In this document: positions 1 to 38,220 of the stretch, one piece after another | Layout: each line of letters begins with the position of its first letter | Numbering within the stretch: the first letter of the stretch is position 1 | IMG/VR virus record: IMGVR_UViG_3300045996_004600 | Coordinates: 1-38,220 of that record | Strand: one strand, 5' to 3' | DNA from: a virus | DNA length: 38,220 nt | Notes under the pieces: generated by a model | The model's input: the letters and a program-made list of their open reading frames with translations, nothing else | Databases searched by the model: none | Told to the model about the DNA's origin: nothing | Program-made: the position numbers and the translations under genes

Positions 1-207
1 TCATAGGTTGCTCTCGATTTTGGTGGCTTGGATGCGCAGTCCGTGGGCGGTGGATGTGGCGCAGTTGTAGAGGCGATTGAGGCGTTCCTCGGCGCGGTGC
101 AGATGGTGCAGTTTGGCGTCTTCGATCAGGTCACAGACCTGGAGCGCGACGGCGTCGAGATCGTCGGCGATCTCGCGAGCGGCTTCGACTGCACGAGCGG
201 TCTTCAT
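1..207 (-). CDS. Small helical early protein, function unknown
   Basis: A 68-residue, charged, largely helical protein and the last visible gene of the leftward early operon. Its ATG lies inside the stop of the upstream gene (4-base ATGA overlap at 204-207), so translation is probably coupled. The alternating hydrophobic and charged residues (AREIADDLDAVALQV) suggest a helical bundle or coiled coil. No family was recognised. The stop codon is exactly the window edge, so nothing beyond it can be judged. The coupling and uninterrupted frame support a real gene. Confidence 0.6.
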   Translation of the reverse strand: MKTARAVEAAREIADDLDAVALQVCDLIEDAKLHHLHRAEERLNRLYNCATSTAHGLRIQATKIESNL

Positions 208-428
208 GCGAGTGGCGGACGGTGGAGGTTGGATTTTGAGAGCCAGGCTTTGCGGCCGCGTAGTTTTTTGTAGCGTGCGCGGCGGACGAGGAGGTCGATG
301 GCTTGGAAGCGGAGGCGGTCGAGCCGATCAAGGCGATGCGCCCACCCGGCCTCGTCGTGGCGTGCCGGTGACGGAAGCGCCAGGACGACGAGGTAACGGG
401 TAACAGCGCGATCGAGCTTCGTGATCAT
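204..428 (-). CDS. Small basic early protein, function unknown
   Basis: A 74-residue, Arg/Leu-rich protein. The frame stays open further upstream, but the ATG at 428 is chosen because it overlaps the stop of the preceding gene as ATGA (425-428) and its own stop overlaps the next start in the same way. The middle (HRLDRLDRLRFQAIDLLVRR) is a probable amphipathic helix and the C-terminus is basic, which would suit nucleic-acid contact, but this is only composition. No family was recognised. It lies in the distal early operon, where transposable phages carry non-essential accessory genes. Confidence 0.55.
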   Translation of the reverse strand: MITKLDRAVTRYLVVLALPSPARHDEAGWAHRLDRLDRLRFQAIDLLVRRARYKKLRGRKAWLSKSNLHRPPLA

Positions 429-730
429 TCTTTCGCGACGGTGGCTGGCTTCGGTTTGGGTTCGCCGGTGTGCGAGCGCGTGACCGGGACGACTTCGTAG
501 GGCTTGCCACTCAGCAGCGGCTGGAGCGCGGCCCAGCCGTCGACGAGTGAACCCTTGAGGGAATCCGCCACGCGACGCGTGCGGTCGATCGCTCTTTTTC
601 CGTCGCGGTATTTGGGGAAGAAGACGACGGGCGAGCCAGGCACGAGGACGCCACCGCGTTTCTGGGCGGCCGCGTTGTAGAGGGTGCACGGGAGGCCGCC
701 TTGGGTGACGATGTGGCCGATGGTGTCCAT
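425..730 (-). CDS. Early-operon hypothetical protein
   Basis: A 101-residue protein starting at the ATG at 730, two bases after the stop of the upstream gene. The N-terminal half reads like a small beta-rich fold (IGHIVTQGGLPCTLYNAA, then VVFFPKYRDGKRAIDRTRR) and the last 25 residues are Pro/Lys-rich and probably disordered. No family was recognised. Position and tight spacing place it in the same transcript as the DUF3164 gene upstream. A longer reverse ORF in another frame over this stretch (204-689) is only the upstream extension of the next gene's frame. Confidence 0.6.
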   Translation of the reverse strand: MDTIGHIVTQGGLPCTLYNAAAQKRGGVLVPGSPVVFFPKYRDGKRAIDRTRRVADSLKGSLVDGWAALQPLLSGKPYEVVPVTRSHTGEPKPKPATVAKE

Positions 731-732
731 GG

Positions 733-963
733 TTACGGGGTCTGGATCCGTGTGAGTGCCTGGTCGCGCTCGGCGGTGGTGGCGAAGTGTGGCTCGCCGT
801 TGGGAAGCGGGAGCGAAAACCAGTCGTTTTCGGTGAGGGACTTTGCCTCGATGGTGTTGTTGCCGGTCGCGGCGCGAACCGCGCGCCCTTCGCGCTGGAT
901 CAGCTCACGCATGTATTCCGTCCACTCCGGGAGGCTGAGAGCGGCGAAGGACGTGGTTTTCAT
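733..963 (-). CDS. Early-operon hypothetical protein
   Basis: A 76-residue protein. Its ATG at 963 overlaps the stop of the DUF3164 gene by 4 bases (ATGA, 960-963), so it is probably translated after termination of that gene. The sequence has an N-terminal helix (LPEWTEYMRELIQREGRAV), a central loop and a C-terminal helix (TTAERDQALTRIQTP). No conserved catalytic pattern was seen and no family recognised. Its constant pairing with DUF3164 here suggests an early accessory role in phage replication, which is inference. Confidence 0.6.
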   Translation of the reverse strand: MKTTSFAALSLPEWTEYMRELIQREGRAVRAATGNNTIEAKSLTENDWFSLPLPNGEPHFATTAERDQALTRIQTP

Positions 964-1577
964 GCGTTGGCCAGGTCGAGGTTGATCTGTTGGTAGTCCT
1001 CAGTGTTGCCGACGCGCTCATAGACGCGGATGTAGCTGCGGGAGGCCGCGACGGTGAGGCTGTCACTGATCGCCTCCATAGCCTGCTTCCATTTCGGGTC
1101 TTCGATCTTGAGCTGGCGGAGACCGAGCACGCGGGCGGTGTCGATCTTGCCGATGCGATCGACCTTGAACGCGTCATTGATGAGCGTGCGGATTTCGTCG
1201 CGGCTACCGGTCGACCAGTCGGTAATGCAGGCGTCGATCAGGGCCTTGGCGGCCTGCAGACGTTCATCGAACACGAGCTGGTCGCTGATGGCGCGGACGA
1301 TCTTGAAGCGGCCGTCGAAGCTCACGAGCGAGAGGTTGCCCTTTTTGCCGCCGAGCTTGGCGCCGTATTTTTCGGCGCTGAGTTCGGCGAATGCCTGGAT
1401 GTCGTCATGGGCGCGGACGCGGAAGGCGCGCAGGGCGGCGCTCAGTTGCTTGGCCTCGGCGATGAAGCCCAGGACAAGTTCGTCTCGGGTGAGGTCGACT
1501 TGTTTGATTTGAGAGAGCGGCACAAGGCGACCTTGGGAGTCGGGTTTGTAGCCGGCGGGAATGGGTTCGGTGCTCAT
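960..1577 (-). CDS. DUF3164 family protein of transposable phages
   Basis: A 205-residue protein starting at the ATG at 1577. The body matches the DUF3164 pattern known from Mu-like prophage early operons: a helical stretch with charged residues (LSAEKYGAKLGGKKGNLSL), a short beta segment (SFDGRFKIVRA), then a helix-rich half with a second strand region and a C-terminal piece near SYIRVYERVGNTEDYQQINL. The family lies near the transposition genes in many Mu-like phages and its biochemical function is not established. A perfect 23-bp palindrome sits 15 bases upstream of the start. The frame is open much further upstream, but only this start fits the family length. Confidence 0.85.
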   Translation of the reverse strand: MSTEPIPAGYKPDSQGRLVPLSQIKQVDLTRDELVLGFIAEAKQLSAALRAFRVRAHDDIQAFAELSAEKYGAKLGGKKGNLSLVSFDGRFKIVRAISDQLVFDERLQAAKALIDACITDWSTGSRDEIRTLINDAFKVDRIGKIDTARVLGLRQLKIEDPKWKQAMEAISDSLTVAASRSYIRVYERVGNTEDYQQINLDLANA

Positions 1578-1591
1578 TTTAAGGATGGGTG

Positions 1592-1614
1592 AAATCGGAA
1601 ACAGTTTCCGATTT
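1592..1614. repeat. Perfect 23-bp palindrome, copy 1 (intergenic)
   Basis: Arms aaatcggaaac and gtttccgattt around a single central a form a perfect 11-bp inverted repeat. It fills most of the 40-base gap between the stop of the gene ending at 1618 and the DUF3164 start at 1577. A second perfect copy lies 111 bases away and a degenerate third copy at 7398-7420. It could be a protein-binding operator, a transcript hairpin or a mobile palindromic element; the sequence alone does not decide. Confidence 0.85.
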
Positions 1615-1617
1615 GGG

Positions 1618-2010
1618 TTAAGGGCGGCAGTTGACGGAGGCGGAGTAGAACGGGTCTTTCTGCCAGTCGGGGCGCGGGGTGCTGGCGATGTTGATGGGCG
1701 GCAAATCGGAAACTGTTTCCGATTTGGCCGGGTGCGCAGTGGTCGCGGTGCCGACGAATGGGGCGACCGTGTGGGCGTAGTCCAGGTAGATGCGCTGGGC
1801 ATCGTCGGGCATGGGCTTGAGCTTGAGGCTGACGCTTTCGCCGAGCGTGGTGAACAGACCGGCTGGACCGAACTGGACGAAACCGGCCGAGATCGGTGTG
1901 TAGCCATCGGCGGCGTAGGCTTTGGCGAGCTTTTCGTGGGAAAGCGTTGCGCCGGTGAAGACGAAGATCTCGAACTCGGTCGGGTGATAGAGGCGGACGT
2001 ATTTAAGCAT
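1618..2010 (-). CDS. Early-operon hypothetical protein containing a palindrome copy
   Basis: A 130-residue protein starting at the ATG at 2010, inside the 3' end of the upstream gene (8-base overlap). Residues 1-85 look folded (KYVRLYHPTEFEIFVFTGAT, then SAGFVQFGPAGLFTTLG) and the last 40 are loose and Pro/Thr-rich. The palindrome copy at 1703-1725 encodes KSETVSDL inside this loose tail, as expected for an element tolerated in a linker. No family was recognised. The long reverse ORF 960-2129 over this region is in another frame and is not supported. Confidence 0.6.
   Translation of the reverse strand: MLKYVRLYHPTEFEIFVFTGATLSHEKLAKAYAADGYTPISAGFVQFGPAGLFTTLGESVSLKLKPMPDDAQRIYLDYAHTVAPFVGTATTAHPAKSETVSDLPPINIASTPRPDWQKDPFYSASVNCRP
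1703..1725. repeat. Perfect 23-bp palindrome, copy 2 (inside a gene)
   Basis: The same 11-bp arms as copy 1 with a central t instead of a, again followed by gg. It lies in frame in the 3' part of the 1618-2010 gene. Identity of both arms and of the flanking gg between copies 1 and 2, with only the centre changed, argues against chance. Confidence 0.85.
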
Positions 2011-2272
2011 GACGGGCGTGGTTGACGTTGAGTGGTTGGGTGAAGAGCGGGCGCGAGAGGAGCGGCCGCGTGAGGGCGTCGAAGTGGTCGACGAGGGTGG
2101 TGCCGAACTCGCGCAGTTCGTCGGCCCATTGTTTATGGAGATCACGGAAACCGAGGTGCGCGGCGGTCTTTTCATCGTCGCCTTCCTCTTCGGCGAGCGC
2201 GGCCCAGAGGGTGTAGAGCTCGACCTGCTTCTCGTGGTGTTGGATGAGTTCGGCGATGGACTTGGTGGTCAT
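2003..2272 (-). CDS. Small helical early protein
   Basis: An 89-residue, mostly helical acidic protein (IAELIQHHEKQVELYTLW, then GDDEKTAAHL). The ATG at 2272 is chosen because it overlaps the upstream stop as ATGA (2269-2272); the frame is open to 2482 but that extension overlaps real genes. No family was recognised. The coupled arrangement with the neighbours on both sides supports a genuine gene in the early transcript. Confidence 0.6.
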   Translation of the reverse strand: MTTKSIAELIQHHEKQVELYTLWAALAEEEGDDEKTAAHLGFRDLHKQWADELREFGTTLVDHFDALTRPLLSRPLFTQPLNVNHARHA

Positions 2273-2475
2273 GCGCGGCCTTTCGCTTTGAGTTTGGCGA
2301 CGGCCTGGTCTGCCCAGGTGATGACCGTGCGGGCGTCCCGAAGATTCCGCTCGCCGGAACAGATGTAGCCGAAACGGGTGCGGCTGTCTTTCGAGTGCTT
2401 TGCCGAAAATCGGCACAGTTCGGCATTTGAGAGCAGCTCGTTGATCCGGATAAGGTATGCGGCGAGATGGTTCAC
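2269..2475 (-). CDS. Small early protein, function unknown
   Basis: A 68-residue protein with a GTG start at 2475 that overlaps the upstream stop as GTGA (2472-2475). It is helical with two cysteines (ELCRF and YICSG) and a basic C-terminus (DQAVAKLKAKGRA). No family was recognised. The consecutive GTGA/ATGA junctions in this stretch indicate an operon translated by re-initiation. Confidence 0.55.
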   Translation of the reverse strand: MNHLAAYLIRINELLSNAELCRFSAKHSKDSRTRFGYICSGERNLRDARTVITWADQAVAKLKAKGRA

Positions 2476-2627
2476 AGAGCACCTCCCGCGAAGAGCCAGA
2501 GGGCGAGGAGCGCGGCGGCGGCCGCGCTCGCGATCAGCGCCAGGCGCGTGGTGCGACGGGCGCAGCTTTCAGGCGTGCGTGCGGCGTCGAGATAGCCGCG
2601 CATGGGATCGAAGGCATCGGGTTTCAC
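2472..2627 (-). CDS. Single-pass membrane microprotein
   Basis: A 51-residue protein with a GTG start at 2627 overlapping the upstream stop (GTGA, 2624-2627). Residues 1-28 are polar with several arginines and residues 29-48 form one hydrophobic segment (LALIASAAAAALLALWLFAG) ending in GGAL. By the positive-inside rule the N-terminus is cytoplasmic. It is too short to assign. Small early membrane proteins in phages often act in host takeover or exclusion, but nothing here proves that. Confidence 0.5.
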   Translation of the reverse strand: MKPDAFDPMRGYLDAARTPESCARRTTRLALIASAAAAALLALWLFAGGAL

Positions 2628-3130
2628 TCGTTGCCCCCCTTTCTTGGCTTGGCGGGCGGGATCGCGGGAAAGTCCGCCCACGCATAAACGCTGCGGATCT
2701 CGTCGCCGCCGTTGTCGTAGCGCCAAACGCCATCCTGGAGAAATGCGCCCGCTGGTTGACCGGAGGCGTTGAAGGCGACCAGCACCGTGACTTCCTCGTC
2801 GGGAAGCTGGTCGGCGATGTAATGCCACTCGATCGTCTGGAACGTCGGCTGCAGGCGTTCGCGCCAACGGGTGATGATGCCACACGGGACGCGGCAGTTG
2901 AGATAGACCACGGCCTCTTGCACCTCGCGGAGTGTATAGGTGCAGTCCTGGAGTTTGATTACCTCCTTCAGGTCGTTCAGGATAATGGCCCGCGTGACCG
3001 CCTGGGGATATTCACTCTCGGCCTCGATGTTCGCTTTGATGTCGGCGATGATCCAGTTGGTGACGATGGTTGGGGTCTTCTTGTTGGCTCGCTGGGCAGA
3101 CCGTCTTTTCTGTGATTCGGAGAGCTTCAT
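2624..3130 (-). CDS. DUF551-domain early protein
   Basis: A 168-residue protein. The ATG at 3130 is preferred over an upstream in-frame start at 3151 because it overlaps the stop of the MuB-like gene as ATGA (3127-3130). The N-terminus is a basic helix (KLSESQKRRSAQRANKK). The C-terminal 60 residues follow the DUF551 pattern: an aromatic start (EWHYIADQLPDEE), VTVLVAF, then a W-containing strand and a closing W-x-D-F-P-x-I-P-P. DUF551 domains are common in phage and prophage genes and have no settled function. It is coupled to the transposition genes. Confidence 0.7.
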   Translation of the reverse strand: MKLSESQKRRSAQRANKKTPTIVTNWIIADIKANIEAESEYPQAVTRAIILNDLKEVIKLQDCTYTLREVQEAVVYLNCRVPCGIITRWRERLQPTFQTIEWHYIADQLPDEEVTVLVAFNASGQPAGAFLQDGVWRYDNGGDEIRSVYAWADFPAIPPAKPRKGGNE

Positions 3131-4305
3131 GCTGCGTCCTCCTGGTCGCACTGCATCGCGAGCGGCTCGTTCTCGACCTCACGCAGGCAGTCGACGCTGA
3201 TCTCTTTCTGGCGGCGGCTGGTGGCCAGCAGGCGGGCGAGGTGCAGGCGGCCTTTGAAGGCGCGCACACCCATCGAGGTCTCCGACCAGCCCTTCAGGAT
3301 GGGGAATGCGGCCGCGTCGTTGGCGACTTGGTAGGCCTTGGCGAAGCCGATGATGTCGCTCTTGATGAGGCGCTGGTCGAGCTTGAGGATCTGGTCTTCG
3401 CCACCACCACGGGCGAGGAATTGGCGCCAGAACGGTTCCTCGGCGGTGATCGTCTTACGGAAGGTCGGCACCCAGGTGAAGATGACCGTGCATTCGGTGT
3501 CGTCCTGCAGCTCGTGGAGAAAGTTGAAGATCGGCTGCTGGTCGGGCTTCACGTCGGGGCGGAAGAGGCGCTGGACGTTGTCGACGATGATCGTGCGCTC
3601 GGCCGTCACGACGGTCTCCAGTTCCAGCTCCTTGCGGGCTGTGGTCCACGACGCGTTCATCAGGTAGGCCTTGCCGAGCTTGTGGATGAAACGGTTTCGG
3701 GTGGCCTTGGCGGGTGCCTCGATGTGGATCGTTTTGCAGTGGTTATTGAGGTCGCGGTAATGTTTGCAGCACTCCGTTTTTTGGCTGCTGGTCAGTCCCT
3801 CAATAAAGCCGAATTTCCAGATCGCTCCGGGATCGCGGCGGGTGTCGATGTAGTCTTTTACGCGGCGCCAGTTGCGTGTCTCGACAAACGGGATCTTGCC
3901 CTCGTTGGCGCGGAGGAGTGACCAGGTGCGGATCTGCGTGATGAACTCTTTGAGCTTGGGGGCGGAACCACCGGGGCGGAAGTAGCGGCCGGTGAGAACC
4001 TGATACCAGTAGTTGTCGCTCTGCTGGATCCCGAGCGAAGCGGCGATCTTGGCGATCAGCGCGTGCTCGCCGTTGCAGTGGGTGGCGCAATAAGCGCGAA
4101 GCCAGACGGAGTCGTCGCGCACGCTGTCGGGGTAGTGAACGAAGAGACGATCGAAAGTGGCGATGTTGCCTTTAAGGCTTACGCGGGACTCGTGCTCTTT
4201 GAGCGCGATCTGGCCTTCGCCACGCGTGGCGGTTTCGTCATTGCTCGCGGGGGCGTCGATGGATGTGGATGATGTCATGGTCGGATGCTGATTCGTGCCT
4301 GTCAT
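3127..4305 (-). CDS. MuB/TniB-like AAA+ transposition ATPase with altered Walker motifs
   Basis: A 392-residue protein that probably helps the adjacent transposase choose and capture target DNA. Residues about 75-110 resemble the small HTH of MuB (IAKIAASLGIQQSDNYW, then YQVLTGRYFRPG). The ATPase core follows at about 165-345. The P-loop position reads G170-LTSSQ-K176-T177, lacking the usual second glycine, and the Walker B strand is TIIVDN (D242, N243) where an acidic second residue is normal. A sensor-1-like strand (CTVIFTWVP) follows. Identity rests on fold order and on lying one gene from a MuA-like protein. A second possible ATG is at 4278. Confidence 0.75.
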   Translation of the reverse strand: MTGTNQHPTMTSSTSIDAPASNDETATRGEGQIALKEHESRVSLKGNIATFDRLFVHYPDSVRDDSVWLRAYCATHCNGEHALIAKIAASLGIQQSDNYWYQVLTGRYFRPGGSAPKLKEFITQIRTWSLLRANEGKIPFVETRNWRRVKDYIDTRRDPGAIWKFGFIEGLTSSQKTECCKHYRDLNNHCKTIHIEAPAKATRNRFIHKLGKAYLMNASWTTARKELELETVVTAERTIIVDNVQRLFRPDVKPDQQPIFNFLHELQDDTECTVIFTWVPTFRKTITAEEPFWRQFLARGGGEDQILKLDQRLIKSDIIGFAKAYQVANDAAAFPILKGWSETSMGVRAFKGRLHLARLLATSRRQKEISVDCLREVENEPLAMQCDQEDAA

Positions 4306-4385
4306 GGTCGGTTGGTTTTCGATCTAGTCGCGCGGTCCTGTTAGCGCAGGGCCGCGCGGCGTTTGGGTCGGTGAGTTGTTGGCGA

Positions 4386-4631
4386 TTACCAGAGTTCGGG
4401 GCTGGTGCAGGCCCACGTCTCCAGCTTGCGCTTCTTACTGCCCTTCGGTGCGAGGAATCCCTCGGCGACGGCACTGGAGCGGGCCACGGTGATCTTGTCG
4501 CCCTTGATGGAGATGACGGAGACTTCACAGCCGTGCCATTTGTGGTCGTCTCGGAAAAAGACGTAGGCATGGCCGATTTCGACGCTGTGGGGGCTTGGTG
4601 CTCGGCGGGAGGGTTTCGTTTTAATAGGCAT
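4386..4631 (-). CDS. Small hypothetical protein between transposase and ATPase genes
   Basis: An 81-residue protein with ATG at 4631, 41 bases after the transposase stop and 80 bases before the ATPase start. After a basic N-terminus (PIKTKPSRRAP) it is beta-rich (HAYVFFRDDHKWHG, then VSVISIKGDKITVARS), which would fit a small barrel of SH3 or KOW type. No family was recognised. Its position between the two transposition genes suggests a role with them, which is inference. The 80-base gap behind it holds no recognisable feature. Confidence 0.6.
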   Translation of the reverse strand: MPIKTKPSRRAPSPHSVEIGHAYVFFRDDHKWHGCEVSVISIKGDKITVARSSAVAEGFLAPKGSKKRKLETWACTSPELW

Positions 4632-4672
4632 TTGGTCGGTGTATTTGTGTTCTGGATGCGGTCGGAAATTGA

Positions 4673-6712
4673 TTACTCCTCGTAGAGGCCGCCGGAGGTC
4701 GGTGCTTCGACGTCGACGGGTGCCTGCTGGCGTTCACGGGCGGCGGCGGCGAGATCGGCGGCGAGCTTCTCGCGCCGGGCCTCCTGTGCGGCCGACTGCT
4801 TGCGGGTGGTCTTCGTCGCCTGGTCGGCCTGCTTGACCATCGTCGTGCCGGCGCGGGCGGCGGCGATGATCGCGGCATTTAGTTCGTTGTCCTGGTCGCG
4901 CTGGGCGCGCTCCGGGGCGTGGCGCGCGTCGACTGGGCCGGTGACCAGGCTGCGGGCGTGGACGACTTCGCCCACGGCCGCCATCTGGGCCTCCTGGTCG
5001 CCGATGAGTGGGATGCCCACCCGCTGCATGACGCCAAGCTGGCGACCGCTCTCGACGCAGTAGAGCCAGGCGGCGTCGACGTTCGCAGGGAGGAACCGCA
5101 CAAAGAAATCTTTGCCGGCGCGCTTGCCGTTGAGTTCCGGGATCTTCTCGCCGCGATACGTCCACACGATGTCGCCGGTGCTCCATTCGATGGTGAAGGG
5201 GTGCGGGTGGCGCACGCGTTTGACGGTCCTGGCCATCAGGGGGATCAGCGCTTCCTCGGGGACGTGGACGAACGCCGGCGCGTGGCGCATGAGCTTGTCG
5301 AAGCGTTGCGCGGGGGTTTCGAGGCGGGTCTGAATGATGGCGGTGCGGATGATCTCCTGCGGGTAGCGTTTGAGTTCGTCGATCGACCGCCAGTCGTGAT
5401 CCTTGGGGAAGCGGAAGCGCTGGATCTTATCGAAGCCCTGCAGGCTGTGCTGGCTGCGGTTGTTCAGATGATCCATCACACGGGTCACGGCCTCGACTGC
5501 TTCCTCGTAGGTGAGGAACGGGAGACGTAGCTGGGCGATCACGTCGGCGGGGAGGTCCTCGGCCTCTTTCAAGAGCGCCTTAAGGTCGTCTTGACGGGAT
5601 TTTAATTCGGCCGGGGCGAGGTCATAGCGGGGGCCGGTGTTGCCGATATAGCCGGCGGTGTGGTCGTGGAAAGTGCGGAAGAATGATTCGAGGATGCCCT
5701 TAATATCCCAAGGCGTGCCGTGGCGTTCGGTGTGGCCGCTGGGCAGGCGGCGGTTGTGCATCACGGTGTAGTCGACGACGATTTTTCCGCCGGCCATGGT
5801 GCCGAGGTAGTCGGCTTTTTCTCGGCTGATCGTGGCCTTGGCATTCTCGACTTTCAGCGTCATCTGCCAGCCGGTGGGCACGCCGTGATGGCGGAGAATG
5901 TTGCCGGCGAGGATCAGCATGTGTTCGCCGATGAACTCGGCGCGCTTGCCTTCGTCGTTGGGAACGCGGGCGAGCGAGATCCAGTCGAGGACTTTGCGGG
6001 TGGCGGCGTCCATCGCGACCAGGAGCCACATTTCGCAGGCCTCCGTTGCGCCTGGGTAAGAGACGAGCCAGTCGCACCGGACGTCATCGAATACGACGAT
6101 CTGCAGGGGCATCAGCGAGCGGTAGTCGTTGCGCTTCTGCGGGAGTTTGCCGTGGGCGGCGAAGACACCGCGCCGGGCGTATTCGAGTTCCGCTTCGCTG
6201 GGGACGAGGCGTGAGAGGTTGCGCTCGCTCCATCCCTTGGGCGTGAACCAGTCCGGGCAGTGCGCGGGCTCGGCGTCGTCGGGGTAAGCGGCGCGCCAGG
6301 CGTTGCGCCAGTTGCCGTAGCCGGGGACGTTTTTGCCGGCGAACCAATCGGCGCGCAGCTCATCGAGCGCGACGCTGGCGACGCGTTTGTTGTTCTCCAC
6401 GCGGCGGGCCAGCTCCTGGACAAACTCCTTCGGCTTCTCGGCTTTTTTGCCGTAGTGCATGAGGAGGGCCTCCTGCCCGTTGGCGCGGTATTCGCGGTAG
6501 ATGTCCAGGATCCGCTTAGGGCTGAAACCGCCGATCGCGTGGACGCGGGCGATCTCGGCGGAGAGTTCCTTGGCTTTGGCCTTCCAGCCGTTTTGCGGGG
6601 TGCGATCGAGCGCGGCGATGATCTGGATGCGGATTTCGATCTTGGTCTTCTGATCGGGCTTGGCGCGGGAGTAGCGGGCGCGCAGGTGAGAGGGGAGATC
6701 GAGGAGGGTCAT
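4673..6712 (-). CDS. MuA-like DDE transposase
   Basis: A 679-residue protein of about MuA length that should cut and join the phage ends for integration and replicative transposition. Residues 1-110 are helical DNA-binding domains. The RNase H-like core begins with LQIVVFDDVRCDW, giving the first catalytic aspartate (D209 or D210), and ends with KGILESFFRTFHD, giving catalytic E342. Where the second aspartate is expected, the sequence reads LKVENAKA, so E289 or N290 takes its place. Residues about 500-570 form a beta-barrel (IEWSTGDIVWTYRG). The C-terminal 100 residues are Ala/Arg/Gln-rich, where MuA contacts MuB and ClpX. Confidence 0.88.
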   Translation of the reverse strand: MTLLDLPSHLRARYSRAKPDQKTKIEIRIQIIAALDRTPQNGWKAKAKELSAEIARVHAIGGFSPKRILDIYREYRANGQEALLMHYGKKAEKPKEFVQELARRVENNKRVASVALDELRADWFAGKNVPGYGNWRNAWRAAYPDDAEPAHCPDWFTPKGWSERNLSRLVPSEAELEYARRGVFAAHGKLPQKRNDYRSLMPLQIVVFDDVRCDWLVSYPGATEACEMWLLVAMDAATRKVLDWISLARVPNDEGKRAEFIGEHMLILAGNILRHHGVPTGWQMTLKVENAKATISREKADYLGTMAGGKIVVDYTVMHNRRLPSGHTERHGTPWDIKGILESFFRTFHDHTAGYIGNTGPRYDLAPAELKSRQDDLKALLKEAEDLPADVIAQLRLPFLTYEEAVEAVTRVMDHLNNRSQHSLQGFDKIQRFRFPKDHDWRSIDELKRYPQEIIRTAIIQTRLETPAQRFDKLMRHAPAFVHVPEEALIPLMARTVKRVRHPHPFTIEWSTGDIVWTYRGEKIPELNGKRAGKDFFVRFLPANVDAAWLYCVESGRQLGVMQRVGIPLIGDQEAQMAAVGEVVHARSLVTGPVDARHAPERAQRDQDNELNAAIIAAARAGTTMVKQADQATKTTRKQSAAQEARREKLAADLAAAARERQQAPVDVEAPTSGGLYEE

Positions 6713-6743
6713 GGGCGATGCGGTGAGTTGAAGCGGGGAAAGA

Positions 6744-7517
6744 TCAGGCAGCGGCGGCGTGCTTGAGCTTGAGGAGGCGGGCGTGAAAACAGTCGGCGAG
6801 AGTCTTGAGTTTGCCCTCGATCAAGGCGGCGTTCTCCGGGGTGAGGTCGTGCCAGAGCACGTCGTTCATGAGGGCCTTGTGCGCGGTCTCGACGGCTTCG
6901 AGGCCGGTGCTACGGGCGGCGTCTTCGGCTTCGTCGACCGTGGGTTCGCCGGCACCATCATCTGCACCGCCGGGCGCGGATGTCGTCGTGGTTGCAGGCG
7001 CTGGGCGGGCGCCGCCTTGCTTGATCACCTCGTGCTGCTGCATGAGTTCGGTGAGGCCCTTGGAGCCGACGAACTTTTCCAGCTTCACCAGGACGGCCCG
7101 GCCGTCGTCGTTTTTCGCGGTGAGGTCGAGGGAGAGCTGGTTGGCGCCGACCAGTTCGGGGAGGATCAGGCGCGTGGAGCGGGAGAACTTCGCGGCGAGG
7201 GCCATGTAGTTGCGGCCGGTGCGGGCGGTCTTGCCGAGGTGTTCAGACATCCACGCTTCAAATTCACCGTGCTCCAGGGAGAGCTTCACCTGATGGAGGA
7301 AGATACCGGCGAGAATCGCCTTCATGGAGCGCTCTTTTTTGAGCCCCTCGACGTGGGCGATCATCGCGACGGCGCGCTTGCCGTGCTCCTTGGCATCGAA
7401 TCGGAAACTGCTTCCGACTTGGCCGGCGTCGAGTTTCTCCAGGTCGATCGGTTTCGACTTGGCGAGCACGGCGACGGAGGCGGTTTTGGTTGAGGGTTTG
7501 GCGGATGCTTTGGGCAT
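6744..7517 (-). CDS. DUF3102-like early DNA-associated protein
   Basis: A 257-residue protein starting at the ATG at 7517, directly upstream of the transposase. Residues about 55-110 match the DUF3102-type pattern: a helix that regulates or recruits (GIFLHQVKLSLEHGEFEAWM), then SEHLGKTARTGRNYMALAAK, a helix-turn-helix-like stretch. Residues about 170-200 are a low-complexity Ala/Thr/Gly linker, followed by a helical C-terminus. The degenerate palindrome copy (7398-7420) falls in the N-terminal region, encoding QVGSSFRFD. The partner is unknown; position suggests regulation or assistance of transposition. Confidence 0.6.
   Translation of the reverse strand: MPKASAKPSTKTASVAVLAKSKPIDLEKLDAGQVGSSFRFDAKEHGKRAVAMIAHVEGLKKERSMKAILAGIFLHQVKLSLEHGEFEAWMSEHLGKTARTGRNYMALAAKFSRSTRLILPELVGANQLSLDLTAKNDDGRAVLVKLEKFVGSKGLTELMQQHEVIKQGGARPAPATTTTSAPGGADDGAGEPTVDEAEDAARSTGLEAVETAHKALMNDVLWHDLTPENAALIEGKLKTLADCFHARLLKLKHAAAA
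7398..7420. repeat. Degenerate palindrome, copy 3 (inside a gene)
   Basis: The left arm gaatcggaaac and right arm gcttccgactt around a central t match copies 1 and 2 at all but three positions, and gg again follows. It is in the 5' coding part of the DUF3102-like gene, in a different reading frame relation than copy 2. Coding constraint may explain the imperfections. Confidence 0.6.
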
Positions 7518-7522
7518 GGGGA

Positions 7523-7810
7523 TCAGGCGATCGGCTTTGTGATGAGGCACCAGCGGCCGTGGTGCAGAGCGAGGTGCAGGAGCAGTTCGTGAATCGTCGG
7601 AGGGCGGCCGAGCAGCTCGCAGCGGAGGTCGTCGTTTCGATAGGCGTTGCCGTTGGTCCAGACCAACGCGGACCAGATGTCGGGCTTGGCCACGCCGACG
7701 GTTGGGATGTGCACACCGGCGAACAGACTGGTCGCCGGGCCACGTTCGCCGTGCTGGATCAGGCGCAAGAGGCAGCCGGTATCGGTAGGAGTAACGTCGC
7801 GAGGATACAT
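7523..7810 (-). CDS. Early-operon hypothetical protein
   Basis: A 95-residue protein with ATG at 7810, five bases before the DUF3102-like start. It contains a beta-rich centre (VHIPTVGVAKPDIWSALVW) and a helical end (PTIHELLLHLALHHGRW) with several histidines. The histidines are not spaced as a known metal site. No family was recognised. Tight spacing on both sides supports it as part of the early operon. Confidence 0.6.
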   Translation of the reverse strand: MYPRDVTPTDTGCLLRLIQHGERGPATSLFAGVHIPTVGVAKPDIWSALVWTNGNAYRNDDLRCELLGRPPTIHELLLHLALHHGRWCLITKPIA

Positions 7811-7813
7811 GGC

Positions 7814-8020
7814 TCAGGCGGCGGCGGCTTGGGCGGCGCGAACCCGCCAGTTTAGGGCGCACTTGCGCATGGCGATCTTGGCGCCGGCGCGAAACTCGGG
7901 GTGGATCCGGCGGTCGGCGGGAGCACGGGCGTCGTCGCGGAAACGGATCGCGAGCCCCAGCCAGCGACGGGCCTGCGTGTCTCGGGCTAGTTTGGTGATT
8001 TGGTCGGTGGTCGTATTCAT
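7814..8020 (-). CDS. Small basic early protein
   Basis: A 68-residue, strongly basic protein (many Arg: TQARRWLGLAIRFRDDARAP, then RKCALNWRVRAAQ) beginning at the ATG at 8020, three bases before the next gene. Composition suits nucleic-acid binding but no motif is recognised. It is supported mainly by its place in a tightly packed operon. Confidence 0.5.
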   Translation of the reverse strand: MNTTTDQITKLARDTQARRWLGLAIRFRDDARAPADRRIHPEFRAGAKIAMRKCALNWRVRAAQAAAA

Positions 8021-8044
8021 ATTCTGGATGACGGGTCGGGAAAT

Positions 8045-8452
8045 TCAGCGGGCGTGGCGGCGGAGGAGTTCGCTGCAACGCTGGAGGATGGCGGCGAGTT
8101 CCTGCGGGGTGCGGTTTTCGAGGACGTCGAAGAGCAGCTGCAGGAGGTCGGCGGGCACGTAGTTGGCGGTGAGCGCGTAGAAGAGGATCACCGCGTCGCG
8201 GGGATACCGGCGGGTCATGCGCTCGTCTTTGACGCCGGCGTTGAACTCGATGCCCATCAGCCACGGACGGCGCTCGCCCGTGCGGCCCTTGACCTCGACC
8301 TCGAAGAGGCGGGCGATGGTGCGATCGTCGACACCCATGGGCGCGGCGATTTCATCGGCGCGGAGCATCGGCTTGCGCGGAAACAGCAACCCGAGCGACG
8401 CCTGCCATGCGTCAAGCTCTGCGGGGGTGATGTGTTTCTTCGCGGTGGGCAT
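8045..8452 (-). CDS. Putative HTH-containing early regulator
   Basis: A 135-residue protein with ATG at 8452. Residues about 30-52 (LRADEIAAPMGVDDRTIARL) fit a helix-turn-helix of the kind seen in small phage regulators or excisionase-like proteins, with turn residues GVDD. The C-terminal 55 residues are helical (DAVILFYALTANYVPADLLQ) and could mediate oligomerisation. It is the third gene of the leftward operon, where Mu-like phages carry regulators and replication helpers. The fold is inferred from pattern only. Confidence 0.55.
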   Translation of the reverse strand: MPTAKKHITPAELDAWQASLGLLFPRKPMLRADEIAAPMGVDDRTIARLFEVEVKGRTGERRPWLMGIEFNAGVKDERMTRRYPRDAVILFYALTANYVPADLLQLLFDVLENRTPQELAAILQRCSELLRRHAR

Positions 8453-8460
8453 GGCCGTGC

Positions 8461-8685
8461 TCAGGAGTTCGGATTGGGGCGATCAAGCAGGTTGGTGAGG
8501 ACGAGCTGCTCTTCGCGGGCCTTCTCGCGGTGGAACAGGGCGCGCGCGGCCGCCTCGCCCTCGGGGCCATCGAAGTGCTTAGTGAACGCGCCTAAGATGG
8601 CGTCGCGCTCCCGATCCGTGGTGGACTTGTCGTCGTAATGACGCAGGGCGACTTTGAGCGCCGTTGCTGTGTCAGGATCAGGCAC
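8461..8685 (-). CDS. Small acidic/helical early protein
   Basis: A 74-residue protein with a GTG start at 8685, overlapping the 3' end of the Cro/Ner-like gene by 8 bases. It is charged and helical (DDKSTTDRERDAILGAFTKH, then EGEAAARALFHREKAREEQL). No family was recognised. It is the second gene of the early transcript and so is made immediately on induction. Confidence 0.55.
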   Translation of the reverse strand: MPDPDTATALKVALRHYDDKSTTDRERDAILGAFTKHFDGPEGEAAARALFHREKAREEQLVLTNLLDRPNPNS

Positions 8686-8872
8686 CGGCGGCCTCCTTCG
8701 AGTTGAGGTATTTTTTGATCTTCGCGACGACGCGCGGAAATTGGCCGTGGTTGATTGCCTTCGAAATCACCGCTGGATCGTGATCGAGCGCGGTTGCGAT
8801 CTGGCCGACGCGCAGATCGCGCTCGGCCATTTTCTTCCGCAGGGAAATACGGGCTTGATTTAGGCGACTCAT
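8678..8872 (-). CDS. Cro/Ner-like HTH regulator, first early gene
   Basis: A 64-residue protein if started at the ATG at 8872; a TTG at 8893 would add 7 residues but lies inside a palindrome. It is nearly all one HTH: RVGQIATALDHDPAVISKAI gives two helices and the recognition helix, followed by NHGQFPRVVAKIKKYL. It is divergent from the HTH gene at 8926 with the operator-like palindromes between them, the usual Cro/Ner versus repressor layout. By analogy it would turn down repressor and early transcription. The HTH assignment is firm; the Cro/Ner role is inference. Confidence 0.7.
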   Translation of the reverse strand: MSRLNQARISLRKKMAERDLRVGQIATALDHDPAVISKAINHGQFPRVVAKIKKYLNSKEAAGA

Positions 8873-8887
8873 TTGGGATTGATCACA

Positions 8888-8903
8888 GTTCAAAACTTTG
8901 AAC
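8888..8903. promoter_or_regulatory. Operator-like palindrome O1
   Basis: A perfect inverted repeat gttcaaa-ac-tttgaac between the divergent HTH genes. A related site lies 47 bases away. This is the position expected for a lambda/Mu-type repressor or Cro operator that controls the leftward early promoter. No convincing sigma-70 hexamers were found around it. Confidence 0.65.
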
Positions 8904-8925
8904 CTGATACCGTCAAATCAATATT

Positions 8926-9468
8926 GTGACTTTAATTCAAAATAATGAACTAGGCCGGGATGCTTGGGCGAAGCGCTTGCGCGATCTCATGCATGAAGCC
9001 GGCTGGGACGGTGCCCGCGCTGCCAGTGAACTCGGGGTGTCAGAGACTTGGGTCTCGAAACTCAGGCGCGGCGCCGGAGAGTTTTCACGGGTCATGCAGC
9101 GGCGCATTGAGGAACTGGAACGACTGCACTTAAGGCAATTATCTGAATTAGAGGAAACGAGTGCGAAATTTTCACGGTCCGGCCCAGGGTCGAGCCCGGC
9201 GCCGGCGGCTCAGGAGCCCACCATTACCGAGCTGCGCGCACTCTTCGATCAAGTTGCCGAAGAGGCGCAGCGAGTGCCTGGAGGAATATTTAATCTCACG
9301 CGCGCGCTACGGCGCTTCCGTATTGAATACCTGGCCGACGAAGCAGCCGGCCTTCAGCGCGGGATCGAAACAGCCGAGCAGACTCTTGCCCGACTCAAGC
9401 GGGAGGTGGCAGCGGCTCGTTTGAACCATCCGAGCACCGGTGAACTTCCCGAGAAAAAAGCGCAATGA
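8926..9468 (+). CDS. Probable phage repressor, HTH plus long helical tail
   Basis: A 180-residue protein. The GTG at 8926 is used because the next in-frame Met (residue 22) would cut into the first helix. Residues about 12-52 hold an XRE-type HTH (ARAASELGVSETWVSKLRRG) followed by a helical stretch, a Ser/Pro linker (residues 84-97) and a C-terminal coiled coil rich in Leu/Glu/Arg for oligomerisation. It has no S24 peptidase motif, so induction would not be by RecA-type cleavage. It diverges from the early operon across two operator-like sites, one of them (8935-8950) inside its own start region, which fits autoregulation. Confidence 0.7.
   Translation: MTLIQNNELGRDAWAKRLRDLMHEAGWDGARAASELGVSETWVSKLRRGAGEFSRVMQRRIEELERLHLRQLSELEETSAKFSRSGPGSSPAPAAQEPTITELRALFDQVAEEAQRVPGGIFNLTRALRRFRIEYLADEAAGLQRGIETAEQTLARLKREVAAARLNHPSTGELPEKKAQ
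8935..8950. promoter_or_regulatory. Operator-like site O2 overlapping the repressor start
   Basis: attcaaaataatgaac matches O1 at 12 of 16 positions and keeps the TTCA and TGAA half-sites. It lies within the first nine codons of the repressor gene. Spacing between the O1 and O2 centres is 47 bases, about four and a half helical turns. Confidence 0.45.
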
Positions 9469-9616
9469 CCTCCGCGATGTTTTTCAATCTCTCTTGGAGT
9501 CGAGTGATCTCCGCGCGCAGGGCCTTGTTTTCGGCATGCATGTCGCACGCGAATCCGAATACGGTCTGCCCTTGGGCGTCGCGGACGCGTCGTCGGGTGT
9601 ATGAAGGTGCTGGCAC
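9395..9616 (-). CDS. Possible small coiled-coil protein convergent with the repressor
   Basis: A 73-residue reverse-strand protein with a GTG start at 9616, whose last 74 bases overlap the repressor 3' end. The centre has leucine-type heptads (ENKALRAEITRLQERLKNIA), which looks like a real coiled coil rather than a GC-rich shadow. The start is uncertain; an internal Met at HAENKALR is possible. No family was recognised. If real, it is transcribed against the repressor and could affect it by collision or antisense RNA. Confidence 0.45.
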   Translation of the reverse strand: MPAPSYTRRRVRDAQGQTVFGFACDMHAENKALRAEITRLQERLKNIAEVIALFSREVHRCSDGSNEPLPPPA

Positions 9617-9692
9617 GCTCGTGAAGTAACGGCGGAGACGAATACTTTTTTAAATGGAAACCAAGCCTAGGGAATTCTTTAAAGTCGCAGGA

Positions 9693-9707
9693 TGTTACGA
9701 GGTAACA
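9693..9707. promoter_or_regulatory. Palindrome before the tandem-RHH gene
   Basis: tgttac-gag-gtaaca is a perfect 6-bp inverted repeat with a 3-base centre, 22 bases before the earliest start of the RHH gene. The surrounding bases are AT-richer than the genes. It is a candidate operator for an autoregulated RHH protein. No clear promoter hexamers were found. Confidence 0.4.
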
Positions 9708-9729
9708 CCTGCCTATCGTCGCACTGTGT

Positions 9730-10122
9730 TTGCGGCAGACCTTGCGTGCCTATGTGGCAACTTCTCGCGGCAGCATCACGGTCTCTCCAGGCGTCCCAAG
9801 TTTTGCGACTGCGCGTCGAAGGCAGCTGGGTCTTTCATCCCGGAGCCTCTACATCGCGATCCTGCTGCACAATTACCTGCACGGCCCCCCTATCGCTCTG
9901 CCCGTAGTCGAGAGCCCCGCCCGCCTGGTCAAAGCGAGAATGTCGCTCTCGATCCCTCGATTGCTTCGCGGTCAGGCCGCAAAGGCGGCCGCGCGTTGGA
10001 AAATGTCGCTCAGCGAACTCGTCGAGTCGCTCGTCATCTACGATGCCGATCGCGAAGAGGAGTCGTTGCCGATCGCGCCACTGCGCGGAACTGAAAAACC
10101 CGTCCTGAAATACCCACGATGA
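9730..10122 (+). CDS. Tandem ribbon-helix-helix regulator
   Basis: A 130-residue protein with a TTG start at 9730 (a GTG at 9754 is an alternative). It carries two RHH-like units in one chain. Unit one is residues 15-51 (strand SITVSPGV, then helices ending SSRSLYIAILLHNYLHG). Unit two is residues 71-107 (strand MSLSIPRL, then AAKAAARWKMSLSELVESLV). RHH proteins normally dimerise to build one DNA-binding ribbon, so a fused pair could act as a built-in dimer. It lies between the repressor and the late block, where Mu has its middle regulator. Its stop overlaps the next start as ATGA. The competing ORF 9654-10094 has an implausible sequence. Confidence 0.6.
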   Translation: MRQTLRAYVATSRGSITVSPGVPSFATARRRQLGLSSRSLYIAILLHNYLHGPPIALPVVESPARLVKARMSLSIPRLLRGQAAKAAARWKMSLSELVESLVIYDADREEESLPIAPLRGTEKPVLKYPR

Positions 10123-10748
10123 AAACGCTTACCACCATCCTCCTCGCCGTGCTGCTGTGCGGCTCCGCCTTCGCCGAGTCGCGTGTCTGGACCTCCACCA
10201 ACGGCAGCAAGGTTGAGGCGGAGTTGGTAGGGCAGACCGCCACGCACGTGCAGCTCAAGCGCGATCTCGACGATCTAATTCTCGATGTGCCGATTGCCAG
10301 TCTGTCCGATCGAGATCGAGACTTCATTGCCGCTCAGAAATCGAAAACAAAGCCAGTCGGCTCGGAGTCGGTTGAGTCGAAGCCTGCTCGGCCATCTGCA
10401 CCCAAGGAGCCCGTATTCCCGGACACCAAAGTGTGGATCGCAAATACCTATTACCTTCCCGTGGGTGATCATCCCACTCACCGCCAGCTCCTCGCTTATT
10501 ATGTTTCGGGCGACAAGGAGGGGCGTGCCGTGCTGAAGACATACCAGGCTTCGGCCAAGTTAACCGCTGCCACTCTTGCCGGCCTCCAGCAGATGGCGAA
10601 CGATGCAACAAAGGCAGGCGATCCCAGGGCGCGCACCTACACACGGGCCGTCGAAAAGCTCACGCAGCAATTCCAGGAGACCGGTCTGCGCTCCGACGCG
10701 CAGAGCGCGGTGGCAGATGTGTTGAAGGCGCTAGACCAGGAGAAATAA
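10119..10748 (+). CDS. Secreted SHD1-domain protein
   Basis: A 209-residue protein with a Sec signal peptide (residues 1-19, ending GSAFA before ES). Residues 20-70 match the SHD1 (SLA1 homology domain 1) pattern of Planctomycetes and Verrucomicrobia: RVWTSTNGSKVEAELVG, then LDVPIASLSDRDRDFIA. A Ser/Pro linker follows, then a helical C-terminal domain. It would act outside the inner membrane, perhaps on the surface of the lysogen. Such a host-type domain in a phage points to lysogenic conversion or a borrowed host gene. It is translationally coupled to the RHH gene (ATGA, 10119-10122). Confidence 0.7.
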   Translation: MKTLTTILLAVLLCGSAFAESRVWTSTNGSKVEAELVGQTATHVQLKRDLDDLILDVPIASLSDRDRDFIAAQKSKTKPVGSESVESKPARPSAPKEPVFPDTKVWIANTYYLPVGDHPTHRQLLAYYVSGDKEGRAVLKTYQASAKLTAATLAGLQQMANDATKAGDPRARTYTRAVEKLTQQFQETGLRSDAQSAVADVLKALDQEK

Positions 10749-10751
10749 TTT

Positions 10752-11075
10752 ATGAATCCCGAATATCAAAAACCGATCCTCGTCTCTGTCCTCCAGATCA
10801 GCGGTGTGATCGGCGCCGTCTTCGCTTTGATTATCGGGTTACGGGAGGCAAATGACGGTAATGTCGGCGCTGGGATCATGGTGATCGCTGGTGGGCTTGG
10901 CTCGCTCGTGTTCTCCTTCGGCCTGGCGCAGTGCGTCGATTTTCTCGGCCGCACTGCCCACAACACGGGCGTTCTGGTCGCTCGCTCACCGCAGCCTGCC
11001 ACCCCGGCACGTAGCCCATTCATCAATATGCCAGCCAAAGACGCGGCATGGGAGAAAGCACAGCGCGGGGAATGA
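10752..11075 (+). CDS. Small two-pass membrane protein
   Basis: A 107-residue protein with two hydrophobic segments, about residues 11-32 (VLQISGVIGAVFALIIGL) and 40-62 (GAGIMVIAGGLGSLVFSFGL), then a polar Pro-rich tail with ARSPQPATPARSPF. It follows the SHD1 gene by three bases, so the two are probably co-transcribed. A holin role is possible but the length of the tail and its position away from the spanins do not favour it. No family was recognised. Confidence 0.55.
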   Translation: MNPEYQKPILVSVLQISGVIGAVFALIIGLREANDGNVGAGIMVIAGGLGSLVFSFGLAQCVDFLGRTAHNTGVLVARSPQPATPARSPFINMPAKDAAWEKAQRGE

Positions 11076-11080
11076 GCTAG

Positions 11081-11380
11081 ATGGACGCAAAAAAAGGCAG
11101 TCCTTTATTTCAGGCTATAACCCAGCTGGGCACCATTGTTACTCAGCAGGCCGCTCGGTTGTCGGCGCTGGAACTGTTGGTGATGGCATTGGCTCAAGAG
11201 CGGGGAATTCCACCGGAGAAGCTGCGCAAGTTACTCGATGACCAGGCGGACAAAATACACGAAGACTTGCTGCTGCGTTTGGGGGACGAGAATCCCAAGA
11301 ACGCCGCCCTGTTAGGCATCGATCAATTGCTCCGGCGCCTGCGAGAGCAGGACGAGGGATCCTCAGGCCAGCCAGAATAG
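11081..11380 (+). CDS. Helical hypothetical protein
   Basis: A 99-residue protein five bases after the membrane protein gene. It is helical with a likely coiled coil (TIVTQQAARLSALELLVMAL), then PEKLRKLLDDQADKIHEDLL and LLRRLREQDE. No family was recognised. It is the last gene of the accessory group; a 144-base gap with a small hairpin follows. Confidence 0.5.
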   Translation: MDAKKGSPLFQAITQLGTIVTQQAARLSALELLVMALAQERGIPPEKLRKLLDDQADKIHEDLLLRLGDENPKNAALLGIDQLLRRLREQDEGSSGQPE

Positions 11381-11431
11381 CGGCGTGTTCATTCTCTGTA
11401 TCCCGTCAAAGCCGGCGGCCTCATAGTGGAT

Positions 11432-11447
11432 TCAGGCGACTGCCTGA
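11432..11447. terminator. Weak hairpin in the gap before the late operon
   Basis: tcaggc-gact-gcctga forms a 6-bp stem with a 4-base loop, followed by tagatttt. It lies in the 144-base gap between the accessory genes and the first late gene. It may be a weak terminator for the accessory genes or a dyad for a late activator; a long T-run is missing. Confidence 0.35.
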
Positions 11448-11524
11448 TAGATTTTCCCTGACTGTAAGGACACGAAGGACTCCAAGGGTAACACCTCGGT
11501 CTCAAAATCCGCATACTGGGCGGA

Positions 11525-11830
11525 GTGAAAAACGCCCACCTTCGTCACCTAAAGGCAGCGGCCTCCGAGGCTCCCACCATCTCTATCGGAACTTACTCTG
11601 CCGTCAATGCGGCGGGTCGTGCCGCCGTGTCGCGCAAGGGGCTGCGCACGGGTTTGCTGGGGGCGAGTGCGTTGCGCGCCGCCATCGCCGACCTGCATGC
11701 CGAGCATGTTAAGCTCGGTGGAAAAGAGCCGTTGCCGGAGCTTGGTAAGCTCACCAAGGGAACGCTCACCCCTATTGCCCGGCGCCTCAGTCGCGCCAAC
11801 GCCGCGCTGCAGGAGGCGCTCAACTCATGA
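11525..11830 (+). CDS. First late-region hypothetical protein
   Basis: A 101-residue basic protein with a GTG start at 11525, the first gene after the 144-base gap. The centre (NAAGRAAVSRKGLRTGLLG) is Ala/Gly/Arg-rich and the C-terminus helical (IARRLSRANAALQEALN). The start overlaps no other gene and its stop overlaps the next ATG as ATGA. No family was recognised. It lies immediately before the lysis genes, so a late regulatory or lysis role is possible but unproven. Confidence 0.5.
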   Translation: MKNAHLRHLKAAASEAPTISIGTYSAVNAAGRAAVSRKGLRTGLLGASALRAAIADLHAEHVKLGGKEPLPELGKLTKGTLTPIARRLSRANAALQEALNS

Positions 11831-12186
11831 GCGGACACAACCGACCCTCGATCGGCACTGCCAATAGCGGCGACATGGGGGCGCGCCTTAGTCACCTGGC
11901 CGATGTCGTGGCCCGGTCTGCCGGCACGCCGGCAAGCGGCCTACCTGTGGTATTCCACGAGTGCGTGGGCGCCGGTGCGATGCGCGACCGGGCCGACGAC
12001 GGCACGGTCCTCCTCACCTTCGTTACCGCCGAGGGCCAATCCCATGTCTTCGCGGTGGCCCGCCCAGTCGCCGAGGGCCTGCGGGATGAGATGCGTAATC
12101 TGCGCACGCTCGTGCATGTGGACGTGCTCAAGGCTCAAGCCGTTCGCCGTTCACCCATCCCCAAGCCAGGCGGTCGCCTGCTCTGA
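11827..12186 (+). CDS. Late-region hypothetical protein
   Basis: A 119-residue protein coupled to the previous gene (ATGA, 11827-11830). It has a probable alpha/beta core (GLPVVFHECVGAGAMRD, then TVLLTFVTAEGQSHVFAVA) with a basic tail. There is no lysozyme, amidase or transglycosylase motif. No family was recognised. It precedes the holin-like gene by 11 bases and is therefore the place where an endolysin would be expected, but nothing in the sequence supports that. Confidence 0.55.
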   Translation: MSGHNRPSIGTANSGDMGARLSHLADVVARSAGTPASGLPVVFHECVGAGAMRDRADDGTVLLTFVTAEGQSHVFAVARPVAEGLRDEMRNLRTLVHVDVLKAQAVRRSPIPKPGGRLL

Positions 12187-12197
12187 TTTTCCCACCC

Positions 12198-12623
12198 ATG
12201 AAAAATACATCCGTCCTCCGCCTTGTCCTCGCGTCTGCCGCGCTCGCCGCCGCCGCGTTGTTTGCTCCCTCGATCGTCAACGCCCAGGCCGTGCCCGCCG
12301 ATGCGCTCCTGGCGTCGGTCGCGGATCCCGCAGCTCCCACCGTCGCCGCCCCCGAGGCCGCGCCGCTTACGCTGCAGCAGTCGCTCATTGCGGTGCTCAC
12401 TCCGCTGATCATCGCCGGCATCAAGCTCGCGATCCCGAAGATCCCGCGCGTGTGGTTGCCGATCATGGCGCCGTTCCTGGGCATGTTGATCGAGTATATC
12501 TCCCACCTCCTCACCGGCTCGACTCTCAACGTGTGGGCGGGCCTCGCGCTCGGAGCGGCAGGTGTCGGCCTGCGTGAGGCAGTCACGCAGATCAAGAAAG
12601 CCGGCCCCCCGGCCGCCGCCTGA
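12198..12623 (+). CDS. Holin-like membrane protein
   Basis: A 141-residue protein. An N-terminal hydrophobic segment looks like a signal peptide ending VNAQA at residue 31. Two or three further segments follow at about 60-80 (SLIAVLTPLIIAGIKLA), 90-110 (LPIMAPFLGMLIEYISHLL) and 112-130 (NVWAGLALGAAGVGL). A signal-arrest-like start plus small multi-pass body followed by spanin-type genes is typical of a phage holin. The predicted cleavable signal is unusual. The role is inferred from topology and neighbours, not from a recognised family. Confidence 0.6.
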   Translation: MKNTSVLRLVLASAALAAAALFAPSIVNAQAVPADALLASVADPAAPTVAAPEAAPLTLQQSLIAVLTPLIIAGIKLAIPKIPRVWLPIMAPFLGMLIEYISHLLTGSTLNVWAGLALGAAGVGLREAVTQIKKAGPPAAA

Positions 12624-12629
12624 TCCGCC

Positions 12630-12950
12630 ATGCTCTCGCTGATCTCCGCCATCATCCAGGCCGCCACGGCGTTTTTCCAGTGGCGGGCCAAGGAGGCGGA
12701 GCTCTCCGCGAAGAGCGCCCACTACGACCTCTCACGCCGCATCGAAGCCGACATCCGCGCTGATGAAAACGAAATCGTCCGTCTCCGTTCTATTCTTAGC
12801 GACGCTGCTCAGCGCGATGCTGAGCGGTTGCGCGATCGGATCCTCCGCGCCCAAGGGGTCGCTGCAGATCTACCAGCCCCGCGCCCTCTTCCTGGAAGCG
12901 GGCCAGCCAATCCAGTCGAAGGCGGGAACCTACGTCCCGCAGGTGGATGA
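12630..12950 (+). CDS. Inner-membrane spanin-like protein (Rz-like)
   Basis: A 106-residue protein with a hydrophobic N-terminal segment (residues 1-17, LSLISAIIQAATAFF), then a long coiled coil (RRIEADIRADENEIVRLRSI, then AQRDAERLRDRILRAQ) and a Pro/Gly-rich end. This is the layout of Rz-type inner-membrane spanins, which join the inner and outer membranes in the last step of lysis. A lipoprotein gene starts inside it in the +1 frame at 12763, as in lambda Rz/Rz1. The assignment rests on architecture and on that nesting. Confidence 0.6.
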   Translation: MLSLISAIIQAATAFFQWRAKEAELSAKSAHYDLSRRIEADIRADENEIVRLRSILSDAAQRDAERLRDRILRAQGVAADLPAPRPLPGSGPANPVEGGNLRPAGG

Positions 12951-13044
12951 GACCTGGCACAGCGCCGCCTCCTACAGCGACCTCGAATCCCAGCTCATCA
13001 ACACCGCCGCCGCTCTCGCCCAGGAGCGCAACCGCTCCCGCTAA
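12763..13044 (+). CDS. Outer-membrane spanin-like lipoprotein (Rz1-like), nested
   Basis: A 93-residue lipoprotein starting inside the previous gene in the +1 frame; 188 bases are shared. It has a lysine-containing N-terminus, a hydrophobic core and a lipobox L-S-G-C with the lipidated Cys at residue 23, giving a mature chain of 71 residues. The mature part has a Pro/Gln segment (YQPRALFLEAGQPIQSKAG) and a helical end (LESQLINTAAALAQERNRSR). Paired with the Rz-like protein it would bridge the envelope. It is longer and less Pro-rich than lambda Rz1. Confidence 0.65.
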   Translation: MKTKSSVSVLFLATLLSAMLSGCAIGSSAPKGSLQIYQPRALFLEAGQPIQSKAGTYVPQVDETWHSAASYSDLESQLINTAAALAQERNRSR

Positions 13045-13539
13045 ATGATCCTCGCCCTCCTCCTCGCCCAATCCAACAGCCAGATGCCCGACAATTATAA
13101 GGGCATCAGCGCGATCGTAGTCGGCAGCATTGTCGTGCTCGCCTTGGTTGGCGGGGTCATCCTTATCGCCGCCCAGCGAACCCGAACTGCTCTGGCGAAG
13201 GAAATCAAAATGGAGCTGGCCGAGGCCACAAAGGCCATCGAGGTCAAAGTGCAGTCTCCCGTCACGTTCCAGACCGATGAAGAGTTTGTGACGATCAAGG
13301 CGCATGAGAAGGCCGTCCAGGAACTTCGCGCCGCGCAGGCCAAGGACGTCGAAGACATCAAAAAAGAACTGGGCCGCCACGCGCAGCGCCGCTCCGAAAT
13401 TTATGACGAGCAGAAGGCCCTGAGCGTCGCGGTCGCCGAGGTAAAGATGAAGACCGACCTCAACCACCAGCAGTTAACCAATCTCGATTCAAAAATGGAT
13501 CGCGTCCTCCGCGAACTTCCCCGCCACCGCTCCTCATGA
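13045..13539 (+). CDS. Mu gp25-like membrane/coiled-coil protein (DUF2730 type)
   Basis: A 164-residue protein directly following the spanin stop. It has a transmembrane segment at about 20-43 (ISAIVVGSIVVLALVGGVIL) and a long coiled coil behind it (VQELRAAQAKDVEDIKKELG, later QQLTNLDSKMDRVLREL). In Mu and its relatives a DUF2730-type protein of similar size sits in this slot, just before the gp26 and gp27 genes. The family call is from layout and order; similarity is not strong. Its function is unknown in the family. Confidence 0.6.
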   Translation: MILALLLAQSNSQMPDNYKGISAIVVGSIVVLALVGGVILIAAQRTRTALAKEIKMELAEATKAIEVKVQSPVTFQTDEEFVTIKAHEKAVQELRAAQAKDVEDIKKELGRHAQRRSEIYDEQKALSVAVAEVKMKTDLNHQQLTNLDSKMDRVLRELPRHRSS

Positions 13540-13802
13540 ACGCCGCCACCCGCGAACTCTTCCGCCATAATCTCATCGCCCAGCTCTGTGCCAACGGCGC
13601 GCCTATGAAGCCGGCCGCGCTCAAGATCGGTGCCAGGGCCGGCGGCTTCGAGCCCGCCGATCAGGATCTCGATGCAGAGATCCAATACCTCATCGACAAG
13701 GAGCTTGTCGCGCCGGTGGACAAGGCGATCTCCCCCGAGATGAAGCGCTGGCGCATCACGGCCGCCGGCCGCGACTACGCCGCCCAGGAGGGCCTCGCTT
13801 GA
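13536..13802 (+). CDS. Mu gp26-like winged-helix-type protein
   Basis: An 88-residue protein coupled to the previous gene (ATGA, 13536-13539). It has a helical start (ELFRHNLIAQLCANG), a central AEIQYLIDKELVAPVD and an ending KRWRITAAGRDYAAQEGL. The last motif (W-x-I-T-x-x-G-x-D-Y) is typical of small winged-helix phage proteins in the gp26 position. Function is unknown in Mu; the order gp25-26-27-28 is preserved here and supports the call. Confidence 0.6.
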   Translation: MNAATRELFRHNLIAQLCANGAPMKPAALKIGARAGGFEPADQDLDAEIQYLIDKELVAPVDKAISPEMKRWRITAAGRDYAAQEGLA

Positions 13803-13825
13803 TGAACAAGGCCCGCAAAACCCTT

Positions 13826-13846
13826 CCCGCGCGCACGTCGCGCGGG
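13826..13846. other. GC-rich hairpin 1 in the gp26-gp27 spacer
   Basis: cccgcgcg and cgcgcggg pair perfectly over 8 bp around a 5-base loop. No T-run follows. It lies in a 178-base spacer that otherwise contains only a weak, Arg-rich ORF. Confidence 0.6.
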
Positions 13847-13876
13847 GTTCTGAATGCCAGGTCAGCCGCGCAAAAC

Positions 13877-13906
13877 CCGGCGGGCACTTTGGTCGGTGCC
13901 CGCCGG
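13877..13906. other. GC-rich hairpin 2 in the gp26-gp27 spacer
   Basis: ccggcgggcac and gtgcccgccgg pair perfectly over 11 bp around an 8-base loop (13888-13895). It is the strongest hairpin in the window. Lack of a T-run argues against a simple terminator; RNA stabilisation, processing or attenuation before the packaging genes are possible. Confidence 0.7.
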
Positions 13907-13980
13907 AGTAAGCCTGCCGGCCTGCTCAGCGCCTACCGCCTGCCGACTTCTATTTCCCGCCCTCCTTTCGCTTCCAAGTA

Positions 13981-14637
13981 ATGGCCCAGAAAATCCGAGG
14001 CTCTCTCAGCGATCCACAGTTCGCCGAATTCTGCGAACGCCTGCGCTCCATGCCTGGCGGCCGCAAGGTCACGTTCACCACGATCCAGGCGCTCGCGGCG
14101 GAATACGGCATCACGGTCTCGCACATGGGCGCGAAGACGTTTCGCGAGGGTCCGTTCGCTCGTTACCTGGACAAACTCCACCGCAGCCGCGAGACCCGCG
14201 AGGCGCTCGTCGAAGCGACGGCCGGCGGCGCGCAGACGCTCGATGCCCTGGAAGAGGTCGCGGTGCTGGAGCTGCAGGACCATCTCACGGAGTCGGAGGA
14301 GATCGATGTGGAATGGGTCGCCTCGCAACTCGTGAAGCTCCGGTCGGCGATCTCGATGCGCGAGGACAGTCGCCGCAAGGACCGCGACCTCGATCGCAAA
14401 CTGCGCGAGACCGAGAAGAAGCTGGAACTTGCCGAGCAACAGCGCACGCGCCTGGCGGAGCAAAATGCCAAACTGGTATCCGATCGCGAAGCCCGCGAGG
14501 CCGCTCTCCGCACCAAGGCTGAGGCCGCCGGTGCCGCCATCAATAAGCCCAAGGCCAGCGCTGATGACATTCGCAAGCAGGCCGTCGCTCTCATCGACGA
14601 AGTCATGGGAATCAAACCCAAAGCCCCGAAGGCATGA
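13981..14637 (+). CDS. Terminase small subunit-like, Mu gp27/DUF3486
   Basis: A 218-residue protein matching the DUF3486 layout: an N-terminal DNA-binding half (DPQFAEFCERLRSMPGG, then FTTIQALAAEYGITVSHMGA) with HTH character, and a long coiled-coil half (LRETEKKLELAEQQRTRLAE). It would recognise the phage end and hand DNA to the large subunit for packaging. It is directly coupled to the gp28-like gene (ATGA, 14634-14637). ATG at 13981 is the first start after the hairpin spacer. Confidence 0.8.
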   Translation: MAQKIRGSLSDPQFAEFCERLRSMPGGRKVTFTTIQALAAEYGITVSHMGAKTFREGPFARYLDKLHRSRETREALVEATAGGAQTLDALEEVAVLELQDHLTESEEIDVEWVASQLVKLRSAISMREDSRRKDRDLDRKLRETEKKLELAEQQRTRLAEQNAKLVSDREAREAALRTKAEAAGAAINKPKASADDIRKQAVALIDEVMGIKPKAPKA

Positions 14638-16223
14638 TCGCCGCCCTCATTCTTTTCATGTCCGTCCTCATCAATCCCAGCCAGATCGAGTCCGACTCGG
14701 CCGTGTCGCGCTACTTCCTGCAGCATCAGCTGGAGTGGATCCAGGACGAGTCGCGTCTGAAGATTTGGGAGAAGTCGTTCCGTATCGGCGCCACCTACGC
14801 CGACGCCTTTGCCAACGTCCGCAAGCGACTGCTCCATGCGAAGCGCGATTACCTCTTCGCCACGCGAGACCATCCCTCGGCGCTCGAATACATGGATATC
14901 TGCAAGACCTTCTGTGAGGTCTTCAATCTCACGAAGAATATCATCAGCCACGGCGTGGAGGATGTGAAGGTGCCGATCCATGACGCCGACGGGAAGCCGA
15001 CGGGCTTCACCGAGGAGATCAAGATCGGGAAGATCGTATTCGATAACGGAAGCCGCATCATCGCGTTCTCCTCCAATCCCAACGCCATGCTCGTTTACGG
15101 CGGCGACGTGGGGCTCGACGAGTTTCCCCGCCACGGCCGCGCCGAGGAGCTTTACCAGATCGCGCAAGCCCGCGTGACGTGGGGCTACGATCTCTCGATG
15201 TGGGGATCCCACTTCGGCAACGACACGCTGTTCTATCGGATCGCGCTCGATGCGCGCAAAGGCAAGGGCGGCTGGTCGCATCACTTCACCACGATCGAGG
15301 ACGCAGTGCGCATGGGCCTCGTCGAGAAAATCAATGAGACGCGCGGCACCACGTTCACCCGCACCGGCTTCATCCTGGACTGCAAAAACCGCTCACGCGA
15401 CGAGGCAACCTACCAGGAAGCCTACATGTGCAACCCCAAGGGCGGCACGGCCGCGATCGTCAACTGGGCGCAGATCGAGCTTTGCCGATTCGAGTATGAG
15501 GCGGAGCGCGTCCACCTGGAGGATTCGCAGATCAAGGAGATGTTCGGCGAGTTCCGCCCCGAGCTGAAGGTTGCCCGCGATCGGCAGATCCACGAATTCC
15601 TCGAGGGCGCGTTCTCCAAGCTGCTCGCCGAGATCCAGCACCACACGCTCGGCTATGACGTCGCTGCGAGCGGCCAGGGCGACTTGGCCTCGATCTATAT
15701 CGACAAGGTCGAAGGCCCGATCGCGAGCGCGTCCGGCCTGCTCACCTTCCGCACCGACGACTGGGACTTCCATGACGTCGCCACCCATTGGTTCATGGAT
15801 CGCGTGGTCGCGGTGCGCGGCGCCGGCGACAAGACCGGCCTCGGCAGCAAGGTATGCTGGGAGCTGGAGAAAGATTATCCCGGTCGTTTCGTTGGCGTGA
15901 ATTTCTCGTCATCGAAGTCCGACCTTGGCTTCGCGCTCATGAACCGCCTCTCCACGGCAGAGAAGCGTTGGCCCAAGGACAAGGCGTGGGACGACGTCGC
16001 CACCGACTACTACTGCCTTCGCAAAACATTCGTCGGGAAAAAATGGGTGTTCACCGCCGGCACCAATCAGCTCAACGCCGCATCGCACGCCGACATCGCC
16101 TGGTCGGGCGCGCTCAGCGACCACGGCGGCCTCACGCCAGGCTACCAGGGCGAGACCGAAGATATCCAGGGCTGGGGTCGCGACCGCTTGGGCGCACGCA
16201 GCGAACGCCAGCTCGAAGGCTAA
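14634..16223 (+). CDS. Terminase large subunit, Mu gp28-like
   Basis: A 529-residue packaging ATPase and nuclease. The P-loop region at residues 46-59 is degenerate (EKSFRIGATYADAF, no classical GKT), as is usual in gp28-like terminases. Walker B is VGLDEF (159-164, D162 and E163). The nuclease domain has GYDVA (D342) with a second acidic residue at D350 and a later HADIAW aspartate. It pumps DNA into the prohead by headful packaging. The coupled small subunit before it and the portal after it give the standard order. An internal Met at residue 9 is an alternative start. Confidence 0.9.
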   Translation: MIAALILFMSVLINPSQIESDSAVSRYFLQHQLEWIQDESRLKIWEKSFRIGATYADAFANVRKRLLHAKRDYLFATRDHPSALEYMDICKTFCEVFNLTKNIISHGVEDVKVPIHDADGKPTGFTEEIKIGKIVFDNGSRIIAFSSNPNAMLVYGGDVGLDEFPRHGRAEELYQIAQARVTWGYDLSMWGSHFGNDTLFYRIALDARKGKGGWSHHFTTIEDAVRMGLVEKINETRGTTFTRTGFILDCKNRSRDEATYQEAYMCNPKGGTAAIVNWAQIELCRFEYEAERVHLEDSQIKEMFGEFRPELKVARDRQIHEFLEGAFSKLLAEIQHHTLGYDVAASGQGDLASIYIDKVEGPIASASGLLTFRTDDWDFHDVATHWFMDRVVAVRGAGDKTGLGSKVCWELEKDYPGRFVGVNFSSSKSDLGFALMNRLSTAEKRWPKDKAWDDVATDYYCLRKTFVGKKWVFTAGTNQLNAASHADIAWSGALSDHGGLTPGYQGETEDIQGWGRDRLGARSERQLEG

Positions 16224-16229
16224 TCCACC

Positions 16230-17783
16230 ATGGCCAACCAACCTCCACTTCACATTAAGGAGCGCAACCGCGCGCGCGATTACTACAACCCGCTTCGTCG
16301 GCTCGATATGTCGAAGCTCATCCGTCTCCTCGAGGACGGCGAGCGCGGCCTGCATGGCGATGTCCAGTGGCTCTATCGCACGATCGAGAAACGCGACGCC
16401 ACTGTGCGCGCCCTGAAGATGCGCCGGACCTCTGCGCTTAAAAAACTCGATTGGGACATCAAGATCCCGTCCGAACTCCCGCGCGGGATCACCCAGGCTC
16501 AAGCCGAAGCCCAGGCCGATTACCTGCGCGAGGCGTATGAAAAGATTGAGAATCTACCCGAGGTCTTCGAATCCCTGGCGCTCGCCAGCTTCCGTGGGTT
16601 CGCCCACCTGGAGAAACGCCACCAGGACGACAAACCGTCGCTCCCGATCGTGCGCCTGCAGCCGGTGCCGCAGTGGCATTGGGTGCGGGATCCCGAGACG
16701 TGGGACTGGAAGTATGATGCCCGCGCAGAGAGCAACTACTCGATGGCCGTGCCGATCGACCCGGCCAATTTCATCATCCGTGAACTCGATGACCCGATCA
16801 ACGAGATCGCCGCAATCGCCTTCCTGCGGAAAAATATGTCGCAGAAAGATTGGGACGCCTTCGTCGAGGACTTCGGCATTCCCTCGGTTTTCGCGATCCT
16901 CGGCGCCAACACGCCGACGGACAAGGTCAAGGAGTGGCTGGCCGTCATGGAGAAGGTCACCGGCAACAGCCGGGGCGCGCTTCCGCCTGGCAGCACCGTA
17001 AGCACGATCGCGCACGGCAGCCAGGGCGAGACGCCGTTCAAGTCGCACAAAGACGAGCAGCGGGAGGAAGTCGTCCTCGCCGGCACCGGCGGTCTGCTCT
17101 CGATGCTGTCGGCGCCCACCGGTCTCGGTAGCGACCAGGCGAAGGTTCACGAGGCCGCGTTCGATGCGATCGCCCAGGCCGAGGCGATGGCAATCTCCTC
17201 TCTCCTGCAGGCTCAGTTCGACAAGCCGCTCCTCGCTCTGGATTTTCCGTCCCAGGTGCCGGTCGCCTATTTCGAGCTGGCCGCGCAAGACCAGGAGGAC
17301 CTCGACTCGCTGGCCGAACGCCTCACGAAGCTCGCGCTGGCCGGTCTCGAAGCCGACGAAAACGAGATCTCCGAAAAGATGGGGCTCAAGCTCAAGCGGA
17401 AGGCCGCGCCCGTCTCCACGGCGCCTGGCGCGCCGGCCGCCGGCGATCAGCCGCCCGCCAAGCCCTTCGCCAACCGCGCGCCATCGGCCGAGGAAGTTGC
17501 CCGCCAGGAAGAGTTCGACGCCGGCGCCAAGGCCGATCTCGCCGCCGCCACGCGCAAGGACCAGGCCGCGTTGCTCAAGCGCCTGGCTGAACTCGACGCG
17601 ACCACCGACGACGCGTCCTGGATGGCGCTCGCCCGCGAGATCGATGCCGAGTGGCCAGGGCTGATGGAGCAATGGGCCAAGGCCGGCAACAAAGCCGAGG
17701 TCCTGGTCGAAGTCTTCGGCACCAAGCTGGCCGAGGGGGCGATCGAGGGCGCGAAAGCGCGCCAGGAGGGCAAAAAGTCGTGA
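16230..17783 (+). CDS. Portal protein, Mu gp29/DUF935
   Basis: A 517-residue portal subunit, the dodecameric ring through which DNA enters and leaves the head. DUF935 features include the N-terminal LDMSKLIRLLEDGERGLHGD, the central LEKRHQDDKPSLPIVRLQPV and WHWVRDPETWDWKYDAR, and the helical stretch with FVEDFGIPSVFAILGA. Its C-terminal 120 residues are Ala/Pro/Glu-rich. It starts six bases after the terminase stop and is followed by a 171-base gap. Confidence 0.9.
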   Translation: MANQPPLHIKERNRARDYYNPLRRLDMSKLIRLLEDGERGLHGDVQWLYRTIEKRDATVRALKMRRTSALKKLDWDIKIPSELPRGITQAQAEAQADYLREAYEKIENLPEVFESLALASFRGFAHLEKRHQDDKPSLPIVRLQPVPQWHWVRDPETWDWKYDARAESNYSMAVPIDPANFIIRELDDPINEIAAIAFLRKNMSQKDWDAFVEDFGIPSVFAILGANTPTDKVKEWLAVMEKVTGNSRGALPPGSTVSTIAHGSQGETPFKSHKDEQREEVVLAGTGGLLSMLSAPTGLGSDQAKVHEAAFDAIAQAEAMAISSLLQAQFDKPLLALDFPSQVPVAYFELAAQDQEDLDSLAERLTKLALAGLEADENEISEKMGLKLKRKAAPVSTAPGAPAAGDQPPAKPFANRAPSAEEVARQEEFDAGAKADLAAATRKDQAALLKRLAELDATTDDASWMALAREIDAEWPGLMEQWAKAGNKAEVLVEVFGTKLAEGAIEGAKARQEGKKS

Positions 17784-17926
17784 ACGCGAGAAACGCCCGA
17801 GAAATCGCTTTTACGGGGCTCTCCGGAAAATCGGCCCCTCTGTGCGAATTTTTTCCGGCAGGGCCGGGAAGGCCGCTCTTAAGAGACCTTAAAAGCCATT
17901 CCGTCCACACCTGCGCCGGAAACTGA
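17780..17926 (+). CDS. Possible 48-residue ORF in the portal-protease gap
   Basis: A GTG at 17780 overlaps the portal stop as GTGA and opens 48 codons. The product (NARNAREIAFTGLSG, then LCEFFPAGPGRPLLRDL) resembles no family. The same stretch holds competing inverted repeats, so a non-coding role is as likely. It is listed because the overlap type is the same as at real junctions in this window. Confidence 0.25.
   Translation: MNARNAREIAFTGLSGKSAPLCEFFPAGPGRPLLRDLKSHSVHTCAGN
17815..17858. other. Competing inverted repeats in the portal-protease gap
   Basis: ccggaaaa (17823-17830) pairs with ttttccgg (17851-17858), and ggggc (17815-17819) pairs with gcccc (17834-17838). The two pairings overlap and exclude one another. 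A 10-base palindrome ctcttaagag follows at 17876-17885. The layout could form an attenuator-like switch in the leader of the protease gene. Confidence 0.4.
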
Positions 17927-17954
17927 AATTTCACTGCAAATAGCCCAAAAAACC

Positions 17955-19052
17955 ATGTCCACCGAACACGTCCTCACTCCCTTCCTCAACCGCGACGGCG
18001 GCGCCTTCGATCCTGCCGGCTGGTTTCAACTCGTCCCCAAGGGCGTCTTCAGGATCAAACGTAACGAAGGTGGAAAGACCGTTATCTATGAGCAGGTCGT
18101 GGACGACGTGGCGGTGACGCGCATGGCCGAGGCCTTCGCCAACCGCCAAGCGACGACCGCCGGCTACAAGCTGCTGATCGATTTCGAGCACTTCAGTCAC
18201 GACCTTGAGAAGAGCAGCTCGGCCGCCGCCTGGGTAAATAAGGTAGAGGCCCGCGTAGACGGACTGTGGGCGCAGGCCGACTGGAGCGACGAGGGTGAGG
18301 CAGCCATCAAGAACCGCCGTTACCGTTACCTCTCGCCCGTCTGGCTCCCGAGCCAGGTCGAGAGCCTTGGGCCGCAACGCGTGCGGCCGGTCGCCGTGAA
18401 CGATGCCGGCCTCACCAACAAGCCGAACCTCGGCGCCGCCCTCCAGCCCTTCTGGAACCGCTCCGAAGAATCCATTTCCGGCCAACCGGCCAACGAAAAC
18501 CAAAACAACCACATCGCCATGAAAGAACAGTTGATTGCTCTCTTCGGCCTGGCCGCCACCGCGTCCGAAGCCGACATCCTCGCGAAGGCCGCCGCCTTCA
18601 AAAACCGCGTCATCGAAGCCGATGCCCTCCAGGGCAAGTTCGACACGCTGAACACCGAACACACGGCGTTCAAAAACCGCCACAAGGAACTCCTCACCGT
18701 CTCCGTCGATCGCACCCTGGAAGAGTTCAAGGGCGTCATCACCGAAGAATCCAAGGAGGCCTGGAAGAACCGCCTCACCGAAGATTTCACCGGCACCACC
18801 GCGCTGCTCAAGGGCATCAAGCCTGCCGCTACCACCGACAAGAAGGCGCCCGTCCACCAGCCCGGCAGGGGTGCGGCGGCCTCCGCTAAGAAGGGCGAGG
18901 GCGAGGACGAAGGCTGCCCGTTCATGAATCGGGTGAAGGAGCTGCAGGCCGCCGACGGCAAGCTCTCCGAAGCCGATGCCATGTATCACGCCGCCGAGGC
19001 CGATCCCGCGCTTTACGAGGAATATCGCCAGTCCCTCTCCGCCACTGAGTAA
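17955..19052 (+). CDS. Head maturation protease with in-frame scaffold, Mu I/Z-like
   Basis: A 365-residue protein of the Mu protein I type. Residues 1-165 are the protease: YKLLIDFEHFS (D76, E78, H79), the LWAQADWSDEGEAAIKNRRY region and RYLSPVW. The helical C-terminal half is the scaffold (KEQLIALFGLAATASEADIL, then coiled coil). An internal ATG at 18519-18521 (M189) would make the scaffold alone. The protease cuts the scaffold out of the prohead during maturation. The linker between the halves (SGQPANENQNNHIA) is Asn-rich. Confidence 0.85.
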   Translation: MSTEHVLTPFLNRDGGAFDPAGWFQLVPKGVFRIKRNEGGKTVIYEQVVDDVAVTRMAEAFANRQATTAGYKLLIDFEHFSHDLEKSSSAAAWVNKVEARVDGLWAQADWSDEGEAAIKNRRYRYLSPVWLPSQVESLGPQRVRPVAVNDAGLTNKPNLGAALQPFWNRSEESISGQPANENQNNHIAMKEQLIALFGLAATASEADILAKAAAFKNRVIEADALQGKFDTLNTEHTAFKNRHKELLTVSVDRTLEEFKGVITEESKEAWKNRLTEDFTGTTALLKGIKPAATTDKKAPVHQPGRGAAASAKKGEGEDEGCPFMNRVKELQAADGKLSEADAMYHAAEADPALYEEYRQSLSATE

Positions 19053-19088
19053 CCCACCGCCCGGAACCACTCACATCATTTAGGCCGG

Positions 19089-19116
19089 CGGCGGGAATCT
19101 CTCCGTAAGCCCGCCG
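19089..19116. other. Hairpin in the leader of the decoration gene
   Basis: cggcggg (19089-19095) pairs with cccgccg (19110-19116) over 7 bp with a 14-base loop in the 98-base gap after the protease gene. No T-run follows. It may protect or pace the transcript of the abundant head proteins. Confidence 0.35.
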
Positions 19117-19150
19117 GTCGCCCATCACCGCAACACTCACTCTCATCACT

Positions 19151-19696
19151 ATGAAAATCACTGTCACCGATTCGCCCTACATCTCCCTTGAGGAAAACGT
19201 AGCCGGCGCACTCACGGGCAAGGACGATCTCCTGCTCTCACTCAGCAACACCGGCAAGGCCGTCCTCTACACGGGAGCCGCGCCCGCCGTCGCCGTCATG
19301 ATCGGCAAGAACTCGCCCGACGACACCGTCGTGCGCGCCCGCCTCCTTGGTAAGGGTGGCACCGTGCGCATGATCCAGTCGGCCGCGATCGTGCCCGGCT
19401 CCCTGGTCAAGGGCGTGGCGGCCTCTGCTCGTGTGGCTACGGCCGACGCCGGCGCCAAAGCGGTTGGCTATAAGCTCAGCCCTGGCAACGGCGCCGCCGG
19501 CGACGTCATCGAGGTGATCGACATCGCCGAGCGCACTGCTGTGCCGGCCGTCTACGCCCTCCAGTCCACCAACGGCACCGCCGGTGCTGCCTCTGCGAAC
19601 TTGGCCGGACTCGCGGCCGAAGCCGAAAAGATCGGGGACGACGTTCGCGCGATCTACGCCCTGCTGCTCGCCGCCGGCCTTGTCGTCGCGGCCTAA
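19151..19696 (+). CDS. Putative capsid decoration protein
   Basis: A 181-residue, Ala/Gly/Val-rich beta protein (SLSNTGKAVLYTGAAPAVAV, then VRARLLGKGGTVRMIQSA and VPGSLVKGVAASARVATAD). Composition and position between the scaffold and the major capsid gene match small head-stabilising proteins of the DUF2190 or decoration type. The C-terminus is helical and hydrophobic (AIYALLLAAGLVVAA). No catalytic motif was seen. The call rests mostly on order. Confidence 0.6.
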   Translation: MKITVTDSPYISLEENVAGALTGKDDLLLSLSNTGKAVLYTGAAPAVAVMIGKNSPDDTVVRARLLGKGGTVRMIQSAAIVPGSLVKGVAASARVATADAGAKAVGYKLSPGNGAAGDVIEVIDIAERTAVPAVYALQSTNGTAGAASANLAGLAAEAEKIGDDVRAIYALLLAAGLVVAA

Positions 19697-19736
19697 GCCG
19701 CCTCTGCCACTCACCCGCAACCCAGATAGATAACAC

Positions 19737-20675
19737 ATGAAATCCACCGCCTCCTTCAATCCGGTCCTCTCGAAGATGTTCAATAGCTTCTTCGTGAACC
19801 CGCTCGGCTTCATTGGCCTCCACCTCGCGCCCATGTTCGACACCGCTGAACAAGCCGCCACCTACCCGGTGTTCCCGGTCGGCAACTTCACCGATGTTCC
19901 CACCCTCAAGCAGCGCGCCCCTGGCACGCCGTTTCAGCGTTCGGTGCCGAACATCTCCGATGACCTCTACGGCTGCAAAAACTGGGGCCATGAAACCCCG
20001 GTCGCCGACGAGAACCGCAAGAAATACGCGAAGCAGATCGACGCCGACCGCGCCGCCATGCGCCGCAACGCCCACGTGATCCTCTTCAATCACGAGATCC
20101 GCGTCCACACGTTGTTTCACAGTGGCTCGATCGCGAGCAGCTCGCCCGCCACCAAGTGGGACGATCCTGCCTCCGACCCGGTCGCCGATGTGAAAGCCGT
20201 GAAGCAGATCATCCGCGCCGCCACCGGCATGGTTCCCAATCTCCTTACGATCCCCGAGACCGTGAAGGACAAGCTGTCGGTCCACCCGAAGATCCGTGCG
20301 ATCTTCCCGAACTACGATGGCGACATCGGCGTCGAGCAGCTGCGCATCGCCTTCGGCGTGGCCTCGCTGAAGATTTCGGGGGCGATCCAGAACACCGCCG
20401 CCGAGGGTCAGGCCGCGTCACTCGCCGATCTCTGGGCCGACGACGTCGTCCTTTCCGTCAGCAATCCCGGTCAGGATTTGGAGCTGCCCAACGCGGCTCG
20501 CACCTTCCACTGGACTGCGGCCGGCGAGAGTGGCGGCGGTGATGTCGGCTCGTTCGTCGAGACCTACCGCGACGACCCCATCAAGTCCGACGTGCACCGC
20601 TCCCTGCACCACACCGACGAGAAGATCACGGGCGACGGCTTCGCCTACATGCTCACCAACGTCCTCACGGGCTAA
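19737..20675 (+). CDS. Major capsid protein (probable HK97 fold, not gpT-like)
   Basis: A 312-residue protein between the decoration gene and the head-tail joining genes. It has an extended N-terminal arm, a central helix stretch and the sequence VKAVKQIIRAATGMVPNLLT with LTIPETVKDKLSVHPKIRAI, a pattern seen in several HK97-fold capsids, then LADLWADDVVLSVSNP. It does not resemble Mu gpT as remembered, so the capsid may come from another siphovirus lineage. The C-terminus ends in a compact domain with HRSLHHTDEKITGDGFAYML. Confidence 0.75.
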   Translation: MKSTASFNPVLSKMFNSFFVNPLGFIGLHLAPMFDTAEQAATYPVFPVGNFTDVPTLKQRAPGTPFQRSVPNISDDLYGCKNWGHETPVADENRKKYAKQIDADRAAMRRNAHVILFNHEIRVHTLFHSGSIASSSPATKWDDPASDPVADVKAVKQIIRAATGMVPNLLTIPETVKDKLSVHPKIRAIFPNYDGDIGVEQLRIAFGVASLKISGAIQNTAAEGQAASLADLWADDVVLSVSNPGQDLELPNAARTFHWTAAGESGGGDVGSFVETYRDDPIKSDVHRSLHHTDEKITGDGFAYMLTNVLTG

Positions 20676-20776
20676 ACGAGCCAGGCATAAGCCACTCCAC
20701 GCCCTGCCGTCTCTTCGGAGCGGTGGGGCTTTGAGGCGCTATCCAACCGAAAGGTTCAACTCACCCATCACCACCT

Positions 20777-21034
20777 ATGAAAATCAAAGTCATCGATCCC
20801 AACGGACTCCGTCTCGCGGGCAAAAAAACGATCCCCGAGGGCGAAGTCATCGAGCAGCCGAAAGGCCCACAGCTCGATGCCTGGCTCCGCTTCGAACAAG
20901 TCGAAATCGTTAAGGGCAAAGCCGGCAAATCTTCGGAAGAGGACCCCGCCGAGACTGGCTCGACTAAAAAAAACCTGTCCGCTGCTGAGAAGAAAGCAGC
21001 GGCCAAGGAGGCCGAGAAGGCCGGCCAATCCTAA
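20777..21034 (+). CDS. Small head-region protein with charged tail
   Basis: An 85-residue protein. Residues 1-45 are a small beta-rich domain (KIKVIDPNGLRLAGKKTI, then GEVIEQPKGPQLDAWLRF). The rest is Lys/Glu/Ala-rich and probably disordered (SAAEKKAAAKEAEKAGQS). It follows the capsid gene after a 101-base gap and is followed by a terminator. Similar small proteins lie between capsid and gp36-type genes in other Mu-like phages. Its role is unknown. Confidence 0.55.
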   Translation: MKIKVIDPNGLRLAGKKTIPEGEVIEQPKGPQLDAWLRFEQVEIVKGKAGKSSEEDPAETGSTKKNLSAAEKKAAAKEAEKAGQS

Positions 21035-21058
21035 ACGTCACCACGCGTGACTTCACAC

Positions 21059-21090
21059 AGCGCCGGCCGGCCCGCCGCGCCGGCGCTTTT
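21059..21090 (+). terminator. Rho-independent terminator after the head genes
   Basis: agcgccgg (21059-21066) pairs with ccggcgct (21080-21087) over 8 bp and is followed by tttt (21087-21090). It lies 25 bases after the preceding stop and 30 bases before the gp36-like start. It would lower transcription from the head genes into the head-tail joining genes. Confidence 0.65.
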
Positions 21091-21091
21091 C

Positions 21092-21112
21092 CTCTCAACT
21101 CTCAGCTCTCAA
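21092..21112. repeat. Three tandem 7-bp repeats before the gp36-like gene
   Basis: ctctcaa, ctctcag and ctctcaa follow one another directly between the terminator and the gene start at 21120. The unit is pyrimidine-rich and lies where an untranslated leader would be. Possible roles are translation enhancement, protein binding or simple slippage. Confidence 0.7.
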
Positions 21113-21119
21113 TTTTCCG

Positions 21120-21566
21120 ATGGCCTGGATCACTCCCACCGAAAACGACGCCTACGGCGTTGTGAATGAAAAGCTCATGGCGGCCGCGCGCACCAAGGTG
21201 ATCGCGACTGGCCAGGCTGACCCGCTCTTCGAGGAACTTTCCAAGGCTGTCGGCCGCGTGCGCGGCGCGATCGGCGCGTCGGGTAAATACACGCTCGGCG
21301 CCGGCGACACCGTCCCGTTCCGACTGAAGGAGGCCACGATGAATATCTTCGCCGTGATGATCCTCGGCCGGTTGGACCTCGATGTCAGCGAGGTGAAGAT
21401 GACTCTCTACAAGTCGGCCGAGGCTACCCTGCGCGATGTGCGCGACGGGAAGTTCGACATCGGCGAGACCGAGACGCCGACCGACGAAGCCAGCGCCGGA
21501 AACTATACGCCCGAAATCTGCGGACGCGAACGCCAGTGGGGCCGCGACGCCCAGGACGGCGCTTAA
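21120..21566 (+). CDS. Head-tail adaptor, Mu gp36-like (DUF1320)
   Basis: A 148-residue helical protein that would attach under the portal to close the head and take the tail. The DUF1320 layout is clear: a short start WITPTENDAYGVVNEKLMAA, a helix of turns with RGAIGASGKYTLG, the conserved VPFRLKEATMNIFAVMILGR, then LRDVRDGKFDIGETETP. A Gly/Glu-rich end follows. It starts at the ATG at 21120 after the terminator and the tandem repeats. Confidence 0.75.
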   Translation: MAWITPTENDAYGVVNEKLMAAARTKVIATGQADPLFEELSKAVGRVRGAIGASGKYTLGAGDTVPFRLKEATMNIFAVMILGRLDLDVSEVKMTLYKSAEATLRDVRDGKFDIGETETPTDEASAGNYTPEICGRERQWGRDAQDGA

Positions 21567-21583
21567 GCCCTTCTTAATTTCCA

Positions 21584-21877
21584 ATGAAAAACACCATCAC
21601 CCGCGATCACATCGACGCCCTCATGGCTGCCAGCCTGGTGGATGTCTGCACCAAGTTCGATAAGGTCACCGTCGTCACCGTCAAGTTGCCCAACGGCTTT
21701 GTCCTGGTCGAAGCCAGCGGCGCGGTCGACCCCGCCAACTACAGCGAATCGATGGGCGCGAAGATCTGCCTCGATCGAATCGCCACCAAGCTCTGGCAAT
21801 TCGAGGGCTACCAACTTTCCACCGACCTCGCGCGACAAGTCGCAAATAAACCCGGCGATGGTGCCGCGATGAACTGA
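21584..21877 (+). CDS. Gp49-like family protein (N4 gp49/Sf6 gp66)
   Basis: A 97-residue protein with the full pattern of the phage N4 gp49/Sf6 gene 66 family: ITRDHIDALMAASLVDV, then KFDKVTVVTVKLPNGFVLVE, ASGAVDPANYSES, GAKICLDRIATKLWQFEGY. Family length is usually near 100 residues and function unknown. Its stop overlaps the methylase start in TGATG (21875-21879), so the pair is translationally coupled. Such genes are often accessory. Confidence 0.75.
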   Translation: MKNTITRDHIDALMAASLVDVCTKFDKVTVVTVKLPNGFVLVEASGAVDPANYSESMGAKICLDRIATKLWQFEGYQLSTDLARQVANKPGDGAAMN

Positions 21878-22707
21878 TGTTCGACGAAGGCACAGAACTC
21901 GCATTGCCCAAGGTCCGACCCGTCATCGGCTGGCCCGGAGGCAAGACCAGGATGCTCAAGGAAATCCTGCCGCTCATCCCGGAACACACGCTTTATGCGG
22001 AGGTGTTCGGCGGTGGTCTCGCCGTGTTCCTTGCCCGGCCGCCGTCCGAGGTTGAGGTCATCAACGATATCAACGGCGACCTGGTCTCGTTTTACCGCTG
22101 CTGCAAATATCACCTCGAATCGCTCCTGGACGAATTGGATCTCGTTCTCAACTCCCGCCAGGATCTGCGCGACTTCCTGCAGCAGCCTGGTCTTACCGAT
22201 ATCCAGCGCGCTGCGCGTTGGTTCATTCGTAATAAAATCTCGTTCGGCGGGATGGGTCGCGACTTTGCGGTGAGCAAAGCCCGGCCGATGTCTTCCCGAT
22301 CGCAACGCTTGGTCGCGATTCGTTCACTTAACCGGCGCCTGGATAAAACGGCGGTCGAGAACGTGTCGTGGGAAAAGTGCTTCGACCTCTACGACTCGCC
22401 CGAAACGTTCTGGTTTTTGGATCCGCCGTATCTCGACGCCGGCGGCTCGGCTTACGCCGGCTGGTCGGAGGTCGACCTGGAGCGCTTCTGCAAACGCGTC
22501 GTCACGCTGGAGGGGAAGTGGATGGTCACGTTCCAGGACTGCCCGCAGATCCGTTCACAATTCGAAGGCTACCAGGTGAAGGCGATCGTTCGCGCCAATG
22601 GCATCGGCAACAACGGCAAGAAGTCCAAGGGCCGCAAATACGCCGAGGTCATCATCACCAGCGATCGCGACGAGTTCACGACCGCCCGGAAAGCGAGGGG
22701 CGCGTGA
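21877..22707 (+). CDS. DNA adenine methylase (D12 class, Dam-like)
   Basis: A 276-residue N6-adenine methyltransferase. The N-terminal GWPGGKTRM and the AdoMet-binding YAEVFGGGLAVFL (motif I) come first, the catalytic FLDPPYLD (motif IV) near residue 185, and a C-terminal GKKSKGRKYAEVIITS. The target would be the adenine in a short site such as GATC, as for Dam; specificity cannot be read from sequence. It is a late gene, so it may protect progeny DNA from restriction, a job that Mom does in Mu. It is coupled to the Gp49-like gene and ends 2 bases before the moron. Confidence 0.85.
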   Translation: MFDEGTELALPKVRPVIGWPGGKTRMLKEILPLIPEHTLYAEVFGGGLAVFLARPPSEVEVINDINGDLVSFYRCCKYHLESLLDELDLVLNSRQDLRDFLQQPGLTDIQRAARWFIRNKISFGGMGRDFAVSKARPMSSRSQRLVAIRSLNRRLDKTAVENVSWEKCFDLYDSPETFWFLDPPYLDAGGSAYAGWSEVDLERFCKRVVTLEGKWMVTFQDCPQIRSQFEGYQVKAIVRANGIGNNGKKSKGRKYAEVIITSDRDEFTTARKARGA

Positions 22708-22709
22708 GA

Positions 22710-23264
22710 CTAAACGACGTTGTGCTTCTTGGCTTCGGTTCGCTCGCCGTCGGTGAAGTCAAAGTAGTCCGAAAGGTGTATGCCGAAAATCGCATAAAGT
22801 TCGGGTTTGATAGAGCCTACCTGAAGAATCTTACGGCTAGGAATGTCTTTGATGCTGTCGAACGCGCTCACAGCTTCGTGCATCCATCTATCAGGGTGAT
22901 CCGTGAGATTGGGATATTGCTGCACGAACCTTTGTTCAGCTTTGGGGAGCGCGAGTTTGTAGGCCTCGAAAATTTCATTATTAATTGCCGCGAGTTTTGC
23001 GGCAGCTTTGTGCTGACGTTCGGAAACAAATGTGAGTTGGGCAGCTTGGAGAAAACAAAGAAGGTAGGTCTCCCACCGCCCCTTGCTGTCATTCGCGGTT
23101 TTAGTCGCGAGATCAATAAACGCATACATGGCTGCCGTTTTGGTTTGCTGAAAAGTAACGAGGCGAGCTCCCACAATGCCCGCGTAAATGGACAATGGGA
23201 TTCCCATGCAGAGCGGCAGGAACACGGCGTTGATCCAATCAATTTTCTGAAGGAGTTGAATCAT
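22710..23264 (-). CDS. Reverse-strand moron, membrane-anchored protein
   Basis: A 184-residue protein on the opposite strand to all late neighbours. ATG is at 23264, TAG at 22710-22712. Residues about 12-34 form a transmembrane segment (AVFLPLCMGIPLSIYAGIVG), and the rest is a helical cytoplasmic domain with LATKTANDSKGRWETY, AAKLAAINNEIFEAYKLAL and a final DYFDFTDGERTEAKKHNVV. The stretch is visibly less GC-rich than the flanks. It has a promoter-like pair of hexamers directly upstream. No family was recognised. Lone, self-promoted, AT-richer reverse genes in late operons are usually lysogenic conversion or superinfection-exclusion genes. Confidence 0.75.
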   Translation of the reverse strand: MIQLLQKIDWINAVFLPLCMGIPLSIYAGIVGARLVTFQQTKTAAMYAFIDLATKTANDSKGRWETYLLCFLQAAQLTFVSERQHKAAAKLAAINNEIFEAYKLALPKAEQRFVQQYPNLTDHPDRWMHEAVSAFDSIKDIPSRKILQVGSIKPELYAIFGIHLSDYFDFTDGERTEAKKHNVV

Positions 23265-23272
23265 GGTGGAGC

Positions 23273-23301
23273 TTTATCGTGGCCACCGGCTTCGAACTCA
23301 A
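23273..23301 (-). promoter_or_regulatory. Candidate promoter for the moron
   Basis: On the reverse strand, ttgagt (23296-23301) and gataaa (23273-23278) are separated by 17 bases. The predicted transcript would start about two bases before the moron ATG, so the message would be nearly leaderless. The promoter overlaps the 5' end of the head morphogenesis gene. Confidence 0.5.
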
Positions 23302-23317
23302 TGCCGGAGGTCCACGC

Positions 23318-24565
23318 ATGATCTTCGGCCGCGCCATTCCCTTCCGCGAGGCCCTCGCCAGCCAGGAGGCCCGCCGCTGGTTGCCCACCGGTCTCGGTTC
23401 GGTCGACCTCGCCAAGCTCGATGCGGATCTTCTCCGCCGCTCGATGTTCTCCGCCAAGGTGGCGGACTTCGCGCACCTGGACGAGGTCGGCACCGGGATC
23501 TCGGACGTGCTCTCCGGCCGCCTCGATGTCGCCACGGCCCGCCTGCGCATCAAGCAGCACCTCTGGCGGACCGGCTACCAGGCGCCGCCCGAAAAGGAGG
23601 GCGGCCTGGAGGACTTTGCCAGCGATCGACGCGTAAACCTCCAGATCGAGACCAATGTCGAAATGATGCGCGGTCTGGGTAATCACATCCAAGGCCAGCA
23701 GGAAGACGTCCTGGACATGTGGCCGGCGCAGGAGCTGGTGCGCGTCATCGACTCGCGCGACAAGCGCGACTGGAACAAGCGCTGGCTCGCCGCCGGCGGC
23801 CCCCGCACCGACGCCTGGCCGCGCATGATCGCGCTGAAGACAGATCCGGTGTGGGTCGCGCTCTCACGCTTCCGCAATCCTTACCCCCCGTTTGATTGGG
23901 GCTCCGGAATGGGTCTCGAAGATCGCACCCGTCGCGAGGCGATGGCCCTCGGCCTGATTGATCTTAACACGCGCCTTTTCCCCGACCGCGTCACGGGCGA
24001 TATCAACCGCGGCGTCCAGGCCACGCACGCCGTGCAGGACAAGCGCTTGAAGGCCGCGCTGGAAAAGAGCGGCATCGGTCGCTTCGACGAGTCCGGCGTG
24101 TTCGTCCTGGTCGACACCGACAACGGCGGGCCGCTCCTCAATCGCGAATACATGCGCGACGAGAACGGCCGCTTTGCATCGAAAGACGCCGGCGCGCTCG
24201 CCGTTGAGGCGTTGTTGAGCACCAAGGGCGATGTAATGGGCGCCATGTCGCGCCCGGAGACTGGTCCCATCGATTTCCGCTGGGGCAAAGAAGGCGATGC
24301 GGCCAAGGACTTCGCCGGCGGCCATGGTTTCGCGAAGATCGTCGCGAAGCACGGCGCCGAGCAGGCACGCCTCACACCCGAGATCATCGCAGACGGCGAA
24401 ATCACCTTCAACGGCCCGGCCCGCATGGTGATCAAACACAAGGGGCACACCGTTGTCCTGGTGAAGGATTTCTTCGGCGAGAAGAGCAACCACTGGGTGC
24501 TCTCCAGTCACGACACGAGCCACGGCAGCAAAGCCGGCGGCACAAAAGAAAAAGGCAACCGATGA
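23318..24565 (+). CDS. Head morphogenesis protein (Mu F/gp30-like) with C-terminal BECR nuclease domain
   Basis: A 415-residue protein from the ATG at 23318, which has ggagg 8 bases before it; a GTG at 23279 would add 13 residues. Residues 1-220 are the Mu F-like minor head domain (FREALASQEARRWLPTG, LRIKQHLWRTGYQAPPEKEG, then NPYPPFDWGSGMGLEDRTRR). Residues about 317-399 look like a PBECR-type RNase toxin: FRWGKEGDAAKDF, GGHGFAKIVAKHG, ITFNGPARMVIKHKG, HTVVLVKDFF, NHWVLSSHD, with paired histidines and a closing W-x-L-x-S. F-type proteins sit inside the head near the portal, so the domain could enter the next host with the DNA. That step is inference. Confidence 0.75.
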   Translation: MIFGRAIPFREALASQEARRWLPTGLGSVDLAKLDADLLRRSMFSAKVADFAHLDEVGTGISDVLSGRLDVATARLRIKQHLWRTGYQAPPEKEGGLEDFASDRRVNLQIETNVEMMRGLGNHIQGQQEDVLDMWPAQELVRVIDSRDKRDWNKRWLAAGGPRTDAWPRMIALKTDPVWVALSRFRNPYPPFDWGSGMGLEDRTRREAMALGLIDLNTRLFPDRVTGDINRGVQATHAVQDKRLKAALEKSGIGRFDESGVFVLVDTDNGGPLLNREYMRDENGRFASKDAGALAVEALLSTKGDVMGAMSRPETGPIDFRWGKEGDAAKDFAGGHGFAKIVAKHGAEQARLTPEIIADGEITFNGPARMVIKHKGHTVVLVKDFFGEKSNHWVLSSHDTSHGSKAGGTKEKGNR

Positions 24566-24699
24566 ACGAAGCGAAGATCCTGATTCGCCAAGTCCTACAT
24601 GCGACCGGCCTATACATTCTGCGTCCGGTCGCGGGAGCGGTTGCCTGGACACACCCTAGCCAGGCCGCGCACCTGGTCAATGCCGGAGGTGCTCGATGA
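24562..24699 (+). CDS. 45-residue protein between nuclease-fused head gene and tail gene
   Basis: A 45-codon ORF from the ATG at 24562 to TGA at 24697-24699, coupled at both ends by ATGA overlaps (24562-24565 and 24696-24699). It encodes a hydrophobic helix (KILIRQVLHATGLYILRPVA, then GAVAWTHPSQAAHLV). The double coupling makes a real gene likely despite its size. No family was recognised. A regulator or inhibitor of the upstream nuclease domain is a hypothesis only. Confidence 0.6.
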   Translation: MNEAKILIRQVLHATGLYILRPVAGAVAWTHPSQAAHLVNAGGAR

Positions 24700-25367
24700 G
24701 CTTCAGCACCCGCATCTCCTTCAAGGGCGACCACGGCCTGGCGCCGCTGCGCAAGCGGATCACGGATCCGAAGGCGTTGCTCAACGTCGCCGGCCGCAGC
24801 GGCCGCAACGTCGTTCAGAAACACCTGCGGGCGAAAAACCGCTCCTCTCGCAATCGCATGGGTGGCCCGCGCACCAACTTCTACGCCAAGGCGGCCGACG
24901 CGGTAAACTTCCGGATCCTCAATGACGAGGAGGTCATGCTCTCGATCAATGCGATCGGGATCTCGTTGCGCTTCCACGGCACGGCCGGCCTGCCTGGCGG
25001 CCGCCTGCGCCCCGTCTCGGCCCGCTACCTCACGATCCCCGCGACACCCGAGGCGCACGGGAAGCGTGCGCGTGAGTTCGGCGACCTGGAGTTCGGCTTT
25101 GCCTACGACCCGGAACTCGGCCGCGAACGTCCCGCCCTGGTGCGCGACGGCTCGCAACCGTTGACTCGCGTGGCGAAGCGCGGCGGCCGTGCGCCGGCGG
25201 CCGGCCTTCCTGGCGGCGACACCACGGGCGAAGCCGTCTTCTGGCTCGTTCGTTCCGTGAAGCAGGAAGGCGACGACACCGTGCTCCCGACTGAGCACGA
25301 CCTTTTTGAGCGCGTCATCGCCGACATCGAGGAGTTCCTCGGCCTCTTGGACGAACGCGCCGCCTAA
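24696..25367 (+). CDS. Virion morphogenesis/tail completion protein, Mu G-like
   Basis: A 223-residue protein that would sit at the head-tail interface. It follows the HK97 gp10/Mu G pattern: ITDPKALLNVAGRSGRNVV, QKHLRAKNRSSRNRMGG, then RFHGTAGLPGGRLRPVSARY (the conserved Gly/Arg/Pro stretch), LTIPATPEAHGKRARE and a helical end LFERVIADIEEFLGLL. It is coupled to the small gene before it and spaced 12 bases from the gp37-like gene. Exact family cannot be fixed by eye. Confidence 0.65.
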   Translation: MSFSTRISFKGDHGLAPLRKRITDPKALLNVAGRSGRNVVQKHLRAKNRSSRNRMGGPRTNFYAKAADAVNFRILNDEEVMLSINAIGISLRFHGTAGLPGGRLRPVSARYLTIPATPEAHGKRAREFGDLEFGFAYDPELGRERPALVRDGSQPLTRVAKRGGRAPAAGLPGGDTTGEAVFWLVRSVKQEGDDTVLPTEHDLFERVIADIEEFLGLLDERAA

Positions 25368-25379
25368 CTCTTTTCCGTC

Positions 25380-25838
25380 ATGTCCATCCAATTTCCCTCC
25401 ACGCTCCGCGATCTCCAGGAAGCGATCACCAATCACCTCAAAGGCTGCTCGGCACTCGCCGGCATCGAGGTGTTCGACCGTCGCAAGGCGGATCTCGAAA
25501 GCGAAATCGACAACCAGCTCACCAACGTCGGCGCCTCGATCTTCGTCTCCGAGATCGACCTCAAGGATATCGCGCCCGACGCGCCTGGAATCAGCTCCGA
25601 CGCCTACGACGTCACCGTTGTCATCTTTACCGCACCCACGAGCAACGACAGCGGTCGCGACTCGGCCGCGCTGGAGGAGATCGTCATGCGCCGCCTGCAC
25701 CAGTGGACGCCCGGCGTGGAGGGTTGCGGTGTCATCACCATCGACCCCGACCCCATGACAACCCGCACCAACAAAAAGAAAACCATCCGGGACATCCTAT
25801 TCCACGGCTCCGTCACCCTCGACGCCGGCATCGACTGA
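25380..25838 (+). CDS. Tail terminator-like protein, Mu gp37-like (DUF1834)
   Basis: A 152-residue protein of alpha/beta layout: an N-terminal helix (LRDLQEAITNHLKGCSALA), then IEVFDRRKADLESEID, strands (VGASIFVSEIDLKD, YDVTVVIFTAPTSN), ALEEIVMRRLHQW, and ILFHGSVTLDAGID at the end. Order between the Mu G-like and the tail tube genes, and the pattern, fit the gp37/tail-terminator family that caps the tail tube at the head end. Confidence 0.65.
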   Translation: MSIQFPSTLRDLQEAITNHLKGCSALAGIEVFDRRKADLESEIDNQLTNVGASIFVSEIDLKDIAPDAPGISSDAYDVTVVIFTAPTSNDSGRDSAALEEIVMRRLHQWTPGVEGCGVITIDPDPMTTRTNKKKTIRDILFHGSVTLDAGID

Positions 25839-25870
25839 GCCGCCTTAAATTTCCCTTAAGCCATCCTCCC

Positions 25871-26152
25871 ATGAAAAAAGCCAACACCACCACCCAGCCC
25901 GAACTTCCCGCCGCCGGCGCGCCCGCAAAGCCCGTCGACCCCGTCCTCGATCTCAAGGTCGCCAAATCGATCCCAGCCTATCGTCACGAGAAGACTGCCC
26001 GCACCGTCGCCTACCACCAGGCCGCCGGCGACGTCGACGTCCACCTCTTCAGCGCGACGGGCAACTTTATCGCCACGGTCACGCGCGAAGATGCCGCCGC
26101 CAATGAGCCGAAGGTCAAAGCGGCTCCGGCCGCCGAAACCCCCGCCGCGTAA
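25871..26152 (+). CDS. Small tail-region protein
   Basis: A 93-residue protein with ATG at 25871. Residues 1-27 are Thr/Pro/Ala-rich, residues 28-72 form a small beta fold (YRHEKTARTVAYHQAAG, then DVDVHLFSATGNFIATVTR), and the rest is Ala/Lys/Pro-rich. The frame extends upstream to 25703 but overlaps the previous gene. No family was recognised. A tail tube partner is a reasonable guess. Confidence 0.5.
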   Translation: MKKANTTTQPELPAAGAPAKPVDPVLDLKVAKSIPAYRHEKTARTVAYHQAAGDVDVHLFSATGNFIATVTREDAAANEPKVKAAPAAETPAA

Positions 26153-26172
26153 CCGCAGCTCCGTCCTCCGAC

Positions 26173-26196
26173 TACTCACTACCCGTTACTCACTAC
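26173..26196. repeat. Direct repeat in the tail tube leader
   Basis: tactcactac occurs at 26173-26182 and again at 26187-26196, a 14-base period, in the 64-base untranslated leader before the tail tube gene. It recalls the pyrimidine-rich tandem repeats before the gp36-like gene. Confidence 0.6.
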
Positions 26197-26216
26197 TTCG
26201 CTAAAATCTCCCTCCC

Positions 26217-27125
26217 ATGGCTATCGATCGCGCAACAATCAAAATCGGCCCGTGCAAAGTCTCCCACGACGGCGCCACTCAGTTTTTCCCGGATGGCGGT
26301 GTGCTCGCCGTCTCCAAGGTCTTCGTCGACATCGAGGTCGACGCCTTCGGCGTGATGCTCCGTGCGCACACCGACACGACCATCGAGTTCACCGGCACGC
26401 CCAAGGCCTGGACGACTCCGGCCAAGCTTAATCCCTACGCCTCGATGGCAATGGGCACGCTGATCAACGGTGCGGTCGACAAGCCACTTGTCATCACGCC
26501 GATCAACGGCAAGCCGCTCACGATCGCAGCGGCCGCAGTGAAGACCCCGCCGAACCTGATGCTCTCGGCCTCCAAGCCGATGTTTGGCTCGTGCACCTGG
26601 GTGGGCGTCCTGGCAAACAACACCGCCTGGTCCGCAGCCGGCGCGCGCTACAGCTTTGGCGCCGATGCATCCGGTGTCGCCCTCACGGGCCTGGTCAAGG
26701 CCGACATGGCCTTCTGCACCTGGGCTGGTGTGCTGGGCGGCGTTGGCTTCGAGCACGAGGACGGCATTGCGATCGATTTCAACGTGCAGCTCGACGAGGT
26801 GCCGTCCGACAGCTTCGGCATCATCGATTACTCGTTCGGGGGCATTGAAGTGTCGGTCAAATACGTGCCGATCGGCATTGGTGAGAGTGCCCACCTCGAT
26901 GCGCTCGGCATCCAGGGCGGCACGGTTGCGCGCGGCGATTCCGCCGCCGTTTCCTCGCTCGTGGTAACCGGATCGGGAACGCGCAGCGTCACGGTCACGG
27001 GCCTGGCACAACGTTCCGCCGGCTCGCGCTATCACCGTGCCCAGAAACGCGTGGGCGAGATCGAACTCGTCTCCAACCGCGACCACACCGCCGGCGTGCT
27101 CAACGCGCTTTTCACCCTGGTCTGA
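26217..27125 (+). CDS. Major tail tube protein (putative)
   Basis: A 302-residue, beta-rich protein with no sheath gene beside it, as in siphoviruses. It shows repeated strands (FVDIEVDAFGVMLRAHTDTT, GIAIDFNVQLDEVPSDSFG, GIEVSVKYVPIG) and Gly/Ala loops. The C-terminal part (SSLVVTGSGTRSVTVTGLA) is a further beta element. A leader with direct repeats suggests strong expression. Position before the tail fibre and tape measure genes supports tube or tube-like function; family not confirmed. Confidence 0.6.
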   Translation: MAIDRATIKIGPCKVSHDGATQFFPDGGVLAVSKVFVDIEVDAFGVMLRAHTDTTIEFTGTPKAWTTPAKLNPYASMAMGTLINGAVDKPLVITPINGKPLTIAAAAVKTPPNLMLSASKPMFGSCTWVGVLANNTAWSAAGARYSFGADASGVALTGLVKADMAFCTWAGVLGGVGFEHEDGIAIDFNVQLDEVPSDSFGIIDYSFGGIEVSVKYVPIGIGESAHLDALGIQGGTVARGDSAAVSSLVVTGSGTRSVTVTGLAQRSAGSRYHRAQKRVGEIELVSNRDHTAGVLNALFTLV

Positions 27126-27148
27126 TCTCTTAGCGACCAGCCACTGGA

Positions 27149-27541
27149 ATGCTCGCCACCGTCACACTCGCCGACCTCGTGCTCTGCATCCCGCCGGACG
27201 CCCTCTCCGGTTGGGCGCCGGCGCTGCAGCGGGAAGTGCAGCCGGTGCCGCTGTGCCGGGCAAAGAACGCCACGCAGATCGATCGGGGCAACGTCCTGGT
27301 TTCCTACTCCTTCATGGTGGCACGCGGCCATACCGACTACGCGGCCGCCATGGCTTACCTGGACGACTTGCCCCGCGCGGTCGGCCGCGCCTTCGGCAAC
27401 TTCACCGCCGATCGCGGGCTCGGCTCGCCGATCACCTCACTCGTAAACGCCAGCGCCATCTTCAACGCGCAACCCGCGCGCGGCATCCGCACCTGGGTGC
27501 AGTTCACCGTCACCGGCTCTCTGCCGGCCACTCTCGTCTAA
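27149..27541 (+). CDS. Tail-region hypothetical protein
   Basis: A 130-residue protein with ATG at 27149, 23 bases after the tube gene. It has a compact N-terminal half (VTLADLVLCIPPDALSG) with LQREVQPVPLCRAKN and a helix-turn segment YAAAMAYLDDLPRAVGRAFG. The C-terminus (GIRTWVQFTVTGSLPATLV) is beta-like. No family was recognised. It lies between the tube and the fibre-adjacent protein and is probably virion-associated. Confidence 0.55.
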   Translation: MLATVTLADLVLCIPPDALSGWAPALQREVQPVPLCRAKNATQIDRGNVLVSYSFMVARGHTDYAAAMAYLDDLPRAVGRAFGNFTADRGLGSPITSLVNASAIFNAQPARGIRTWVQFTVTGSLPATLV

Positions 27542-27548
27542 TTCTCCC

Positions 27549-28316
27549 ATGCCCAAGCAACTCGATGGAAAACTCCTTCGCCTGGCGCTCAACACCGGCA
27601 CCTATGACGGTTTCGTTGACCAGCTCACGCGCTCGCGGCCCAAGATCCCGATCGGAGACCTCCGTATCGAGGTCGGCCTCTTTTACCACCCGCTCAATGC
27701 AGATCGTGCCCTTCACGCGGTGGATAACATCGTATCCATCACGGCATCGATCAAGGCGCTCGTTGACGGCGCGGCACCCCCTGCAGAGGCCCCGGCGCTC
27801 ATTCCCGAAAAGACCGTGGGCGCCATCGATGCGACCCTGAACATCGCCACCTGGGACGATCTTACCAAGCAGCACGCCTACTTCATTTTCCCCGAGGCGG
27901 AAACCTCGGCGCTCAGTCCCGGCCTGGTGTGGCTCGTCTTCACGGCGCTCCTGGCGAACGGCAAAACTGTGCCGCTCAAGTTCGGTGCGATCGAGGCCGT
28001 CCAGGACGGCGCCGGAATCAGCGCGGAGGCACCGGAGCCGGCGGTCAACTACTACACGGCCGCGCAGGCCGACACCCGCTTCCTCGCCATGCGCCTGGGC
28101 ATCACGAACCGCACCGGCGGTGGAGGCACCGGGATCGACGGCATCGCCGTCGCCGGCGGCGCCTACCCGGTGAACACCGCGATTCTCTCCCGCACCGGCT
28201 ACAACGGCGCCGCCGAAGTGTGGATGCTCCTCCCTGGTGCCCAGGTCGAAAATGCCGACAACGGCATCATCAGCCCCGACGACGGCAGCGCCTTCCACTG
28301 GAAACAACTCCTCTAA
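27549..28316 (+). CDS. Tail/fibre-associated structural protein
   Basis: A 255-residue protein just before the fibre gene. The N-terminal 160 residues read like a baseplate or adaptor domain (KLLRLALNTGTYDGFVDQLT, then VGAIDATLNIATWDD and FIFPEAETSALSPGL). The C-terminal 90 residues (NYYTAAQADTRFLAMRLGIT, a Gly-rich stretch, then a beta piece) resemble fibre attachment segments. No exact family. An adaptor that joins the fibre to the tail is a plausible role. Confidence 0.5.
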   Translation: MPKQLDGKLLRLALNTGTYDGFVDQLTRSRPKIPIGDLRIEVGLFYHPLNADRALHAVDNIVSITASIKALVDGAAPPAEAPALIPEKTVGAIDATLNIATWDDLTKQHAYFIFPEAETSALSPGLVWLVFTALLANGKTVPLKFGAIEAVQDGAGISAEAPEPAVNYYTAAQADTRFLAMRLGITNRTGGGGTGIDGIAVAGGAYPVNTAILSRTGYNGAAEVWMLLPGAQVENADNGIISPDDGSAFHWKQLL

Positions 28317-28324
28317 AATCTCCC

Positions 28325-30535
28325 ATGAAAATCATCCGCTCTCTCTTTCTCGCCGGCCTCACGGCCGCGACCGCCCTCGCGCAGCAATCGGTGCGCGTCG
28401 ACAATACCACCAAGGTCGTCGTTGAACCCCCGACGTTCTGGACCGCCAACGCGGCCGAAATCATCGCCGCCCTTGGCAGTCCTGATTTCAACGGAACGAT
28501 TGAGGCCGCCTCGTTCGTCATCGATAACGGCTCAGCCGGAAAAGTAGCAATCTTCGGTGGCGCGCACGATGGGAACATCGACGTCTATATGCCGGACGGC
28601 GGCGGCACTCTCCTGGTCGCCGAGCAAATCGGCGAGACCGTGCAAGGCTACGATGCCGACCTCACCCTCATCGGCGCACTCAGCACGACGAGCTACGGCC
28701 GCGCAACGCTGAGTCTGGCAGACGCCGCTGCAGGCCGAGCCTACTTCGGCGTTGTCATCGGCACCAACGTGCAGGCGTTTGATGCCGATCTCGGTGCCCT
28801 CGCGGCGAACTCCACCGCCGGCTTCTGGGTCGCTGGCACCAATGTGGCCCGCTCGATCAACGTCACGGCACCGCTCACCGTCACCAATCCCGCCGGCACG
28901 GCAGGCAACCCGCTCATCGGCGTCAACCCCGCCAGCGACACCGCCACCGGCGTCGTCGAGCTGGCCACGGCGGCCGAGGCAGTGACCGGCACCGATACCG
29001 CCCGCGCCATCACGCCAGCCGGTAATCGCGCCGCGCTTACGAGCTACGTTGATCCCATCGCCTTAACCCGTGTCGGGTCCGACCAAGTAATCAGCGATGC
29101 CGTCACGTCGAACCGTGCGCAGGTCCAGGTTCCCGGCACACGCGGCAATCTGGCTGGTGTCGGGGTGGCAACCTGGCGCGGGCTGGTAACCGTGCCGTCG
29201 AGCAATCCAGCAACCACCTCGGGAGTATTTGCTGTCCAGTCTTCGGCCGCTCCCCTTGGGGGCGTATTCAGCTTATGCTCGTTTATTGGCACCACCGGTG
29301 CGCTCTCGATTGAGCAACAGGGAACGCCCGTAAACTCGCATATTAACAAGATAATTTACCCGGCGTTTCGTTCGACCTACTCAGGTCAAACAGGAATTCT
29401 TGAGGTAGATGTCACCGTTTCATCTGTTGCTGTGCGTTGGAATGACGTCGACATCTCGAGCGCATTTTCAGCGGCCAATATCGGCACTCCTCCGCCGTGG
29501 TTGGACTCCGCATTGGTCAGCACCTACCATCTGACCGGCTACAACTGGCCCGCCGGTCCCGCGCCGCTCGGATGTTGGATTCTCGGAGCATTGTCCGCAG
29601 ATGATCGCACCTACTGGCGAACGACGGGCAAGCCGCCCGCATGGGTAACATTCGGCGGAAGCGCGGCGTTGCTCGTCAATTCTAACTTTGCGGCTGGAGT
29701 GGACGGGTGGTCAGCTGCTAACGGCGCGCTGGTGGGCAATGTCGATGGCATTGCTGGAGTCGATGATGTGCTCGAAATCAACACCGCCGGCGTGGCTGGC
29801 AGTGGCGCGGCCGGAAATGTTGGTTTCGGTTCCGTGTTTCCAACTGGTTCTAGGCTGCGCGTTCGTTTCGACGTCTATCGACCGAGCACTAACACAGTCG
29901 GCACCTGGGTCGGTATACGTGACTCTGATTCACGACTTTCGAACCAAGCTGTCCAACCAGCGGCGGACACTTGGGTTTCTTACGATCTCGTGTGTAACTT
30001 CGATAGTGGAGGGCCCGGCGGTCTTCAACTTCGCCTGAGTGTTTCGGCCTCTTCAGGCGGCGCTCTTGGTGCGGGGGATAAGATTTATTTTAAAAACGTG
30101 CGCGTGAATCGCCTCGGTGCGCTCTCCCTGCCCGGAGTGCAGCCGATCGCGGTCATGGACGACTGGACGGGAATCGGCGGGAACCAAGCCCGCCTGGTTG
30201 GCATGAACCCGATCACGGAGCGTCGCGACTTCCGCATCGTCGGCCGCACCGCGACGAACGGCAACGAGCAGCTCCTTGGCAGCGCCGTATTCGACGAAGT
30301 GAACCGCTACCGCATCTCGTCCTGGACAATCAACAACCTGGGCACGTCGAAGACGGTCAGCTTGGGCAACATCAGCGCCGGCACCGCCTACGCCAGCGGC
30401 ATCACGGCCGGCGCCGGCCTCTCCGACACCACGCTCGCGACCCGCTTCAACGCGACCACCAGCCTGTGGGTGAACTCCAACGGCACCGACACCCTCGTGC
30501 ACACCATCGCCGGCCAACGTATCGGCAACAACTGA
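28325..30535 (+). CDS. Tail fibre with N-terminal signal peptide
   Basis: A 736-residue fibre. Residues 1-19 are a Sec-type signal (KIIRSLFLAGLTAATALA). Fibre repeats follow: VQGYDADLTLIGALS and VQAFDADLGALAANS, then the phage-fibre pattern SDTATGVVELATAAEAVTG at 204-222. Residues about 448-597 look like a carbohydrate-binding jelly roll (LLVNSNFAAGVDGWSA, later DKIYFKNVRVNRLG). The stretch from about 29050 to 30110 is less GC-biased with other codon choice, as in a swapped receptor-binding part. The last 130 residues (about 600-736) return to typical composition. Confidence 0.7.
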   Translation: MKIIRSLFLAGLTAATALAQQSVRVDNTTKVVVEPPTFWTANAAEIIAALGSPDFNGTIEAASFVIDNGSAGKVAIFGGAHDGNIDVYMPDGGGTLLVAEQIGETVQGYDADLTLIGALSTTSYGRATLSLADAAAGRAYFGVVIGTNVQAFDADLGALAANSTAGFWVAGTNVARSINVTAPLTVTNPAGTAGNPLIGVNPASDTATGVVELATAAEAVTGTDTARAITPAGNRAALTSYVDPIALTRVGSDQVISDAVTSNRAQVQVPGTRGNLAGVGVATWRGLVTVPSSNPATTSGVFAVQSSAAPLGGVFSLCSFIGTTGALSIEQQGTPVNSHINKIIYPAFRSTYSGQTGILEVDVTVSSVAVRWNDVDISSAFSAANIGTPPPWLDSALVSTYHLTGYNWPAGPAPLGCWILGALSADDRTYWRTTGKPPAWVTFGGSAALLVNSNFAAGVDGWSAANGALVGNVDGIAGVDDVLEINTAGVAGSGAAGNVGFGSVFPTGSRLRVRFDVYRPSTNTVGTWVGIRDSDSRLSNQAVQPAADTWVSYDLVCNFDSGGPGGLQLRLSVSASSGGALGAGDKIYFKNVRVNRLGALSLPGVQPIAVMDDWTGIGGNQARLVGMNPITERRDFRIVGRTATNGNEQLLGSAVFDEVNRYRISSWTINNLGTSKTVSLGNISAGTAYASGITAGAGLSDTTLATRFNATTSLWVNSNGTDTLVHTIAGQRIGNN

Positions 30536-30541
30536 TCCACC

Positions 30542-31045
30542 ATGAAATCGCTCCTCGTTCTCTTACTCGTCATCGCCCCGTTCGTCTTCGCCCAGGAGAC
30601 ACCGCCCGCTCCCGAACCCTATACGCTCACCATCGGCGATGCCGCCTACATCGTGCTGAGCGCCGATGCTGCGGACGGCTACCGCGTGCAAACGCCGGCC
30701 GCCCGCGTCATCGGCATTCCGGCGGCCGATGCCACGCAGCCCCTCACCGTGGCTGCATTGACCACCGCGCTCGCCACACCGCCAACCCCCGTCGTCCCTG
30801 TGCCGACGGTCGTCACCCGCCGCCAGCTCTTCCTCTGGCTCAACACCCAGGGCCACACCCGCGCAGCGTTGCGCTCGATGCTGGAGGCGATCCCCGACGC
30901 CACCGCACGCGAGGCCGCGCTGATCGAGTTTGACGAGGCGCGTGATTTCGCCCGGACCCATCCCCTCATCAACCAACTCGCGACCGCGCTCGGCTTCACG
31001 TCCGCGCAAGTAGATGCCGGCTTTACCGCAGCGGCCGCGCTCTGA
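30542..31045 (+). CDS. Exported fibre-associated protein
   Basis: A 167-residue protein with a signal peptide (KSLLVLLLVIAPFVFA, cut near residue 17). A short beta part follows (YTLTIGDAAYIVLSADAADG), then a Pro linker. The C-terminal 75 residues are helical: TRRQLFLWLNTQGHTRAALR, then EFDEARDFARTHPLINQLA and a final LGFTSAQVDAGFTAAA. That C-terminal pattern (helix, R-x-H-P-L, then x-LG-x-T-x-x-Q-x-D) recurs in fibre-linked proteins of many phages. It directly follows the fibre gene. Confidence 0.6.
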   Translation: MKSLLVLLLVIAPFVFAQETPPAPEPYTLTIGDAAYIVLSADAADGYRVQTPAARVIGIPAADATQPLTVAALTTALATPPTPVVPVPTVVTRRQLFLWLNTQGHTRAALRSMLEAIPDATAREAALIEFDEARDFARTHPLINQLATALGFTSAQVDAGFTAAAAL

Positions 31046-31049
31046 TCCC

Positions 31050-31496
31050 ATGCACCTCGCTCCCCCTCGTTCGCTCTTCCTTACCGATGCCGACACCGGC
31101 GCGCCCGTCTTCGAATGCCCGATGCCGATCCTCGCGCAGATCGAGGATTGCATACGCCTCGACACTCCCGCCGAGGGCGTGATCGAGGACGCCTTGTCGC
31201 GCCACCAGCGCATCATCGCGCAGCTCCTCGTCCTCACCGTGCCCAACACGGGCGACGTGGCGGCCGACAACCTGGCGAAGTCGACCCGCACCGCCTGGCT
31301 GCGATCGCTGCAATACCACCAGCTGCTGGATCTTCACCGGAAGATGATGCTCTGGGTGCAGGGCATCGACTTCGAGACCCAGGAACAATTCGAGGCCGCG
31401 CTGGAGGCTCAAAAAAAAAGCACGCTCTCCGAGCCCCTGAATCCCGAGCCGAGTCCCTCGCCCGACTCCGCGAGCTCAGCGTGCGCCTCGCCGTAA
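31050..31496 (+). CDS. Tail assembly chaperone, first frame (G-like)
   Basis: A 148-residue protein before the tape measure gene, starting at the ATG at 31050 (an upstream frame extension to 31014 overlaps the previous gene). It is helical (EDALSRHQRIIAQLLVLTVP, then QYHQLLDLHRKMMLWVQG). Near its end the message has nine consecutive A (31411-31419), and an ORF in the -1 frame continues past its stop to 31633. This is the arrangement of the lambda G/GT tail chaperones, which coat the tape measure during tail assembly. The last 25 residues, behind the A9 run, are disordered Ser/Pro. Confidence 0.7.
   Translation: MHLAPPRSLFLTDADTGAPVFECPMPILAQIEDCIRLDTPAEGVIEDALSRHQRIIAQLLVLTVPNTGDVAADNLAKSTRTAWLRSLQYHQLLDLHRKMMLWVQGIDFETQEQFEAALEAQKKSTLSEPLNPEPSPSPDSASSACASP
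31411..31419 (+). promoter_or_regulatory. A9 slippery site for -1 ribosomal frameshifting
   Basis: The run of nine A follows ggctc. In the zero frame it is read caa-aaa-aaa-agc. Slipping back one base gives aag-cac-gct and continues in the -1 frame to a stop at 31633. The gene order (fibre, chaperone pair, tape measure) is where such sites are known. Confidence 0.65.
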
Positions 31497-31633
31497 GCCA
31501 GAAAACGGTGCCGGCCTTTATCCGCGCCCAGCCCGCCGACGAAATGTTCGCGCTCGCCGAAGCTGTCGCCGACAGCGACCGCGATCGCGCCGAGTTCGAG
31601 GCGGCGCTGCACGGCACTCAATTGAGCAACTGA
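31418..31633 (+). CDS. Tail assembly chaperone, frameshift extension (T-like)
   Basis: A -1-frame continuation of the 31050 gene. Frameshift at the A9 run gives a product of about 194 residues, adding 71 residues (KHALRAPESRAESLARL, then RELSVRLAVSQKTVPAFIRA and DEMFALAEAVADSDRDR). The extension alone has no good start codon; the open frame from 31115 is a shadow of the upstream gene. A helical T-domain that binds the tape measure is expected. Confidence 0.6.
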   Translation, partial: KHALRAPESRAESLARLRELSVRLAVSQKTVPAFIRAQPADEMFALAEAVADSDRDRAEFEAALHGTQLSN

Positions 31634-31657
31634 CCCATCCACACCTGATCCCAGCTC

Positions 31658-34354
31658 ATGGCAAACGAACGCCGCATCAGCATCCTCATCGACACCAAGG
31701 GCGATGTCTCCGGCATCGACCGTGTATCCGGCGCGATCGGCCGCCTGGAGAGCCAGGGCGACGCGCTTTTCGGCGCGCTCAAGGCCGGCGCGGCGATCGA
31801 CATCGGTGGTCGCCTGGTGAGCGGCATTGCGGCCATCCCCGCCGCCATGGACCGGGCCATCGATCGCGGCGTGCAATTCAACGCCGTCCTGCAGACGAGC
31901 GCCCTGGGCATCGCGGCCGTGATGAAGCAATTCGACACGACCGGGAAATTTAAAACCTTCGACGATGCGATGGCCGCCAGCGCCACCGCGATCGAGCTGC
32001 TCAAGCAGAAGGCCAAGGAATCGCCGGCGACCTTCCAGGCGCTGGTGCAGTCATACCAGGCACTCTCCGGCCCGATGACGGCCGCAAACATCCCGATGGA
32101 GAAACAGGTGGATCTGATCGTGGGCATGAGCCAGGCACTCTCCGGTCTCGGCATCAGCAGCCAGCAGCTCCTGCAGGAGACGCGCGCCCTGGTCACTGGC
32201 AACATCAACGCCGATGCGGCCGCCGCGAAGATCCTCGGCGTCTCGGCCGCCGATGTGAACGGGGCGAAGGCTCGCGGACAGCTCTACGAGTTCCTCACGG
32301 GCAAGATCAGCGCCTTCGCCGAGGCCGGAAAACGCGGCGCGCAAACCTATCAAACCGCCGCCTCCAATCTGGAGGACGCGATCGACGACGTTCTGGCAAA
32401 AGTGACCAAGCCGATTTTCGAGGCGATGACCAAGGGCACGCTCGAACTCTCGGCGTCCCTCAACGATCCCGCGATCGTGGACAGCCTGCGAGACATCGGC
32501 GAGGGCATCGCCTCCCTGGTGAAGAGCGGTTACGACCTCACCACCTGGGCGATCGAGAATCGCGACGCACTGCTCTTCGTCGCCAAGGCGGCCGCCGCGC
32601 TCGGCATGGCTTACACGGCCGTCAATGTCACCCACCTGCTCCTCGGCCTCGGACTCAAGGCCGCCGCCCTGGTTAAATCGAAGCTCGCGATCGATGCCGA
32701 GACGGTCGCGCTCACCCGTAACACCGCCGCGCATCTCGCCAACGGGGCCGCGCGTGCCGTGGGCGGATCCGCCGGCGTCGGCAGCTACGGCCGCGCGGCC
32801 GGTGGCATGTCGGCTACGGCCGCCCAGACCGCTCTCAATCGTGCCACCAACCTCGGCCAGTATGCCGCGCCATCGACGGTGCGGGCCGCCTTCGCCGGTC
32901 GTGCTGCCGCCGCCGCCGTGCCCACGGCCGCCGGCGCCGGCGTGACTGCTGCAGGCGTCGCCACGGTGCTCGCGCCCCTCGTCATTGCCGCGATCGCCGG
33001 CTGGCTCATCCGTGCCCAGATCACGGCCACGGCCGGCGCCCGCGATCGCCGTATAAATGAGCAGGGCGCTGGCTACGGCACCGACACGGCCGCAAACGCG
33101 AAGGCCATGGCCTCGATGGTCACGTCGGCCGATAAACTGGCGGTGTATGAGCGCCTGCGCAGCCAGGAGGCCAAGGCCCAGGCGGATCTCTACGAGGCGA
33201 TCGGCGACGGCGACGAGCAGCGCGTGCAGATGGCCGAACAACAGCTCAAGTTCATCCAACTGCAGCGCGGCCAGGTCGACGCGGTGTTTGAGCGCGTCCA
33301 CGCCATCAACGGTGTCGAGGCCGATCGCCTGCGCCTTTTGAGGGAGACTGAAGCCTTCCTTAAAAAATCCGAGAGCGAGCGCGATCGGCGCGCGAAGGAG
33401 CTGCCGGAGACCCGCAGGGCCTACGACGACACCGTGCTCAAGACCGCCGACGACAAGGAGAAACTCGACATCCTCGCACGGCGCCGTGCCGAACTGCCTT
33501 CCAATGCCGCGATCGCCACCATGGACGCGAGCATCGAGGCGATGCCCGCCGGCAAGGAGCGCGACGCCGCCGATCAGCGTTTCCTTGAGATCAGCCGCGA
33601 GATCCTCGAAATCGCCCAGCAGCGTGAAGAGGTGGAAAAGGCGATCGCGGACAAACTCGCCGACCAGGCGAAGGAACTGGCCGGCCAGCAAAAGGCCCGC
33701 GCCGACTACGTCCTCGATACTCAGATCGCCGAGGCGCGCGTGAAAGGGCTCGATGCGATCGCGAATCGCCTGGAGAACGAAAAAAAGCTGCGCGAGGAAA
33801 TCCGCCGCGTGATGGAGCAGACCGGCGTGACCGAGCAGGAAGCCGAGCGCGCAGCGCGCCGCAAGCTCTCCGCGGAATGGCAGCTCGAGCAGAAGAAAGC
33901 CGGCGCATCCTCCGCCGTGGCTCCGAGCGTGAGCGCGGGGAGTTCGTCCTCCACCTTCCGCCCCGGCATCACGGGTGCGATCGGCGCGAAGGACGACAGG
34001 ATTTCGATCTATGACAACCGTGCGGTGGGTCGCTTGCGCGAGGTCGGCGCCGACGGTCGCATCCCGCTCACGCCGGCGCCGGTGGCGATCGGCGATGTCG
34101 TTCCCCGCGTGCGCCCGGCGGCCGGCGCCTCGGCCTCCGGTGGTGCCGGTGGTCTCGCCGGCGCCGTGAAGGACGCGGCCGACGCGGTGAAGCGGGACAA
34201 CAGTGCCGCCAATCTCGCAACGCTGAATAAAGTCATGCGTGAGTTCGCATCCACCGTCGTCGGCAATAACGCCGCCACCGACAAGGCGATCGCCGGCATC
34301 ATCGTCACTGTCCAGGACCTCACCACGAAGGTGAAAGCCACACGCACGCAATGA
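31658..34354 (+). CDS. Tape measure protein
   Basis: An 898-residue protein, the longest in the tail block, whose length sets the tail length. It is mostly helical, with two hydrophobic stretches near residues 300-345 (LLFVAKAAAALGMAYTAVNV, LLLGLGLKAAAL) and 425-450 (VTAAGVATVLAPLVIAAIAG), which could cross the host membrane during DNA entry. Long charged coiled coils follow (AKELAGQQKARADYVLDTQI, EQEAERAARRKLSAEWQLEQ). A Ser/Gly-rich part and a helical tail close it. It is coupled to the hub gene (ATGA, 34351-34354). Confidence 0.85.
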   Translation: MANERRISILIDTKGDVSGIDRVSGAIGRLESQGDALFGALKAGAAIDIGGRLVSGIAAIPAAMDRAIDRGVQFNAVLQTSALGIAAVMKQFDTTGKFKTFDDAMAASATAIELLKQKAKESPATFQALVQSYQALSGPMTAANIPMEKQVDLIVGMSQALSGLGISSQQLLQETRALVTGNINADAAAAKILGVSAADVNGAKARGQLYEFLTGKISAFAEAGKRGAQTYQTAASNLEDAIDDVLAKVTKPIFEAMTKGTLELSASLNDPAIVDSLRDIGEGIASLVKSGYDLTTWAIENRDALLFVAKAAAALGMAYTAVNVTHLLLGLGLKAAALVKSKLAIDAETVALTRNTAAHLANGAARAVGGSAGVGSYGRAAGGMSATAAQTALNRATNLGQYAAPSTVRAAFAGRAAAAAVPTAAGAGVTAAGVATVLAPLVIAAIAGWLIRAQITATAGARDRRINEQGAGYGTDTAANAKAMASMVTSADKLAVYERLRSQEAKAQADLYEAIGDGDEQRVQMAEQQLKFIQLQRGQVDAVFERVHAINGVEADRLRLLRETEAFLKKSESERDRRAKELPETRRAYDDTVLKTADDKEKLDILARRRAELPSNAAIATMDASIEAMPAGKERDAADQRFLEISREILEIAQQREEVEKAIADKLADQAKELAGQQKARADYVLDTQIAEARVKGLDAIANRLENEKKLREEIRRVMEQTGVTEQEAERAARRKLSAEWQLEQKKAGASSAVAPSVSAGSSSSTFRPGITGAIGAKDDRISIYDNRAVGRLREVGADGRIPLTPAPVAIGDVVPRVRPAAGASASGGAGGLAGAVKDAADAVKRDNSAANLATLNKVMREFASTVVGNNAATDKAIAGIIVTVQDLTTKVKATRTQ

Positions 34355-36384
34355 GCACCTGGACGCTTAACGGCCTCTCGATGGGGGCTCAACAGATCGA
34401 AGACTGGGCACTCGATTACGCCTCGATGCAGGCGGACAAGCTCGAACTGGTCGACCCGCTCGCGGCCTTCGACTCCGACTTCCGCTGGGCCTTCGACGAG
34501 GAGCTGGTCCTGGCCTGTGATGGCGTCGTGAAATTTCGCGGCCTGGTGCGCGAACTGCCCCGCTTCATGGGTGCCACGGCGGAGAGCATCACCTATACGG
34601 CGCTCGGCCCGTGGGCGTGGCTGGAGGAGCGGCCGTATGTGCAGTTTTTCAAGGTCGCAGAGAATCCCGACAATGCTGAGTCGGTTTTGATCAGCAAATT
34701 CCAGGGGCGCGTGGTCCTCGGCCAGGCAGACGACGGGCAGAAGGTAAACCTGAGCGTAGCGATTACCCAGGTGATCCAGAGCGCGATCGCGGCCGGGTGT
34801 CCTATCACCCTGGGCGTGATCGAGGGCCTCGACTTCAAAATCCCCTGGGACGAGGTGCGCGACATGAGCCACGCGGCCGTAATCGCGCGCATGCTGCAGC
34901 TGGCACCGGATGCCGTCGTGTGGTGGGACTACTCGGGGCTGATGCCGAGCTTCAACGTGAGTCGTCGCCCGCTCCTGCCGGTCGCCACCTACAACGTGCC
35001 GGCCGCCGGCGAGGGCGGCACCGGGACCTTTGCACCGTTTGACGAGGTGCGCCTGCGCCCGTGCTACTCGACCCAGAGCGCCGGTGTGGTCCTCTTCTAC
35101 CTGCGGACCAATCGGGCGAACGAGAAAGCCTGGCGCGAGGTGGATATCGACGCTTACCCGCCCGGCACGGATCCGCGTGGCGCTCGCGTGAGTGCGTTTA
35201 CGATCGAACTCGCCGGCAGCGTTTACACAGATACGCGGCCGAGCCAGCCGGTGAGATCGCAGTTCATTAATGAACTGCTCGTGTCTGGCTACGGCACGGC
35301 GATTTTGCCCACCGGTGGAACCGCCGCCCAATTCGAGGCGATGGCGCGTTTCTGGAAACGGAAATACCCGGCATTGAAAAAGGAGGGGGTCACGATCCTA
35401 GGCTTTCGTAATGGCGCCCGCGTGAAGATGTCGGAACTCGATACGGATGCGGCCGACGACGTGTTTACTCCGGCCTGCGCCCGTGAACTCACGGCCGGCG
35501 CGATTACCGACTGGATGCAGACCAAGCTGCTGATCGCGGCCGAGTATCAGAAAATCTCCGTTCAGGTTACCTATAAGGCACCGACTGCGGACATCGCCGA
35601 TGATCCCTTAAAGAAAGAAATCAAGGGCGAGGAGCTCGTCGCGATCGTCACCGCGACGAGTGCGACATCGAAGCCTTACTCGTTCGTGCAGGATTCCAGC
35701 ACGACGCAGGAGGAGGCGAAGCCAGAGGGCATGGCGCAACGGCTCTACGAAATCCTCCACGAGCTGCAGCATGACGGCACCTTTAGCCTGGTCGACGTCG
35801 AGCCGTCCGCTGACGTGCGCCCCGGCTACGTCGTCAACCTGAACTGTGCCGCGCAACCGGACTGGGCGGCCATGCGCGCGCTCGTGCAGGCAACCCGGCT
35901 CAGCGGACGCACCGGCAAAACGTCCGTCACGGTGCGGCCGGCCAATTTGACGAGCTTCGCCGACCTGATCGATCTATGGCGGACGAACCGCACGAGCGGC
36001 CCGGTCACGAGCGCCAGCGCCCGCACCGGCGGCCAGGAGGGCGGCGCGGCCGCCACGGCTGGCCTCACCGTCTATCACCCGCGCAATGACGTGTCGTCGA
36101 CGCCGCTGCCACCCATCCAGGAGACCACGGCGCCCGTGGAGCCCGCCGGCGCCGTCGCTACCCCTGAAGAGCTGGTCGCGGCCGTAAAGGCGAAATACGA
36201 GGCGCTCGGCATCACGCCGCTGGGCGGTCAGTGGATGAATATCCCGGTGACGGGTCGCGGGACCTTCCGCGCCTACATCCACACGGCCAATTCCAACCTG
36301 GGCGGCCAGTGGAACAAGTCGTTTGAGATGGGCGCGCCGCCGCAAACCTTCTGGGTCACGCTGCAGCAGCTCGGCATGTATTGA
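34351..36384 (+). CDS. Tail hub/baseplate-like protein
   Basis: A 677-residue protein after the tape measure. The N-terminal part has beta-hub features (STWTLNGLSMGAQQIEDWAL, CDGVVKFRGLVRELPRFMG, YTALGPWAWLEERPYV), the centre a helix-strand core (QLAPDAVVWWDYSGLMPSFN), and the region around LVDVEPSADVRPGYVVNLNC fits a hub barrel. The end (WMNIPVTGRGTFRAYIHTAN) is another beta domain. Similar proteins lie just after the tape measure in D3112/B3-type siphophages. Exact family not confirmed. Confidence 0.7.
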   Translation: MSTWTLNGLSMGAQQIEDWALDYASMQADKLELVDPLAAFDSDFRWAFDEELVLACDGVVKFRGLVRELPRFMGATAESITYTALGPWAWLEERPYVQFFKVAENPDNAESVLISKFQGRVVLGQADDGQKVNLSVAITQVIQSAIAAGCPITLGVIEGLDFKIPWDEVRDMSHAAVIARMLQLAPDAVVWWDYSGLMPSFNVSRRPLLPVATYNVPAAGEGGTGTFAPFDEVRLRPCYSTQSAGVVLFYLRTNRANEKAWREVDIDAYPPGTDPRGARVSAFTIELAGSVYTDTRPSQPVRSQFINELLVSGYGTAILPTGGTAAQFEAMARFWKRKYPALKKEGVTILGFRNGARVKMSELDTDAADDVFTPACARELTAGAITDWMQTKLLIAAEYQKISVQVTYKAPTADIADDPLKKEIKGEELVAIVTATSATSKPYSFVQDSSTTQEEAKPEGMAQRLYEILHELQHDGTFSLVDVEPSADVRPGYVVNLNCAAQPDWAAMRALVQATRLSGRTGKTSVTVRPANLTSFADLIDLWRTNRTSGPVTSASARTGGQEGGAAATAGLTVYHPRNDVSSTPLPPIQETTAPVEPAGAVATPEELVAAVKAKYEALGITPLGGQWMNIPVTGRGTFRAYIHTANSNLGGQWNKSFEMGAPPQTFWVTLQQLGMY

Positions 36385-36394
36385 GGTCTCAGCG

Positions 36395-37744
36395 ATGCCT
36401 TACACGTGGACTGAGTTCACTGCTTACCTCGATGGCACGCGTGTCCTCCGGAAAGAGGAGCGCGACGAACTGTGGACGGCCCTGGAGGATCTGCTCACGC
36501 GCTGCGGCGGCCGCTGGAGCCTGATCTCGGCCGACATGGACGAAATCAAGGCCAGCCAGTTCATCACCGATCTCACCCACGTCGAGGACGCCGGCAGCAC
36601 GGTGAAGGGCGACCTGGCGAAGGTGCTGATCGACATCCAGGACACGTTTACCGGGACCACCGGCTACGACGCTTTTAAAGCCGTGGCGCCGGACGAGGGG
36701 CTCGATGATGCGAAGCTCGCCGAGATGATCACCGCCGGCGGCCGCGTGATCGGCGGCCCCGACGACTACAAGCTCTGGAACCTCTACAAGAGGGTGCTGG
36801 ATTACCTGCAATGCTGCCCGACCGGCCTCCCCGAATGGGAACACGACAGCGTGGGGCGGACCTTCACGAAATGCGGCGAGCCGGAGTTCGGGACTCCGAG
36901 CAATCCTCCCGAGATTTACCTGCGACTCGATAGCGTGCTCGAGATCACCACCAACGGCGGGACGTTCACGTTGTTAAACATCTCGAATAACTTCTGCGTG
37001 TGCACGTCGTATACTTACACCGCATCAGCCGTATTCACCGAGGACTACGCCCCGAGGTGGATCGAGTGGGATCCTTCCGACTGCACCAGAACCAATGAAG
37101 GCGAAGGATTCTTTAATACTTTCTATTTAAGCCTAACGACAACCCAGATTCAGGCGTATACCGGACCCTGTCCGACTACTGAGCAAACGGACACGTTCCC
37201 CTATCTCACGAGCGCCAATAATTTCGGGGTTAATGTTTCGCCGACCGTGCAGGAATGGACCTCCCCGCATGTCCTCAATCAAGGCACCGATCGCGGGTGT
37301 GATGGTTTGGGCAACATCGAGAAATACGTTTATCTCGTCATAAAGCAGACGCGCACGCTCTCGATCCCGTTCACCACGGACGCTCTTGTCACCAAGGTGC
37401 GGGCCGCAATCGCGGCCGAGGGGTTCGACGGAGACTATGACGACACGCCTGGCAGCTTCCGGCACCTGCCGGCCGACCAGCTCAGCTACACCGAGCGGCC
37501 GGACAGGGCTCGTCTGCGGCTGACCGGGTTCACCCTGGTCGACGGCATCACCTACCGTATCCGCTACCTGATCCGGTTTATCCCTCTCGCCGGTCCCTCG
37601 GTCGACGGGGAGGAAACCTACGTGGAGATCACCTTTGCCACGGGCATGACGCACACCCCGCCCGTCGATATCCCGGTGCCGACTGAGAACGGCACAAACA
37701 TGCCAATCACCCTCGGCTGGCTCTGCGCCCCCTTCGCCCCATGA
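36395..37744 (+). CDS. Distal tail protein, possible receptor-binding
   Basis: A 449-residue protein. Residues 1-150 are helical and normal in composition (PYTWTEFTAYLDGTRVLRKE, then ELWTALEDLLTRCGGRWS). The middle, about residues 170-320, is Thr/Tyr/Asn/Cys-rich (CVCTSYTYTASAVFTEDYAP) and coded with more A/T. The last 120 residues return to usual composition and beta form (DRARLRLTGFTLVDG). A stable frame at both ends with an altered centre suits a swappable receptor or adhesion region. The start ATG at 36395 is used; a 5' extension would overlap the hub gene. Confidence 0.65.
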   Translation: MPYTWTEFTAYLDGTRVLRKEERDELWTALEDLLTRCGGRWSLISADMDEIKASQFITDLTHVEDAGSTVKGDLAKVLIDIQDTFTGTTGYDAFKAVAPDEGLDDAKLAEMITAGGRVIGGPDDYKLWNLYKRVLDYLQCCPTGLPEWEHDSVGRTFTKCGEPEFGTPSNPPEIYLRLDSVLEITTNGGTFTLLNISNNFCVCTSYTYTASAVFTEDYAPRWIEWDPSDCTRTNEGEGFFNTFYLSLTTTQIQAYTGPCPTTEQTDTFPYLTSANNFGVNVSPTVQEWTSPHVLNQGTDRGCDGLGNIEKYVYLVIKQTRTLSIPFTTDALVTKVRAAIAAEGFDGDYDDTPGSFRHLPADQLSYTERPDRARLRLTGFTLVDGITYRIRYLIRFIPLAGPSVDGEETYVEITFATGMTHTPPVDIPVPTENGTNMPITLGWLCAPFAP

Positions 37745-38220
37745 GTTTCACCATCCACGACCGCCAGATCCGGGTGGATAACTGCGGCGACTGTAAAGAC
37801 CCCTGCGAGGAGCAGAAAGCCGGTCTGATCGATCACGCTGACCCCTGCGCCCGCTGCCCGCGTGGCATCTGGCACGCATGGGGTCGGTGCGGAACCGTGG
37901 CCCGGCCGGTGGACATCGTGCCATCCGCGCCGGCGCCGGCCGTCCAGATCCAGCCGGCCGGACCATCACTCAAGCGCCGCCTGGTGGCCTATAAACGGGC
38001 AGGCTTGCGGTTACTGAGCGGCCGGGACCGCCACCCCAGGAGCGCCACGTGCGCAGTCTGCCCGCACGCCATCCCAACCAGCCACACGGGTCTTTATGGC
38101 TGCGCTAACCGGTGCCGGGTCTGTGGGGGAGGAGACGACATCCGCATGCTCATGCCGGCAACGACCTGCGATCGCTGGCCCCCTGGAGAGCCGGTTAAAC
38201 CTGCCTTAAGGGCGGTTTAA
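37741..38220 (+). CDS. Cysteine-rich terminal tail protein
   Basis: A 159-residue protein coupled to the previous gene (ATGA, 37741-37744) and ending at the last base of the window. It holds 12 cysteines in two clusters: C15, C18, C22, C36, C39, C50 and C104, C107, C121, C125, C128, C143, with CAVCPHA and CANRCRVCGG as the clear metal-type motifs. The two clusters, separated by a Pro/Ala linker, would suit zinc binding or an iron-sulphur site, as lambda tail protein L carries a cluster. Metal identity cannot be read here. The last visible gene of the tail operon. Confidence 0.65.
   Translation: MSFTIHDRQIRVDNCGDCKDPCEEQKAGLIDHADPCARCPRGIWHAWGRCGTVARPVDIVPSAPAPAVQIQPAGPSLKRRLVAYKRAGLRLLSGRDRHPRSATCAVCPHAIPTSHTGLYGCANRCRVCGGGDDIRMLMPATTCDRWPPGEPVKPALRAV

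Follow-up and report, generated by a model that had tools for sequence, protein, structure and literature searches.

The early region of a Mu-like phage carries the same palindrome three times, in and between genes, which raises the question of what, if anything, recognizes it. The window analyzed here is the whole viral record IMGVR_UViG_3300045996_004600 (38,220 nucleotides), a Mu-like transposable phage with MuA/MuB-like transposition genes and a Mu portal. As judged by covariation of site and protein among related phages, the repeated palindrome is most likely a docking site for the phage's own DUF3102-family protein.

Three palindromes among the early genes

A scan of the window found two exact copies of AATCGGAAACWGTTTCCGATT, at 1593-1613 and 1704-1724, and a third, at 7399-7419, carrying 2 mismatches, against an expectation of 0 copies in 100 dinucleotide shuffles, confirming the three copies reported in an earlier note. 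Site 1 (1592..1614) is a perfect 23-bp palindrome, AAATCGGAAACAGTTTCCGATTT, lying between the stop codon of a small gene (1618..2010, minus strand), for which family searches returned no match, and the start codon (ATG, 1577) of the DUF3164 gene directly downstream (960..1577, minus strand; PF11363, 1.5e-79). Site 2 lies in frame within the small gene, in the region encoding the C-terminal end of its product (..AKSETVSDLPP..); it had been described as a perfect palindrome at 1703-1725, and perfect it is, but it extends over 25 bp (1702..1726; CAAATCGGAAACTGTTTCCGATTTG). Site 3 (7398..7420) is a decayed copy with 3 mismatches to the 23-bp consensus, located at codons 33-40 of the DUF3102 gene (6744..7517, minus strand), near the N terminus of the product (..QVGSSFRFDA..) and in another reading frame, so that one copy is indeed intergenic and two lie in coding sequence in different frames. 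Sites 1 and 2 are 111 bp apart, between the MuB-like gene and the DUF3164 gene, and both are 5.8 kb from site 3.

The description of these surroundings as early genes was also borne out. In addition to the DUF3164 gene and a Mu portal protein, the window encodes a MuB-like AAA ATPase (3127..4305, minus strand; PF13401, 9.8e-11) and a MuA-like transposase (4673..6712, minus strand; PHROG 310 transposase, 1.4e-18), the latter directly downstream of the DUF3102 gene in an order that is kept in related prophages. On the far side of the early region is a divergent, repressor-like HTH gene (8926..9468, plus strand; PF13560, 5.3e-05, under the curated cut-off). The idea that the palindromes are operators of an early repressor was dropped because a different palindrome, TGTAGAA..TTCTACA, stands near the repressor genes of related phages. 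The sequence can form a stem with a short loop and might act as a terminator, a nut-like element, or another regulatory RNA, but an Rfam search of the window gave no match, the sites occur in coding DNA, in intergenic DNA, and to both sides of the early operon, and a stem requires neither AAAT..ATTT ends nor the correlation between arginine and guanine described below, making an RNA function scarcely credible.

Variant palindromes in related phages

The same prophage is present in its host, an Opitutaceae metagenome-assembled genome (MAG). With up to 3 mismatches allowed, the host MAG outside the prophage held no copies of the motif, and 200 Opitutaceae genomes gave only 3-mismatch matches at chance level. 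A scan of genome contigs returned eight stretches, one of them the same prophage and the other seven taken as chance; a text search of the literature for the palindrome sequence found no match. Half-site counts in 15 genomes revealed a single palindromic pair, in relative G051, whose own version of the site has one palindromic copy in the entire genome. Within the host, the motif is thus confined to the prophage.

What the related phages carry instead are variants. AAAT-N...N-ATTT palindromes with differing inner arms were found in about 20 related Mu-like phages, mostly within the phage's own DUF3102 gene, and in the Opitutaceae Mu-like prophages this gene is mostly directly upstream of MuA. 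Relative G001, 74% identical to the window at the nucleotide level, carries all 25 bp of site 2, as a perfect palindrome, at the place in its own DUF3102 gene that corresponds to site 3. Elsewhere the site falls toward the N-terminal end of the gene, around its middle, or later; in other cases it is outside the gene, either 2-3.5 kb off, across the early region, or 5.6-5.8 kb downstream; G037, G100, G045, and L183 have no recognizable site.

Among the Opitutaceae Mu-like prophages, AAAT..ATTT palindromes gave 16 matches, in 12 of 22 phage regions, compared with none in 560 kb of host DNA. Site 3, taken by itself, is no better than synonymous-codon shuffles of its gene (z=-0.3), which would fit chance or ordinary codons, but the phage-region matches and the zero expectation in shuffles leave that explanation a negligible probability, and chance was rejected for sites 1 and 2.

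The earlier note had likened the copies to palindromic elements that insert into genes. Homologous genes with and without the site offer something to this view: homologs with a site in the HTH loop are slightly longer there, by a few residues, and the window copies lie in different frames. However, an element of the Rickettsia palindromic element or REP type, which also places palindromes within genes, is dispersed across the host genome, whereas the motif is missing beyond chance from the host MAG outside the prophage and from the 200 related genomes, and the G051 version has a single palindromic copy in its genome. Moreover, each phage has its own version of the site, and that version tracks the recognition helix of its DUF3102 protein. 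A mobile element is therefore very unlikely.

The association with DUF3102 was also seen in an out-of-sample set consisting of plasmids and phages of Spirochaetota, Proteobacteria, and Bacillota together with Verrucomicrobiota genomes. Here, the in-gene palindrome outscored every one of 100 synonymous-codon shuffles in 20 of 51 DUF3102 genes; in a control, 6 of 150 other open reading frames beat 60 shuffles, and at least three of those six contained the same DUF3102-type sites. A search with the window DUF3102 protein as sole query overlooked relatives.

Inner arms and the predicted DUF3102 recognition helix

The 257-residue window protein is the proposed binder on the strength of covariation, its likeness to PF11300, and a model of its HTH domain. 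Its PF11300 score of 19.8 bits is below the cut-off of 24.4, which is passed by relatives L178 (28.6) and L182 (27.5) and by genomes G008 and G042; the conserved DUF3102 core, LKHGEF-PW followed by an HTH helix with YM-LA, is found in the window protein. AlphaFold2 predicts a disordered N terminus, a long helix, the HTH, a linker, and C-terminal helices, with a pLDDT of 91 for the HTH domain and 71 for the full-length model. Searches of the PDB with the full-length and HTH-domain models for fold, and with DUF3102 for sequence profile, returned no significant match and no solved relative, and therefore we claim no fold-based kinship. No functional study of DUF3102 was found in the open-access literature searched.

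The inner arms of the palindromes follow the predicted recognition helix of DUF3102 (residues 98-115 in the AlphaFold2 model; 7173..7226, minus strand), where the best covarying block lies. Among 216 blocks, residues 97-103 were the best predictor of the inner arms (partial Mantel r, 0.58), and block 98-104 gave a partial Mantel r of 0.49 (permutation p=5e-5). Residue 99, at the start of this helix, is Arg in the window protein (codon 7221-7223, minus strand). All 10 phages with Arg99 have G at inner base 3, and all 11 with another residue have a base other than G there (p=2.8e-6), a rule that was spotted after inspection of these first 21 phages. It also holds in the 13 phages with a site outside the HTH loop, and the tree implies at least 3-4 changes at residue 99. 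In the out-of-sample set, 19 of 21 cases conformed (11/11 and 8/10), the exceptions being L200 (Lys99 with G) and L208 (Glu99 with G), and a second site in G051, whose helix has Ser99, is nevertheless of the Arg type. For L179, a site was sought on the basis of its KSQ helix and was found.

These data suggest a mechanism in which a DUF3102 dimer would recognize the two-fold symmetry of AAAT-N...N-ATTT through its HTH, and Arg99, at the start of the helix, would contact the guanine that lies three bases in from AAAT (AAAT-CGG in the window). A location inside the DUF3102 gene is the norm for the phage family; in the window the in-gene copy has decayed and two perfect copies lie elsewhere. It could be argued that a palindrome is open to any protein that binds as a dimer, and these phages do encode further HTH proteins, so that the true binder might be a nucleoid protein of the host or a different phage regulator. 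We consider this rather improbable: one host protein would not account for sites that differ among phages of a single bacterial family, DUF3102 residues 97-103 covary with the sites more closely than the rest of the protein does, and the association with the DUF3102 gene recurs in unrelated hosts. Of the earlier proposal of a dispersed binding site for a host or phage protein, the phage-protein part is thus strongly supported, with DUF3102 as the candidate, while dispersal in the host was not found.

Likeness to partition systems

The palindromes are probably recognition sites of the phage's own DUF3102-family protein, with a centromere-like role suggested by analogy to ParB and ParT. The closest parallel is ParT of the Streptomyces coelicolor plasmid SCP2, an HTH protein that, like DUF3102, lacks a CTPase domain, and whose own coding sequence contains parS as an inverted repeat (PMC12260392). 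Most DUF3102 relatives share the in-gene site, decayed in the window; plasmid-borne members share the position next to parA, and the domain order resembles that of the window model, as compared by description. In contrast, ParT homologs are reported mostly from Actinomycetota and Cyanobacteriota (PMC12260392), and the DUF3102 site spans 20-28 bp with fixed AAAT/ATTT ends, compared with 18 bp for ParT. ParB-parS and Noc-NBS likewise pair a dimeric HTH protein with a palindrome, dimerization of DUF3102 being our inference, and specificity is set by a few HTH residues, the Arg/Gln switch at ParB position 173 (PMC7383237) being comparable to Arg99. As with canonical ParB, a candidate cognate palindrome lies in or near the gene. 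Unlike canonical ParB, DUF3102 matched no solved ParB in fold and gave no hit to the CTPase domain in Pfam scans, which at E<=1 returned only DUF3102 and sub-threshold DUFs.

An adjacent ParA partner is absent from the window and from G001 (PF13614) and present in Leptospira plasmid relatives. In those plasmids DUF3102 directly follows parA or an AAA ATPase gene, usually overlapping it, which is the parB position, and several of the genes have in-gene AAAT..ATTT palindromes. The gene downstream of parA in Leptospira plasmid and LE1 partition loci, which the authors guessed to be parB (PMC4140679), is DUF3102; its site and recognition code are absent from the literature that we examined.

The lack of ParA in the window and G001 would also suit a protein that binds the palindromes as a local transcription regulator, either as an autorepressor or as a roadblock in the early operon. 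The site is often in the gene just upstream of MuA, where bound protein could stall elongation into the transposase genes, and partition and phage proteins commonly regulate their own genes. On the other hand, the site keeps no constant position with respect to promoters and genes, and plasmid DUF3102 genes occupy the parB position after parA. A purely local role is therefore the less probable reading. The parallel with ParB/parS, and most of all with SCP2 ParT, suggests instead that the sites may be centromere-like nucleation points that mark or organize phage DNA. More tentatively, and at somewhat less than even odds, DUF3102 could be a widespread class of centromere-binding-like proteins, shared by phages and plasmids and lacking a CTPase domain, each with its own in-gene site and an Arg99-G3 helix code; transposable phages would have lost ParA and reused the site, for example to mark or organize prophage DNA, and the in-gene site could decay while new copies arise elsewhere.

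Overall, DUF3102, a domain of unknown function, gains a likely biochemical activity and a probable place among partition-type proteins. Each examined relative with a site gains a predicted binding site, and the residue-to-base rule can be tested with one mutant. The family would provide a second case of a site kept within the coding sequence of its own predicted binding protein, and it raises the testable question of why Mu-like phages should retain such a ParB-like protein in the absence of ParA.

Palindromes of the Mu-like phage and a relative

Three palindromes described in the earlier note were confirmed at their coordinates in the window: copy 1 (AAATCGGAAACAGTTTCCGATTT) at 1592-1614, the 25-bp copy 2 (CAAATCGGAAACTGTTTCCGATTTG) at 1702-1726, and copy 3 (GAATCGGAAACTGCTTCCGACTT) at 7398-7420. 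They are the only matches to the motif at three or fewer mismatches in the whole window, where the expected number is 0. The perfect copies 1 and 2 are spaced 111 bp apart and lie 5.8 kb from copy 3, which falls inside a gene (6744-7517) for a DUF3102-like protein with a predicted helix-turn-helix (HTH). Copy 3 was not significant against synonymous-codon shuffles, and this in-gene copy is decaying. Next to the palindrome, copies 2 and 3 have another eight bases in common (TTGGCCGG; 1703-1733 and 7398-7428), as a short segmental copy of one from the other would produce, which suggests that copy 2 is a duplicate of the in-gene site. A further perfect palindrome, GCAGTTCATTAATGAACTGC, lies within the late genes (35259-35278) and is unrelated in sequence to copies 1 to 3.

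The window is a complete IMG/VR record of a Mu-like phage, with genes for a MuA-like transposase, a MuB-like ATPase, DUF3164, and a Mu portal. The same prophage is present on two contigs of the Rariglobus MAG JAQSWS01 (L042, contig C107 of G002, and L043, contig C167 of G002), with 100% identity over window positions 1-5486 and 99.99% over 5549-15948. Contig C107 extends about 7 kb past window base 1, which would allow the prophage's left end to be mapped together with the adjoining host DNA. Across the entire MAG, only the three prophage copies of the motif were found, and a search of 200 Opitutaceae genomes gave only chance-like three-mismatch matches; the reversed-pattern control likewise produced a few. 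These results argue against a host-dispersed element of the kind that inserts into genes. Elsewhere in IMG/VR, the perfect motif occurs in one contig only, the relative G001 (IMGVR_UViG_3300045999_012972), as a single copy in its homolog of the 6744-7517 gene, placed at the codons that correspond to those of the decayed copy 3; the flanks of the site are about 74% identical to those in the window.

Covariation of the sites with the predicted DUF3102 recognition helix

Profile searches across 252 Opitutaceae genomes identified DUF3102 homologs in 21; all those examined lie within Mu-like prophages, most with a MuA-like gene directly downstream. Most of those examined carry a long palindrome with AAAT/ATTT ends inside the gene, and its place varies among the genomes or contigs (G) and loci (L) compared: near the N terminus (the window, G001, G042, L179-L181, and L184), in the loop that precedes the recognition helix (G007, G051, G052, G003, G124, and G583), or later in the gene (G549). 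In others, it lies elsewhere in the phage (G008, G562, G560, G570, L178, and L182). L178 and G570 have tandem site pairs, and L180 has an additional site 5.6 kb downstream. Counted strictly, the motif matched 16 times across 22 phage regions totalling 771 kb, with a match in 12 of the regions, and never in 28 control stretches from four host genomes (nominally 560 kb, including about 5 kb of N). A second type of palindrome, TGTAGAA..TTCTACA, is common to related prophages near the divergent early promoter (G042 at ~12074, L072; G562 at ~11751, L132; G560 at ~11519, L133; G045 at ~11572, L078), and these are likely to be repressor operators.

The inner seven bases following CAAAT vary between phages: CGGAAAC (the window and G001), TCGCACC (G007, G052, and L180), TTCCACC (G051, G003, and L179), TTCCCCG (G042), GTTACC (G549 and G583), and GTTAACC (G124), among others. 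When site distances were compared with protein distances in sliding blocks across 21 phages, the strongest predictor was the stretch at residues 98-102/99-103 in window-protein numbering. Once the remainder of the protein was included as a covariate, block 97-103 ranked first of 216, and block 98-104 gave a partial r of 0.49 (permutation p=5e-5). The recognition helix spans residues 98-115 in an AlphaFold2 domain model (pLDDT 91), placing residue 99 at its start, and Arg99 occurs in exactly the ten phages with G at inner base 3, counted inward from AAAT (21 phages; p=2.8e-6). The association persists with only those sites outside the HTH loop (8+5 of 13), so linkage between site and helix codons is not its sole reason. 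In a phylogeny from which the helix and the parts coded by the palindrome had been excluded, the Arg label requires four changes, three or more of them on well-supported branches. At L179, the TTCCACC site was predicted from the KSQ helix and afterwards located. A second site in G051, CAAATTCGCACCGGTCAGTGCGAATTTG (L071, 15157-15184), is of the Arg/G type, though the DUF3102 helix of G051 has Ser99; it may be a relic, or may belong to another protein.

Of the other possibility raised earlier, a dispersed binding site for a host or phage protein, the phage protein is favored, since the arms follow the DUF3102 helix, and dispersal in the host is not borne out by the MAG or the 200 genomes. Most probably, the palindromes serve as sites at which the phage's own DUF3102 protein binds.

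DUF3102 in other replicons and a parallel with partition

Among 51 out-of-group DUF3102 genes from other phages, plasmids, annotated phages, and Verrucomicrobiota genomes, 20 had a best inverted repeat that exceeded every one of 100 synonymous-codon shuffles, and for 29 no more than five shuffles equalled it. Six of 150 comparison ORFs from Opitutaceae phage regions exceeded 60 shuffles, three or more of the six being the DUF3102-associated sites themselves. AAAT..ATTT ends also occur in Streptococcus phage Javan370, in Alicyclobacillus, Methylorubrum, and Leptospira plasmids, and in others; the Methylorubrum site, CAAATCCGAAATCGTTTCGGATTTG, resembles the window site, and the helix there likewise has Arg-Thr. 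Among out-of-group sites that reach z>=2 and carry an AAA end, all 11 that go with Arg99 have G at inner base 3, and 8 of the 10 that go with another residue have a different base there (Fisher 2.2e-4, or 7e-4 when near-copies are removed), the exceptions being L200 (Lys) and L208 (Glu). This test left out L210, L214, L222, and L224, A-tract palindromes (AAAAAACCGAAGCGCTTCGGTTTTTT) with Asp99 for which no register could be assigned, and did not count L212, L215, and L223, whose sites lack AAA ends. The latter, Verrucomicrobiota DUF3102 genes, have another kind of in-gene palindrome, GGGGGTTCTTCCCGAAGAACCCCC, with a Glu99 helix.

In Leptospira plasmids, the DUF3102 gene directly follows a parA or AAA ATPase gene, usually overlapping it, and parA also precedes it in phage LE1; the gene after parA had been guessed from its position to be parB (PMC4140679). 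No ParB domain matched the window DUF3102 protein in domain scans, no significant PDB match was found by sequence or by fold, and no ParA was recognized in the window or G001. By analogy, the nearest functional parallel would be SCP2 ParT, which is ParB-like but CTPase-less and has its parS, an inverted repeat, inside its own coding sequence (PMC12260392). As modelled, the parts of the window protein come in the ParT order: a disordered start, a long helix (42-80), the HTH helices, a disordered linker (167-191), and C-terminal helices. In a Mu-like phage, the DUF3102-site complex may serve either as a ParB/ParT-like mark on phage DNA or as a regulatory roadblock, both being possible.
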